Both the position numbers and the translations under genes were made by a program. Under the pieces are notes generated by a model, which ran no database searches, was not told where the DNA came from, and saw only the letters and a list, made by a program, of their open reading frames with translations. DNA of 64,000 nt from Pyrenula massariospora (Eukaryota > Ascomycota > Eurotiomycetes > Pyrenulales > Pyrenulaceae): positions 2,294,001 through 2,358,000 of the forward strand of contig JAGFMI010000003.1 in the NCBI GenBank assembly GCA_021030905.1, in the 5' to 3' direction. Below, in pieces: positions 1 to 64,000 of this stretch (the stretch's first letter is position 1; every line of letters starts with the position of its first letter).

Positions 1-611
1 CGCTCGAACGGGTCTTCGCCCTCACCCTCAGGAGGCGCAAAGACATCCTCCATCTGCTGCCTCAGAGGCAACCATCCACACATCCCCACAACCCCTCCAA
101 TTGCCTCTCCTCGCCATGCTAGCTGCGCAACCAGCGATGCCGCACAGCCTTGGCTTAAGCCCATCAAGACCACATTCGCGGCGCCGACGGCATCAATTTC
201 TTTCTGGATCAGCTCATGGATGAAGAGGCTGGTCTCTCTGAGACCATCGATTTGGAGCTCCTGACGATGTTCGGGGTGGTCTAAACTCCAGTTGTCGAAC
301 CACTGGTGGATTTTGCTCCGGTTGAAGACAGTGGCACGGCGTAAGGAGGCGGTTGGGAAGACGACTTTCGCGTGGGGAAAGAGGGCCTGGATCGTACACG
401 GTTGTGTTTCTTTTGTAGAGCACGTGGGCGAGGATGCAGCCGGAATGGGATAGTCGAGGAATGGTCTAGCAAATTTCTCGGCGGTTGAACCTCGACCGTG
501 GAGGATGATGAGCGTTTGTTGATGTGTGTCCAGGGAGTCAATAATCAAAGGTTCAGGATACGCCGAGGACTGGGTAGCCTTGGCTCCCCTATTGAGTTGT
601 TGGGACGCCAT
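1..611 (-). CDS. Acyl-protein thioesterase / carboxylesterase-like hydrolase, 5' part only
   Basis: One uninterrupted frame runs from an ATG at 611 to the left edge, about 203 residues, so the 3' end lies outside the window. The protein reads as an alpha/beta hydrolase of the phospholipase/carboxylesterase (APT1-like, Abhydrolase_2) family. Near residue 37 is the oxyanion-loop motif LHGRGSTAEKF. Near residue 145 is the nucleophile elbow GLSQGCA (G-x-S-x-G), followed by the usual GGVVGMCGWLPL strand. The catalytic Asp and His would be in the missing part. Such enzymes cleave thioester or ester bonds on acylated proteins or small lipids, usually in the cytosol. The short N-terminal extension before the first strand looks variable. 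Family assignment is firm; the substrate is unknown. Confidence 0.85.
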   Translation of the reverse strand, partial: MASQQLNRGAKATQSSAYPEPLIIDSLDTHQQTLIILHGRGSTAEKFARPFLDYPIPAASSPTCSTKETQPCTIQALFPHAKVVFPTASLRRATVFNRSKIHQWFDNWSLDHPEHRQELQIDGLRETSLFIHELIQKEIDAVGAANVVLMGLSQGCAASLVAQLAWRGEAIGGVVGMCGWLPLRQQMEDVFAPPEGEGEDPFE

Positions 612-1388
612 GATCTAGACGACGGGTCGCTGCCCTTCATGTTGGACAAGGATATGTGAGGCAGGGTCTTTCTACATTCAATAGTTGTACCCGGCATGTC
701 CAGCTGGTTTTGCGATGGTAGCAAGATGCCTGGACTGCAAAGATTCATCTTCCTCGGAAGCCAGACTGGTCACGTCAATCTCCACCGAGTTTTCAAGAGC
801 TTGCTCGAGATCGGTATCGTCGTGTTTCGGGTGGTGAAGTTCTAAACCCTTTTCGATTTCCAGATAAGGGAATGGTCGCACAACACATCGGCATCTCAAC
901 AGAAGACGTTCAAGAAACGGAAATTTGCAGTTGAATTTGAAATTGAACGTGAAATATCCCCTCTAGCTGAACATAATTCACGGTATATTGAAAGTACCTT
1001 ATTTATGGTTGGACCCTGACCTTGTTGCCTGTTCCCGTTCCCAAACAAGCCAAGCTGCGAATCCTCCAAACAGCCGCGGCATTGGCAGGATCCTCCGCTA
1101 TCATGCTGCAGGAGCTTCTGGCGGGGCAATGCCTAGAGCACAGTCTAGGCTTGAAATGGGGAGTATGTCTTTAAGTTGAACTATCTTCTCTTTTCTTTAA
1201 TTATTTTCACTTCTACTCCTTTGTTTCTGGTGGCGCTCGAGGAGTGTCTCCAAGTAGACGTTCACCGCTTACAGAGTCACTCTTGCCTTCGATTTGGCTC
1301 ATGTCTGTGGGAAAACCTCTTAGATGGTGATCGAAGTCGTCGGAGGAATGAGGGATTGCGTCAGTCAGCCTATGATGTTTGACGCAAG
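612..1388. other. Intergenic, divergent promoters
   Basis: This separates the minus-strand hydrolase from the plus-strand DUF3431 gene. Minus-strand open frames at 678-899 and 896-1129 begin with TTG rather than ATG, lack recognisable domains and show no splice pairing that joins them to a gene. I see no gene here. Confidence 0.5.
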
Positions 1389-2619
1389 ATGCTCGAAGTA
1401 CTACGCCGGCGGTCGTTCGTGATAGCTGCCACTACAGTTATCCTTGTGTACCTGCTCTGGACCCAACAGGGACGAGAATCTGTCTACCCAAGAAATGGCT
1501 CATACACGATCGAGATTGTAAGCTCAATACCTTTACTTCTCACGATCTGGCTAACATTTATGTACTAGAAATCGGATACATCCTCCTCGCCTCCGCCTCT
1601 CCAACATTCACGGACGTTGGTGATTGCGCGGACCTCGTCGGAGAATGTGGATTGGGTGGAAGAGCAATTTAAGAACGAAACCAGGTTCGCGCTGGCCGTG
1701 TACACTGTTGATGACAATTCCACCGCTATTACGAATCAAGTTCCTGCAAACAAAGGTCACGAGACAATGCCGTATTTGACATACATAATCGACCACTACA
1801 ACGAATTAGACGACGTAACGATCTTCATGCACTCAAACCGCTTTACATGGCATAATAATGATTTGCTGGACAGTGATGCTGTGCAGATGGTAAGGAGACT
1901 GAGGACGGAGAGGATTATAAGTGATGGATACATGGTACGCGAATAGTTCTTTTACCCGCACCGTCTTATGTTACTTTGAATCGTCTGCTCACGTTCTTCC
2001 TAAACAGAATCTTCGCTGTCATCACGAGCCCGGCTGTCCAACCCACATCCAACCGACCCTCCATCCAACAATTGCTCTCTCTGCTGCCGATGCTCTGAAC
2101 ACTCCGGAAGCCGAGATCATGGGTCAAGCTTGGAAGTCACTGTTTCCATCCTTGCCTCTCCCTCCTACGCTGTCCCAACCCTGTTGTGCACAATTTGCAG
2201 CTTCACGGTCTGCTATTCGCACTAATCCTATTCAAGACTACATCGCATTCCGCCACTGGCTCCTCAACACAGATCTAGATGACAAGGTTAGCGGACGTGT
2301 GTTCGAGTATCTTTATCAATTCATCTTTGGAGGAAAGCACGAATATTGCCCGGAGGAGAGCGTATGTTACTGCGAAGGATATGGTGTCTGCTTTGAAGGG
2401 GGAGAGAAAGAGTATTGGGAGTATCTGGATCTGAGAGAGTGGAGAGAACAACTGATCCATGAGGTTGTGCATGGAGAGATGGACGGAACAATCGAGGACG
2501 ATAAGTTGATGGAGCTTGAGGGAGAGATTCTGGGACTCGAGCAGGAGATCAGCAGGAGATGGGAAGAAGCATTGGCTAGGGGCAGAAAGCTGACATTTGA
2601 GGGAAACAGTGGTGGATGA
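1389..2619 (+). CDS. DUF3431 family type II membrane protein
   Basis: Three exons: 1389-1517, 1569-1934, 2008-2619. Introns are 51 and 73 nt with GTAAGC/TAG and GTACGC/CAG ends. The predicted protein is 368 residues. An N-terminal basic stretch (RRRSF) precedes one hydrophobic segment, about residues 10-24, suggesting a Golgi/ER type II membrane protein. The body carries the DUF3431 pattern: a strand LVIARTSSENVDWVEEQF, then NKGHETMPYLTYIIDHY and TIFMHSNRFTWHND-like residues. These are features shared with fungal proteins that resemble glycosyltransferases. The C-terminal half has Cys pairs (CYCEGYGVC) and ends in a charged coiled-coil-like helix. Enzymatic function of the family is not established. 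The start at 1389 is the only ATG that opens directly into the transmembrane exon. Confidence 0.85.
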
Positions 2620-4196
2620 GCCTACCAGAAAAGCAAGACGACCTCGTATGGCAAGAGACAGACTGTGTCTCCAAAAAGCGACGCATTAATCAAATGGGAG
2701 CGTTGGCGGTTTGAAGACTGCTAGCTCGACTAAACGCACAATATACAGGCACTAAAATTTCTTCTTTTGGGCGATGATGTTCGCCGTCTTCTGGACCTTA
2801 CGAACCCGTCATATCTAAGCGAGCCTGGCATGACAGCCGTTGCACAATGACAGTTTTTGCTCGAGTCTTATGCTCAGCAGCGCCAGATCATTACTTGAAT
2901 CTTCTTTCCTTGGCTCCTTGAGGGAAAGGACCGATCCGAGTTTGTTCGTCTCTACTAAAATCCTACGGGGCTGAGGAGACAGCGGCATAGATCGGACTTT
3001 GGAGTACTGCCAAAAATTACTGTCTATGGAAGCAATCATTATGACCAGCAGCTTGCGATGTAACAGCCGTACGGAGAGTGTTTACCATATCTCTCCCCTG
3101 CCTGGACGGGGTACTCACTGGCTATTAGAGATAAGAGGTATGCTGCAGTGCAAAAAAGACTCAAAGATAAATCGATGGCGATGACTTCGTCATATCCAAC
3201 AGCAGCAAGGGAACGCTCCTGCGAAAAGCCAAGATGTTCAGCCAAGGAACTTTCAATTGGGATCGACGTTTTTATTTAGCAGACAACACGCTTGGCAGAT
3301 GCACGACTCAGACGCTACCATGACAATAGCGGAGCCTCAACAACCCGCCCAGTCCCTCGCGCTTGGCCGCTGTTTGTATTTGAAAATTAATAGCGCAGCG
3401 TCAGTCAGCCAACCCGTGCCAGATCCTAGAGAGCCCGAAAACAATTCTTTAGAAAAGGTGCCGGCCATGCAGAGCCTCCATCTTGTCCTCATGTGATTCT
3501 TCTATCATTAATATCAAGCCTCGAGCCTTTCGAAGAGCAGCAAAGAGATCATCATGCGGCAAGTGCCACCTTGAAGCAATCTATTCCATGCGACTTTTGG
3601 GAGATCGTCCCCACTAGCATGTCCTTTACGTTGAGTTGGAGTTATGATATTCTCCTTGGCTCAACAAGGTACAAAATGGTTTCCTCGGACATTTTGAAGT
3701 CGCAACCAAACATTCGCGAGCGGGTCTTGCTGCACTCCTTGCAACCCAGTCTCATAACAGAGAGGGCAACACCTGATTGATGCCCTAAAGCTGGCCGGCG
3801 AATGCGAGTATCGCCATAGACTCCCCTCTTAAACGTGATGACGACCATCCTCCGTCGTGGTCCCCTTTTCGAAGCCTTTCTCGAATTTCCAGGATCGATA
3901 TATTCAATAATTATATATCTTAGGAGTCTTGGCATTGAGGACCTCACCGTTTTCGATGATCTTGCTTTTAGGGACACGCTACGGAATACGCGCCCCTGGT
4001 ACTCACACGGAGCTTTTCTGAAAGGGTTGTCGCAGGCTACCTGGTAGACAGGCGACTATTTTCCTTTGTTGACTCCCAATGCTACTTATTTCTCTATCGT
4101 ATTTCTGAGTTCTATTCATTTTTCACTGCAAAGATATCTTTCGGCCGCTTTCCTTGATTTTCCGCATCTTCGTTATCCTTCTATCGAAGGGTAACG
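2620..4196. other. Gene-free stretch
   Basis: About 1.6 kb between two plus-strand genes. Several short open frames occur on both strands (for example 3493-3780 plus and 3642-3977 minus), but none shows a domain, a coding-like composition or joinable exons. I see no gene. The last few hundred bases are the likely promoter and 5' UTR of the permease. Confidence 0.5.
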
Positions 4197-5772
4197 ATGA
4201 CGACGGTGTCAGCGAGGGAGGTGTATTCGTTATATGATAATCGACCGGTAGATACTCCTAAACCCCTTAGAACGAAGGGAAGTATGCCAATGTCGGCCGA
4301 GCGAGATTCTTGCCTTTCTGCAACTTCAACAGACTTCGAGAAGACAGCTTCGTTAGATCTTGAAAAGTTCCAGCAATTCCAGTTTGACCAATTTCAGCGT
4401 TGGCAGAGAGAGCAAGAAAGGAGACAGCAGTGTCAAGGCGATAGAGAACAGGATCAATTTGCGCAAAATGGCCCATTCAGCCTTCGACAAAGGTTACGCC
4501 ATTTCACATGGGCGTGGTATGCGTCTTACTATGTGTGATTTAGATCTTGGGCTGACAATTGAACAGGTATACCCTGACCATGAGCACTGGTGGCTTAGCT
4601 TGTTTGCTTGCCTCACAACCGCATAGCAAACCTGGTGTCGTGACCCTCGGCTATGTCCTTTACATTATCAACATCCTCGTCTTCGCCTCGATTAGCTCAA
4701 TCATGGTGTTACGCTTTTTATTTCATCCCGGATCGCTGGTCGCTTCCCTTAAACACGAACGAGAGGGCCTATTCTTGCCAACCTTTTTTCTATCAATTGC
4801 CACACTTGTGACTGGGGCACAGAAATTTATCCTCGTACAAGCACACCATGAGCATGTTCGCAATACTTTGCACATGTTCCTTGCCGCCGTATTTTGGCTG
4901 TACAGCATGGCAACGTTCTTACTCGCGGTGATCCAATATTCGTATTTGTTTGCCGGACCAAAATATCCGCTGCACAAGATGGTAAGTCTCTCATCCATTT
5001 TGATTTTCGCACAAGCCACAGCCAAGGCTCAATGTACGCCAATGGATCCGCTATTTCCATCTCAAATACCGTTCCAAAACAAGGACCGGTGCTAACTTAT
5101 CTCTCATAGATGCCTTCCTGGTTCCTACCCGTCTTTCCGATTATGCTTGCCGGTACCATTGCCAGCGTCATTGCCGACACCCAACCCTTGGCCTCCGCCC
5201 TTCCAATCCTTGTTGCCGGCACAGCTTGCCAAGGCCTTGGCTTTGCCATCTCCCTTTTCATGTACGCACTCTTTATCGGACGCCTCATGTCTGACGGCCT
5301 CCCCAACCGAGAACATCGTCCAGCACTCTTCATTGGCGTTGGCCCCCCATCGTTCACAGCTCTAGCGTTCATTGGGATGGCAAAGAGTCTCCCGAATGAT
5401 TTCAACTTTGACCATCATCTCAACGATATCACATCTGATGCGCCGACGTTGCGCACTATGGCGACGTTCGCCGCGCTCTTTCTCTGGGTGCTGGCCGCAT
5501 GGTGGTTTTTTATCGCGCTCATTGCAGTGGTTAGCTCGCCGCCGAAATTCTTTCACTTGGGCTGCTGGGCGACGGTGTTTCCCAATACGGGATTTACGCT
5601 TGCCACCATTGCGATAGGGCAGATGATGCAGGTGGAGGCGGTTTTGTGGGCAGGAAATGGAATGAGCATACTGGTTGGGGTGATGTGGTGTTTTGTGCTG
5701 TTTTTCCAGATTCGAGCCGTGGTCGTTGGAGATATTATGTGGCCGGGCAAGGATGAAGACGTTGCAGACTGA
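4197..5772 (+). CDS. Malic acid / C4-dicarboxylate permease, TDT family (Mae1-like)
   Basis: Three exons, 4197-4516, 4567-4981 and 5110-5772, encode 465 residues. The first about 95 residues are a hydrophilic, Gln-rich cytosolic tail. They are followed by the family hallmark spanning the first intron, HFTWAW-YTLTMSTGGLA, and by about ten hydrophobic helices. A second family block is MPSWFLPVFPIMLAGTIAS, near residue 246. This architecture matches fungal Mae1 malate transporters of the tellurite-resistance/dicarboxylate transporter (SLAC1-like) superfamily, which move dicarboxylate monoanions across the plasma membrane. The sulfite pump Ssu1 belongs to the same superfamily and is the main alternative, but the GTIAS block with MSTGG favours Mae1. 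The ATG at 4197 precedes the in-frame tail with no competing upstream ATG. Confidence 0.88.
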
Positions 5773-6481
5773 GGTGGTTGAAAATACGGTCAACGGCGGC
5801 GCCCATGAAGGATGCTAGTCGTCCTCGATATGTCTACGAAGACTACTCGATTTGTGATGAATGACCCATCATTGGATGGCCTCTTTGGATTTGGCTTGGC
5901 TTTATAACGATGGTATTCGACGGCCGAGGTTTCCACTGGAGTTGTTCAACTGCATATGGGTCCCGGATTGCATTTTCAAGGCATTTGAGCGATGCACATT
6001 TGCTTAATAGGCTCAGATTGGTCTTACTGGCGTTGCTTAGCGGCAGAAGGGCTATCTAGATTTAAAAGTTAGTTCTTCCTGATGAAGGTCGAAAGGCATC
6101 AACCTCAGATGTGCAATGATTGGCAACCCCTCGAATTTAGGCTTGTTGCTGACTTCCGAAGTCGTGGGGACCAATATTGGGCGGCGAACACTATTAGTCC
6201 AAACTCAATGTACCGTCATGTACATCAAGGCTTCTTTAATCTCAACCATTAATTTTTGCATGGGATTAATGTGCCTCTTCACTGTAGACTCCTCAAGCAA
6301 TGCTTCTCATAAGCACCTGGCCGGCGCCAAGAGTTTGTCGGCCAAAATGGTATTTATACGCTAATCCCGAATAGTGAAAAGGTAAACACGGTGACGATCC
6401 TCGCGTCTCCAATTGTTCAACAATCAATCTGTTTGCGCGCTTTCATCGCAGAATGAAAACGACGGCCAAATCGCATTCAAA
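5773..6481. other. Intergenic: permease 3' end and SMC2 promoter
   Basis: Short same-strand gap. An open frame at 6116-6364 has no domain and no supporting context. No RNA gene or repeat was seen. Confidence 0.5.
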
Positions 6482-9400
6482 ATGAAGGTCGTTGAAGTCA
6501 TCATCGATGTGAGTCTAGACACCTCTCAATCCTAACCCAGACCTCAACTCACCTAAATCGTCACAGGGCTTCAAATCCTACGCCGTCCGCACCGTCATCT
6601 CAGGATGGGACGCCTCCTTCAACTCCATCACCGGCCTCAATGGTAGCGGCAAATCGAATATCCTCGACTCGATCTGCTTCGTCCTCGGCATCACCAACAT
6701 GTCCACCGTCCGCGCCCAGAACCTCCAAGACCTGATCTACAAGCGCGGCCAGGCCGGCGTTACTAAGGCCTCCGTTACTATTGTCTTCGATAACCGCGAT
6801 AAGTCTAATTCGCCGATTGGATTCGAGGAGTATGCGCAGATCAGCGTGACGAGACAGATTGTGCTGGGCGGGACGAGCAAATATTTGATTAATGGGCATA
6901 GAGCGCAGCAGCAGACTGTGCAGAATCTGTTTCAGAGCGTGCAGTTGAATATCAATAATCCGAATTTTTTGATTATGCAGGGAAGGATTACTAAGGTGTT
7001 GAACATGAAAGCGGCAGAGATCCTGGCGATGATTGAGGAGGCGGCGGGGACAAGGATGTTTGAGGATCGGAAAGAGAAGGCGGCGAAGACGATGGCGAAG
7101 AAAGAGATGAAGGTGCTTGAGATTGAGGGCCTATTGAAAGAAGAGATTGAGCCGAAACTGGAGAAGCTGAGGAGCGAGAAAAGAGCGTTCCTCGACTTCC
7201 AGCAGACACAGAGCGATCTCGAGAGACTGACGAGATTGGTGGTTGCACATGACTACGTGAGGGCCGGCGAGAAGCTGCACAGCGCTGGGGAAGATTTCAA
7301 GAGCAAGAAACAGCGCGTACAAGACTTGGAAGACAATGCAACAAAGCTGAAGGGTGAGATTGAACATATTGAGGACGATGTTCTCCGCGTGAAGGCAACA
7401 CGAGATAAGGAATTGAAGAAAGGCGGCAAATTTCAGGCTCTGGAGAATCAGGTCAAAGAGTATTCGCATGAGTTAGTCAGATTAGCGACTGTTCTCGACT
7501 TGAAGAAGACTAGTGTATCTGACGAGGATTTACGGCGCAAAGGCATTGAGAAGACGGTTAAAGATCTCGAGAAACAGCTGAGGGAGAAGACAGCTGCCTA
7601 CCAGAAGATGCAAACCGACTACGACCGTGCAAAAGAAGAGATCGATGCCCAAAATGCTGAGGTTGACAAGAAAGAAGAGCTTCTGTCGACTTTGCAGACA
7701 GGTGTTGCGTCGAAAGAAGGTCAAGAGAGTGGATATCAGGGACAACTCCAGGATGCCAGAAACAGAGCAAGCGGCGCAGCTACGGAACAAGAGCAAGCGA
7801 AGCTGAAGATTTCGCATCTTGAAAAGCGTGTCAAGGAAGACGAGCCTCGTGCGAAGAAGGCCAAAGAACAAAACTCAGGGCTTCTGAAAGACTTGGATGG
7901 GCTTCGGGCACAAGCCAAGAAACTTGAAACGGAGTTGTCGAAGCTTGGTTTCCAGCCAGGTCGAGAAGAGGAAATGCATCTTCAGGAAATTAGCCTTCAG
8001 AAATCTATCCGATCTCTAAAAGAAGAAGCTGACGGGCTCAGACGAAAAGTCGCCAATGTTGATTTCAACTACTCGAACCCAGCACCAAATTTCGATAGAT
8101 CAAAAGTCAAAGGTCTAGTCGCGCAGCTCTTTACTCTCGACAGCAACAAGACGCAAGCTGGTACCGCTCTTGAAATATGCGCTGGAGGTCGGCTATACAA
8201 CGTAGTTGTCGACACAGCGGAGATTGGCACACAGCTACTTCAGAAAGGCAAACTAAAAAAGCGAGTCACAATCATTCCGTTGAACAAGATTTCTGCTTTC
8301 AAGGCGTCAGCTGAAAAGATTGGCGCTGCGAAGAAGCTTGCTCCTGGGAAGGTTGACCTTGCTTTGGAGCTAATCGGATATGACCGAGAGATTCAAACAG
8401 CTATGGACTACGTCTTCGGCTCGACGCTGATATGCCAGGATGCCGAGACAGCGAAGAAGGTTACATTTGATCCGTCGGTAAGGCTAAAGAGCGTCACTCT
8501 GGAAGGAGACGTATACGACCCCTCTGGTACCTTGTCTGGTGGGAGCTCTCCCAACACCAGTGGTGTGCTTGTGATTCTTCAACAGCTGAATGATGTCAAC
8601 AAGCAGCTCGGGCAGCAAGAGCGGGAACTCGCAGCGCTACAGGAGACTATGCATAAAGAAAAGAAAAAGCTGGATGCCATGCGAGCAACTAAACAAGAAC
8701 TTGATCTCAAGGCGCACGAAATCAAGCTCACCGAAGACCAGATCAACAGCAACAGCTCGTCATCCATTATCCACCAGCTCGAATCTATGCACGAAGAAAT
8801 CAAAACCCTGAAGTCAACCATCACCGATGCCCAGGCTAGGCAAAAAGTCGCTAATGCCGACATCAAGCGCATTGAGAAAGACATGTCAGAATTCTCCTCT
8901 AACAAAGATTCCAAGCTCGCCGAGCTTCAGAAATCTCTCGACGCCCTGAAGAAGACCATGTCAAAGTCATCAATCGCGGTCAAAACCCTCCAGAAAGAAC
9001 TGCAAGGCGCGCGTCTCGAGTCCGAACAAGCCTCCACAGACCTGACAGCTGCAGAAGAGCAGCTTGCAGAAGCCGAGCAGACTGGCAAGGCACAACAAGA
9101 GGAAGTTGACTCCTTAATAGAAGAGCAACGGCGCATCAAATCTGACCACGATCTCGCGTTCGCTCAGCTTGAGGACGAGAAGACGAAGCTCACCGGCTTC
9201 GACGACGAATTAAGGGACCTCGAGGCCGCCAAATCCGCCAAGTCGAAACGCATCACCGAAGAGTCACTCGAGGTCCAGAAGCTTGGGCACACAATTGATA
9301 AAGCCAAGAAAGAGGAGAGTGCTGCAGCGACCCTCGTTGCGGCCCTAGAGAAAGAACATGACTGGATCCTCGACGAAAAAGACTCCTTTGGCAAAACTGG

Positions 9401-10155
9401 CACGGTGGATGACTTTGCAGGCAAGAATCTGGGCGAGTCCCGCGCGAGTCTGAAGAATGTTACGGAACGCTTCCAGGGAATGAAACGGAAGATCAATCCT
9501 AAAGTCATGAATATGATTGATTCGGTCGAGAAGAAGGAAGCGAGTTTGAAGAACATGATGAGGACGGTGATCAAGGATAAGAAGAAGATCGAGGAGACGG
9601 TCGTTTCTCTTGATGAGTATAAGAAGGAGGCTCTGCTGAAGACATGGAGGCAGGTGAATAGAGACTTTGGAAATATCTTTGCAGAGTTGTTGCCGGGGAG
9701 CAACAGTGCGAGGTTGGACCCGGTGGGCGGCGAGGGAGATTTGGATAGCATCCAGAAGGGACTTGAAGTGAAGGTTTGTCTGGGGAAGGTATGGAAGCAA
9801 AGTTTGACGGAGTTGAGTGGAGGGCAGAGGTATGTCTTATGTTCATTTCCGTGACTCTCTAGCACTAACATAGCTGACGCTTGGGATTAGGTCGTTGATT
9901 GCCCTCTCGCTTATTCTCTCGCTACTGCAGTTCAAGCCTGCGCCGATGTACATCTTGGACGAGGTTGACGCAGCGCTGGACCTGTCGCATACGCAAAATA
10001 TCGGGAGACTGATCAAGACTAGATTTAAGGGGAGCCAGTTTATCGTCGTCAGTTTGAAAGACGGCATGTTTCAAAACGCGAATCGAATCTTCCGGACTAG
10101 GTTTATGGAGGGAACAAGTGTGGTGCAGAGCTTGACGCCAGCGGATCTGAGATAG
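6482..10155 (+). CDS. smc2: Condensin subunit SMC2
   Basis: Exons 6482-6508, 6567-9829 and 9891-10155 encode 1184 residues, the usual SMC2 length. The first exon encodes only MKVVEVIID. Residues 32-39 form the Walker A motif GLNGSGKS, typical of SMC2 in that it has N where other SMCs have P. A long coiled coil follows, a hinge of about 150 residues lies near 510-670, then the returning coil. The second intron splits the ABC signature LSGGQR at its Arg codon, and the last exon carries Walker B ([12 protein letters not shown]) and the D-loop. SMC2 pairs with SMC4 and the condensin non-SMC subunits to compact mitotic chromosomes in the nucleus. All catalytic motifs look intact. This is a single-copy housekeeping gene and gives good evidence for a conserved chromosomal core here. 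Confidence 0.97.
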
Positions 10156-11212
10156 GAGGTCCATGAACAGACTCGTAGGCGGAGTTTGGGACTAATTCAA
10201 GCGAGCTTGGTGTTGCGGCGTTTGTGAATGACATTGAGTTCGCATGCATGGGCTTATGGGCTCTTGACACCATATTTTATGCAGGAGTATGAGAGGAATC
10301 AATGCCTGCATTAGGACGATTTCTGGTACAATATTCATTTCGATTACTTCACTTTCAAACTATTGAATGTAGTACGACAAGACATTGTTGTCAAGGAAAA
10401 TGCAACGGCTTGAGGATGTCCTTCTCACAAGGGGAGCACATGACCCATTAGGGCGTTGGTTAATTATGATGATCGGGTTGGTTGGCGCTCCCGGGCGCTG
10501 GGTGCCACGGCGGCCTCGCCTAGAGCCTCCTAAAACACCACCCGGAAACTCTCCCAGATTTCCCTATCGCCGTCGTGAAGCTTCTCTCCGCAATGCTTAG
10601 TTCACAAGCATGGCAGCACTCTCGAGAATCCTGCGATCATTGATGGACGTGCTTCTTACCGTTGACACGGTCGGGATTTGATGTGCAATATAGCTTTAAA
10701 GCTCATAACAGAACAACGTTCGAGAATCTGCTTCTGTCTCTCTTTAAAGCATGATGCCGACACAAGGCTGCTATTGGGATGGCTTGTTTGTCGCTTCTAC
10801 TACAAATGAGAATAATCAAGTCAAGAAATTGGAGTTGGTTTCACATGGTTAGTCTTTTGATATGTGCCTGCAATGATTGTGGGTGCTCTCGCTGGCAGGT
10901 TCGGTTCCGTTGCTAGGTGAGCATCCGCCTGCGAACCATGGTATGGCGTCAGAAGCAAGTCGAAAATGGCGCTTCCAGCCACGATTAATATTTCAGAGCT
11001 CTCCTTGCCCACTTTTCCAATTCTTAAATACTTTTGAGTCTGTCACCCCTCTGTTCTGTTCTGTTCGTTTGAGGTTCATCGAAGCAACTTCACCTCCAGG
11101 CCTTTGTCGGTCATCCGCTCGACTCGCTTGATCGATTGTACCATTCTACACTCGTTCTCCTTTCTTAGGCTTGTTCGGCTCAAGTTTGTCTATTACTTTA
11201 CTCTATTTGAGC
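10156..11212. other. Gene-free stretch
   Basis: About 1 kb between SMC2 and the next plus-strand gene. Nothing above short chance frames was seen. The last 200 bases are pyrimidine-rich, as is common upstream of fungal starts. A TTTCTTAG acceptor-like site just upstream leaves room for a 5' UTR intron. Confidence 0.4.
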
Positions 11213-12757
11213 ATGCTGCTGTTGATTGCTGCCTTATTGCGACGCCTCTCCAGTTACTGCCACAAACCTTTACTGGATGACGTTGCGACTGCACAGTCCC
11301 TAATGCATACAGACGACATGACCTCGAAATCCATGAATCTCGTAGCTCAGAAGCAGCATCCGCAGTGTGACACCACGGTTACCCAGTCTCCGCTTGGTGA
11401 TCTTGGAAAACTCCCTATCGAAATTCGTCGATTTATCTGGAAGTACTTTATCCCGCGCACCAATCGCAATCAGGAACCTATCAAGAACGTATTGCTCCCG
11501 CTGGATATCTTGTGCACAAGTAGCACGATCTATAGAGAAGTTTCTGATGTTATGTTTCTTAACAGGACTTTTTATGTCAAGCTAGAGCTCGATTCCTGTC
11601 GGTATAACACCAACCTCCCCAGTCGCCATCACATGGATTGGTTCGTGCTCTCAGATGAGAAAGGTTTCGAAAAAGTTATAGGTGGAAAGCATCGTATGAC
11701 AAGGTCAATGGGATTTCCATTCCGCCATCTCCGTACTCTACAGATTATCCTGAACCCTCCAGTACAGGACATTACTGATCCTGATGGAGAAGCACAGACA
11801 TTTCGACTATGGGAAAAAGTTGTTGACCTTGTTACATGGCTTGAACTATCACCTGATTTGCCGCAACTGGTGATTATGTTCAAGAGCCTTGACATAGCTG
11901 TGTGGGACAAGAACGAGTTCACGGCCAGCTGTTGTATTGCACCTTTTCTCAAATTAAATCAAAGCCAGTCCATCAAGGTTTTATTCCTTGGAAAGAACGA
12001 AACAGTCATAAAGAAAGATTTGACTACTGCATGGGAACTCTTGCAGATCCCAGAGGATGTTCTGAACGAGAGGCGGATCCGAAAGGATCAGTATGCTCAG
12101 CAGCTCAGTGATCGAATTCACGTCTACATGGAACAGCTTCTTGACGATGGTGATGGTATCGAGATGGACACTCTAAGACATCATCGTTACAGAACCTGGT
12201 TTAAGGATGGTCTCGATAGCTGTTCAGAGAATAGGAGTAAGCTCGAAGAAATCGTCTTTGAGAGAAACAGTCTTCTTTCCCGATACAGAAAGCAAGCTAT
12301 CAAGGCATACCGACTGCGCTATCACTCCCTCCATCTCTATAACCCGTTATCTAGGTGGCAAAAGTGCTTGAATTTATCCATGTATCCATCAGTGGGAAAT
12401 CTAGTGAAACTTCAAGACGAGTGGGACGCTTCGGCATGGCTGAATACGAAGCTCTCTGAACTTACCGTGCCTAACAGGCGTGACCTTATCCATGCTAGGA
12501 TGCTGTTACTGACGTGGAAGGAGAAAGAGAAACTGCAATGGGAAGACGGGTCGGCCTTCTTTCACAAGACAAAGAATGATGAGGGAGTCTGGACGTTTGA
12601 CGTTCCCAACGACACTAATTGCGTTCCATGCGGATATGAATGCCCCCTTGTCCAAGTGAGACCTCTGCCTCCTTTCAAGGAGTATGTTGACTGGATCGAT
12701 CTGCCGATTTTTGAAGCTATGTATGGTACTGCACCACACCCTGAAGCGCAGATATAA
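11213..12757 (+). CDS. Large LP-EIR (F-box-like) fungal protein of unknown function
   Basis: A single exon of 514 residues from the first ATG; the open frame extends 14 codons upstream only through a TTG. The N-terminus is a hydrophobic segment (MLLLIAALL), a possible membrane anchor. Near residue 65 is LGKLPIEIRRFIWKYFIP, the L-P-x-E-I-R motif seen at the head of many fungal F-box-like or DUF7730-type proteins. Then comes LPLDILCTSSTIYREVSDVMF, a helix-turn pattern typical of that family. The rest is a mixed alpha/beta body without a motif I recognise and a Pro-rich end. It is not a close paralogue of the 33-44 kb array: it lacks the CTSI and LGLGK blocks and the intron. Function is unknown; an adaptor in ubiquitin ligase complexes is the usual guess but unproven. 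Confidence 0.7.
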   Translation: MLLLIAALLRRLSSYCHKPLLDDVATAQSLMHTDDMTSKSMNLVAQKQHPQCDTTVTQSPLGDLGKLPIEIRRFIWKYFIPRTNRNQEPIKNVLLPLDILCTSSTIYREVSDVMFLNRTFYVKLELDSCRYNTNLPSRHHMDWFVLSDEKGFEKVIGGKHRMTRSMGFPFRHLRTLQIILNPPVQDITDPDGEAQTFRLWEKVVDLVTWLELSPDLPQLVIMFKSLDIAVWDKNEFTASCCIAPFLKLNQSQSIKVLFLGKNETVIKKDLTTAWELLQIPEDVLNERRIRKDQYAQQLSDRIHVYMEQLLDDGDGIEMDTLRHHRYRTWFKDGLDSCSENRSKLEEIVFERNSLLSRYRKQAIKAYRLRYHSLHLYNPLSRWQKCLNLSMYPSVGNLVKLQDEWDASAWLNTKLSELTVPNRRDLIHARMLLLTWKEKEKLQWEDGSAFFHKTKNDEGVWTFDVPNDTNCVPCGYECPLVQVRPLPPFKEYVDWIDLPIFEAMYGTAPHPEAQI

Positions 12758-15700
12758 AGGAACACTACATCACCCAATACAATAACCGCTCTGTCGTATC
12801 CATAGTCTGAAATGCTTTTCGAATCACCGCATCAAGGAACTACCCCTTCTACGCCGCCGACAACCTCAAAGCTTTCCACATCCAACAAACATTTCCTGCC
12901 CGCGTCTTTCTCGGAGTCAGAGTCGACAATCTTCTCACAACAATCCGGTCCTCTCAATAGATTGGTGGTCTGCAAACATTGCTCCAAGCCCTTCACTCAA
13001 CCTTGTATTCGATCCTAAACCCCTAAAGTCTTACCTTCGCATTGTCAACAACAGCCACTCACCATCACCGCCAATCTACTTACCTAACCTTTGCCAAATG
13101 TCAACCCCTTGCAATGCACACCACACCAGCCCACCAGCCCAAAAACCCCGCCCGTTAAAACGCAATGTGAACATGCCCTCGCCCCGGAAATGCTGCCGGC
13201 GAAGCTCGTCTTATTTCTCCGAGATACCTCCTCAGCATCAACCCTCGCCAGATTCCTTCTCATCTCCTTCCCACGCTCTCAGGACGCTCCACGATATTCG
13301 TCTCCCATTTCCCCCCTTCATCCAACAGCCAAGCAGCCTCGCTGGACGCCGGCCCGCATTCACGCAAGTCTTGCCCTCGAGACCTCGAAGTCCTATCGTT
13401 AACGAAGACTCCTTTCCATATTGCGATAAACCTAACCCCGTCCCTCTCGCGGTGTCCATCGATATTCGCACCAGTCGATATCCACACCTCATATTCCGCC
13501 CGGGATGAATTGCTCACCGTGCTCACGTTCTCCCGCTCACTTTTGATTTACTCTACTCCCCAGAGCTGTCTCATCTGTCCTTCTCCCTCAGAGCAAAACT
13601 CCTACGGCGTCTAACGGAACTACGCTCCAAATCCTCACGACCCCCAGAGAAGAGTCAGGCCATATAATCCACACCTCCCCTACCCATCCCAATACCCGTC
13701 GCTCTCTCACCGACCCCAGAAGGTATTTGAACCAGGATTACTCACAGCCACCATTCTACGTCTTCGAGGTTACAAGCTCGTGCACATCTATCTGAGGATG
13801 CGAGAGTACGATGGGTACATACATAGCTACAATCATAGTAATTCCCAGAGCACTGCCCCCGTGAATCGATAGACAAACACTCCTTACAAACATACATAAA
13901 CATGCACATCCCCCCTTCCGCGCCCTTAAACGTCAGAAAACCTCCATATCTAGATTTCTGCAGAGGGCGTACATTAAGCATAGCAAACCAAACCAAACCC
14001 CTCACCTCACCGGTGGGGCATAGAGAGCCCCCATCTGTAATGGCTGGGTGATGTGGCGCGCATGGGTTCTGCGTGTCGGCGAAGGGCAAGGTAACTGGGA
14101 CGGTGAGGGGTTGGTGGGGTAGAGAGGATGGGAGGGAGGGAGGGAGGGAGGTGTATCCCGACATGCCGCTGTGATGTGCGAGATATAGTACTGTTAGACC
14201 GCAATTCCAACTCGGACTACAATCTGCAGCGGTTCTGGCCGGGCTAATACTAATTTAGTGCTTGAGGAGGGGGGAGAGTGGTATGTCATTAGAAGAAGGG
14301 GGGGAAGGTTGAAGTGAAGGGTGTGGTCTGTGTGGTCGGCCGTGGTGATAAGTACTATATATTGGAAGGCGGGAGGGGAGGCGCCGGCAGAATATGGAGG
14401 GTAGTAAAGTGACGGGTGATGGTTTTTTAGGCGGTTAGCTCGTCGGGAGTTCTGGAATTTTAACGGGGAAATGAAGTGGATAAGGGTAAAGTCACGGTCC
14501 AAATGAGGGGATCGTAGTAGGGACGGTGAGTTGGGGCGTTTGGAAGGGGATGTGTCCTCGGGGGGAGGAAGGGAGGATGGGCTGATGGCGTGGTTGAATA
14601 TCAGAGGAGGTTGGGGAGAGGATGTTTTGGACAGGTAGTAGAAGCAAAGGAAGTGTAGAGATAAAGGTATTGCGGGTTGGGGTGAGAAGGGATATAGGGG
14701 TTTTAGCCATGAACAGCGGAGAGCATTTGATGTGGGATTTTCGAAAATTTCGGGGACCGCAACTGAGGCGAGATGGAATTGTAGTGTCGTGAGATAAGGT
14801 TAACTTGATAAAGAATGTTGTGGTAGTTGGGAGGCAGGGTTTCTGATCACTGGAGCAAAAGTGCTCTGTTAAGTTATAAGCAAGGTGTAATTAGGAAATG
14901 CAGAAGATGTGGGATCTGGGTGTGCTACAGTCATGCCTTGATATAGATAATTCTTGGAAGATAAGGAACTCAATTAATTGACTCTGTACGCCTCCAATAA
15001 TGTCTCATCGACCTCGGTCTACTGTAGCTATGGCGATGAAGGCCGCTGCTTCAAAAAGAAGGGAGCTAGATCGATGTGAGAAGAACACAGTTGAATGTAT
15101 GTCACTTGCCAATATCGAGACTTGACTGTACTGCGAGCTGGCTGTTCTCTTGACATGGCCCTTTAGAAGTGCTATCTGTTGTCATTGATCAAGGGTCTTG
15201 TAGAGACGGCAGAGTTAACTTTGCCTCACAGACTGGGATTCACTAGAACTGGAATGAGTTGGGTGCACTCCCTTGCAAGAAGAGAGATATGACAAGAAGG
15301 GAATGATCGATACGGAAGCCCGGAACATTATCGTCAAATCGTCGCCAGCATGAGGCGTGCATTGGTCTCGCCTTGAGGTTTTTTCAGCCAGTGTCTATCT
15401 CAATGCACCCTGTCTGTCTTGAGACTCTGCTTTCGGCCTGGAAATATGTGATCATATGTCTGGCTCGGATGGTCTTTCTCCCGACATTAGTGTTGTCAAG
15501 ATGTCTTCACATTTGAATCCTGATGCTGGAAAATATCCTCGAGCCGCGTCGGGAGATGAACCGTAATAGGAATATGGTAGACGCCATTAGGTAGAACTTA
15601 CGCTAAAGGTTGTGTCAGATTTGGACGGATGAGCTTGTCTGCCGTTTAGACTTTGTCTTCTAAGCATAGGCATGGTCTAGATAGTGAATGGGGTAGTTCG

Positions 15701-16542
15701 CAGAAGAACTGGCGGTGAGCGGCTTTGATCCTATGACCGCGGCCCGAAAGCGAAGGCGTCAAGAAAGCGGTAAGAGAAGATTACATGAAATTGTGGCGAA
15801 CGTTGTAGGGTATGGGGTCTATCTAGTGTGATGGCTTATTGAAGATGATGCTAAGAGCCACTCCTCGGGGTAATGTGTGCTTGGCCGCCATGCAAGGCTC
15901 CAGCATTTTAGCTCCGACAAAAAACTTGGGCTCATTCTCGTTGAGGCTACTCACGCTAGTAATCTTATACGGACCTTGAGCTGCTCCCGATAGCAAGGTT
16001 TACGTACGTTGGCGGCTCCATATTCCCTTGAAGCGAAGCCCGGATGTCGCAATGAATGCGAGCGGCCACCTGATCACTCAGGCAGGTTGTCAAGGTAGAT
16101 GACAACGATGAAAGGGTTTTGTGGGTCGACGAACGAGTGGAAGGCGGTTCAACGTTAAGGATCAGAGTTTTAGTCAATGGTCTATTGCACATTCGGTATG
16201 AGTAAACGTTGGGTCAAAAGAAGTCTCAGGTTTTGCGAAATAGTTTCCACTTTCCGCTCCGAAATGGACCCATCATCAAGGCCGGTGGACACGGGATGCG
16301 GCCCCTACTGACTAGTTTCAATGTTACAAGACCTTATTAATATTTCGTCTTTATTGACTGGCCGTTGATTCGGACGACTGGGCAAGGAAGACCCGGGAGC
16401 GTAACGTCGGGACTTCCCGGGGCGAGACGCCCAAGTTGGTGTTGGTCACTTACAGATCAGAGTCCTGTGAAAGCTTACCTTGGGGCTTCTCGCTGCTCAC
16501 GAGAATCAATCTACCTTTTTCTATCGGCAGCTATTCCTAACC
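12758..16542. other. 3.8 kb without a supported gene
   Basis: The first part, to about 13.7 kb, is C-rich on the plus strand, so several frames stay open and yield Pro/Ser-rich peptides (12812-13018, 13098-13508). These lack a domain and use composition rather than codon bias. From about 14.05 to 14.7 kb the plus strand is G-rich, with a GGGA run near 14128-14151 and open minus-strand frames of the same low-complexity kind. 15.0-16.5 kb is ordinary mixed sequence. An ATG-led 32-codon frame at 15000 ends at a GTATGT site but no partner exon was found. Long regulatory 5' regions or UTRs are possible; no gene is called. Confidence 0.45.
14128..14151. repeat. (GGGA)n microsatellite
   Basis: About six units of a GGGA/AGGG tetranucleotide run in a generally G-rich plus strand. 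It is a simple repeat and could form G-quadruplexes, but nothing ties it to a gene. Confidence 0.7.
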
Positions 16543-16930
16543 ATGCCTTTGATCCATATTATATTGTTTGCCTTCAAGCCTGCAACAGAGCAGACACTGA
16601 TAGTCGATGTAAGTAGAGTAACTTCGCCTGTGCATACCTAGGCTGAGCGTACTACACCAGGTCTGCCGTCGCATCATGGCTCTTAACACCTCATGCATCC
16701 ATCCAGCGACCCAGAAGCCGTATCTAAAAGTGTCTGTAGGAAAGGACAATAGCCCCGAAGGACAGCAAGGGGGCCTCACGCACGGTTTTGTCATGGAATT
16801 TCAGAATGAAGCGGATAGGACATTTTACTTGAAAGAGGATGCAAGTCATCTAGAATTGGAGAAATTTCTGGCCAATGTCGATGCCCTCGAGGCAATTAGA
16901 ATAATTGATTTCGAACCGGGTGTGTTCTGA
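16543..16930 (+). CDS. Dabb (stress-responsive A/B barrel) domain protein
   Basis: Two exons, 16543-16608 and 16661-16930, with a 52-nt GTAAGT/CAG intron, give a complete 111-residue protein. Exon 1 encodes MPLIHIILFAFKPATEQT, the typical first strand of a Dabb barrel (IHIVLFxFK). Exon 2 carries KDNSPEGQQGGLTHGFVMEF and DRTFYLKEDASHLELEKFL, the two most conserved blocks, and ends VDFxxGVF-like (IDFEPGVF). Dabb proteins form small dimeric barrels; some act as polyketide cyclases or other small-molecule enzymes, others have stress-related roles. The gene ends 15 bp before the convergent aldo-keto reductase, so the two 3' ends overlap as transcripts. Placement beside reductases and an NRPS-like enzyme suggests a metabolic role, by inference only. 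Confidence 0.85.
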
Positions 16931-16945
16931 AAGAGGTATTCAAAT

Positions 16946-18123
16946 CTAGTCTCCGTATAATTTGATTCCCCACAACTCGTTGAAGACAGTTGTAGTTCGT
17001 CCTTCATCGCCATCCATCTTGAGCGAGTTCAGAGCCTTGAAGTCTTCTGCAGGTAGCTTTCTCACAGCAAGATTGGATCTGATTCTCTCTGGTGTCTGAC
17101 TCTTCCCAAGCGGTATCGTACCACGCATGACTGCCCAGCTTTGCAAGACCTGGCCTTCTCCCATATCATTCTTCTTGGAGACCTCTTTAACAATGGGTTC
17201 GTCGAGTAGTCTGGTTCCTCGCGGAGTAAACGGGACATATGCAATGCCAGCATTGCCATCGTTGTTAATGATCTCGATCTTATTCGGAGCGAAGGGGCTA
17301 TATGCTAATGGTAGAATGTCTTGGGCTTTCATGAATGACAGAACATTGTCATTAGGCAACCAGGGATGGGACTCAATCTGATTTGCAGAGATCGGAATGT
17401 CTGTGGAGTAAGGAAGAATCTCTTCGAGTTGCGCAATTGCAAAATTGCTCACACCGATAGCCCGACATTTTCCAGATCGAACAAGCTCTTTTAGAGCATT
17501 CCATGTAGGTACGAAGCTACCATTGCCGCCGCGCGATGCTGCTATGCTTGAAGGCGAGTGTTCAACATCGATCAGATCTTTGCCGTTCTTGTCAGTAGCG
17601 ATCGCAAGATCTTGTGGACCAGCACCCGGGAACGCTCGAGCGGAGTCGATGTTGTCTCTCGCATGAATAGCAACTGGCCAGTGCACTAGGTACAAATCGA
17701 TATAGCCGAGCTTCATATTCCGGAGAATCATGTCCAGACATTTTCCAACATTGTGCGGTGCGGCAAACTGTGGCCAGAATTTGGAGGTGATGAAGATTTC
17801 TTCACGTGGGACTTCTGACTCTCTGATTGCTTCACCGACCTCTTCATCGACCTTTGAGACTTGTCAATGGAGCTTGCATGAAATGGCGAAAAAGCATACG
17901 CCATAATCCCAGGCACAGTCGAGGTGTCGACATCCAGCTTGCAGTGCAGTCAGTACTGCGGATTTGCACCATCCTGTTCCGCCTAGAACATGGTGAGTAT
18001 ATAGGAAGCGTCAATGACGATTGAATGTTGGGTCATACCAGCTTGCCATGTACCGAAGCCGACGCTGGGGACCTTTACGTCTCCAGAAACTGTTTTCATA
18101 CGGAATGACTTGGGCAGAGCCAT
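16946..18123 (-). CDS. Aldo-keto reductase (first of two)
   Basis: Three exons on the minus strand, 18123-18039, 17982-17900 and 17851-16946, encode 357 residues. The start MALPKSFRMK leads into VPSVGFGTWQA, the first barrel strand. The catalytic tetrad is present: D50 and Y55 in LDCAWDYG, K80 in ITSKFW, H113 in LVHWP. IGVSNF near residue 191 and the C-terminal cofactor segment (IPLGKSQTPERIRSN) are also intact, so the enzyme should be an active NAD(P)H-dependent carbonyl reductase. Between the LVHWP strand and the next helix lies an enlarged loop with TDKNGKDLIDVEH, as seen in fungal glycerol-dehydrogenase/aldehyde-reductase-type AKRs. Convergent with the Dabb gene. Probable role: reduction of an aldehyde or ketone made by the neighbouring enzymes (inference). 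Confidence 0.9.
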
Positions 18124-19919
18124 ATCATCCGGCACAGACTCACCCATCCTTCTTTCCGGTGTGCTATCTGAGTCAACGACTTGAAATTTTGTCGATAAGG
18201 TTGCTTCGAATGGAGTTTCATAAGCCTCCTGGTGCCAAATGCGAAGCCCGGGATGTCTCCGACGGTATATTGTCAGCTCGGGGTAATTGTTTGCATTGGT
18301 TCTGGGAAAAGAGGGTTCCCAAGACCAACGCTATAGTTCACTTGCCGTAGCCATTTGAAGGAGTCGCCGCCCGCGTTGACCCGGGGCTCCTAGCTGTATT
18401 TCATGGCAAGTGCCGAGGAATAAGAGGGACCTGTACAGAAACCTTGCCGAAAAGGCATAACAAGTTGACTTAACTGCGTTGGCCATAATTAAAACTAGAT
18501 GTCTAACCAAATGACAGCTTTCTCAATATAGCAAAATCCCCACTGAAAAATGATTGAGCTCCCGCTGTTGACACAGCACCTTGTTCAGGGAAAAGAATGC
18601 GCACTAGAAGGGATCAACGGCGACGTTTCTGGCGATCACGTAAAACAATATCGCTCATTAGTAATTGACTTGCGCCTCGGCAACTTTTGACATAAGCAAC
18701 CGGTATGAGGCGCACTCGTCAACTCGTGCATGCGTTTGGTCAAACGAGTTGTTCATTGTGATAGGATTTTGATGCTGGCATTGTCGGGGAGGGCTGCAGA
18801 GGCTCAAGATACACGATAGGCCAAAATGTTCCACGTAAGCACTACACCGGCGATGTTGAGGCTGAAAGGATCTATGAGATCTGGACAAGCAGGTATAATG
18901 TTGACGGCAGGAGAGTCAAAGGTTACGCAAGGATTTGAGGATTGCATGTCGGAGGCACAGACCACTGGCTGCAGGCTCCGCGCTTGGCAGTAATTTCCGC
19001 CCCCATGGAGGGACGATCAGCCGCCCGCCGTTAGATCAATGGGAACCCGCACATTTTAGTGCATCAGAGACATTATCCAGAGAACAACCTTGAATGCCAT
19101 CTCAGAAAGCCATGACTTATGTGATGGGATACTTGATCATGCTCACCTGCTCTTAAAAGGCAAGCTTGTCGACTATGGATCCGGAGGATCGTCGATCTTA
19201 CGTGCTCTCGAAGCTGATGTCCACTATTGCTTAGGAATCTAATCAAGTTTCATAGCTGACAAGCCAATTAAGCTTAATACTCGGCAGCACGGACAGCGAT
19301 AAGACAGGGCTAGAACGTGGAGTGCATTAGTATTACAAGGGGTTTCTGGTAAGCCAGCAGCGACACCAACAGGAACCAGGCAATTTAAGAACTCGAAAAC
19401 GCTTAAGCGGCATGCTGTTGGCGATGTCGGGAAGATTCAATCCGCAGGCTTCCATCGCATTCAAACCCTGTATATCTCTAGCCGTAATCTGGAGATCCTG
19501 AGAGACTAGACTTTTGACGTAAAGGTCGGTGAGAGATTTCAAGAGTGTGACCGCATGAGAGGTTGTGACTTTTTTTCTCGTGACTGGGACACGGTCCTGG
19601 AAATCCACCACGACAACTTGCGTTGCAACGTCTCCTTAATTAGGTTTCGGTAACTATAGAGCGACCTTTCTGGGGCTACTACCGCAAGAATGATGGAGCG
19701 TGAGAGACAAATGTTCAAGGAAAGGTCCATTTGATTGATCGTGAAAAGAGCCTAAAGTAGGAAGGGCTTGCAGCATAAGATTCTTTGATTTTGGAACTGG
19801 AATAGGTGCAAATTCTCCGCGTTTTTTGCTCTTCGGCCTGCCGTGTCCGCCAAACCCAATTGCCGGAACCCGTGCCATCTCGAGAACGCGTAAACATAGT
19901 TTGCCGTTCATGCTTTTGC
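18124..19919. other. Gene-free stretch between two minus-strand genes
   Basis: About 1.8 kb. Minus-strand open frames at 19333-19611, 19539-19730 and 19654-19911 lie just after the hydroxylase stop. They overlap in different frames and have no recognisable domain. The one at 19911 starts nine bases after the upstream stop, which is not how fungal genes are laid out. This may be decayed coding DNA or 3' UTR. Confidence 0.4.
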
Positions 19920-21135
19920 TTACAAGGTCTTTATCCTAACATTGTCGGCCTCAGGATATGTTGGTACAACAAAGCTAGTTGGATCATCCTCGATCTTGGC
20001 AAGTTCGACCTTGCGCTCTGCTGCGATACGGCCCCGCTCATAATGGGCTTTGGCGTCTTCTTTGTCAGTCCAGTAGGTACCAAGGACCTTGTCCCAAAAG
20101 CTGGTGTAAATGCTGTAATTGTGCTTTATTCCCCACGATTGATGATGAAGGTCATGAAAAGCGGCATCATTATCACTAATCAGACGAAGTGGGTTCCAAG
20201 GCAATACGTAACCACCATGGTCGAAAACAACCTTCAAAGTTGACCCAACATAAAACCACATACCTTGCCGGACACTCAAACCGGAGAGGCCGAAGGCTAC
20301 GGCCATACCACAAGTGTCTAGAAAGAAGCCTTCAAGTGGATGAGTATAAAGTGCTCCATAGGCATACGGAACATATAATCGATGATGGACAGCGTGAACA
20401 TTTTCTAGTGCTCTGTTAATTCAGAGTCTTCTTGCTAGTATCGAACTTACTGTATAGCCATCGATTCTCATGTTGCCAACGATGACCGAAATATTGCCAC
20501 GAGTCCGATGCGAAGATGGCGACCCCGAACTGTATCGTCGGAATGATGTACCAATAGATGACACTTGCAATGGTAATTTCCCAATCCGCAAAAGCGGGAA
20601 CTGTAATTTTGTCTCCAGTCCAATCCGTAATTGTCTGTGTGAGGTGGCCATATTTTCCTCCTATAAGCGCCGCGGCAGCGTTGGGCCGATAGACAGCAAG
20701 ATTCTGCGCTAGGCCTTTGGCATCCAGACCGATCAATGCAAGTATGTTTGGGATAGCTCGTTGCGTGATGCGTATTCGCCGAGCCCATACAGCGACATCA
20801 TATTCCTCCGAGCCCTGAAGATCACCACTGCCCAGATAACCAAGAATAATTCCAAGAAGCGTCTGGATAGCTTGGTTGCGCAAAACGCCTTTAATACATT
20901 CTGATCGTGTCACAGTGTTGCGGGTCAGCTCTTCAGCTGAAGTGTGCTGCTTGTACTTGTCTAAAAAGATCGTCCCGTCGATGTAATCGAAGATGACTGA
21001 TCCAACCCAATACGCAAGAACCGGAAGGATCAGTGATAAATGCAAATCTGAGATTCCCGGTATCAAAGGGGGTACAGGATGGAGAGAATATGACGGGAGG
21101 GGAGGAAGATCTGATGCGTAGGTGAAGTTAGACAT
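19920..21135 (-). CDS. SUR2-like fatty-acid hydroxylase superfamily protein (sphinganine C4-hydroxylase-like)
   Basis: Two exons, 21135-20451 and 20410-19920, joined across a very short 40-nt GTAAGT/GAG intron, give 391 residues. Several membrane helices are visible, with PAFADWEITIASVIYWYIIP before the first His cluster. The di-iron histidine boxes are complete: H218-RWQ-H222, H234-AV-HH238 and H314-DL-HH318, plus a conserved FDHGGY segment. The order and the context HHQSWGIKHNYSIYTSFWD match the yeast Sur2 family, ER enzymes that hydroxylate C4 of the sphingoid base to make phytosphingosine. Fungi carry one housekeeping SUR2 and often extra copies in biosynthetic clusters. The N-terminus, with an about 50-residue extension before the second helix pair, and the location next to an NRPS-like reductase make the second case plausible here. 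Substrate unknown. Confidence 0.88.
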
Positions 21136-23091
21136 TGCAGAGGCCGAAATTTAATGGTAGATGCAGAGCATTCATCAAAGGCCATGCAAAAGGCGGGGGG
21201 GAGATCTATATCAGTTTCTGAAAAGGCAGACAGTAGGAAAGTAATATGGCAAAGTACCGAGCAACCCGGAACATCAGGAAAAACGAGTGATCTTCAAGAG
21301 GGGCGAGGCGATTGTCCCTGCACAATCAATTGGGCATAGATACAGGGTCCGCACACTGGCCGACTACGCATGGCGATCAAGTGTGTTTCTGCAGCATTCC
21401 TTACCGGAGGAGCCCTTGTAGCTTTATGGCGAATGGAAAGGCAGAGTTGGTGCGGGACGACAGGCTCTTCTAGGCCACTCGGCAAGCCGGTCGATTCGTG
21501 AAGTCCACACTATGTATTGGGGTTCACTCCGCTTTAGCCCCGACAAGCCATCCAACAGACACATGATGTTCTGTACGTTCTTAACGTGTCATTCTTTCTC
21601 CAAGATCAAGTCAAGGCTTGACGTCGTTTTTGTCACTTGTAATTTGAAGGGGAACCCGCTAGCGCGCTTTGCCCGCTCCACTATTCAGATCAAACAGATG
21701 AGCTCAGGTGGTATCATGATGCGCTAGGAAGCCTATAGCCAGAAGCTAGCGTTGGAACGAGTCGAAAGTTCATTGAGGGGCGAGAGGGATCAGGAAGAAG
21801 TCTGCTGTCGTAATTGAGCGGCGTAGTGACTGTGGTTGGCTCGGGGACATTTGGGATAAATCCTCTTCTCAATCTCACGCCAATTTCTGTAGCTGCTTGT
21901 GGCCTTGATGGGCTGCCGTGGCCTATTTCGGTTGTCAATTGTTGGTGTTGCTGGTCTCGATGTGCGTACTGTCCATACACTTTGGGTACTCCGGAATGAA
22001 TCGCGTTGGACTATTCTCTGACTGGACTAGCGCCTGTTCCTCCGCTGCCGGACGTGTCTCTTTGGCCTCAACTCGCCTAACTTACGAGGCTAGAATTTCG
22101 ATTTACTTCACATTTGGGTGACTGCTCTTTGCATTCGATCCACAGCGCTTTCTCATAGGGCCCGTTGCTTCCGTCCCACTGAGCATTTACAGACACGGTA
22201 TGTCGACAACTAGTGCAGGGCCCCATGAACCTGTCATTGAGGCACCAACATAACGTGCTCCTTTCCTCAAGTCTTCCCGATGACGTTCTACAGAACGTTC
22301 CTAGCCCCATCATAAGTTTATACTGCGTTTTTTCATAGTCTATGGATGCCACTGGTCTTTATTGGATCTACAAACTGTGTTTTTGACCGTGTTCCCGTGC
22401 TGTTGCATTAAATGTCCACATTGTGTCAGATCTTTGTACGGAAAGGATCCAGTCTGTCAAGCTTGTTACGTCTTGTGATAGTTCCGGAAATGATGGCCTG
22501 TTTCTTTTACGACAAGGGCCGTTGCTGATGGCGGTGCCATTGAGGTGAACATCACCGCCATTTGGATCGTTTTTTCGTGCTCAAATTCCGACCCGTTGGA
22601 CCGTACCACGCGCTAGATGGCCCCTTCCAACGAACTAGAGTCCAGCCTAATCTTAGGGTGTAATCCCTTAAGCATTCAGAATGGCAATGGTTGCAATTTA
22701 CCCCGACCGTGTTACCCTGGACTCATCACGCTCTACAACTATTTCTGCATTCCGACATGTTCCAGCAGGAGTGGGTCTTCAAGACTCTGTGTGCATGGCC
22801 AACATTTACCATTGAGCAGGGTCAGCGTAAATCCCAGGTCTCGGTCCTGACAATGGATTTGTCGAGGCATCTGCATTTAGATCGACCCACAATGCTCTCC
22901 AAGAGAGGCTTGTCGTCCGATTTGTGCTGTCTTGGACTCGATTCTGGCCCTCAGACTTACATATATTCGTCGGCCGCTACTGCAATTTGTCCATATCTAA
23001 ATCGTATTTGCTGGATTTCTTAGTGTCTACCGGATGGTTAGGGGGAAACCCACACCCAGAGACCACATAGCGGCCTATCCTGCAGTTGGCA
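21136..23091. promoter_or_regulatory. Divergent promoter region between hydroxylase and NRPS-like gene
   Basis: About 2 kb separate two divergent starts, so control elements for both genes must lie here. Open frames at 21714-21980 and 22077-22352 (minus) and 22617-23023 (plus) have no domain; the minus pair might be a decayed gene. The plus frame just upstream of the NRPS-like start does not resemble a condensation domain, so I do not extend the NRPS upstream. No regulator-binding motif could be assigned by eye. Confidence 0.4.
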
Positions 23092-26000
23092 ATGTACGCT
23101 TTGTCAGAACATATTCGACAAGCTTCTGATTACGTGGCGGCAATCAGTCCAAGTGATCTAGAACAGATTTACCGATGGAATTCCGCTCGTCTTGAACATG
23201 TCAAGGAGTGCGTTCATGATTTGATCCTCCAAAGAGCCCAACAACGATTATCGAAGCTTGCGATCCGCTCGTGGGAAGGTAATCTCACATACCATGACCT
23301 TGAAAATTTATCTACGAGACTGGCCGTGCATTTACGGCATTTAGGCGTTCGGCGACGATCTGTCATTCCGTTTAGCTTCGAGAAATCAAAATGGGCTGTC
23401 GTCGCAATAGTCGCCATTCTTAAAGCAGGTGGAGCCTTTGTTGCAATTGATCCATCACATCCACACGAAAGGATTCAGTCAATCCTTAATGATGTTCGTG
23501 CAGAACTGGTAATTTGTGCACCTCGGCATGCACGTTTGTTCCAACGCTTTGTCCACAAAGTCGTGTCTCTCACGGCCAATATCTATCAGCAATTTTCGGA
23601 GGAGATAGATCTTCAGGACTTGGACATAACTCCAAAGGATACAGCATGTATCCTTTATACATCAGGTAGTACGGGTCGGCCTAAAGGGATCGTTCTATCT
23701 CACTCTGCGCTTTCTACAATGGCGGAGACACATGCCCAAGCTCTACATGTTAGTGCCGAGTCTCGAGTCTTTCAATATGCCGCGTATGCTTTCGATGTCA
23801 GCGTCATGGATATTTTTACCACTTTATACCGCGGAGGCTGTATTTGCATCCCGTCGGAGGCAGAGCGAAAGAGTGATATTGTTGGGGCTATGAACAGATT
23901 ACAGGTGAATTGGGCCGATATCACACCAACGGTAGCTTCTTTGCTCAACCCGGACGAGGTGCCCGGATTGAAGACACTAGTTCTCGCGGGAGAAGAAGTC
24001 ACACAAGAGCTCGTTACACGTTGGTCGGAAAGGGTGCGCATGATCAATTGTTATGGGCCAGCTGAAAGTTCTGCTTGCACGGCGTATGAGTATCCTGATC
24101 ATAATTCTACTAGTCGATGCATTGGTCGCGCAATGGCTGGAGCACGTTGTTGGATCGTTGATGCTAATGATCATGACCGTCTGATGCCTATCGGAGCCAT
24201 TGGAGAGCTCGTCGTGGAAGGCAATACACTTGCTGACGGCTATCTCAACAATCCTACAGCAACTGAAGCTGCGTTCGTGCGAAACCTTGCATGGCACAAG
24301 GGTAGCCGATGTCCGTTATTCTATAAGACCGGCGATCTTGCGTATTATGATTCCGATGGTTTAATCATTTTCGTCGGAAGGAAGGACTCACAAGTCAAGA
24401 TTCGTGGCCAGCGTGTCGAATTGAGCGAGATTGAACATTATCTGTCAACGCATTGTCAAGTGGCCAAGAGCGTCGTGAGTTATCCCAAAGATGGGGCTTT
24501 TGCGAAGAAGCTTGTCGCGGTCGTCGAGCTTGAGCATGAAACCGCTCTGCCTGAGTGTAGCGAAATTCATCTAAGTCGAAACAATGCTGACGGCGTCTAC
24601 TCGAAGATTCTTACCAGCTATGTAGCAAATGTCTTGCCATCCTATATGGTGCCGGAGACTTGGCTTTTTGTCGAGGCTTTTCCCTTATCAACCTCTGCGA
24701 AAATTGATCGAAAACGGATCAGCCTCTGGCTTGAATCGGTCAGCAACCATTGCGCGGCGCAGCTTCTTCATACAGCAGCAGAGATTTCACCTCGGATCCC
24801 TCCACACGATGAGCTGGCACTGGATATCAGTACTAGAGTGGCGGAAATTGTCACTCGCGGTGATACTGCAGCCGTTGATGCCCTCAAAGACCGTAACTTT
24901 GAACTAGCTACCATGGGAATAGACTCCATCCAGCTAATGACCCTGTCGACACTGTTATGTCACCAATTTGGGGTAAAGGTCGGGGTAGAGAAGCTCACCC
25001 GGAACGGTATAACGATCCAGGACTTGGCCGAGGAAGTCCGTGGAAATGACTCTAGCTCTGCAGAGACAATCTTCACTCGCACGGATCTGCTTGGTGAAGT
25101 CGAATCATTCCGTATGGAAATGTTGCAATGGAAGCTCGGCACCGTGGCTATCGACCAGACTTCTCAATCATCCATGACGGCCTTTCTCACCGGAGCTACC
25201 GGCTTCCTTGGCACACATATCCTGAAACTTTTGCTTGGGAGTTCGAGGATAATGAAAGTCATCCTGCACGTTCGAGCTGGAAGCGAAGCCAAGGCTCTCA
25301 ATCGTATAATTAGATCCGCGAAGACGGCCCGTTGGTGGCACAACCGTTTCCGTGCAAAACTAGAATGTTGGATCGGTGACCTTGGACTTGCCAATCTTGG
25401 CTTAACAGGCTCACAGTGGGCTTGTCTGACCGGCGACGGGTCTCAAAAGATCGACGTGGTCATTCACAATGGAGCTGCTGTGCGGTGGAATGTCGGCTAT
25501 GACTCTCTCGAGGCTGAGAATGTCACTTCTACCAAAGAGCTCCTTCGAGCTATTTCTCAGCGCTCACACCGTGCAAATTTTGTCTACATCTCTGGAGGCC
25601 AGAAAAATTTAAGTCTTGATGAAGAAGATGATGGAGACAATCTCCGCCAGGCTACAGCATTAAACGGATATAGCCAAACAAAGCTTGTTTCCGAGGTTGT
25701 AGTTAAGGACTTTGCTCGCCATGAGCGAGGGAGATCTCACCAGGTGTCGATTATCAAGCCTGGATATATCATCGGAAATCCGGAAGACGGACTTGCCGAT
25801 ACGAATGACTACATTTGGCGCCTTGTCGCTGGGGCTTTGGAAGTTCAAGGTTACGACAAGAGCGAAGACAAATCATGGCTTTTCATCGCAGATGTAGATC
25901 GAGCCGCTTCTACAGTGCTGGACGCTGCCTTACACCACCGCGATCCGTCTCCATGGGTGACGAAAATACTAGATGGTACGACAATGGAGAGGTTTTGGCA

Positions 26001-26463
26001 GACTATAAAGCGATGTGGTTATCCAATGTCACCGCTAAATCGGCAGGAGTGGCTGACTTCGATGCGCAAAAACGTTGAGGCAAAAGGAGAGGAGCATCCG
26101 CTGTGGCCGGTATCGTACATGCTCGAAGACGGTACTGAGCGGCTCAGCTCTGGCTGCGAGATGCTAATAACTGTGTCTGATGCGAATGAAGAACGTGTCA
26201 AGGCTGCAATCCGACGAAATGTTGAACACCTACAAGTCAAAGAATACCTGCCGAGACCTAGGCTGCTTAATGACTTGAAAATGAAGCTGCATCTCTCGAA
26301 CGCTGAATCTTGGGGACACCCCTCGCGGAGCGCTTTATGGACAATTGAGAGGAATGGTGACCTCTCAAAGCTCGTTGGAATCTTTATTCGGGCATTGTTT
26401 CCTTTGGTATATGCTCCTCCACTTGTTTTGATGATGCATTTATGGCAGCGGATCCGTGATTGA
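23092..26463 (+). CDS. Stand-alone NRPS-like enzyme: adenylation - thiolation - reductase
   Basis: One exon of 1123 residues from the ATG at 23092; the two codons before it start at a TTG. The adenylation domain spans about residues 40-545: TSGSTGRPKG at 190-199, YGPAESS at 321, KTGDLAYYDSDG near 412-423, catalytic Lys in STSAKIDR at K537. The thiolation domain has ATMGIDSIQL with the phosphopantetheine Ser at S612. The reductase (thioester reductase, extended SDR) has TGATGFLG at 700-707, a Ser in VYISGG at 834 and Y860-xxx-K864. There is no condensation domain, so the enzyme should load one acid as AMP ester, hold it on the carrier and release it as aldehyde or alcohol with NADPH. FDVSVMD at 234-240 keeps the Asp that usually binds an alpha-amino group. 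The last about 25 residues form a hydrophobic helix, unusual for the class. It resembles an L-aminoadipate reductase layout but is shorter and lacks the N-terminal region of that enzyme. Confidence 0.93.
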   Translation: MYALSEHIRQASDYVAAISPSDLEQIYRWNSARLEHVKECVHDLILQRAQQRLSKLAIRSWEGNLTYHDLENLSTRLAVHLRHLGVRRRSVIPFSFEKSKWAVVAIVAILKAGGAFVAIDPSHPHERIQSILNDVRAELVICAPRHARLFQRFVHKVVSLTANIYQQFSEEIDLQDLDITPKDTACILYTSGSTGRPKGIVLSHSALSTMAETHAQALHVSAESRVFQYAAYAFDVSVMDIFTTLYRGGCICIPSEAERKSDIVGAMNRLQVNWADITPTVASLLNPDEVPGLKTLVLAGEEVTQELVTRWSERVRMINCYGPAESSACTAYEYPDHNSTSRCIGRAMAGARCWIVDANDHDRLMPIGAIGELVVEGNTLADGYLNNPTATEAAFVRNLAWHKGSRCPLFYKTGDLAYYDSDGLIIFVGRKDSQVKIRGQRVELSEIEHYLSTHCQVAKSVVSYPKDGAFAKKLVAVVELEHETALPECSEIHLSRNNADGVYSKILTSYVANVLPSYMVPETWLFVEAFPLSTSAKIDRKRISLWLESVSNHCAAQLLHTAAEISPRIPPHDELALDISTRVAEIVTRGDTAAVDALKDRNFELATMGIDSIQLMTLSTLLCHQFGVKVGVEKLTRNGITIQDLAEEVRGNDSSSAETIFTRTDLLGEVESFRMEMLQWKLGTVAIDQTSQSSMTAFLTGATGFLGTHILKLLLGSSRIMKVILHVRAGSEAKALNRIIRSAKTARWWHNRFRAKLECWIGDLGLANLGLTGSQWACLTGDGSQKIDVVIHNGAAVRWNVGYDSLEAENVTSTKELLRAISQRSHRANFVYISGGQKNLSLDEEDDGDNLRQATALNGYSQTKLVSEVVVKDFARHERGRSHQVSIIKPGYIIGNPEDGLADTNDYIWRLVAGALEVQGYDKSEDKSWLFIADVDRAASTVLDAALHHRDPSPWVTKILDGTTMERFWQTIKRCGYPMSPLNRQEWLTSMRKNVEAKGEEHPLWPVSYMLEDGTERLSSGCEMLITVSDANEERVKAAIRRNVEHLQVKEYLPRPRLLNDLKMKLHLSNAESWGHPSRSALWTIERNGDLSKLVGIFIRALFPLVYAPPLVLMMHLWQRIRD

Positions 26464-27324
26464 AGGAGACGAGCCGGCAACGGCTTTTATGGTCCAAACA
26501 GGACCTAGAACAGTGAAACCGCGGTATTATCATCAAGGGCATTTTCATCGAACGCTCCTCTCACAACTTAAATGAACCCCCTTCAGCGGCGAGTGGCTTC
26601 CCTTTGAAAATTTTAGATCTCGAATTACATCTGTAAAGATTTTCAATTCACAGAGCGAAAAAGGATTTAAAGATTGAAAAACAAGGCAGTCATTTATCTC
26701 GAGGTTTTGCTGTAACACAAAAGCAGTGGGCTCAGTAGATATAGATAGTGGCCACAAGGCATTGCATGACAGTGCTCGTAGAGATTCCCACCAAGTAGCC
26801 AGTAGAGCTTCCCCGTCTGCTCAACCTCACTTTTGTCTGTGGAGGTAGTCTGATGCTGTTGTGTGTTTAAGCGCTCCCTCTTCTGTAGAGTTATGTCATC
26901 TCCTGTAACGTCCATAGTAGTCTTAATTTAATCTCATGCCTCGAGTGTTGATCAGACTTCGCGGCAGCGTTCTGGAGAAAGCATCCCTAACATTTCCGGA
27001 GCTGCCGACACCAGCCCCTCTGTTCGCCTCCTCCATCTCGGGAATACATAAGGACCAAATCTTCCCTCTAACTTGGCAACTTCGCTCTTTCCCTGGAGCC
27101 ACCTTCGCCTGGCTGCATAATTGTTGTCAACGCCTTTGTATACCCCGTCATATCATCCAACCTCGGTAGATCTACCACATTTCACCCGTACACTAGACAC
27201 CGCCAACAACATATCCCCAAATACCGATACTAAGCACGACCACCTTTTGGAAGTTTATTACGGCTCCCAAATAAGCAATCTACCATCGGGCGTTGCTGAC
27301 ACCTACATGCTACAGGATCAAACG
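26464..27324. other. Gene-free stretch
   Basis: About 860 bp between the NRPS-like gene and the second aldo-keto reductase, both on the plus strand. Short frames only; the last part is the likely promoter of the reductase. Confidence 0.5.
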
Positions 27325-28781
27325 ATGGAAAGCTACAGCGTGGATACGGACATCAAGGTATGTGGTACAATGACCTTAAATAGGCCTTTTCTCTCTTCTC
27401 TCCAATCTCCTTCCCTTCAGGTACACCTGTTCATCTCAGTGCTCGCTCGGGATGCTTGCGAGTGTCATGTCCATGTGTAGTAAATGATAAGCCATTGGGA
27501 ACGTGGTAGGCTGCAGGTCTGAAAGTGACGTGTGGCGCGGTAGTTAGCGAACGGCAAGACGATGCCGGCGATCCAGCTAGGGGTATATGAGATGAGTGAA
27601 AAGGAAACGACAAAGGCTGTCGAGTGGGCAATTGAGGTGAGTTGCCTTGAATCTGCTCTGACGAGGATTCTATCTAGTCTCTGAGATTGATCAAAAAGTT
27701 GACATTTGTTTGTAGGCCAAGTATAGAGGGTGAGCTCCCTTTGCTTCTCGTTCCTATCTGGCTACTATTCAAGTCTCTAGGCGAGGCACGCCTTTGCCTC
27801 TCTTAGACTAGACTTACCTTTTCATTGCTTCCTGTTCTAAACGTTCGACCCGACTAAGCTTGCCCTCTCCCCACCCCCCCAGCTTCGACTCGGCCTCCTT
27901 ATATGAGAACGAACACGCCGCCGGCCTGATCATCGCTTCCTATCAAGCCTTAAATCCATCTGTACCTCCCATCCACTTCACCACCAAGCTCAGCCCCTAC
28001 ACGCCTCCTTCCGAGGTCCCGTCCTCAATTCTGACTTCTCTCCGCCTCTCCCACCTTCATACCATCCCTCTCTACCTCATCCACTCTCCGCATGGCGGCC
28101 AGGCCGCGCGCCTTTCCACATGGAACTCCATCTGCGATGCCATCGACGCGGGCCACATCAGAAGTGGCGGCGTCTCGAACTTTGGGATAAGGCATCTAAA
28201 GGAGCTGATCGAGGCGAAGCCAAAGTATTTGCCGCTAGTCAACCAGATCGAGATGCACCCCTTCATCTATAGGACCAGGAAGGAGTTGGTGGACTTTTGC
28301 GGGGAGCATGGCATTGTAGTGCAGGCGTAAGTGGACTACTTGGGCTTTGTTGGGCATGAGCTGACTGGCCAAAGATATGCGCCGTTGACGAGAGGCGAGA
28401 GGTTGGACAATGTGACTCTCAAGCAGTTAGCTGCGAGGAAACGATGCAGTGTTGCGCAAATACTGGTTAGATGGAGCTTGCAGAAAGGGTAAGCCGGAAG
28501 CTTTCCTCTAGTGGCATTCGAGTCATGGCTGACTTGCTGGATGACTAGGTTCTGCGTGCTGCCAAAGAGTGTGAAGAAGCAGCGCATTTTGGAGAATTGC
28601 AACGTGGCGGATTTGCAACTGAGCGAGGACGAGATGGAGGAGCTGGATAGCTTGGATGAGGGTTTGTGCACCGGTATGTTTGAGACCTCCGTGCTGCGTA
28701 CAAGCTGGGACAGGGAAAAAAGAAGCGAAGAATACTGCTGCTGACTTAAACATAGACTGGAATCCGCTTGACGTCGAGTAG
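27325..28781 (+). CDS. Aldo-keto reductase (second), seven exons
   Basis: Exons 27325-27357, 27544-27636, 27716-27729, 27883-28326, 28375-28488, 28549-28673 and 28756-28781 join in frame to 282 residues. Exon 3 is only 14 nt. The tetrad is complete: D49 and Y54 in FDSASLYENE, K82 in TTKLSPY, H114 in LIHSPHGG. SGGVSNFG, VNQIEMHPF, QAYAPLTRG and the cofactor block LPKSVKKQRI follow, ending in TDWNPLDVE. This is the compact prokaryote/plant-like AKR form of about 280 residues, different from the 357-residue enzyme at 17 kb, so the two are not recent duplicates. It should reduce aldehydes or ketones with NADPH. Position just downstream of the NRPS-like reductase suggests a role on its product. 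The unusual exon number makes single junctions less certain, but phase and consensus agree at all six. Confidence 0.85.
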
Positions 28782-29651
28782 AAGATCTCATTTAGCCAAC
28801 TTCATGATAGGAAAGAGTGCGCAATGGTCTGACGGTGGCTGCATAGATCCTCGAGGGAAGGATTGGTTGAAAGCGGCACCAAAGAAACTTGGCAGTGGCT
28901 TTACCAGAACGAAGGTCTATGGAAGAGGCTACGAGAATGAAATACAAGGCAGCATGAAAGACTGTTCTTGATTTGTTAGTAGTATTAAACAGGAGAATAT
29001 TGAAAAGGCGTCGCTACGAATTGGCCGGAAGGGTGATCCATAAATTTTAGACAAAGCTGAGTGCTGGAATAGAGCCATCAGGGTCGTCATGAAGCCTCTT
29101 AGAATTTCTTGGAGAACTTGATCTTGTATGTCATCTTTGATGTCTTTCCTTGTTTGCATCAAGATGGATTTGCTTGAAAAGGTACCCAGAAGACCGCCGC
29201 AGTTCACGAAACCGACGCGGTGGAGATATGACGCGTTGAGGCGCGCTCCTCCAATTGCTGCCTCTAAGTAGCGTTCGTTGCCTGCAGATAATACAAACTT
29301 TGAGGTATCTGTGATGACATGACTTTTCCTCGTCTCCAAAAGTAAGCTTAGTAAATGCATGTCATATCTTGGAGAGGTGATTGGCGTCTTTATCAAGGCA
29401 AACTTCGAAATGTCTCGTGGAAAAGTCGACGGCCAAAACTAGCCGCGAAAACCTGGACCGGAAACCACTCTTAGCATCCAACTTAGCAAGGAAAGGGATT
29501 CAGCGTAATGGCGCTCTATAGCAGGAGCTATTAACTTTCAAGATTGACTCTCTCAACAGCTTGCTTCAGAGAGCAGGATCAATTTTGCCGGCTTCTTTAG
29601 ATTCCAATTAGGAAACCACCGATCGGGATCTCTTTCATCAGCCGTAGCATT
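28782..29651. other. Intergenic with one unassigned minus-strand open frame
   Basis: A minus-strand frame at 29396-28929 stays open for about 155 codons with fairly coding-like composition. It starts at a TTG (first ATG at 29360) and has no domain I recognise. It may be chance, a decayed gene, or an exon of an unrecognised one. Nothing else was seen before TDP1. Confidence 0.35.
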
Positions 29652-31550
29652 ATGGCAGATAGACCGGCCAAGAAAGCCAAGCTCGACCCTGACAATGACC
29701 ATCCGCTGCAGACCGCTTCTGTGAACCCCAAACTCGTCCGAAGCCTACGGGCCGGGTTCTTGTCTTCTCTGCAACGGGGTGTAAGTCCACCGCCGCGAAA
29801 AGCAGCGGACAATGTGGATTCTGTCCCAGAACCAAAGACTGGTCTCTTGGAGGAGCCGATGCACCAAGCTTCTGAAGACAAAGCGGGGCCATTTCGGCCT
29901 GAGCAAGCAACGACTGCTACGATGGAATCGCTTGCGTCTGGGAAGGAAAATGTCTCTAAGGTCATCAGATCTCCATTTCAATTGACGAGAATCAGAGACT
30001 TGCCAGCCGAGGACAATCAAGACACGGTTAGTATTGGCGATCTCATCTGCGACCCCATGATTAAGGAAGTATGGTTGTTTGATTATCTATTCGACCCGGA
30101 TTGGATCGTGCAAAATCTCGACCCCGACACTCAGTCTCTAACGAAAATTGTTCTCGTCCATGGCTCATGGCGTGCTGAGGAAAACAATCGCATTCACATT
30201 GTCGATGCCTGTTCTCGCTATCCTTCCATGTCTCATGTCACGGCCTATATCCCCGATGCTTTCGGAACTCATCATACAAAGATGATGGTGCTCTTCCGAC
30301 ACGACGATACATGCGAGGTTGTCATTCATACCGCAAACATGATCCCTCAAGATTGGAGAAACATGACTCAGGGTCTCTGGCGAACTGGGCAGTTGCGGCG
30401 GCTATCGCAGTCGCTGGACTTGAGCTCTCCAGTAAACTCGATAGCGACACCCGTGATCAAAGATACTCCAAACGAAGAGCTCGGTGATATGCAAACCTTC
30501 GGAAGTGGAGAACGCTTCAAGCATGATCTGCTGCTTTACCTGAAAGCCTACACAGATAAATCGGGCAAACCAAAACTTTCAGACTTGGTCAAGCAGATCG
30601 GGTTGTACGACTTCTCTAGTGTAAGGGGAGCTCTTGTCGCATCGGCCCCGAGAAAGATCCCCTACCATGCAATCCAATCGAAAAGGCCATTATTTGGATG
30701 GCCTAGCCTGCAACGTGTCTTGCACAACGTTCCTATGCCTGCTCCCAATCCAGGCGAGGCAGCTCATGTTGTCGCCCAGGTGTCTAGCATCGCCACCTTG
30801 GGATCAACAGATAAATGGCTTACAGAGATGCTGATACCCTCTCAGAGCACAGTGTCGACTTCTACAAGAACTTCTAAAGATACTACCAAGCCAGGCTTGT
30901 CAGTTCTATATCCCACGCCTCGGACAATACGGAACAGCTTAGATGGCTACAGATCAGGGGCCTCGATCCACTTGAAGCTTGACTCTGCACCAGCGCAAAA
31001 ACAAATCGCGTGGTTACGGCCGTACCTGTGCGATTGGAGCAGGTCAAATTCCGAGCCTGATGTAGAGTCTCTGAGCGCTGGAAGATCGATCGCTGCACCT
31101 CATATCAAGACATACATTCGATATCGGTCATCTCCCTTGCCACCTCCATCCTCAACTCTTTCTCAAGGAGATGGTGAAACGAGTCCCAGAAATGCCCGCC
31201 AAGAAATTGACTGGGCACTGCTTACCTCTGCAAATCTCTCTACTCAGGCGTGGGGAAGCGTCGGCAAGGACGAAGTGGTGATCAAGAGCTATGAGCTTGG
31301 AGTGCTAGTCTGGCCCGAGCTCTATGGTTCTGGTGCTAAAATGGTGCCTACCTTCAAGAAAGACGCTCCGGATATTGTTGAGAAAGATGATGGAGAGAAT
31401 GATCAAGTCCTCATTGGTCTGCGAATGCCTTATGATCTGCCATTATGTCCGTACAAAGCTGGTCAAGACCCGTGGTGTGCTACTCTGCGAGCCGGATATA
31501 CAGACCCGGATCGTTTCGGAGGAGTTTGGCGCGGATCCGGTGGCAGGTAA
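29652..31550 (+). CDS. tdp1: Tyrosyl-DNA phosphodiesterase 1
   Basis: A single exon of 632 residues. The two HKD half-motifs that define the family are present: H208-x-K210 in GTHHTKMMVLF with the following VIHTANMIPQDW, and H484-x-K486 in APHIKTYIRY followed by LLTSANLSTQAWG. The leading about 125 residues are a low-complexity, basic tail (PAKKAKL resembles a nuclear localisation signal). TDP1 removes tyrosine peptides left on 3' DNA ends by trapped topoisomerase I, in the nucleus. Length and motif spacing fit fungal homologues. One in-frame ATG at 29652 starts the protein. As a DNA-repair gene it marks the edge of the upstream metabolic cluster. Confidence 0.95.
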   Translation: MADRPAKKAKLDPDNDHPLQTASVNPKLVRSLRAGFLSSLQRGVSPPPRKAADNVDSVPEPKTGLLEEPMHQASEDKAGPFRPEQATTATMESLASGKENVSKVIRSPFQLTRIRDLPAEDNQDTVSIGDLICDPMIKEVWLFDYLFDPDWIVQNLDPDTQSLTKIVLVHGSWRAEENNRIHIVDACSRYPSMSHVTAYIPDAFGTHHTKMMVLFRHDDTCEVVIHTANMIPQDWRNMTQGLWRTGQLRRLSQSLDLSSPVNSIATPVIKDTPNEELGDMQTFGSGERFKHDLLLYLKAYTDKSGKPKLSDLVKQIGLYDFSSVRGALVASAPRKIPYHAIQSKRPLFGWPSLQRVLHNVPMPAPNPGEAAHVVAQVSSIATLGSTDKWLTEMLIPSQSTVSTSTRTSKDTTKPGLSVLYPTPRTIRNSLDGYRSGASIHLKLDSAPAQKQIAWLRPYLCDWSRSNSEPDVESLSAGRSIAAPHIKTYIRYRSSPLPPPSSTLSQGDGETSPRNARQEIDWALLTSANLSTQAWGSVGKDEVVIKSYELGVLVWPELYGSGAKMVPTFKKDAPDIVEKDDGENDQVLIGLRMPYDLPLCPYKAGQDPWCATLRAGYTDPDRFGGVWRGSGGR

Positions 31551-31973
31551 GGGAATTGCTGAGGGTCACCATCTGGTAATCATCTACCATTTCCAGCCAG
31601 CTAAATATTGCGAGGCACATCAAGCATGCTTTCTTCTGAACGAACCAAGTGCGGAGTCGTTCTCTAACTACTCCGCATCTCCTTTCACCCTCCTCGCTTG
31701 TCAGTCTCCGCACTATCTAGGTCCTCCAACTTTGACGGCACAGCTCGTCTTGACTCCGCACGCGGCCTGCTTGTTCGAGCAGTATCAGACTTCCATCACT
31801 GTGATGCTATATAAACTATCTTGTTTCTAATGATTAAATTTGATGAGATTGACTTGCAAGAGATACAATTTAGACGCTTGTGCCTACTTTTTGTTTTGCA
31901 TTGCCCTGAATTATCTTTATAACCTCGTTTCCATCCTAAGCGGCGATCCCCACAACGGCGAGACTTGCCAATA
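31551..31973. other. Intergenic
   Basis: About 420 bp between TDP1 and the dehydrogenase. A + frame that overlaps the TDP1 end runs through it but is a shadow. No other feature seen. Confidence 0.5.
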
Positions 31974-33132
31974 ATGGAAACCGGCATCCCTCCGGGAGAC
32001 ATCGGCTTCATTGGCGTAGGCGCCATGGGTCGGCCCATGCTTGGCCATCTCGTCAAGAAATTCACCCCTGAAAAGCACATTTACATCTATGACATTGTTC
32101 CATCTCTCGTTGAAGACATCTGCAAAGAACATCAAGATGCCGTATCACCAGCGGAGAATCCCAAAGCTATTGCGGAAAAATGCGTATGCACATCCCCTCT
32201 CCTTCCACCATCCTCGTTTCAACCCCCGTCATTCACTTAGCCAAATCCTAACAACTTCCCGGTAGAGCATAATATTCACCATGGTCCCCGAAGGCCCCGA
32301 CGCCCGCGCCGTCTACCTCGACCCCACCACCGGCCTCCTCTCCACCCCCCACCCCGCCCGACTCTACATCGACTGCTCCACCATCGACCTTGCCACCTCC
32401 CGCGCCATCGCCGCCGCCGTCCACCACACCCCATCCCCCTCTGCACAATCAACATACATCTCCGCCCCCGTCTCCGGCGGCACCCTCGGCGCCCGCAACG
32501 GCACGCTCTCCTTCTTCCTCGGCCTGCCCCCCACATCCCCCCTCCTCCCCCCCCTCACCACCCTCCTGCAACCCATGTCCCGCACCCTCATCCCCTGCGG
32601 CGGCCCCCCAACATCCGGCCTCGCCGCAAAACTCTCCAACAACTACCTCTCCGGCCTCCTCGCGATCCTGGTCTCCGAGGCCTACATGCTCGGCATGTCC
32701 GCCGGCCTCTCCCCCGTGATCCTCCACCGCGTGTTCGCCGCCGGCACGGCCCAAAACACCATCTCTGACAAATTCTGTCCGGTGCCGGGGGTGGTGCGGG
32801 ACGCGCCGAGTAGTCGGGGGTATGAGGGGGGGTTTCGGGTGGGGCTGATGAGGAAGGATTTAGGCCTGGCGGTGGAGATGGGGAGGGAGGGGGGCGTGGA
32901 GTTAAAGAGTCAGGGGTGGGGGGTGGGGGTTTATGAGGGGGCGTGTGGGGAGGGGGGGTGTGTGGGGAGGGATAATCGGGTGGTTTATCGGTTTTTGGGG
33001 GGTGTGGAGGAGTGGGAGGGGAGGGGGGAGTGGGAGGCTGGGGGGTATGGGGAGGGGGATAGGGGGGAGGGGAAGGAGGAGGGAGGTGGGAAGGGGAAAG
33101 AGGTTAGTCCGCATGTGGAACGGCCCGAGTGA
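31974..33132 (+). CDS. 3-hydroxyisobutyrate dehydrogenase-like protein
   Basis: Exons 31974-32183 and 32266-33132, with an 82-nt GTATGC/TAG intron carrying a CTAAC branch site, encode 358 residues. The Rossmann head is GDIGFIGVGAMGRPM. The substrate block is APVSGGTLGARNGTLSFF and the catalytic Lys sits in GLAAKLSNNYLSG; both are hallmarks of the beta-hydroxyacid dehydrogenase family. The segment YEGGFRVGLMRKDLGLA is the conserved C-terminal helix. The enzyme would oxidise 3-hydroxyisobutyrate to methylmalonate semialdehyde with NAD in valine breakdown, or a related hydroxyacid. The N-terminus shows no clear mitochondrial presequence. After about residue 310 the protein turns into a Gly/Glu/Lys-rich tail caused by an abrupt switch from C-rich to G-rich coding sequence near 32780, so the last about 40 residues are probably disordered. 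An alternative 3' intron cannot be excluded. Confidence 0.85.
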
Positions 33133-33186
33133 AATGGGTCCTTGACGGCCGTCTGTCTATTATTTTCCACTTTCATATTGTATGCA

Positions 33187-34012
33187 TTAGTCTGTGCCCT
33201 TGCGGTCACGCTGCTCCTCTGCATCTTTCCTTGCTTTTGCAAACAGGCTCTTGAATCTCTGTGCTCTTACCCATTCAACAGAGCCCTCGCAATATGTCGA
33301 AAGACCATAGACTTCCTCTATTTCCACGTCAAACTTCCCAAGTCCTACTGTCACCAGCGGCCAGTAATCTTGGTCGAGCTTTCCAGGCAGTGCGGAGTAA
33401 ATCTCTGTAGAAGGGCGGTCATAGTATACCCGCAGGGATTTGACGTTGCTTGCGGCTCGAGACGGATCGAGCATCTCAGAGAATCTGAGAATACTCAGCT
33501 TCCTTTGATTTTCGTCGGTAACGCTCTGATTGCCACCATTAGCCCTGATGAATATGATCAACACTGAGCAATTGAGGGGAGTTTACCTTCAGCGATGTTC
33601 TAATTACTAAATTCAGACCAGACCGTACGCTCTCGGGTTCCAGATAAAGTTTCTCCCCTCGGTGTGGCTGATATGGGCAAAAGGACGGAGAGTAGAATTT
33701 GCAATTCTGAGAGTCGAAGCAGACCAGGTGTGGGATCTTCTGGACGAGGTGTTTGGTCTCGACATGAACCAAGTGTGATGTTCTGGTGATCGAGGTACAT
33801 CCTTTGAATGCGTAACTGATTTTGCGATGGGCGGAATAAGTTGGAACGCGGCATCGTGGACAAGGATAATGACCGTATGAGTGGTCCTGTATTCTCCTTA
33901 TGATATGTTTCATACAGTCCGGCCGGAGGACGAGCTCGTAGATCAATTCTCGGATCTCTAGCGGTAGGTCGAGAAAGCGAAAAGGCTTGATATCTTGGTC
34001 TCTGTTCGACAT
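33187..34012 (-). CDS. LP-EIR (F-box-like) family protein, array copy 1
   Basis: Exons 34012-33587 and 33525-33187 give 254 residues. The start MSNRDQ leads at once into KPFRFLDLPLEIRELIYELV, the family head motif. Then come the CTSITRT block, a SFCPY segment, VRSGLNLVIRT just before the intron, and after it LGLGKFDVEIEEVYGL and a basic C-terminal helix (FAKARKDAEEQRD). The 61-nt intron is phase 0 and lies at the same place as in the three sister genes. The open frame extends upstream to a TTG at 34120, but the ATG at 34012 matches the starts of the paralogues. Function unknown; the head motif resembles an F-box/2EXR fold. Confidence 0.8.
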
Positions 34013-34505
34013 GGTGAGTATTTTCTGAGGACCAGCAGAAGGTGAGGCTTGGGTGCCAACCTGATGAAGGATGATACAGGATCCATTGCTAAGCTCGTCT
34101 TGGTCGCAAGTGGCATCCAAGGTCCCAACGAAAGAATCTCTAAAGTATTTCGAACCTTAGCTGAAAAGTGAAGTAAAGTGACACGTAGAGAAGTAAAGTT
34201 TGTTTAAGCGTCAGGTTGGCCTTATCGAATATTTGAATGGGAAGGAAATTGAGACAGAGAAGCACGGTGGGTCACACGTGAACGCAAATTAGGAAGGAAC
34301 GATTTCCTCCATCCGTAGAAAGCCGCCTTCTCCACATAGACTTGATTAGAATAGGAAACGGGCAGGCGGGTGCTTGAAGCTCGCCGACGGTAAACCATGC
34401 GTAGTGTAGTCCATGCAGAGACATTGTCCGCTCTGATCAGTGTTGAACTACCTACGTCTTTGGTTTAACTCAATCGTACCTGGATCATGGTCGCTACGAC
34501 GCTCA
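34013..34505. other. Spacer inside the tandem array
   Basis: About 490 bp between copies 1 and 2: promoter of copy 1 and 3' end of copy 2. No gene seen. Confidence 0.5.
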
Positions 34506-35362
34506 CTACCAATCCAACCTTCTAGTCACCTTGTCGTGCTCTTTTTCTGCCTCTTTTCGAGCTTGTGCAAAGAGCCGCTCATGTTGCTTCGTATCAAAGT
34601 TGTCCGTATAGCTCTGTAGCTCGTAAAATTGCTTTACGGTCAGAGAGATTTTCCCCAGGCCCAGCGTTACTAGCGGTCGGTAAAGCGAGAGCATTCTCTC
34701 ATCACGGTCGAGAACACAAACCGGCGATTTTTCTATCCACCAGCAGTGCGAGATAATTGTTACCGACTTGATGTTGTTTGTGACCTTAGAAGGATCGAGT
34801 ATCTGGGCCAGGCTTGAGAGCGCCAGGCTTCCGTTGGATCTCTTGTATATGCTAAGCTGTGTAGGTTTATGAGCACACAAGAGAATGTAAGGACCTTCTG
34901 ACAGGGGCTACTCACATTTCCATCAAAGCGGATAACCAGATTTGAAATGGATCGTACGCAGTCATCCGAAAGTAGGGTTTTTGTTCCATTATAATCATAG
35001 GGGCAAAAGGACGTGCGAAAGAACCGGTCTTGGTGACGGTGACCGTCCATGTGAATAACCTGCGGTATTTGCTGCATGATAGGTACGGTTTCTTGGAATA
35101 ACAATCGACATACTTGGGTGATCGACGTGCAACCTCTGAAGGGAAATGCTTCGTATGGCGAAATCCCACGGCACCCTCGAAGGCGATTACACGGGAGGTT
35201 CCCGCCTCGACGGCAATGTTCTCGAATCTCAAGTAGAGTGTGATTCATGCAGTTGGGCTGCAAGATAAGCGTGTAGATATTTATGCGGATCTCTGGAGGA
35301 AGGTCAAGGAAACGGAATGACTGTGGTAGGTCCATGTTGTGTAACTTAGAGGATGTCTCCAT
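34506..35362 (-). CDS. LP-EIR (F-box-like) family protein, array copy 2
   Basis: Exons 35362-34916 and 34856-34506 give 265 residues, joined by a 59-nt GTGAGT/CAG intron in phase 0. Head motif FRFLDLPPEIRINIYTLIL, then a Cys-rich insert (NLPCNRLRGCRG), GCTSITQVCRLLFQE, TSFCPYDY, VRSISNLVIRF before the intron, and LVTLGLGKISLTVKQFYEL plus FAQARKEAEKEHDK after it. All blocks of copies 1, 3 and 4 are kept in the same order, so it is a tandem paralogue under some constraint. A second possible start is the internal Met before DLPQSF; the outer ATG is used here. Confidence 0.8.
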
Positions 35363-35876
35363 TACTCCCTTGATATGAACTAGAATTTAAGATTGCAGAA
35401 GAACTTGTAGCAATGGCAGGTCCTTAGGTGGTTAGGGTGTAGTTTTCGATTTGAAGTATGGTAATGTTTGCAGAAGCAAAATTTTCAGAACTCCGAAATA
35501 AAAATGTGCGGTCCGATATCCACAGGACCGGGAACCAGGAACTTATCGCTCTGGTTCGCCCTTGTTCACAGAAGCCGTCCTCATGAAATTGAAAGGAAAT
35601 TTATGTTAGTAGCATCTAGTTCCTCAGACACAGTCAGCGACTGTTGGGCTTGTTTTGGAGGTTGGAATATTTTCTAGACCCACTTCAAGTCTTGTTGTTG
35701 ATTTCGCCCTCCAAAACACGCCTGTATGGAGATTGGCAAGCGCATAAGCCTTTCACCTGTTTCAGTTTCCGTTAGAGATGCTCCCACTAAAGGGAGATTA
35801 TCCATCACTGCTCCATTCGCCACAGTTTTGACAGCTCATCGTTATTTCTTGCTCGTAGGCATTTTTTCTTTTCCCA
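35363..35876. other. Spacer inside the tandem array
   Basis: About 510 bp between copies 2 and 3. Only short frames; no sign of another family member. Confidence 0.5.
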
Positions 35877-36700
35877 CTACTCTCGTTGCGCTCTTGCTTC
35901 GTGCTCCACCTCTGCAGCTTTCCTCGCTTTAGCAAAGCATTCGTTAACTCTCCGGCACAGCTTTGCTCTCCAAGAGTCTAGAAGGTCGGGACAATGCTCC
36001 TCGAACGAAACCGCCAGCTTCCCTAGCCCGAGGTTTATGAACGCCTCATAAGGTCGTGTAAAGACCTCCACTGACGCGCTTTCTTCCACAGACCCACCCT
36101 GCCACCAAATGGACCTGAATCTCGCGTCCAGAAATATTGTTAGAGCTTTTATTCGATCTGTCGGAGAAGGTCGAAGTATTTGAGCAAGCCGTTCCGTCTC
36201 TTGAAATGGTAGAAGGCGGGTTTTGGTCCTCTGTTAAGTTTGTCAGTAATGCGATATTAATCCGAGACATAACGTCGTACAAACAGATGAGCGACGATCA
36301 CTACGTTCGAAGTAGATCGCACGCTGTCTATACTGACACCTTGTCCATCCTTCCTAAGGCATCCATAGGGGCAGTGATTCGTACGCCACAGTCCCCCCAT
36401 TATCCTGTGGGCGAGATTCAGATGGATGACCCGTGGGATCTGGCGAATGATGGGCGCGGCCTCGATGGACGCGGTCCGACATGTTCTAATAATGGAAGTG
36501 CATTTGAGGAAGGGCGGTTGTGGTAAATCATTCTCGCGATGAGCGCGATTGCACCTTGCCGCGTAGGTCGGTGATGCATGATTCCGCAGTTCTCGCATGA
36601 TGTGACCCTTACAATCCGGTTGAAGAATCAAGTTGTAGATCATGAGGCGGATCTCGACTGGAAGGCCGAAGAAGCGGAAAGGCCGCAGTGAGACATCCAT
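35877..36700 (-). CDS. LP-EIR (F-box-like) family protein, array copy 3
   Basis: Exons 36700-36281 and 36230-35877 give 257 residues with a 50-nt GTACGA/CAG intron in phase 0 at the family position. Head motif PFRFFGLPVEIRLMIYNLIL, then KCTSIIRTCRTASIE, TNHCPYGC, VRSTSNVVIV before the intron. After it come RLAQILRPSP, the FINLGLGKLAVSFEEH block and FAKARKAAEVEHEAR. The frame upstream of 36700 is open only to a TTG. The sequence is more divergent than copies 1 and 2 but has no lesion. Confidence 0.8.
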
Positions 36701-37855
36701 TTGATGCTTGCTAGTTATCAATTGTATGCTGGCATCTTTTGTCTGCTGGATTCGGGAGGCTACTAATGCTCGATACCTGGATGAGCGGATACCTCAGAAT
36801 CGAACACCAGACTTAAGCCATGCTAGCTTTGTTATAATTGAGTCCTCATGAGCAAAAGCGCTTTGCCGACGATTAACATGATATAAGCTCCCCAACCGAT
36901 CGCTTCGGCTTGAAGAATTGTGCATCAAGACGGGCAGTTCGATCCTTACCCAACCGATCCTTCTCTTTGTGGCTTGAGCGTGCGTCAGAGCCTGGATGAT
37001 GCCGAGGGTAACAATGAGGCTGTAGACTCTACCGGTCTCGGGCAACTTGGCACGACCCCTCCTGAAATCTTCACGACGTTAAGAGAAGAAAATACTGCCT
37101 TGTCATGTCTCACCTTCAATGAGGCTCAAGCTCGGGAAGGCTGGTAAGCTTCTCTGAGACCCCTTTGATCTAGCGATTAGTATGTTCCGAATCCGGGGCT
37201 ATTTGTAGGCCGTCCCACACCCTGCTGGCCTAGTTGTCCAAGCAGCGGCTGGCTAATCTCGGGCCACTGAATCCTTCGCTTCCAGCCTTGCAGCTCAATG
37301 AAACCTAAACTTCGTTCCTTATCCCATAACAGCTCACGATGATTGCTTTCGCCAGTTGCTGCACCCACATCTCCATTCAATGTGAGTCAAAGCGCCACCG
37401 TGATGAGCTGACATGAAGATGGCGTTCAGCTCCGGAACCGTTTTTCCAAGCTCGATGCGGCTGGTCAGAATCTCACAATCATCGTTCCGGAAAGGGTGTG
37501 CAACTAATTACCAAGATGATGCTAGCTTGATACACTGGTGTCCACTTCTCAAGCCATCAAGGCGCCATCATCTTGCGAAGAGCTTGTCTATGGCTCCAAC
37601 CGGTGGTCTGGCGTCCAGCCTAAACGTGTTCGAGACCTTGGCAAGATCCTTTGACTGAAGCGTTGCACTATTTGGGTTGAAATGCTGCCAAAGGCAGCCT
37701 TCGATGCGATTTATTTCGTGCATTCCGCTCTTGCCAGGTCTGTTTAATAGATTCACGCTCTATGTGGGTGACGACAAGCCGGTGTTACTTTAGTATTCTT
37801 AATTCATTCTTGTCTTTGGGTCAGGCCGGTTCTCTGCACCAATTTTACCAAAGCG
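36701..37855. other. Gene-free stretch
   Basis: About 1.15 kb between array copy 3 and the DUF3176 gene, which are divergent. Short frames on both strands without domains. A GTTCGATCC box near 36939 looks like a tRNA B box but no tRNA fold fits around it. Confidence 0.45.
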
Positions 37856-40154
37856 ATGACGAATCACGAGGACCCGAAGCACGAAAACAGATATACACAC
37901 TTTCTGGACAACTCTTTCACGTCACCAGAGATTGACTCATTTCAGCTTGAAGATCAGCCGAAGTACAGCAGAGAACGCTCAGCGACAGTGAATGAAACAT
38001 TGCTACCCGAGTCGCGAAGCAGTTTTACCAATTCCGGTCTGTCGAAGAAGCATGATGATCCGGGACTATTTGTTCATGATAGACCCTTGGCTTATGAGTC
38101 GAGCGGACTCGTCCTGCAAGTTTGCAGAGCATGGTGGAAGGAGATTGGTTGTCTTGTTATTGTCATCGGGTCCCTCTTAGCTGTCGCGGTTACTCTCAGC
38201 ACCCACCAGGGCCAGCCACTACCGCACTGGCCATACGGTATCTCTGTCAACTCCATAATATCAGTATACGTGATCATACTAAAAGCCGCCATGCTTCTGG
38301 CCGTTACCGAAGGAATCTCGCAAATGAAGTTTGCCTGGTTTCAAAAGCCTCGCTCTCTCAAAGATCTCCACTATTTCGATCGAGGCAGCCGTGGTCCGTA
38401 TGGAGCCTTGCAGCTCATTTGGAATCTGCGACATCGAAACCTTGTTGCGACAATTGGAGCGCTCATAGTACTGTTTGCACTAATTGTCGACCCCATGGCC
38501 CAGCTTCTAGTCCGCTACCACAGCTGCACAGTTGAATCCTCGAGCAGCACAGCTCACATACCATTGAAAAATTCTTTTTCGGAAATCGGGCCTCATGCTG
38601 GCGCTGGCTACAACCAAGTCCCATATTCCCTACGTTCTTCAATTAATGCGGGGCTTTTCAATCCCGAGTCTGTTAAGATTCCGTTTGATTGCCAAACCGG
38701 AAATTGTACATTTAATGAGGTTTACTCTACACTCGGATATTGTCATACATGCCAGGATCTATCGAAAGAACTCACCACAACGTGCGTCAATACTACCTTC
38801 AACGCTACTGAAGTCTACGGTACACCTGAGGATCCTGACACCCCTGAGATAAAGCTCTTGCGATGTAATACTACTTTGCCAGACAGCCTAGGAGGAGTGC
38901 ATAATCTCGATTTTGCACAAACTACAGACTATCTGACAATGGTTGGGACTATGAGCAATTTTACACTAGGTATGCAGCCTTGCAGCTCTCATTTTGTCTA
39001 TGGCTGACTTGATCAGTTGCCTCAAATCTCACTGATGTATACGCCGGTCTCGTGGGAGTGAGTCTGTCCTAAACCCCCTTAGCATCACTTGCTGCGCCTC
39101 TCCTGCAAGTCTCTAACCGTGTTTCTAGAACTGCTCGACTGCAGCTGATAATGCAACTGCCTCCTGGTCATGTAATAACCATGGGAGCGCGGTGTGCTCA
39201 CTCGATCCCTGCGTGAAATCATACAAGGCCCGGGTCAACAACAACCAACTGGTCGAAGACTTCCTAGGTTCCTCCAAAGTTTTTGGCTATGACAACTTCA
39301 TGCAGGGAGAATCTAGCATTGACACGCGGTGCATAGACAACCAGACCAAGCAAGAATTAAAAGATATTGGATATGTATTCAACGGAACGGACTTTATTCC
39401 CTTCTACGGCGCCGGAATGTATGGGAACAATACATCAAATGCAACTAACGACCAGCGCATGCAGGATGATCCTAATTACGATCCTTCTACCTTTCAGGCA
39501 TATCCGAACGTTACAATACCTCCAAAATGTCTCTTCCAGTTCTCTTCAGCAAGCATGATGTCCATGCAAATGTATTTAGCAAAATTCTTCAACGGCTCAG
39601 TCTACACGCAGCCCGGTGACAATTACTGGGTAAGTCCCTATATCTTGATGGGTGGAGAATCGTGAGCTGATTGTCTTTAGTATATTGTGGAATCAACAGG
39701 CATCCAGCTTGAAAAGTTCTACAATACTGGAAATATGTCTTTTGAATATGTCGATGGCCTTTTCAACAATGTCGCAGACTCGATGACTTCTTACATTCGG
39801 CAGAGTACAAAAGCTGGTGCCGGTGCTCACATGTCCTACGATGACAAAGACATGCCTGCCACTGGGAAAATGTTTCAGCAAGATACCTGCATCGAAGTCC
39901 GTTGGCGATTCATGGCTTTACCGATTATCTTGGTGGCTTTGACGATTATCTTCCTCGTTGCTATGATTATCGAGACGGTGAGCAGAAACAATCGGCCCTG
40001 GAAGTCAAGTAGCCTCGCCTTGCTTTTCAGCGGCCTCGAATCGGATCGAAAAGAGAGGGAGGCGGACAGCTTGGAGCAAATTGAACAGGAGGCTCGGGGA
40101 ATGAAAGTTCGCTTGAGAAGGACCGGAAAAGGATGGAAGTTTGTCGAGAACTGA
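37856..40154 (+). CDS. DUF3176 family membrane protein
   Basis: Four exons, 37856-38969, 39017-39057, 39129-39629 and 39681-40154, give 709 residues. An about 90-residue cytosolic tail is followed by a membrane helix (EIGCLVIVIGSLLAVAVTL). Next is the family signature PLPHWPYGISVNSIISVYVI, a second helix with VTEGISQMKFAWFQ, DRGSRGPYGAL, and a third helix before PMAQLLVRY. A long extracellular part rich in N-x-S/T sites and Cys follows, then a last helix (IILVALTIIFLVAMII) and a basic cytosolic end. This matches the DUF3176 proteins common in Pezizomycotina, whose role is unknown; topology suggests a cell-surface sensor or scaffold. The 41-nt second exon is supported by phase on both sides. 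Confidence 0.88.
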
Positions 40155-40740
40155 ACGAAGCAAACGATGCCTTCCCGGTCACCGTGCTGAGAACCACTAC
40201 ATTCGGAGAGATCCGGCTCTGACGACGTCGGAAGCTTTGGAGCTATGTCGTTCGCACCGATGCTTGGTTGTTCTACCACCACATGCTATGGACTCGCTGT
40301 GAACAGAGCGGCTGACTCCACCTCTCGGTGAAGACGTGTTCTCGTCCTGTTGGTTATCCGATCGATTATCGCGGGATGAAATGTCTGTCTAACAGCTCGC
40401 GCAGAGTTTATCGTCTCCCCTCTTTCGAGGCTTGGATCCTTCCGCCCTTCCCCTCATCTTCTCTCCGCATTCAGCTGGCTCTTGGCACGTCTCTGCCGTC
40501 AACGTGCGGGGATAGGAGACCGGACCTACTCGTCTCCAAAACACGCACGACACGCCATATTCCGTGCTCCGGTTGTGATTAAACGCGAATGCAGTCTGTC
40601 AGCTGGCTTCGTGTTTCACAACTCGGGAGGCAGGGATCTTGGATCGATCCCTGGAAAAATGAGTACCATCCCGTCGCTCTTTGAATTTACCAGAGCTCAG
40701 CCTTGGTGGGCGGCTTCCTGAACCTTCTTCAAGTTTTGTC
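40155..40740. other. Intergenic
   Basis: About 590 bp, same-strand spacer before the metallo-hydrolase. Open + frames here have no domain and the one at 40681 is merely the non-ATG extension of the next gene. Confidence 0.5.
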
Positions 40741-41825
40741 ATGAATTCATTCAGCCTCAATGATCAGGCTTTGGAATTTCCTCCTTCAAAAGCGCCTGCT
40801 GTTACGGTACGGGTCCTTCGAGCAGGGAGATTCACTCTACCGGAACGCTATTTTGTCCATCCCGCCGATGTCTCCGCTGGAAGGACGGTGCCCTCATTCG
40901 CATTTCTGATAGAGCATCAAACCCTGAAATCACAAAAGAAGACAAGAATATTGTTTGATCTTGGCCTCCGAAGAGATATTCAGAGATATGCTGAGCCGAT
41001 CCGCAAACACATTGAGACCAGGAAGCCCCTATCCACAGATCCAGACGTCGTCAAAAGTCTCGCAAAGGGCGGATTGACGCCAGACGATATCGATATCGTG
41101 ATCTTGTCGCATGTTAGTAACGACCAGATTCTAAAGGTATACGAGGCTTAATATCAATTAGGTTCATTGGGATCACATAGGCGATCCCGGCGAGTTCTTA
41201 TGCAGTACTTTCATCGTCGGCAACGGTTGGTTGATAAAAAACTGTGACACGGCTTGATGACCATCTCTGACTCTTGCCTTCAGGCTCCCTCAACCTTCTC
41301 AAGAATACCCACCCGCTTCCAGGCAGTCACTCATTCTTCGAGCCTAACCTACTCCCCTCAGACCGAACTCTCGAGCTCCCTGACCACAGCTTGTCCCGGC
41401 GAAATCACGTCCCAACACCATCGAACATGATCTCTTCCTCTAACCAGCTCAGTCTCTCATACACCCCCTATCCAACTCACCTCCTCCAAACCGTCGACCT
41501 CTTCTCCGATGATACCATCCATATCGTCCCCGCCCCAGGCCACGTACCAGGCCACATCAACCTCTTTGTCCGCACACCTTCCGGCTCGATCTATCTGGCG
41601 GGCGATGCCTGCCACGACCGCCGCATTCTCCGCCGGGAACGAGAAATCGGGACTTGGGAAGACAAAGAGGGGAACAGGTGCTGCATTCATGCAGATCGTG
41701 CTGCGGCGGAAGAGACACTTCAGAGGATCAGGGATCTGGAGTCGGAAGGAGTGGAGGTTATATTTGCGCATGACCTGGAATGGGAGGAGAAGCAGGAAGG
41801 GAAGAAGAGGTTTTTCGGAGAATGA
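40741..41825 (+). CDS. Metallo-beta-lactamase-fold hydrolase, lactonase-like
   Basis: Exons 40741-41112, 41162-41225 and 41284-41825 give 325 residues. The zinc motif H124-x-H126-x-D128-H129 (SHVHWDHIGDP) is assembled only by splicing, since intron 1 falls between the two His codons. The third ligand is in APGHVPGHINLFV and the bridging Asp in IYLAGDACHD, so both zinc sites appear complete. The layout matches fungal relatives of N-acyl-homoserine lactonases (AhlD/AiiA-type), which open lactone rings; many fungal members act on other lactones or esters. No signal peptide is visible, so it is probably cytosolic. It lies downstream of the DUF3176 gene on the same strand but is separately promoted. 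Confidence 0.88.
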
Positions 41826-42454
41826 CACCGAGAGACAGAAGCGAAATTTACCTTTTTCAATTGAAATTTTCAGGATCCAGACTCTGAAGTGTCTCCTAGA
41901 CTTCCTATCACCGTATCTCACCTCGATTTTTTGTATTCACCTTCACTGCTAGTGCACTACCCTTCATTTCCCTCGTGGTCTCCGAAGCTAGCTCGGATTT
42001 TGAGTCTTCAACGAGCACAAATAACCCCAAGCCTCATTTCCCAGGCCCCTATACAATCACGCTTCAATCTAAATCATCAAACTCACTCGAGGAGGCCGGC
42101 TATTAGACATCGTGGCGCGATCCGATAGTCAGTACTCGCGGCCCGCCAAGCGGAATAATCTGGCGTAGGCACGACTTGTGATATCTTTCTACAGCCTTCA
42201 CCCTAGATCCCTCTCGACCCCTCCACACCACTCGCTTCCACAAACATCCCCGCCCCTTTCCCCCACCGACTCGAACACTCCACCCCCACGTACCTCAGAA
42301 CGCACCCAAGCACCCAAACCGCGTCTTTCTCCCCTAACATCCACCCTCCCGAACCCCGCGGATACCAGCGACCCGTACGGCTGAAGTAGCCTCTCCTCCC
42401 CCATCCTCGATCCCCGATCCCCCATTCACCTACCTCTCACGATCCCTCACGCCG
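41826..42454. other. Low-complexity, C-rich stretch
   Basis: About 630 bp, increasingly C-rich on the plus strand near 42200-42430, giving open but Pro/Thr-rich chance frames. No gene seen. Confidence 0.45.
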
Positions 42455-42539
42455 TCACAATGGATACATACATACACCGTCAGCGCTCTGGTCGTGACCC
42501 CGACAAGCCAAGCCAGGTAGGGCAATGCTACTGGTCTCT

Positions 42540-42571
<32 letters not shown>

Positions 42572-43150
42572 GTCGTCGTCGTAGCGTACATCCTCCTCCT
42601 GCTGTGTGGGTTTGGATGGGTTAGGTGGGTGTGAGTCGATCACATAGGCGGGGGAGAACAGGTTTGAGAATATGCATATATGTGTGAGACGATGTTCACG
42701 ACAAGATTGTGCATGACAGAGACTGTCTGAGAGGGGAGGGGAGGGGACGGGCTTTTGTGGGGTTTGGGTGTGGGTGTTGGGGAAGGAGAGGGAGGGTTGG
42801 AGAGGGATGGGTTGGTTGAGAGGTTGAGGGAGACGGAGGAGAAGGGTTGCAGGATATGATGGAGGACAAAGGGGAGGAATGGGGGGCTTTGTGCATGGAC
42901 TTGGAGCGGTGGAGGATGGACGGGCAGCGTTGGAACGAAGGCGCGCTTGGGTGCTTGGTGGGTGAAGGATGCGCCCTTCTTCCAGGGAGTTGAGGCAATT
43001 AGTTAGTTGCAGACGTGTTGACTGTCTGTGGGACGGTGGGGGGGCCTGGGCTAGGCGTGGTAGGCGGTGTGGTTGGGGCATGTGCTCGTAGACCATGATG
43101 CGGATCTCTGCGGGCAGGTCGAGGAAATGAAATGGCTTCGAGTTGTCCAT
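42455..43150 (-). pseudogene. Decayed copy of the LP-EIR family
   Basis: From an ATG at 43150 the frame encodes MDNSKPFHFLDLPAEIRIMV-YEHM, a near match to the head of array copy 4. Then family similarity stops and a 231-codon frame of Pro/Ser-rich then Asp-rich sequence continues. In another frame around 42995-42860 the sequence reads GASFTHQAPKRAFVPTLPVH, which lines up with the CTSI block of the intact copies, so at least one frame break seems to separate the head from the rest. The expected SFCPY, VRS and LGLGK blocks were not found. The poly-Asp stretch comes from a CGT/GTC triplet run. It is best read as a dead paralogue whose long open frame is fortuitous. Confidence 0.6.
42541..42582. 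repeat. (CGT)n triplet run
   Basis: Fourteen CGT units with one interruption, inside the decayed copy, read as poly-Asp on the minus strand. A likely variable-length microsatellite. Confidence 0.85.
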
Positions 43151-43441
43151 GATCTATTTGTTGACGAGGAATTGATTCTGACGGTTGAGATTTGTAGGAG
43201 GGTTAATGATGTGCGGGTGGAACATTTGCTATGTGAGACGAGAGAAGTTATACCGAGTTCACGTGGACTCTGTATCTGGTTTGGTGTGTTTGGTGGAACA
43301 ATGAGGATAAAGTAATGAAGTCTCTTAGGGATGAAGAACAGCTTGGGAGCTATTTGCCTTCACCGCCTCAACTTAGGTACGATTCCGAGTGAACGTTCGC
43401 TCTTCCACATCGAAGGTGATCGCTCCTTGAGAACTTACTCC

Positions 43442-44271
43442 TCAGACCATCTCCGCCGCCGCATGCTCCTCCTCCAGCGCCTTTCTCTTCTCCGCAAAGA
43501 CCCGGTTAGCCCAGCATGTGAACCCCTTCCAATCTGCTTTCTCCTTCTGAGTGCAAATTCGATGGAATTTAATTTGCTGCTCAAGCGACACCTTTACCTT
43601 CCCAAGATCGAAACTCAGAATCGACATGAACGGCTCGAGAAAGGCTTGTTCTTTACAATCTAGTGGTTCACTGGCTGTATAAAACGGATCGAAACTTTCA
43701 ACGTACACTGTAAGAGATGTGAGTCTAGTACCAATCATGCTCAACAGCTCGAGCGCGCTGACGATTCTCGTCGTCATGCTCTGCCATGAGGCATTTGGCC
43801 ATTTCTGCAAGCTTTTGAGTCAGCGTTGAATCAAGAGCATGCTAAATTGGGGGAAATCGGAGGGGATACACAGACCTTGACAACTAAAACTAGATTTTTT
43901 ATCGATCGCACATGGCATTGTGACAGACGGAAGGTTTTTTCATCATCCAACGGGCATCCGAAGGCACAGGGAGAACCGCGAATGAACCCATCTCTGTAAA
44001 AGGTGACTCGGGGAACCTGTCTCAGTACGGGCAGGATATCCACAGAGACAAACTTGGATGTCCGAACAATCGCAGTGCAGTCTTTGAAGGACGGATATCC
44101 CTTACTATGTGCGTGCTCGTTCCAGCGTCGGCATGAGAGGCTTTCAGTGTGATAACGCAGTTTGTTCATGATGTGCCACATGCAGTCCGGTTCGAGGATG
44201 TGCTCGTAGATGAGAATGCGGATCTTAGCAGGCAAGTCGAGGAAGCGGAATGGCTGGATCGAGCTCTCCAT
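43442..44271 (-). CDS. LP-EIR (F-box-like) family protein, array copy 4
   Basis: Exons 44271-43876 and 43804-43442 give 252 residues. Head motif PFRFLDLPAKIRILIYEHIL (Lys replaces the usual Glu in LPxEIR), then DCTAIVRTSKFVSVD, SPCAFGCP, VRSIKNLVLVV before the intron. After it come ILSFDLGKVKVSLEQQIKF and FAEKRKALEEEHAAA. The 71-nt intron is again phase 0 at the family position; its donor GTCTGT is weak, but no other donor keeps the frame. It lies 7 kb from the first three copies, separated by two plus-strand genes, so the array was either interrupted by rearrangement or copied across them. Confidence 0.75.
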
Positions 44272-44944
44272 GTTTGCTGGTCCGTCGCAGTCGCAAAGTA
44301 ATCTTGAGCTTGGCACAAGGAATCGTAGAACGTGTAGGAAATATATATTGATGGAGCAAAAGAGAAAAGGCTGCTTGGTTCTGGGAAGTGAGCCAACACA
44401 CACTTTATATTTCTCAGAATGCGAGCTAGCCTTGACCACCAACAGTGAGATAGATGTGACTCTCGCGTGGTGATGCTCTGGCGGTGACAATGAGCAGAAA
44501 CCATTAAGGTGAAATACAGTGAGGTGGAATTTGAAAAGGTAGCTTGGCGTCTGCACCTTGACAACATCATGTAAGAGCAGTGACTTCGGCTTCTGTCTCT
44601 AAGGATCCGTGTAGCAGCCAAACGTTGCCCGAAAGTTGATTTAATAGACCGGGCAATTCTAGGTTTTCACTCGTTCCAGCCTCGATTTCCACTGCTGCTC
44701 GTTACCAAGATTATTACTCGTATTCCTCGATTCTGCCTCCAGCTGGCTGTATTTAATCTCTTCGGCTCAAAGTCCAGATATAAAAGTCGTGCTGCCTTCG
44801 TTTGCTCGTCTTCATACAACGGGAAGGGCCCAAAAAGAAATCTGATTGAGAGGAGAAAAGTAAGGGTATCTTGAGTCGCTCAAATTGCTCCAAGCCTGCA
44901 AATGTAACAAAGCCAATTTTTGTAAAACTTCCAGCAGTATCTTC
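44272..44944. other. Intergenic
   Basis: About 670 bp holding the promoter of array copy 4 and the 3' end of the next minus-strand gene. A minus frame extends upstream of copy 4 to 44556 but begins with a non-ATG codon and is ignored. Confidence 0.45.
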
Positions 44945-45637
44945 TCACCCCTCAACGCTCATCCTCCTCAAATTCCTTATCGCGCTCTCCATCAGCAGCT
45001 TAGTATAACACCGATGCGCCCACTCCACCACCGCCCCCATCGGCTTCCCCTCCGCCCTCCCCTTCCCTCGAAAAAAAATACTCTTCAACCGAAACTCCGC
45101 CTCTTGCTTCTCCCGGTCGATATACACCTGCATCTGAAACAACCCATCGCTCTCCCGGACCTCCTGTACCCTTGGCGAGTCCCCGCACCTTACGAGCACG
45201 CTGTCCGGGTTATGCGCGACGACCTCGAAGTGGTCCGTGATCAGCGTGCCCACCGGGTAGTCGTTCGTGAGCAGCTGGCGCGCGTCCCAGAGCTGGTCGG
45301 GGGCTTGGTCGCGGTATTTGCGGCCCAGGTACAGGCGCTGCAGGCCGTAGCCGCGGCCGCCCCAGAGGCCGCGGCAGAAGGCGGTGGTGAGCGTGCCGGG
45401 GGGGTTCTCGAGGAGGTGCGGTTTGATGTCATTGAGGGGGACGCGGCGGACGCAGATGTCGTGCACGGTGGGATTGCGGTTGGGGTTGAGTTTGGCGAAG
45501 AGGGGGGAGGTGAAGAGCGGTTCGGAGGGGGGGGAGAGAGGGGGGAAGGTGGATTTGCGGGTTACGAAGGTGAAGAGCGCGGTGGTGGTGGCGGTGCCGA
45601 CGAGGCTGGCGGTGAGGAAGGCGCGGGTGAAGCCCAT
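44945..45637 (-). CDS. Conserved-looking fungal protein of unknown function
   Basis: Single exon, 230 residues from the ATG at 45637; a longer frame reaches 45766 but begins with TTG and is Pro-rich. Residues 1-25 (MGFTRAFLTASLVGTATTT) look like a membrane anchor or mitochondrial lead. The body has strands and short motifs such as VHDICVRRVPL, FCRGLWGGRGYGLQRLYL, DYPVGTLITDHFEVV and IYIDREKQEAEFRLKSIFF-like segments that read as a compact alpha/beta domain. I do not recognise the family. The high GC and clean frame argue for a real gene. The minus-strand neighbour upstream is separately promoted. Confidence 0.65.
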   Translation of the reverse strand: MGFTRAFLTASLVGTATTTALFTFVTRKSTFPPLSPPSEPLFTSPLFAKLNPNRNPTVHDICVRRVPLNDIKPHLLENPPGTLTTAFCRGLWGGRGYGLQRLYLGRKYRDQAPDQLWDARQLLTNDYPVGTLITDHFEVVAHNPDSVLVRCGDSPRVQEVRESDGLFQMQVYIDREKQEAEFRLKSIFFRGKGRAEGKPMGAVVEWAHRCYTKLLMESAIRNLRRMSVEG

Positions 45638-45919
45638 TGTGGGTAGGAGAGGAAGGGGAGGTTGCGGTGGAAGTGTTGTCTTAGGAAGAGGCGGAGCTTG
45701 CCAACAGTCTTTGCTGGAGAGGGGGACGGGTCTCTTTAGAATAGATGCCGGATCCTCACGTAACACTTATGAAATTTCTCTTCATTCTCTTGAGCCTTAG
45801 ATGTGACGTTGGCGGGGGCTTTTATGTTCAATTATTATTGCTACTGCAGGCCCCCAGATGGTGGAATTGAATTGTAGACACGCTAACCGCAACTAGCTAG
45901 GCTAACCGTATTCCAAGCT

Positions 45920-47661
45920 TCAAGGTTCTAGCTTGATATGGCGCGTCTGAGTGGCAGCTCCAACGCCCACCCGGCCCATATTGGATGCACCACGAGTTCT
46001 GATAGCCAGCGTCGCTTTCTCTCGCCGACGTACAATCCTTGTTGTAGAGGTTTGTGTCTCTCTGCGTATCATTCGATTAATATCCTCCATTGAAATCATC
46101 GGTCGAGGTATTGCTCGCCATACAGATCGAACATCGTTGCCCTTTCCCACGCGTCCTCGACTTGTATTGTTTTTAGTTCTCGTATGGTCTCCGGCAATAT
46201 TGTCCTGAACCTTGAATAACTGCACTGGGCGCCCACTTAAAGCATCGATACCTGGATCTCTGATTTAGTATTCAAACGTGATTCAAGCAGCGTAGACTTA
46301 CCAGCCAGCAGACACCCTTTGTTCCATACCCGCTTGCTTGGGAACTCCTCCCCCATTATTCTCTCTGCAAGCTTCATTGCCTCGAGATTCTTCTCTGTCC
46401 ATTCAACAGCTCTGACTCCTTCCTCATAACCCTGTTCTTGCTTCTTTTTGATAAGAAATGCTGTTCGCTTCATGGTGGGAAAGTTCAAAATGCGCCACTC
46501 ATTGTTCAATTTGCCGAGCACAATAATTCCTCGAACCTGCCATTTGAAAGTGAATGCAAAGGAAGGGGTGTATAGGTTTCCGTCAGAAGTGAGCAATTCC
46601 ATCATTTGACCTTGGTCGATCTCATTCTTAATCCATTGGATGTTGCGAGGATTCTTTCTAAGCTCCATCCGAAGATCGTGGGCACTATAGAGCTTTTCAG
46701 GTTTGTTAAAGTCGAGCTTTGCGATGGTATCCCGGAATCTAAGGCCCTCATCTGCGATGAATTGTCGAGTCGTAATGTCACTGAATGGCACCCTTTGACA
46801 CACTGTCGCTGAGATCCTCAGGATTGGAACTTCCTTAATGCCATCGTCAGGGAGAGTGCCTTCGAGAAGAATGGTCTCTGTTTGGGAAGCAGGAGAACCA
46901 CGAATGAGAATTGGATACTGACGAGTGTGATTGAATAGACGGATACCTGAAATGGCGATCGTTCCCTCACGAACCCGATTTGCTTCGGTCCGCAGCATTT
47001 CAAAGTTCAATTTGCAATATGGCTCATATACGAGACAAGTTTTAGGGCCGAAGGCACCCGACAAATTTGCGAGGAACCCACTGAATTGCTCCTTTGGTAC
47101 AACCCGTCCTTGGTCAGTCATAAACTCAGCATAGACGACCTCGAGTTTATCTCCTGTTTCCAAAGCAGCTTCAAGAGCTTTCTTGAAGACATTGTTGCTC
47201 ATCAATATGAGCAGGCCTGAAGATGTCATGTTCGTCTTGCTAATGTAGAGCGGGGACTGATACGTAGCAATGGTCTTAGCCGCATCAGCACCTTCAGGGG
47301 CGGCAGCGATCTTGTTAGGAGAAACAACGTTGGACATCGAAGCTCTATCTGTTGCCGGGGTCAACTCTCCTAGTGAACCAAAGATACCGCTCGTGCTACT
47401 GAAGTGGTCCGTCATTGATGTGTCGGAGTGTAGCTCGGTAGGAGGGTCCATGGCGTTTGGTGTTGTGCTGTCCGGATAGGGCACACGTGATGCTCTCTTG
47501 GGAAGGGACGGAAATGGCTGAGGAGTATTGCTGATCGTGTTAGACAGCGAAAATCGAAGTTTATGTATGGATCGGGGGCGATACCTTTCACCACCGGTAA
47601 TCCTAGGTACCGCTGGTATGCGGTGACTAGGGCCTCTGTAGGTGACACTCACCTCGGCCAT
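45920..47661 (-). CDS. Unrecognised 518-residue fungal protein
   Basis: Exons 47661-47653 (ATGGCCGAG only), 47517-46302 and 46251-45920. Intron 1 is 135 nt, a multiple of three, with a strong GTGAGT donor, a CTAAC branch and a CAG end. If retained it would add 45 residues, so the N-terminus could exist in two forms. Intron 2 (50 nt, GTAAGT/CAG) joins KGCLLAG to IDALSGRPVQLFKVQDN. The central part has well-formed strands and helices (LLILMSNNVFKKALEAAL, QWIKNEIDQGQMMELLTS, FKWQVRGIIVLGKLNNEWR) without a motif I know. The C-terminus is basic and Arg/Thr-rich (RIVRRREKATLAIRTRG), suggesting nucleic-acid binding or nuclear import, by inference only. Confidence 0.7.
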
Positions 47662-50600
47662 CACCTTGGATAACCTGATAATTCACCATTCAAATCTGCC
47701 TCTGCTTCCTTCACTTCTATTCCCGCCACTCTTGTGAGCACAGGTTTCATGGCCCTTCTTGGCCCGTCAGTCTCACCACTTGCTTTCCCCTTGCCCCCAG
47801 TCCCCGCGTAAAAAAATGATTGCTAGATCCACCCACTGACCCGATTACGAATCAGCGATGGCGGGCCGCGTGATATCCCCGACCACATCATACAATACAA
47901 TGGATCGGTTCAATCGGTGCTCCCGAGTACTCAGCGCGAATGGCAACCAGAGTACCTAAAGGATGATAGACTCCTGTCATTCCTATCAGCCCCCCTAGAG
48001 TGTGAAATTCACAAGCCATTCACCTTTCAGGGGCCTATTGGGAATTCCTTCCCGCCTTGTTTTCTCTCACTTCTCAACCCACCGAAAATCCAAAGGCTTC
48101 GCAAATCCAGAAACACCGAGGGGCTCTTAACGTAATCAGTGTTCTAGACATACCTTCCACTTGCTCCTAGAGCTTGGCGACTAATCGGTCTTGGAACCTT
48201 TCAGGCAATGCTCCTCCGTCCAATCGCCTAATCATCTAAGGTTCTCTGTACTGATCGGCCGCTTCAATCGAAGGTCTCCTGCTACCTTTCAAATAGCCTT
48301 CCTGACTAATCTCGTGTTAATAAGCTTCTTCTTATCATGCTTACCTCTCCCGCGTAGATTCACGCCTGCTCTCGACTCGAGGTATCACCATCCGAATATT
48401 GACTGAGCTCGTGTGCTGCCTCGTTGAGGTCAGCAACGGCAGCGTTCTCGTCGTGAATCTTCGAGCCAGAAGGAGTACCGGCGGTCTCAAGTGACGCCTA
48501 TCGCTGTGGTAGTTGGGGTCTACGGCGAACAGGCAGAGGCGATTTTTCAGGGGAGTCCTGAGTACTGGAGGAGCTTTTGTGCTTCTTCCGACGTGCGAAT
48601 TGCATCAGACCAGGTCTCTAGATTGATAGCTGTCACAAAGTATCAGAATCTCCGACGCAGATTTGAACTTTAGAGATAGAGTGCTTACCTAAAAGCTCAT
48701 ATCCTCTCCTCCATGCCAATTCATGTGGCAAAACATGTCCCTTAACATCGTTTAATGTTCCAAATTATCTTCTCGAAAGATAGCATCTTGCTTTGATCAA
48801 CTGCAACTCGTGCACGAAGAAAGAAGCAAACTCACATAGCACACTTTTTTTGATTTAGCTACTGCGCTGCAGACGCTATCGTTGTCGGTGGAAAGTCCAG
48901 ACATTTCCACCAACCGGCCATTCTTTGGTATCAGACGTAACATACCTACCGTAAATTGATCCTGCTAGAGATCGGGCAGATATAGCCTCCACGGCGCATC
49001 TGCAATGCTGGAGCTGGAGCTCCACTAGTCTTTGCCTCCCTATGTCCTGACGGCTGAAGTTCTGTGGTGTTGCTACTCGCGGCGAAGTCATTCTCGCGCT
49101 GCTCAAAATCGTCTTTCGCGATGGTGCCTGTAGCCAGTCGCACAGCCATTTTTATGAGGTTGTCGTGCTTGACTCTGACCTGGTTCTCAGAAGTCGTAGC
49201 ATGTCCACTATATGCTGGACGGGAATCAGTGTCAATAATCAGATATAACATGGCTCCTGATACATGCCTTCGTTTGTGTATCCCTGGTTGCAACGATGAT
49301 TCTTGCCTGATCTGACCGTTCACCAGGGATTTATGGATGGTGTTTTCATCGGGCGAGACTAGGAATCCAGAATCACCCGATTTTTCTGGCTGGAACTCAA
49401 AATGTTCAGCTCTATCTTTGTACGGCTAGGGTCTTTTGTCCTTTTTCAGGCTTATGCAGCCTTTCCCTTCAAACCGTGAGGGCTCGATGAGCTCGTTCGG
49501 ACAAGCTCACCGAGCCCCACTCTTCCAAGAGACTGGCTCTGAGGCTTCTCCTTGGACTCTGAATGGTCTCATTAGTTCACATCTATCTTATTGGGTCAGG
49601 TTCCTTACCCTTTCTCTGCTGCTATCGCTCACTGTGAGCTTTCTTAAGCAAGCTAGACACGATGCAACCGGAGGCCCGACGTATCCGCCGAGCCTAGCTT
49701 GCGCTTGCCAAAACTGGATGACCCAGATTGAAACATATTGTATATAGAATGAGGCTCCGTAAGGAGACCCCTTTTTGAAATGGAGGAAGTCGTAACGACC
49801 GTCCAGCGGGCGGCCGAGCAACTTAGGGTAAAGATGGGCAATGTGACCGTCCAGCGGACAGCCACACCAACCCAGGGGAGGGCGGTGGTGAAGGGAAGGG
49901 AGGGGCGAAAGATTGCAGGGTGAAGCCCGGAGGCCCACCTGCAGAACGAGAATATGTACTCTAAATAATACGATACGTTAGCTTAGAGCCTTGTAGTACA
50001 GCAGACGAACAATGTCCTGTGTGGGAGTATTTGCTTTGACCGATAAGAACTCCAAAGGTAGACACACGCCCTATCGCGGCTGCAAACCCGCCTTGCCAGC
50101 ATATCTGTCTGTAAAATGGAAGCACTTACCACCAGCAGAACAATTTACGGTTGGAAACCACCAGAGAACCTATAATATAATAAATTTTTTGAAAAGAAAG
50201 TATGTAGAGAAGAGTGAAATCGAGGGGGAGCACAAATGTATTTTCGTGTGCGGCGAACCTTGCGCGCTGCTCAGGTGACCGAATCACGTTCTTGGTCGCA
50301 ATTCAGTTTCACGGTGAGAGATAAGTGAACGCCATCAGTCAGCAACATGCTCTTCTACAGCAGCCATTCAGATTGACCAAAAATCCTAAATGAGAAGCGA
50401 ATTCTTCGTCGTTCATGTTTGCTAAACCATAACAAAAATGCAACAGACCAAAAAAAATTACCTATGAAATCCATCCAATGATCGAACTACTAATGGTTCT
50501 TCGGAAGAGCATAAATATCCATAAATCACTTACAACGTATGCAGATAAGAGCCGGAAATACATCAAAATGAAATTAAGAATGCACGTGAGGCCTTTTCAG

Positions 50601-51401
50601 AGGGGCCCGATAGCCGTGAAATCTTCAGGATGTACTCGGGGACAACGACATGTACTGAAGTACTAGACAGAATCAGGTTGTGGGTCTCCTTTTCCTTATC
50701 TACTTAAATGATATCGCTCGAATGAAGGCAAATGTATCAGCCTTGCGATGAACATGCTAGCCAATGTTCAAGTAAGGCTGGGATGCCCAGACCTATAAGA
50801 CAATAAATTCCCGGATTTTAGAAGCAAGTACTTGAAAATGAAACATCTGAACGATTGCATACTTACATTCGGCAGATATTCTGGTAAAAAGATTCTGCCA
50901 TCTGCTCTCATACCTGCCCTCTGTAAAAATACACACCTGCTAGCAAACGGGGTGGGGCTAGCCAGATTGACAGCCGGATGGTTGACAAAAGGGGTACAAT
51001 AAACTCGTCCCAGCGGTGAAGATGTTTCTCAGGTCGTACGACTGTGCCGTATAACAATAAAGTGATATGAGATCTTAGCTGGCTTGATGTACAGCGGATT
51101 TGCGCAAGAGCAATGGACGTCTGAACGTGGTCGGGAATGGAGACGGGACGAGATGGGTGATTGGTTCACGAGAGTCAACGAGTCCGGCGCTAAAATTCGT
51201 TGCATTCCAAGTTGTTCGACCAGGACGGAAAGGTTGCTTTTTTAACGTTGGCTGCTGGTTGAAGGTGCTATTCGACGTCTCTAAATAGCCTCCGAATTAC
51301 GTGCGTGATTAACATTGCCCGTCTGTTCATTTGAATATAATGATCATAGAGTTCTGACAGAAACTTGCGCAAACCTATCCAAGCACCATCATAAAACCGT
51401 C
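47662..51401. other. 3.7 kb gene-poor stretch
   Basis: 47.7-48.8 kb shows only short frames. A minus-strand frame of about 160 codons at 48946-49433 is described separately. 49.5-49.95 kb contains GC-rich sequence with a 13-bp direct repeat (49797-49809 and 49845-49857). 50.0-51.3 kb is AT-rich with many stops in all frames. No gene was supported. Confidence 0.45.
48946..49433 (-). other. Unassigned open frame related to sequence at 53.5 kb
   Basis: Open for about 160 codons with coding-like composition, but the only ATGs are internal. It includes the stretch VSGAMLYLIIDTDSRPAYSG, which has a clear counterpart in the minus strand at about 53600-53470 (VSEVVSHLIVILDRSAYIG). I do not recognise the family. 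It may be an exon of an uncalled gene or a relic. Confidence 0.4.
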
Positions 51402-52814
51402 TCATGAAACTGACCCTAAATTGCCCCGACTATTTGCGAGTGTCTTTAACGAGCGCGCCTCAGCAACAACCACCTTCCCCGGCATCCTCACTTTCCCAGA
51501 ACGCCCGTTCCCCCTTGCGCCTTTTACCTCCCCCATCGCAACCCCCCGCGACCCCGCATACCCGCTCAGGCAATCATACCCCTCGTACCTGGCCCTGAAC
51601 GTCGGCGTCGGCGTCGGCGTCGTTGTCTCGGGATCGCGCAAGAAGCTGCCGTCGTCGCCCCGCAGTGCCTCCGTGTCGGGGCTCCGCTGTGGATGAGCGT
51701 GGGGGAACAGTGACGCGAGAGGGTGGATGAGTGATTTGATAGAGGCGACGCGGGGGAGGATGGGTCGGTAGATGGGGAGGCAGGCGCAGAGGATTGCGCT
51801 CGAGAATTGGATTTCGAACCAGAGGTTTGTTGCTAATAGGGCGTCTGGATGAGGTGGGGGTTTTTGGAGTGAGCTTGAGCGAATTTGTCTGTGGGGATAG
51901 GTCTGGGGGAAGAGAGGGAAGGGCTGGGGTGGGTTTGGCTTACAGTTAGGGGTGTTTGGTTTGTAAACGTAGACAAGTTGGACTATGCCGCTTATGACTA
52001 CACTGGTGTTGATCAGCGTTTTGGTTCTTCATCAAATCCAGATAAGTATGCCATACAATCCCGCAAGCAGAAAAATAGTGCTCACACCAAGCTTTTGTCT
52101 GAACGGCATCTGAAGCCTCCGTACCATGAAGATAGGTAGCACTGCGATGACGAGATCGTTCACGCAATTGATAAAAAATGTGATGAAGATCGCGAGATCC
52201 AGGTCGTAGCAGGTTGCTGGGACTGAAGGGTCCCAGGCCCCGTGGATCGGGACGCAGCGGAAGATGCCGGCAATCATGCAGCCCAGCCACCAGGCGATGG
52301 ATGTCGCGCCGACGATGTATAGGGCGAGGCGGAAGTTGCGGGAGATACCAAAGATGCGGTAGTAGAGGCAGAGGACGGAGAGCTTGACTGCGGATATTGT
52401 GGTACAGGTCAAGAAAGATTCTGCGTATAGGCCCTAGAGCTGTATTGTAAGATAGCGGTTGACTTTCGATGTGGGTCACAGGCGAACCTGCATCGATAGT
52501 ACCCGCACACGAGGGGGCATTTCTGCAAACTGAACGCCAAGGTATCCCAAACTTGTGGCTTTATCGAGTCGCTTAGCCATCTTCGTTACGCCTTTCTGGA
52601 CAGGAGAGGAAATAATTCACATACTCCATATGTTGAGGGAAAGGCATGCCCAAAATGACAGTAGGGCAATCACGATGAAAAAGTCATCTGCGCCAAAGCT
52701 AGCCTTTGTCCTCGTCCTAGCAATGAAGCGGAGAATAACTGCCAGCAGGGCAAGGACCCCGAGAACGATGTCTTGAACATAAGTCTGGTGGGTGACTGCA
52801 TGGGTTGAGACCAT
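51402..52814 (-). CDS. PTH11/SAT4-type rhodopsin-like integral membrane protein
   Basis: Five exons, 52814-52625, 52591-52488, 52433-52057, 52002-51944 and 51844-51402, join in frame to 390 residues. Seven hydrophobic helices fit the fungal rhodopsin-like domain of PTH11-related receptors: helix 1 IVLGVLALLAVILRFIARTR, then KASFGADDFFIVIALL with the typical Asp pair. Further on are ISAVKLSVLCLYYRIFGI, a Cys pair around CVPIHGAWDPSVPATC, LVIAVLPIFMVRRLQMPF, FVVISGIVQLVYVYK and ALLATNLWFEIQFSSAILC. A soluble tail with a (Thr-Pro) run encoded by a GTCGGC repeat ends it. Members sense surfaces or ligands in some pathogens; most are uncharacterised. Intron 1 would be only 33 nt, below the usual fungal minimum, so the first junction or the integrity of the gene at that point is uncertain. 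Confidence 0.75.
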
Positions 52815-54551
52815 CTTGATTGACAACGATTTGTCTCACAGACATCAACGACTGAAATTGGTGCCGAGAAAGAGCAGATGACTGAAGAGTGAACTAACAG
52901 AAGAAAGAGATGACTACCTATCAAGCTAAATCGGTCTGCACTCGTTAAGATCGGTTGACTAATTTCTGTCTTGAGGCACCAAGGCGGTCGCACAGAATCA
53001 TAACTTTGCCTTGCTGCTCGACCTGATTGGTGTTTCCCGATTGGTCAGCGCATGCATACGAGCGGCATTTTGCAGCTGATTCCTCGCAACCTGCATTGGA
53101 CGGCTTTTCGGCATGAGGCTGGCGATGATTACCTTGTCCCTGCGGTCCACTACCCCTACGTTGTGTCCCCAAGTGCCTGACGACAACCTGGACATCGGTG
53201 GCTTGCGGTAAACCAACATTGCTGGGTAGCTGATTTCCATATGATGACTTCTTTGCTGTAAGAAGTCGGACTTTGAACGAATGATCGATACCCATTTCCT
53301 GGTCCTGAATACTCAAGGGCTCAGAATCATTCGGTGCTGGCTGCCTTCGTGTCTTTGCTGGACTTACAGTGATCCCACTTTGACAACTTCTCAGCCGAGA
53401 GGAAAATTCTTCCAATTATTTTGTTTTCAAAGGGCTGATTTGGGGGCCGGGACCGGTGGCCGTTGCTTCCGGCTCCATGTGAGGTTGGGTGTCACAAGTC
53501 GCAGCACATCCAATATACGCCGAGCGGTCTAAAATAACAATCAGATGTGACACAACTTCTGACACCTGGTCCTGATGCCGGTCTACTTCCGTCTTAAGGA
53601 CCTTTGGACCATTAAATCCGTTCGGTCTCCGAAGGATCCGCAGAATGCTTGAAGGCTAAAGGCTAGTGACATATTTGATCGTACCTGGTACGGATAACTT
53701 CAAAAAATCAAGAAGCATTTTGACTCGACTGCGATGAGATCGCTACGCGAATCATTATGTCATTCAGGGCCCACATTGTCGACACGTCGGTATGGTGCGA
53801 AGCGTCAAGCGCTAATCCAAACGAAAGGCCACTCAAGCAATTTTACCTTGTTGTCATCACGACAACTTTCATTGCTAGGGCTAAGGCTATTCTGATGATG
53901 GTCATTTGGCTTCGCCGGCCTTCTTTTGCGCCTCCACTGCTCATGGTGATGCCGCTCACACTCTTCGGGGATGTTGAGGGACTTGTTATGAGCTATACTC
54001 TTTCCTCACGTTCGCAGTCGTTGGCCCTGCTGTTACCATCACTTGCTCATCTTCCTTGTTCATTATTGCCCACTTCCGCTAGGCCCAGCTTCTGCTTCGT
54101 CGTATTCCCCTTCGCCGCTTCGCCGAGACTGCCACTTCCCCATATGCACGCCAGGATACTGTTTTGGCTTGTTGGTGTCGTCGCTCCCGCCGTCATCGTC
54201 GTCATCGTCATCATCTTTGCATTTGGCTATGTGAACCAACTTATGTGCATGGCCAGGTTTCTGGACCCGGGAACGGCACTTACTGTTCATTTCCTGAAGA
54301 TGCCGATAATTTGCCCACAATAGCTTTCCCCTTGGACCGGTTTAAGGAGAAGAATTCTCTAGACATTGTCTTATGCTCGATACCAGCTTAGTTGAACGGA
54401 AAAATCACAGTGAAATTACACATGCCTTTACGGGATTATTATACTGGAGCTCACCCCCTCGAAGATCATTCCAAACATTTCCGCCATTTGCGATCGGCAG
54501 TTTTTGTTTTCTAGAAACCTCCTTGCTGTGACTTTCCTATTTCAAGGTAAT
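52815..54551. other. Gene-poor stretch
   Basis: Contains the promoter side of the PTH11-like gene. A minus frame at 52945-53415 starts with TTG and has no domain. The counterpart of the 49 kb sequence lies near 53470-53600. An ATG-led plus-strand frame is listed separately. Otherwise nothing is supported. Confidence 0.4.
53757..54323 (+). CDS. Hypothetical hydrophobic protein, doubtful
   Basis: An ATG-led frame of 188 codons. A hydrophobic stretch ILFWLVGVVAPAVIVVIVI near residue 134 would span a membrane, partly produced by a GTCATC-type repeat. No family is recognised and the opposite strand is also open (54320-54063, poly-Asp), which points to low complexity rather than selection. Listed so it can be tested; likelihood of a real gene is low. 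Confidence 0.2.
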   Translation: MSFRAHIVDTSVWCEASSANPNERPLKQFYLVVITTTFIARAKAILMMVIWLRRPSFAPPLLMVMPLTLFGDVEGLVMSYTLSSRSQSLALLLPSLAHLPCSLLPTSARPSFCFVVFPFAASPRLPLPHMHARILFWLVGVVAPAVIVVIVIIFAFGYVNQLMCMARFLDPGTALTVHFLKMPIICPQ

Positions 54552-55440
54552 TTATGCTTGAGACAAAGCAAATACGCATTGAAGCAAAGTCACCAAGCAT
54601 GCTGCAGAGAAGAATGTCAAAGAGATATTTGGTTTGGAGTCATCTTCGTGCTGCCGAGACAGAATTGCTAAGATTGCTCCAGGAAGAATAAAAGAAAGTG
54701 GTGCTGAGACGCAATGTGCATGTTCGCCATCTATAAAAAGCGCATAGGCCAAGCCCTGCATGACCTATGTCGCGGCACGCAACTCAAAGAAAACATTCGG
54801 TCTTAAGATCGATCGTTGGGCCCAGTAGACCGCGTGCATTAAAGACGGAATTAGGCTAGAGCAGAGTCCCAGAAAGATTGCAATAGTGTCATTATCAAGA
54901 AGAGAAGCTACTGACTACGGCTACACTGCATGAAATGACCAGAAGATTCCGCGGAAAGCGTGAAAGCTCGAAGTTAGTGAGATTTCTGATCTTGCCTCAT
55001 TAGCTTAGGATTTCCTTGATTGCACCCGGTTTGCCTTTGTCCTGTGAAAGAAGGCCGTGCCGGGAAGGATAAAAACAGAGGCAGAGAAAGGCAAAGCATA
55101 ATCTAGTCTTCTCGTAACAAACATGATGAAAGCGAGGAGGAAGATGACAAGGATAAGAGTATGGACGATGGAGGCTACAAGAGAAGGAAAGAACTTTATC
55201 CAACGGGAGGCGACTGAAAAGTTTGATGGCGAAAAGGCGAGTATTTCAAGGTCATCTGTGGAAGCGTTTCGAAGGCGACCTTTTTAGCACGTTTGAGAAG
55301 AAGTGTGGTGAGAAGCTCTTGATGCCATCTTGCGGCGGAAGGGGGACATCCAGTGCCTCAATAGACAAAGTATGAGAAGTCCGGGAGGGAGAGCGACGCG
55401 CCGAAATGTTAGCACTTACCAGCGTGCGGCTGATATTCAA
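54552..55440 (-). pseudogene. Probable decayed multi-span membrane-protein gene
   Basis: Reading the minus strand gives successive stretches that look like parts of one membrane protein in changing frames. These include EALDVPLPPQDGIKSFSP (in 55440-55252), RWIKFFPSLVASIVHTLI and FSASVFILPGTAFF (about 55230-55030), then ALLDNDTIAIFLGLC-like and SLMHAVYWAQRSILRPNV (about 54900-54790), and GLAYALFIDGEHAHCVSAPL (54761-54552). The last two are in the same frame but separated by a TAG at 54767-54765. Some breaks could be introns, but not this stop. I do not recognise the family; a dead gene is the simplest reading, a mis-split live one the alternative. Confidence 0.35.
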
Positions 55441-57220
55441 CTACCCCACGATTTCTGATACCCTTCCATCCTTCCTCGCCTTGACTCAGCAAGCACAGTT
55501 CTGACTTGCTAATTGGCATTTGTCTGTGAAGACAACATTGCTGGGTAAAGGCATGATCTAGTTTGAATGACCAGAGATGCTAGGCGACAACGACCGAGGT
55601 GTGCCTTACTCAAGGCTGGCAATAGTCGGTGACACAACGCTTGATCATCTGGTCAACATCAAGATCTGAGCAGTAGACCTCTATATGACCAAGCTATAAT
55701 CTACCGCAGATATAGTGATAGACCTCCTAATGTCCGCCAGTCTCGATCGAGATAGCTTGCGGGAGCCTGTACCATCGGAAGTAAAGAGCCTATCTCGCGC
55801 TTTGAGGGATTGTTAATATCAAAATAGGGGAGATGTGACCGTTGGTCGAGTTTTTGATCCAGACACGATCGTGATAATCTGCGGACTGATCATCTTAGGG
55901 ACCCTAAGCTGGAGCGATAGCAATAGCAGTTGATGAGTGGGCTGGTTTGGGCTGAGTGCGATGTTAGCGGGTGGCAATATCTTGGAACTATGGTGTTTCC
56001 AGGGTGAAAGCACATGTTCGAAACACAATTATGTATCTGAGCTCGAAGAAAATTCCGGACGGAGTACGTGTTTTCTTGCCATTGCCGCTCGTTGGAAGTG
56101 GACCCAAACGCCGTAAATTTTGTGATCCTCTCGCCCATCAAGAAGCGGCGTCAATAAGGCCCCACCGCCATGCAATGCCGGCTGGTGATCTGTTTATTGA
56201 GGTGAGCAGCCCGAGCACACCTTGTCCTTGACTCTTCCCTGCGGTTTTTTGTGTTTTTTGAGAGGTCTGCACAACGGTTTCCCGAAACGAGGTCTGGTGA
56301 GAGCGCGGATGGTGGGCTTCTCATTTGGTGTCTTTATTCGAAACAGTCGCCCTGCGGGTACCTGCAGAAGCGGCTCAAGGGAGGCGGATCTTCATTTCAG
56401 GTCGATGGGGGCGGCAATTGCTGGGTGGTCCTTGGCTGTCCGTCTGATGGGGAAGGCCGAACGGGTCATGTCCGACTCAGGTTGGCGCGCGAGAAGTGTT
56501 TCGCCCATCGACAGCCTGTAAGATGGAGAGATCAGCAAAATGATTCCTCACGTGAAACGAGAAGGCGTGCCCTGGGTTCGTGAGACATCATCGGACAGGG
56601 CTAGTCTTTACCAGCTAATTTTCCGCGACGGGGCCTTGCGGTGATGAGATGGTTGGTTGCTTCTCAGCTGCAGATGCGCGCGAATGCGAAGAGACTTCCG
56701 GACGTGGCGCCGTTAAGGTTGTTTCACGTTTCGAAACTTGGCCGCTTCGGGAGACGGCACCACCATGATTTGCCGCCCGCCATCCCTCAACAAGTCAGGG
56801 GCTGCACTTTACACGCATCCGCTTTTGCAGTCGGTCGACGGCGGGATGGATTCCTTCGCAACGACAATCCGAAGTTGGGCACAATCTTAGACGACGGCCA
56901 GCGTGATCGCCCGCCAGCGCCGCGTCGCCCGTATGGGGCACATCACACCCAGTTCCGGGAGGGGGAGGGGAATCACCCAGGTCCCCATCCAGTTAAGTAT
57001 CACTTCACTTCCATTTATTCATCTGACTCTTTTGACACCCGTCCTCTGCATAGTCTCTACACCAGCTGTAGTTGTCGTCTTCTTACAGATCGCCTGTGGT
57101 GATCGTACGTTCCTTTGTCCAAACCATTCATTCCTTTGATCAATAGGCTCCATTGACTGAAGCCTGCCCACTTCCATTCTTTCTCTGTCCACCATCTGAA
57201 ATCAACAACTATCCATCAAC
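55441..57220. other. Upstream region of the AA9 gene, no gene supported
   Basis: Short frames on both strands without domains. 56.2-57.0 kb is GC-rich with overlapping open plus frames (56222-56521, 56251-56583, 56641-57102) that look like chance. The last about 200 bases are CT-rich and hold the likely AA9 promoter and 5' UTR. Confidence 0.4.
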
Positions 57221-58467
57221 ATGTCTGCTACCGCTGTCTTCTCCGGCGCCGTTGCGCTGCTGGCTCTTCTCCCACAGGTTTCCGCTCATGGATACGTCGC
57301 ACAGATCGATGCAGGCGGAAAGACGTAAGAGAACGCAAATCAAGAGATTCTACACATACTAACCTTTGTTATAGCTACTCCGGTTGGATGAATGATAAAG
57401 CGCCTGGAGAGTTCCCGAGTCAAGTGATCGGCTGGAAAATTACGAATCCAAGTAACGGTCCTACAGCTCAGTCTCCATCTGGTTACACCGACTACACTAG
57501 CCCGGATATCATCTGTGGACCTCAGGCAACAAATGCACCCATCGCTGCAGACGTTCAGGCTGGGCAGAATGTCGATCTACACTGGCAGGGTACATACGGC
57601 CAACCATGGCCTCACTCTCTAGGTATTGTCATGACATACTTTGCAGACTGCGGCGGCGACTGCTCCAAGGTAGATAAGAGCCAGCTCAAATTCTTCAAGA
57701 CTCAAGAAGAAGGCCTAGAGAGTGACGGTTCATGGGCTATGGGCAAGATGAAGAACCAGGGCAGTGTTTGGCACGTCCAGGTTCCTTCTACTCTTAAGGG
57801 TGGCCAATATGTCCTCCGATCCGAAATCATCAATCTTGATGTTGCAAAGCCAAACCCAGGCGTTGCTTACGCCGGTCCTCAATCCTATGTTGCCTGTATC
57901 AATTTGAATATTCAGAGCGAGGGAAACGATACTCCTCAAGGCACGCCAGGCCAAAGCCTGTACACATCACAGAATAGCGATTTGAACGCGAATCTTAACA
58001 TTTACCAACAATCTGCCAGCTTTACCTTGCCAGGCATTGCCATGTACACTGCTGGCGCCAACTCGAATAGCAACAGCGGAGGCAGCGGGGCAGCATCCGC
58101 TACCAATACTGGCTCACCATCTGTGACCGGCTATCCAGGATCTAGTGGTGGCTCCTCGGGGAATGCACCAACTACATTCGCCATCTCTGCATCTGCTGCA
58201 CCCTCCCAGCAGCCCGCTTCTGGTCAGGCCCCAGCGGCTCCCGCTGCGCCTGCAGCACCTGCAGCGCCCGCGGCTCCTGCTGCCCCGGCTGCTCCCGCCG
58301 GCGGCTCTGATGACCCTAACGTCGTCAAGGTCTACCACACCACCACCGTTGTTCAAGACGTCACGACTACCGTCATGAGCAAACGTTCTGTGACTCCTGG
58401 GCCTGAAGTTGAGGCGTTCAAGAAATTGCATAGGCACCTTGCTCGTCATCGGGATAGCCATCGCTAG
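57221..58467 (+). CDS. AA9 lytic polysaccharide monooxygenase (formerly GH61)
   Basis: Exons 57221-57324 and 57375-58467 give 398 residues. A signal peptide (MSATAVFSGAVALLALLPQVSA) ends directly before HGYV, so the mature protein begins with the His that forms the copper histidine brace. The second brace His is in QPWPHSLGIVMTYF, and GPQSYVACINLNI supplies the axial Tyr and its Gln partner. All copper-site residues are therefore present. AA9 enzymes oxidatively cleave cellulose and some hemicelluloses outside the cell. After the catalytic domain come a Ser/Gly/Asn-rich linker and a strict Ala-Ala-Pro repeat. The gene ends in a short basic tail (FKKLHRHLARHRDSHR) instead of a cellulose-binding CBM1 or a clear GPI signal. 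An MSKR site could allow Kex2 trimming of the tail. Confidence 0.95.
58231..58302 (+). repeat. Ala-Ala-Pro coding repeat in the AA9 linker
   Basis: About seven to eight tandem nine-base units (GCxGCxCCx) encode PAAPAAPAAP in the linker of the LPMO. Third positions vary between units, so the repeat is not brand new, but length differences between strains are likely. Confidence 0.8.
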
Positions 58468-59075
58468 ATGCTTACCTTACGGTCAGGCAACGCGACATAG
58501 ATACTTCCTACCTGCAACTATGTGTTTTATCATTCTTCCGACCGAAGGTCTGTTCTGCTGAATATTTCTGGCAAGCTGGGAGCACGGGTAGCAACAATTT
58601 GGTATTTTTGGATGGATATGGTTTTGAACCTGTGGTTTGGGACGATGAATGACAATAGGCATGACCTTAGACTTTGGCCATAGACAATTCGATTCAGGTC
58701 TTGCTTGGGGATCGTAAGCCTTTTCGTGTATTCTATCATAGCTTTTGGTGGAGAGATTGAGAACGCATAACAACGGTCATGTACATCTTGCTTTCAAGCC
58801 GTGCACAATGAAACGTGATAGCAAAGTCTTCATTTGTCCCTTATAAGGGTATGAATTCTCGCGAAACGGTCTCGCTGAGGCGGTTTAGCACTGCTGGCCT
58901 CCATACCTACACCCGAGTGTTAGTAAACGTCAATTTTGATGCACCTGGATTTTGGAAAACCTTTCTTAGCAAGTTCGTGGCAAAGCGAATTAGTTCAACT
59001 CCAATTACTAGAAAAGGCAAGAAGCCGTACTACCTCTCCTACCTTCCCATCCCAAGCCCCCTATTTCCCCCCTTT
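58468..59075. other. Convergent intergenic region
   Basis: About 600 bp between the 3' ends of the AA9 and esterase genes. Open frames are chance or shadows of the esterase. No gene seen. Confidence 0.55.
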
Positions 59076-61442
59076 TCATGTCTTGATATAATACCCAAGC
59101 CAACAATTCGTAAACCCCGCCGTGGCATCACAATTCGTCGCCTTATTCCCCTGATCGATCATCTGGCTGACCCCATTCGAGCACGCGTTGTAGCAATCAC
59201 TCGGCGACTCCCACTTCCCATTCCGGTTCATATAGAACGTCACCATGCCATCGCAGTCCCGATCTCCCCAATCCGACTTCGCCCAGCTCCTGAGACAGTC
59301 CTGCAGCGTCGGCCTGTCGATCTTCTTGCCATTCTGGCCGGTGTCCCCTTTCTCCGTCTTGCCCTGCGACACCCGCCCAAAGTCCGTCCCGTCCGTGACG
59401 GTGTTGTTGGTCTGCGGCTCGATCGAATACAGGTACTCCACGTCCCGCACCATGTGCCCGCCGTGCTTCTTGTTCGCGGGGTTGACCCCGTCCTTCGCGT
59501 TCGGCACGTTGCACCCCCCATTCAGCGGGTTCAGCGCGTCGCCGCACATCCCCGCCGTCGGCCGGAACCCGCCCAGCGGCCACTTGGCTGACAGCCGCAC
59601 CTTGTCCGGGGTGTTGTCGTTGTAGGTCCTGCCGGGCTGGCTCGGCCCGTCGACGTTGAGGTCGCCCGGCGACGCGGTGGAGATCCAGGTGCAGAAGTCG
59701 CGGATGTTGCGGTCGAGGACGCCCGCGTCCAGGAAGGTGGGCGTGTCGTTGTCGTTGCAGAATTGCTGGGGGTCGGCGCCGGCGCCCTTGCCTGCGGGGT
59801 TGAACTCGAGGACGGCACCGCCGTTCTTGCCGCCGTTGTGGTCGATCGTGCCGCCGTACTTGAGGTTTTTGGGGTTGATGTTGTCGTGGGGGACGTCGCA
59901 GCCGTTGACGATGGTCAGTAGGAGGTTGTTGCAGGTCGGCTCGTCGATGGCGAGGTTCTGGTAGAAGGTCACCTTGAGCTGGAGCTCGTTGACGGACTGC
60001 GGGTAGAAGACTTTCTGGTCGAAGTACTTGCCGTCTTTGAGGTCGCCGCTGGGAATGCCGGAGGCGCTCTTGCCGCCTTTGCAGTAGTCTCCGACAGCCG
60101 CGGCCGCGGCCGGCTGCGATACCCACTTGTCGGTTGCTTTCCATTGACCGGACGACATGGTGTTGCATTTGGGACTGCCGTTCGAGGGAGCGTCGCCGGG
60201 CTTGCACTGTGGTGGCTTCACGGGGTCGACCTTCAAGATCTTGGATCGGTGAAAGACGAGCAGTCCCATGCACGGGCCAGTAATGGTCTGGTGTCCCATG
60301 TAGCTTGGGTGGAACACTCTGGCGATCGAGTCCGGCGCAACAGCTTTGAGCTGAACGTTTGTCATACCGGCTTTTGGTGGGGAGGTAGGCGTGGCGGTCG
60401 TCAATGGAGCGTCTCTGCCGGAGAGGTTCGCTGTGGAATCGCGCCTGAAAACTGCAGCGTCCAACATGGAGGATCGCCTGACCCTCGTCAAGATTGTGTC
60501 CCTCCGTCTTTTGCCGTTATAGGAAATACCATTCTTCCGGATGAACATCAATAGATCATCGTTTCCAGCGGGATCTTGAGCCGCTGCATCCTCGCAAAAT
60601 CTTCCCTTCACCCCCGTGACCATTTTATCCCAATCAGCCGCGTATACGGGAATCGGTTCTCTGGTGCTGCTCCGTGCGGACGCGATGACCGAAGAGATGG
60701 CGGAGTTGACCTCGTCTGTCAATTTGTTCATAGCTTGTCGATTTTGGTGGCTGAGCTTAAGACCTGTGATTCCGGTTCCTAGGGGGTCCCAGAAGGACCA
60801 TGTTTGCTGATCACAGTAGTTTTCTGCGTCGTTCCAGAACTTTGCGTACATGGTGTATATGATGACCCCGTCCTTGGAGATCTTGTGCGACAAGGCTTCT
60901 ACCATCGACTCGATACTCTCACGCATTTTCGCAACATTGTTGTGACCGTCGGTTAGGGCCTTGTCACAACCCGCTTGATCTGTGGCTAAATAGACACATG
61001 CTTTTAAGATGGCCTCAAATCCAATATCGTTGCCGCCTGCAGATACGGTGATGAGATCCGCAGAACCATCTGCTATGTTTTTAATTTGTTGGTCTTTGAT
61101 ATCTTGAGACGTTGCTCCTGAGCAAGGTAGGTTGTCAAATTTGTCGGTCTCGAGCCCGGAGTTGAGAAGAATGGGATAAGCTTGGTCATATCGCGAACAG
61201 TCCTTGTCTCCAGGACCGTTAAAGGCGTTACCCGCCCCAATACCCGCAGCATATGAATCACCCACGGCCACATAATGTTTAATCCAGGAGGTGTCATATA
61301 TGTTAGGATCGTCTCTCTTTGCGAGAGATCTTGGTAACAGCTCATTGGGGCCCGTCTGATGACTCTTCGTGGGGCTATTACTTGGTGTGAAGGAAAGACT
61401 TGATGTATAGTGCACGAAGAAGAATGCCAACCATAAGAACAT
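59076..61442 (-). CDS. Large secreted SGNH-hydrolase esterase with Cys-rich C-terminal region
   Basis: Single exon, 788 residues. A hydrophobic lead (MFLWLAFFFVHYTSSLSF) acts as signal peptide, followed by a LAKR processing site at 40-43. The SGNH domain (about 55-400) has block I VGDSYAAG with catalytic S63, an oxyanion Asn in SAGGNDIGF (N138) and the C-terminal His block FHPSYMGH (H378), as in SEST-like lipases/esterases. Between residues 305 and 345 a loop carries several dibasic sites (KRRR, RVRR, FRRD), which is unusual inside a catalytic domain. Residues about 405-788 form a separate Cys-rich, Gly/Asn-rich region with CTW, CDVP, CGD and CNV motifs that I do not recognise. Extracellular ester hydrolysis is likely; substrate unknown. 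Divergent from the deaminase-like gene, convergent with the AA9 gene. Confidence 0.88.
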   Translation of the reverse strand: MFLWLAFFFVHYTSSLSFTPSNSPTKSHQTGPNELLPRSLAKRDDPNIYDTSWIKHYVAVGDSYAAGIGAGNAFNGPGDKDCSRYDQAYPILLNSGLETDKFDNLPCSGATSQDIKDQQIKNIADGSADLITVSAGGNDIGFEAILKACVYLATDQAGCDKALTDGHNNVAKMRESIESMVEALSHKISKDGVIIYTMYAKFWNDAENYCDQQTWSFWDPLGTGITGLKLSHQNRQAMNKLTDEVNSAISSVIASARSSTREPIPVYAADWDKMVTGVKGRFCEDAAAQDPAGNDDLLMFIRKNGISYNGKRRRDTILTRVRRSSMLDAAVFRRDSTANLSGRDAPLTTATPTSPPKAGMTNVQLKAVAPDSIARVFHPSYMGHQTITGPCMGLLVFHRSKILKVDPVKPPQCKPGDAPSNGSPKCNTMSSGQWKATDKWVSQPAAAAAVGDYCKGGKSASGIPSGDLKDGKYFDQKVFYPQSVNELQLKVTFYQNLAIDEPTCNNLLLTIVNGCDVPHDNINPKNLKYGGTIDHNGGKNGGAVLEFNPAGKGAGADPQQFCNDNDTPTFLDAGVLDRNIRDFCTWISTASPGDLNVDGPSQPGRTYNDNTPDKVRLSAKWPLGGFRPTAGMCGDALNPLNGGCNVPNAKDGVNPANKKHGGHMVRDVEYLYSIEPQTNNTVTDGTDFGRVSQGKTEKGDTGQNGKKIDRPTLQDCLRSWAKSDWGDRDCDGMVTFYMNRNGKWESPSDCYNACSNGVSQMIDQGNKATNCDATAGFTNCWLGYYIKT

Positions 61443-62405
61443 ATCGTGTATCAGGATAACGAATGCCTGTAGTCTAGTAAATGATGCAATAAAACAATGA
61501 AGAATCCAACGTAGAAAGCGACTGGCTGGTAGTACAACAAAAAGGAATGCAATTTACTTAGTACTCTGAATCTCATTTAATTAGAAACTACAGTCGTCCC
61601 TTCATCTTTAATACATCTGCAAAACTTCTCAGATCAGAGTCAGGTGGCATTCATCACGATCCAAATGCATAGCCATCAGCTCCTGTCAGCTCAGCAACCA
61701 ACCCGAGAACGAGGCTCAGCGGTTGTTTTGTACTCGCAGCGCATAGGGAAGCAAAGGTACAGACTTGATAGCTTTGATGTGCAGGCGGCAGTCCCTCAGG
61801 CATGTAGGGAGCGTGGCATAAGAGAAGTATTCGAAGCGCTGAAGTTGTTGAAATTGGCTAGTGTAATACGACCGTTTCTGAGTGAGATTTTGCGCAGTCT
61901 ATGGGGGCGGATATCGTTGGTGGGGTCGGGGTTAACGCCGGTCCTGGCCAAATACGAGGCTTCTCGGCCCCTGTTCTAATAAAGTTCCCCAGCTGAATCA
62001 TACCAACAATCATGAACTGAGAAGTTCGTTCAAGCTTAAGGCTAATTGTAATGGCATAATATCATCATTTAAGGCCGCAAGGCTGATATTGCGGCGGCTT
62101 TCAGTTGCAATAATTGCATTGCCGCAAGTTCCTGCGAACGTTGGCCTCTCGTATTTGGTTTCACAAACGGCAAAAGTGCTACTCTGATTCCCAGGATGTT
62201 GGTGTCAATATTGTATAAATGGATGGAAATTCGCGGTCCCAGTTTGATAGAATTTATAGTCTTTTTCCTTATCCAGCAACTGCCAGATAAGTATTTGATC
62301 CCATTCACTCGTTTTCGTTTCCGCATTATTTCCCAAAGAGGCAACAACAGTGAGGTTCTCAGCGATTAACGCAATATTTCATTGTGCATCGACCGATTCA
62401 CGGTC
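61443..62405. promoter_or_regulatory. Shared divergent promoter region
   Basis: About 960 bp between the starts of the esterase (minus) and the small secreted protein (plus). AT-rich in its outer parts; open frames at 61644-61979 and 62069-62347 have no domain. Control elements for both genes must lie here but none could be named. Confidence 0.4.
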
Positions 62406-63251
62406 ATGCGGCCTTCTTCCTTTATTAGCTGCTCCCTCACAAGAGCCTTCGTTTCAGTTCTTATTCTCTTATTATCCCTCACCCTTGCAGTCGACATTGT
62501 TGTCAAAAGAGACCCTGAAGCTGTGAATGGCATTTCTCCTGGCAAAGGCTGGAATGTTTATATTGGCACGGCAAAGTGGAACAGCGACCCCGGTTTCATC
62601 ACCGATGCCGGGACAGGAGCATTCATAGCGTTTGCCAGGGAGGCTTTCACTAAAATGAGAGATCAGGCGAGGGCTGATGGCGTTTCGAATCCCCCCTCTG
62701 CATTAACGGTGCTCATAGTTGGCAACAAAGCGTACATCTCGTCATCAATAACCAAAACGGAAAGAGGCGGGGACTACAAACCCGGGGACCTGCTGAAACT
62801 GTTCAGGCAGCCGCTATACGAACAAGAAACATTAGACGGCCCTACTCCTCCATTCGGGCTGTCTCAGGTTCTAAGCACCCTTCATCAGTGCCTCGAACAA
62901 GCACAGCGGGAGGATTCTGATGCCACTGATCATCAGCTATTTTGCGGCGAGCCGGTAGCTCTAGACCAGTACTTTAACGACGCAGGATTGCCAGGCAGTA
63001 ACAAGGAAAATGGAATGAGGGATGCTAAAGCACGCATCGTGACGTGGGGAGTCACGGCAAGCAACCAACAGGGATTTGTATTTAGACCTTGTTCTGGCTC
63101 GCGCAATGATGCACCCAATGCTATTGGCTGCATGAGGCTGGTTACCTTTCTAGGGCTTCCTTATGTGTCTGGGGGCAACCCTGCTAACACATTTCCATCG
63201 CCAGACGAGGCTAAGGAGGATAGACTTTGTCTTGATGATGGAGAGTTATAG
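62406..63251 (+). CDS. Small secreted protein with zinc-deaminase-like features
   Basis: Single exon, 281 residues from the ATG at 62406; the frame extends eight codons upstream only from a TTG. The lead has a clear hydrophobic core (VLILLLSLTLAV) and then VVKR, a Kex2-type site at residue 35, so a processed, exported protein is expected. The body follows the cytidine-deaminase-like order: a strand LTVLIVGNKAYISSSI, a helix containing H-Q-L-F-C180-G-E182-P-VAL, then a strand IVTWGVTASN and PC229 with C242 in GCMRLVTFLGL. In known deaminases C/H-A-E and P-C-x-x-C bind zinc and activate water. Here the second pair is split by a 12-residue insert. Zinc binding and substrate (nucleotide or nucleic acid) are inference. 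A secreted deaminase would be unusual and might act between organisms. Confidence 0.6.
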   Translation: MRPSSFISCSLTRAFVSVLILLLSLTLAVDIVVKRDPEAVNGISPGKGWNVYIGTAKWNSDPGFITDAGTGAFIAFAREAFTKMRDQARADGVSNPPSALTVLIVGNKAYISSSITKTERGGDYKPGDLLKLFRQPLYEQETLDGPTPPFGLSQVLSTLHQCLEQAQREDSDATDHQLFCGEPVALDQYFNDAGLPGSNKENGMRDAKARIVTWGVTASNQQGFVFRPCSGSRNDAPNAIGCMRLVTFLGLPYVSGGNPANTFPSPDEAKEDRLCLDDGEL

Positions 63252-63408
63252 CAAAAGTGCATACACAATGTATAATAACATGGCATGAAGACCGGAAGTG
63301 CGTTTTGCTCAGATGGCATTCGAAATTTGGAAGATGGCTCGTTTGCCGGTTCTGTTTTTTTAGTATAACAAGCAGATTGAATGTTTTAATGGATTTGTAT
63401 CGGATATA

Positions 63409-63465
63409 AGCAGCTTCACCTTTAGCTTTAAAGGCTGGCTCTTTTTGTGCAGTGGTCTGTTTGAC
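63409..63465 (+). repeat. Short dispersed repeat, copy 1 (tRNA-like A box, mutated)
   Basis: 57 bp that align without gaps to copy 2 at 63676-63732; about 42 positions agree by eye. Most of the 15 differences are C/T or G/A, the pattern left by repeat-induced point mutation. The core is TTTGTGCAGTGGTC where copy 2 has TTGGCGCAGTGGTC. Confidence 0.6.
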
Positions 63466-63675
63466 AATTATAAGTTCTTAATTCTGCTCTTTCTACCTCA
63501 TTAAAAAAAACTTTCAAGTTCAAAAGCTGTTATGTTTAATTCTAAGATTTTCAATACACTTTGATATAATAAGATGAAAAATTTATATTCTATATATGCA
63601 TTTGAGAAAATAAGTATTCTAAATTCTGATTCATGGAATTTATATGGAGCTCCAAAAATTGAAAGGTGTCGAACA

Positions 63676-63732
63676 TAAATAGCTTTACCCCCAGCCTTAA
63701 AAGTCGGCTCTTTTGGCGCAGTGGTCGGCTTG
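63676..63732 (+). repeat. Short dispersed repeat, copy 2 (tRNA-like A box)
   Basis: Partner of copy 1. TGGCGCAGTGG fits the Pol III A-box consensus of tRNA genes and of tRNA-derived SINEs. A convincing B box and a cloverleaf were not found downstream, so it is not a tRNA gene; a fragment of a tRNA-derived SINE or tRNA relic is possible. Confidence 0.5.
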
Positions 63733-64000
63733 CCATCTTGATAACAGGTCAAGAAGGCCATATGATGCCTCTATTATAGCTTTCTGGTGGGAGTTCACTG
63801 TTCAAACATTCGTTAGTATTCTCATTGTAGCCGAAAATCTTTTGGGCTACCTTGTAGTCAGCTCTATATTGAGAGCATCACAAAGCGGACTGAGCTGATG
63901 CAGAGTGTCTTGTTGGATTGACTTGTTCCACCAATAACCGTCAAAATGTATTCCTAAATGTAGATGTTGGATAGCGAGCCGATTGCCATTGACGGAGAGG

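What the first reader, a model, noticed from the sequence alone, without database searches (positions are those of the whole stretch)
16543..28781. Candidate small biosynthetic cluster around an NRPS-like A-T-R enzyme
Five enzyme-type genes lie within 12.3 kb: Dabb protein, aldo-keto reductase, SUR2-like hydroxylase, adenylation-thiolation-reductase enzyme, second aldo-keto reductase. They are followed by the housekeeping gene TDP1. The A-T-R enzyme would release an aldehyde, the two reductases could process it, and the hydroxylase acts on aliphatic chains; together they suggest a hydroxylated amino alcohol or sphingoid-like small molecule. I know of no described cluster with this exact set. 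No transporter or regulator was seen, which weakens the case.
Basis: partly seen in the sequence, partly recalled or inferred. Interest (0 to 1): 0.72.

Follow-up and report, generated by a model that had tools for sequence, protein, structure and literature searches.

The report
Fungal amino-acid reductase gene neighbourhood
A fungal chromosome carries an intact enzyme gene that probably turns an amino acid into an aldehyde, next to an aldehyde-reductase gene and an extra, diverged copy of a sphingolipid-hydroxylase gene; this looks like a small, otherwise ordinary natural-product cluster of unproven function.

Summary
The five genes are real, intact and at the stated coordinates. They are probably not one unit. 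A smaller core is better supported: ATR (23092-26463, one exon, 1123 aa), SUR2-like (19920-21135) and AKR1 (16946-18123), perhaps with Dabb. AKR2 (27325-28781) differs in family type and codon composition and sits next to TDP1; it is probably a bystander.

New fact: the SUR2-like gene is not the fungus's only one. Another copy (47-48% identical) lies on contig C30 beside the TCTP gene and looks like the ordinary phytosphingosine enzyme. The window copy is a diverged paralogue with its histidine motifs intact, placed divergently with ATR.

The ATR A domain has an alpha-amino-acid code and groups with A domains of multimodular NRPSs. Best reading: amino acid to amino aldehyde, then reduction by AKR1 or self-condensation, with SUR2w as tailoring enzyme or spare target. 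Gene content is shown; the chemistry is inferred. Synteny and co-expression could not be tested, because no other fungal genomes or RNA data were on hand.

The parts
16543..16930 (+). Dabb-domain protein, 111 aa, exons 16543-16608 and 16661-16930
Evidence: Spliced protein matches PF07876, E 3.4e-13 over residues 5-107.
16946..18123 (-). AKR1, aldehyde/aldose-reductase-type aldo-keto reductase, 357 aa, exons 18123-18039, 17982-17900, 17851-16946; converges on Dabb with 15 bases between the stop codons
   Evidence: Model; Pfam E 1e-36 on the main exon; nearest solved chains 8yp9, AKR1B10, aldehyde reductase (best 60 of 163 shown); next match in the own genome 40% identical
19920..21135 (-). SUR2w, diverged sphinganine C4-hydroxylase paralogue, 389 aa, exons 21135-20451 and 20404-19920
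   Evidence: FA_hydroxylase E 1.2e-15 on the 3' exon; 47-48% identical to the C30 copy, co-linear from the first residue, histidines 218, 222, 232, 235, 236, 291, 312, 315, 316 shared by the two
21136..23091 (.). Divergent intergenic region between SUR2w and ATR (1,956 bp); no condensation-domain remnant found; not repeated elsewhere in the genome
   Evidence: tblastn of 12 NRPS ORFs from the own genome: best match in 21100-23200 has E 0.23 (no condensation-domain profile was run on DNA); the ORFs 21422-21727 and 22664-23023 have no Pfam match; 21150-23080 is single copy
23092..26463 (+). ATR, mono-modular NRPS-like adenylation-thiolation-reductase enzyme, single exon, 1123 aa
   Evidence: AMP-binding, PP-binding and NAD_binding_4; amino acid adenylation domain and thioester reductase domain over their curated cut-offs, 385.6 vs 317.4 and 221.7 vs 213.35 bits; specificity residues DVMDVACACK
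27325..28781 (+). AKR2, second aldo-keto reductase, 282 aa, seven exons; judged a probable bystander
   Evidence: Model and GC3 0.710; Pfam E 2.2e-33; nearest solved chains YvgN, then putative morphine dehydrogenase, prostaglandin F synthase, 2,5-diketo-gluconate reductase (best 60 of 161 shown)
29652..31550 (+). TDP1 (tyrosyl-DNA phosphodiesterase), housekeeping flank
   Evidence: Pfam E 1.9e-134; start codon located
6519..10155 (+). SMC-family gene (SMC2-like by recall), housekeeping flank on the other side
   Evidence: SMC_N and SMC_hinge on the ORF 6519-9854; the ORF 9874-10155 continues with what looks like the C-terminal motif, read by eye

Best explanation
A small specialised-metabolism locus centred on an A-T-R enzyme. 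Step 1 (domains shown, activity inferred): the A domain activates one alpha-amino acid and loads it on the carrier. Step 2 (domain shown, activity inferred): the terminal reductase releases it as an alpha-amino aldehyde. Step 3 (inferred): AKR1, an aldehyde-reductase-type enzyme, reduces the aldehyde to an amino alcohol, or the aldehyde condenses with a second aminoacyl unit or with itself as in AsaC/PvfC/ATRed enzymes. Step 4 (inferred, weakest): SUR2w, a diverged duplicate of the sphinganine C4-hydroxylase, either hydroxylates an aliphatic chain of the product or serves as a spare, tolerant copy of a sphingolipid enzyme that the product hits. Core: ATR + SUR2w + AKR1, perhaps Dabb; AKR2 is probably outside.
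For: ATR is intact with all three domains over Pfam cut-offs and two over NCBIfam cut-offs. The first residue of the specificity code is Asp and the last Lys, as for alpha-amino acids (role of these positions in PMC10512218). SUR2w is a second copy; the other copy sits beside TCTP and matches yeast Sur2p better (245 vs 181 bits; 51 columns where only C30 agrees with yeast, 25 where only the window copy does, yeast sequence recalled). ATR and SUR2w share one divergent intergenic region. AKR1 resembles aldehyde reductases. Dabb, AKR1, SUR2w and ATR have GC3 0.46-0.50, AKR2 0.71. TCGGGGTAA occurs 3 times in 64 kb, upstream of Dabb, AKR1 and ATR (chosen after the fact, and absent from the 1 kb upstream of SUR2w).
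Against: No synteny or expression data. No transporter or regulator domain among the 25 ORFs scanned, and no second backbone gene among them. TDP1, the 541-aa gene and the DUF3431 exon also have GC3 0.49-0.51, so composition does not separate cluster from flank cleanly. The 9-mer was picked from many: block-shuffled promoters gave on average 0.2 such 9-mers, at most 2, and it also occurs in two fetched loci elsewhere (L001, L033). Duplicates of sphingolipid genes are common in fungi: 29 of 59 subfamilies show duplications (PMC13161914, passages). The role of SUR2w is a guess. Asp at the fourth code position does not suggest a long aliphatic side chain (recalled rule).
Confidence: 0.5

Rival explanations
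1. Chance neighbourhood: five unrelated enzyme genes between the housekeeping genes for an SMC protein and TDP1. ATR acts alone (for instance making a pyrazinone by itself), and the AKRs, SUR2w and Dabb have separate jobs.
For: AsaC alone is enough to make pyrazinones in yeast (PMC10512218). Aldo-keto reductases are common (at least 30 loci) and NAD_binding_4 loci number at least 33; two AKR / NAD_binding_4 pairs within 12.3 kb exist away from this locus. No transporter or regulator domain seen. Sphingolipid gene duplicates are common (PMC13161914).
Against: A diverged SUR2 duplicate sharing its upstream region with the ATR gene is less likely by chance: about 0.009 that a given gene falls within 5 kb of one of 33 NAD_binding_4 loci (hand estimate from the counts; question chosen after seeing the answer).
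Confidence: 0.35
2. Sphingoid-like product: ATR reduces an amino acid with a long chain to an amino aldehyde, AKR1 reduces it to a 2-amino alcohol, and SUR2w hydroxylates the chain.
For: Right enzyme types in one place; SUR2w is a true SUR2 paralogue and not merely a distant FA_hydroxylase (48% to the C30 copy; the other two matches reach 30-31%).
Against: No enzyme for making a long-chain amino acid in the set; the code DVMDVACACK carries a charged residue in the side-chain pocket (position assignment recalled); the A-T-R products described in the papers seen come from ordinary amino acids.
Confidence: 0.12
3. Self-protection: the ATR product inhibits phytosphingosine formation and SUR2w is an insensitive spare copy, like the extra ceramide synthases of fumonisin producers.
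For: Second, diverged, apparently catalytically intact SUR2 beside a backbone enzyme. Precedent of insensitive duplicates: PMC11209526 and PMC11796371 (search listing and start of abstract only).
Against: No inhibitor of Sur2 from an A-T-R enzyme is known to me; none of the 15 papers listed describes one by title or abstract start.
Confidence: 0.08

Closest known systems
AsaC, A-T-R enzyme of the aspergillic acid (asa) cluster of Aspergillus sections Flavi and Circumdati (PMC10512218; abstract, results and discussion read)
   Same: Mono-modular A-T-R without a condensation domain; code begins with Asp and ends with Lys; expected release as amino aldehyde
   Different: Sequences could not be compared (AsaC not held). 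The parts read name a P450, AsaD, as tailoring enzyme, not a SUR2-like hydroxylase.
LnaA of Aspergillus flavus (PMC8403587, one passage; its partner LnbA recalled) and g306 of Arthrobotrys oligospora (PMC10373296, passages)
   Same: g306 is A-PP-TD of 1,053 aa against 1,123 aa here; A-T-R build of LnaA recalled
PvfC (Pseudomonas; as told in PMC10512218) and ATRed (Xenorhabdus indica; PMC7586950, start of abstract in the search listing)
   Same: Minimal aldehyde-releasing A-T-R enzyme
   Different: Bacterial. A peptide-pattern scan of the prokaryote genome collection confirmed no relative of this ATR (19 pattern matches, none passed); it finds close relatives only.
Sur2/BasA sphinganine C4-hydroxylase
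   Same: Co-linear with the C30 Sur2 copy, all three histidine motifs kept
   Different: Extra copy, shorter C-terminus (389 vs 455 aa), positions changed that the C30 copy shares with yeast (recalled yeast sequence)
ATRR choline/glycine-betaine reductases (PMC11050029, search listing and abstract start; the choline link recalled)
   Same: A-T-reductase enzyme
   Different: Second reductase domain absent here: only one NAD_binding_4 stretch

Membership tests
Mono-modular NRPS-like A-T-R enzymes | One amino-acid adenylation domain, one carrier domain, one C-terminal thioester reductase domain, in that order | tested here: met
   Residues 48-385, 600-647 and 699-925 of the 1123-aa protein (one search gives 55-392, 607-654 and 706-932 on the ORF, which starts 7 codons earlier); TIGR01733 and TIGR01746 over cut-off
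Mono-modular NRPS-like A-T-R enzymes | No condensation domain | tested here: met
   None in the Pfam scan of the ORF; no similarity to own NRPS ORFs upstream
Mono-modular NRPS-like A-T-R enzymes | Reductive release of an amino aldehyde | not testable with these tools
   Nucleotide-binding TGATGFLG and Y-x-x-x-K (YSQTK) present by eye (motif meaning recalled)
Pyrazinone/pyrazine-forming enzymes (AsaC, PvfC type) | Product formed from two amino acids by one A-T-R module | not testable with these tools
   Needs expression and mass spectrometry; AsaC sequence not held
ATRR betaine/choline reductases | Two reductase domains | tested here: not met
   One reductase domain, protein ends at 26463
Sur2 sphinganine C4-hydroxylase | FA_hydroxylase family with three histidine motifs, similar to Sur2 along its length | tested here: met
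   (against the C30 copy, itself called Sur2 and recall)
Sur2 sphinganine C4-hydroxylase | Acts on sphinganine/ceramide at C4 | not tested
   No assay; a closer-to-yeast copy exists on C30
Fungal biosynthetic gene cluster | Backbone gene plus linked tailoring genes conserved together or co-expressed | not testable with these tools
   No other fungal genomes or RNA data; scans of the viral and prokaryote collections gave nothing
Fungal biosynthetic gene cluster | Usual accessory genes (transporter or pathway regulator); common but not obligatory | tested here: not met
   No such domain in any of the 25 ORFs of at least 100 aa between 12786 and 29438; many small clusters lack one (recalled). A SLAC1-type transporter at 4.5-5.8 kb lies beyond the SMC gene.

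The most novel reading that the evidence does not exclude
A minimal cluster in which an A-T-R amino-acid reductase was recruited together with a duplicated, diverged SUR2, so that either a sphingoid-like hydroxylated amino alcohol is built without serine palmitoyltransferase, or a Sur2-directed inhibitor is made with a spare SUR2 as shield.
Probability: 0.12. Interest if true: 0.7.

Novelty: new member of a known kind. Interest (0 to 1): 0.36.

Why it matters
Mono-modular A-T-R enzymes are widespread in fungi and few have known products (recalled; the papers seen name a handful). A SUR2 paralogue linked to one would point to a product that touches sphingolipid biology, an important antifungal target area. 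If the linkage is mere chance, this is an ordinary orphan A-T-R gene.

Tried and rejected
Rejected: a truncated multimodular NRPS with a decayed upstream condensation domain. The A domain does group with A domains of multimodular genes, and the alignments reach into the linker before them, but nothing condensation-like was found upstream.

Rejected: SUR2w as the fungus's only (housekeeping) Sur2, since a second copy exists. Rejected: ATRR-type betaine reductase (single reductase domain). Rejected: repeat origin of the two intergenic stretches tested (18130-19900 and 21150-23080 are single copy); the stretch 12.8-16.5 kb was not tested for repeats.

Led nowhere: peptide-pattern scans for ATR relatives in the viral and prokaryote collections (10 and 19 pattern matches, none confirmed). 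CGG-N(0-15)-CCG sites: no spacing was shared by two core promoters. A solved-structure search with SUR2w gave no match up to E 1. Literature: the papers listed include none whose title or abstract start describes an A-T-R plus SUR2-like cluster (only 5 to 25 papers were listed per call); 'sphinganine hydroxylase' occurred in none of the 20 papers listed. PMC13065033 (Verticillium ANN cluster): a search of its text for hydroxylase, aldo-keto and thiolation gave no occurrence.

Rows dropped: in the A-domain tree L021_0 and L022_0 (same loci as L005_0 and L008_0) and L002_0 (distant), leaving 15 of 18. L001 and L004 gave no hit at E 1e-8 and were never in the set. Tree labels such as 'ATR' and 'PKSNRPS' for other loci are mine, from ORF length and co-located matches; their domains were not scanned. 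The k-mer control shuffled blocks of two bases and is not a full dinucleotide shuffle.
Full report
WHAT IS THERE. The window is part of contig C27 (2294001-2358000) of a 37.8-Mb, 33-contig genome. Introns and gene content suggest a filamentous fungus; its name is not given. Between an SMC-type gene (6.5-10.2 kb) and TDP1 (29652-31550) lie the five genes of the finding, all intact: Dabb (+), AKR1 (-), SUR2-like (-), ATR (+) and AKR2 (+). Four were spliced by hand; ATR is a single exon. Intron ends follow the GT...AG rule and every reading frame stays open to its stop. The first Dabb model was one base off and out of frame; it was corrected. Start and end of the finding fit the Dabb start codon and the AKR2 stop codon exactly. 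All 25 ORFs of at least 100 aa listed between 12786 and 29438 were scanned against Pfam; beyond the five genes none has a match.

THE A-T-R ENZYME. It has 1123 residues with AMP-binding, PP-binding and NAD_binding_4 domains. The curated amino-acid adenylation and thioester reductase models are passed (385.6 against 317.4 bits, and 221.7 against 213.35). Ten specificity residues, placed by motif anchors on an alignment with 17 own-genome A-domain rows (two of them duplicates), read DVMDVACACK (PheA numbering recalled). Asp first and Lys last fit an alpha-amino acid; the amino acid itself cannot be named. The nearest A domain in the genome, in the gene at C30:2097k (39-41% identity), reads DVQDVASITK and also has Asp in fourth place, as does C29:744k (DVLDIGGICK). 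In a tree of 15 A domains, ATR lies in a group of seven with A domains from C30:2097-2111k, C5:98k and C18:301k (support 95/98). A domains of the short A-T-R-like genes at C6 and C7, of C30:1222k and of two hybrid-type genes form a separate group of five (100/100). One further A-T-R-like gene, C30:601k, falls on the same side as ATR but outside its group, on the longest branch. The order inside the group of seven is not resolved, and long branches are flagged. So this enzyme probably derives from the multimodular type rather than from the other small reductases of the genome. No condensation-domain remnant was found upstream (best match E 0.23).

THE SUR2-LIKE GENE IS A SECOND COPY. The whole-genome search gave five matches to SUR2w: its own two exons, one strong second copy at C30:2033959-2035050 (48%), and two distant ones (30-31%). 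The C30 copy has 455 residues against 389 and is co-linear from the first residue; both share the histidine motifs. The C30 copy lies beside the TCTP gene, its ORF has GC3 0.61, and it agrees better with yeast Sur2p: 36% over 378 positions, 245 bits, against 33% over 360, 181 bits. Among 323 ungapped columns, 51 agree only between yeast and C30, 25 only between yeast and the window copy, 94 in all three. I conclude that C30 probably holds the ordinary enzyme and the window a diverged paralogue. This is the strongest new point in favour of a special function. Against making too much of it: 29 of 59 sphingolipid protein subfamilies show duplications in fungi (PMC13161914, passages).

THE REDUCTASES AND DABB. 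AKR1 resembles aldehyde and aldose reductases (best solved chains 8yp9, then AKR1B10 and aldehyde reductase), a sensible partner for an aldehyde-releasing enzyme. AKR2 is closest to YvgN and also near 2,5-diketo-gluconate reductases, has seven exons, GC3 0.71 against 0.46-0.50 for the other four genes, and lies between ATR and TDP1; I take it as a bystander. Composition alone is not decisive, because TDP1 (0.506), the 541-aa gene (0.500) and the DUF3431 exon (0.494) have similar GC3. Dabb is a small domain with at least four loci in the genome and no known link here beyond position.

HOW UNUSUAL IS THE GROUPING. With 30 aldo-keto reductase loci and 33 NAD_binding_4 loci in 37.8 Mb, 0.64 pairs within 12.3 kb are expected and 4 are seen, two being this locus; one AKR-AKR pair is seen against 0.28 expected. 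PF07993 covers more than thioester reductases, and the match counts are lower bounds. This is mild enrichment. A word search found TCGGGGTAA upstream of Dabb, AKR1 and ATR (15865, 18278, 22698) and nowhere else in the window (expected 0.32, 1 of 100 shuffles with three or more); the 1 kb upstream of SUR2w lacks it. The word was chosen after looking: block-shuffled promoters gave 0.2 such words on average, at most 2, and it occurs in two fetched loci elsewhere. The longer form CTCGGGGTAAT occurs 14 times in the genome (8 for the same pattern read backwards), two of the 14 being 2.4 kb apart here. I treat this as a hint only.

WHAT COULD NOT BE TESTED. No second fungal genome and no expression data are on hand. 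Scans of the viral and prokaryote collections for close ATR relatives confirmed none.

COMPARISON WITH WHAT IS KNOWN. Mono-modular A-T-R enzymes are an established kind. AsaC makes deoxyaspergillic acid or flavacol without help, also in yeast (PMC10512218, abstract, results and discussion). LnaA is called a piperazine synthase (PMC8403587, passage). g306 of Arthrobotrys is a 1,053-aa A-T-R protein (PMC10373296, passages). A bacterial minimal ATRed makes a pyrazine (PMC7586950, abstract start). Bushley and Turgeon (PMC2823734, passages) note that most monomodular fungal enzymes lack a full module. The enzyme here is a new member of that kind. The link to a SUR2 paralogue is the only unusual feature. 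The searches named in Tried and rejected showed no described cluster of this make-up, within the titles, abstract starts and passages seen.

VERDICT. Observation confirmed; interpretation partly supported, with a smaller core and an open product. The most likely chemistry is amino acid to amino aldehyde, then reduction or self-condensation. The sphingoid-like product and the self-protection readings are possible but unproven.

Noticed in passing
C30:2033959-2035050 of the own genome (L010): Second Sur2 copy, 455 aa, beside the TCTP gene; probably the ordinary sphinganine C4-hydroxylase.
   Followed up: yes
window 15865, 18278, 22698: TCGGGGTAA occurs only three times in 64 kb, each upstream of a core gene (Dabb, AKR1, ATR); possible shared regulator site, chosen after the fact.
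   Followed up: partly
window 4556-5772: SLAC1-type transporter exons beyond the SMC gene; probably unrelated to the cluster.
   Followed up: no
window 19333-19635 (-): 100-aa open frame between AKR1 and SUR2w with no Pfam match up to E 0.1, in single-copy DNA. May be an unrecognised small gene or noise.
   Followed up: partly
window 59076-61553 (-): 825-aa ORF joining a GDSL lipase domain with fungal lectin stretches.
   Followed up: no
window 32266-33132 (+): 3-hydroxyisobutyrate-dehydrogenase-like exon with very high GC3 (0.83) just past TDP1.
   Followed up: no
C31:1062048-1066450 of the own genome: Another NAD_binding_4 locus with an aldo-keto reductase about 3 kb away; possibly a parallel pairing of reductive release with an AKR.
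   Followed up: no
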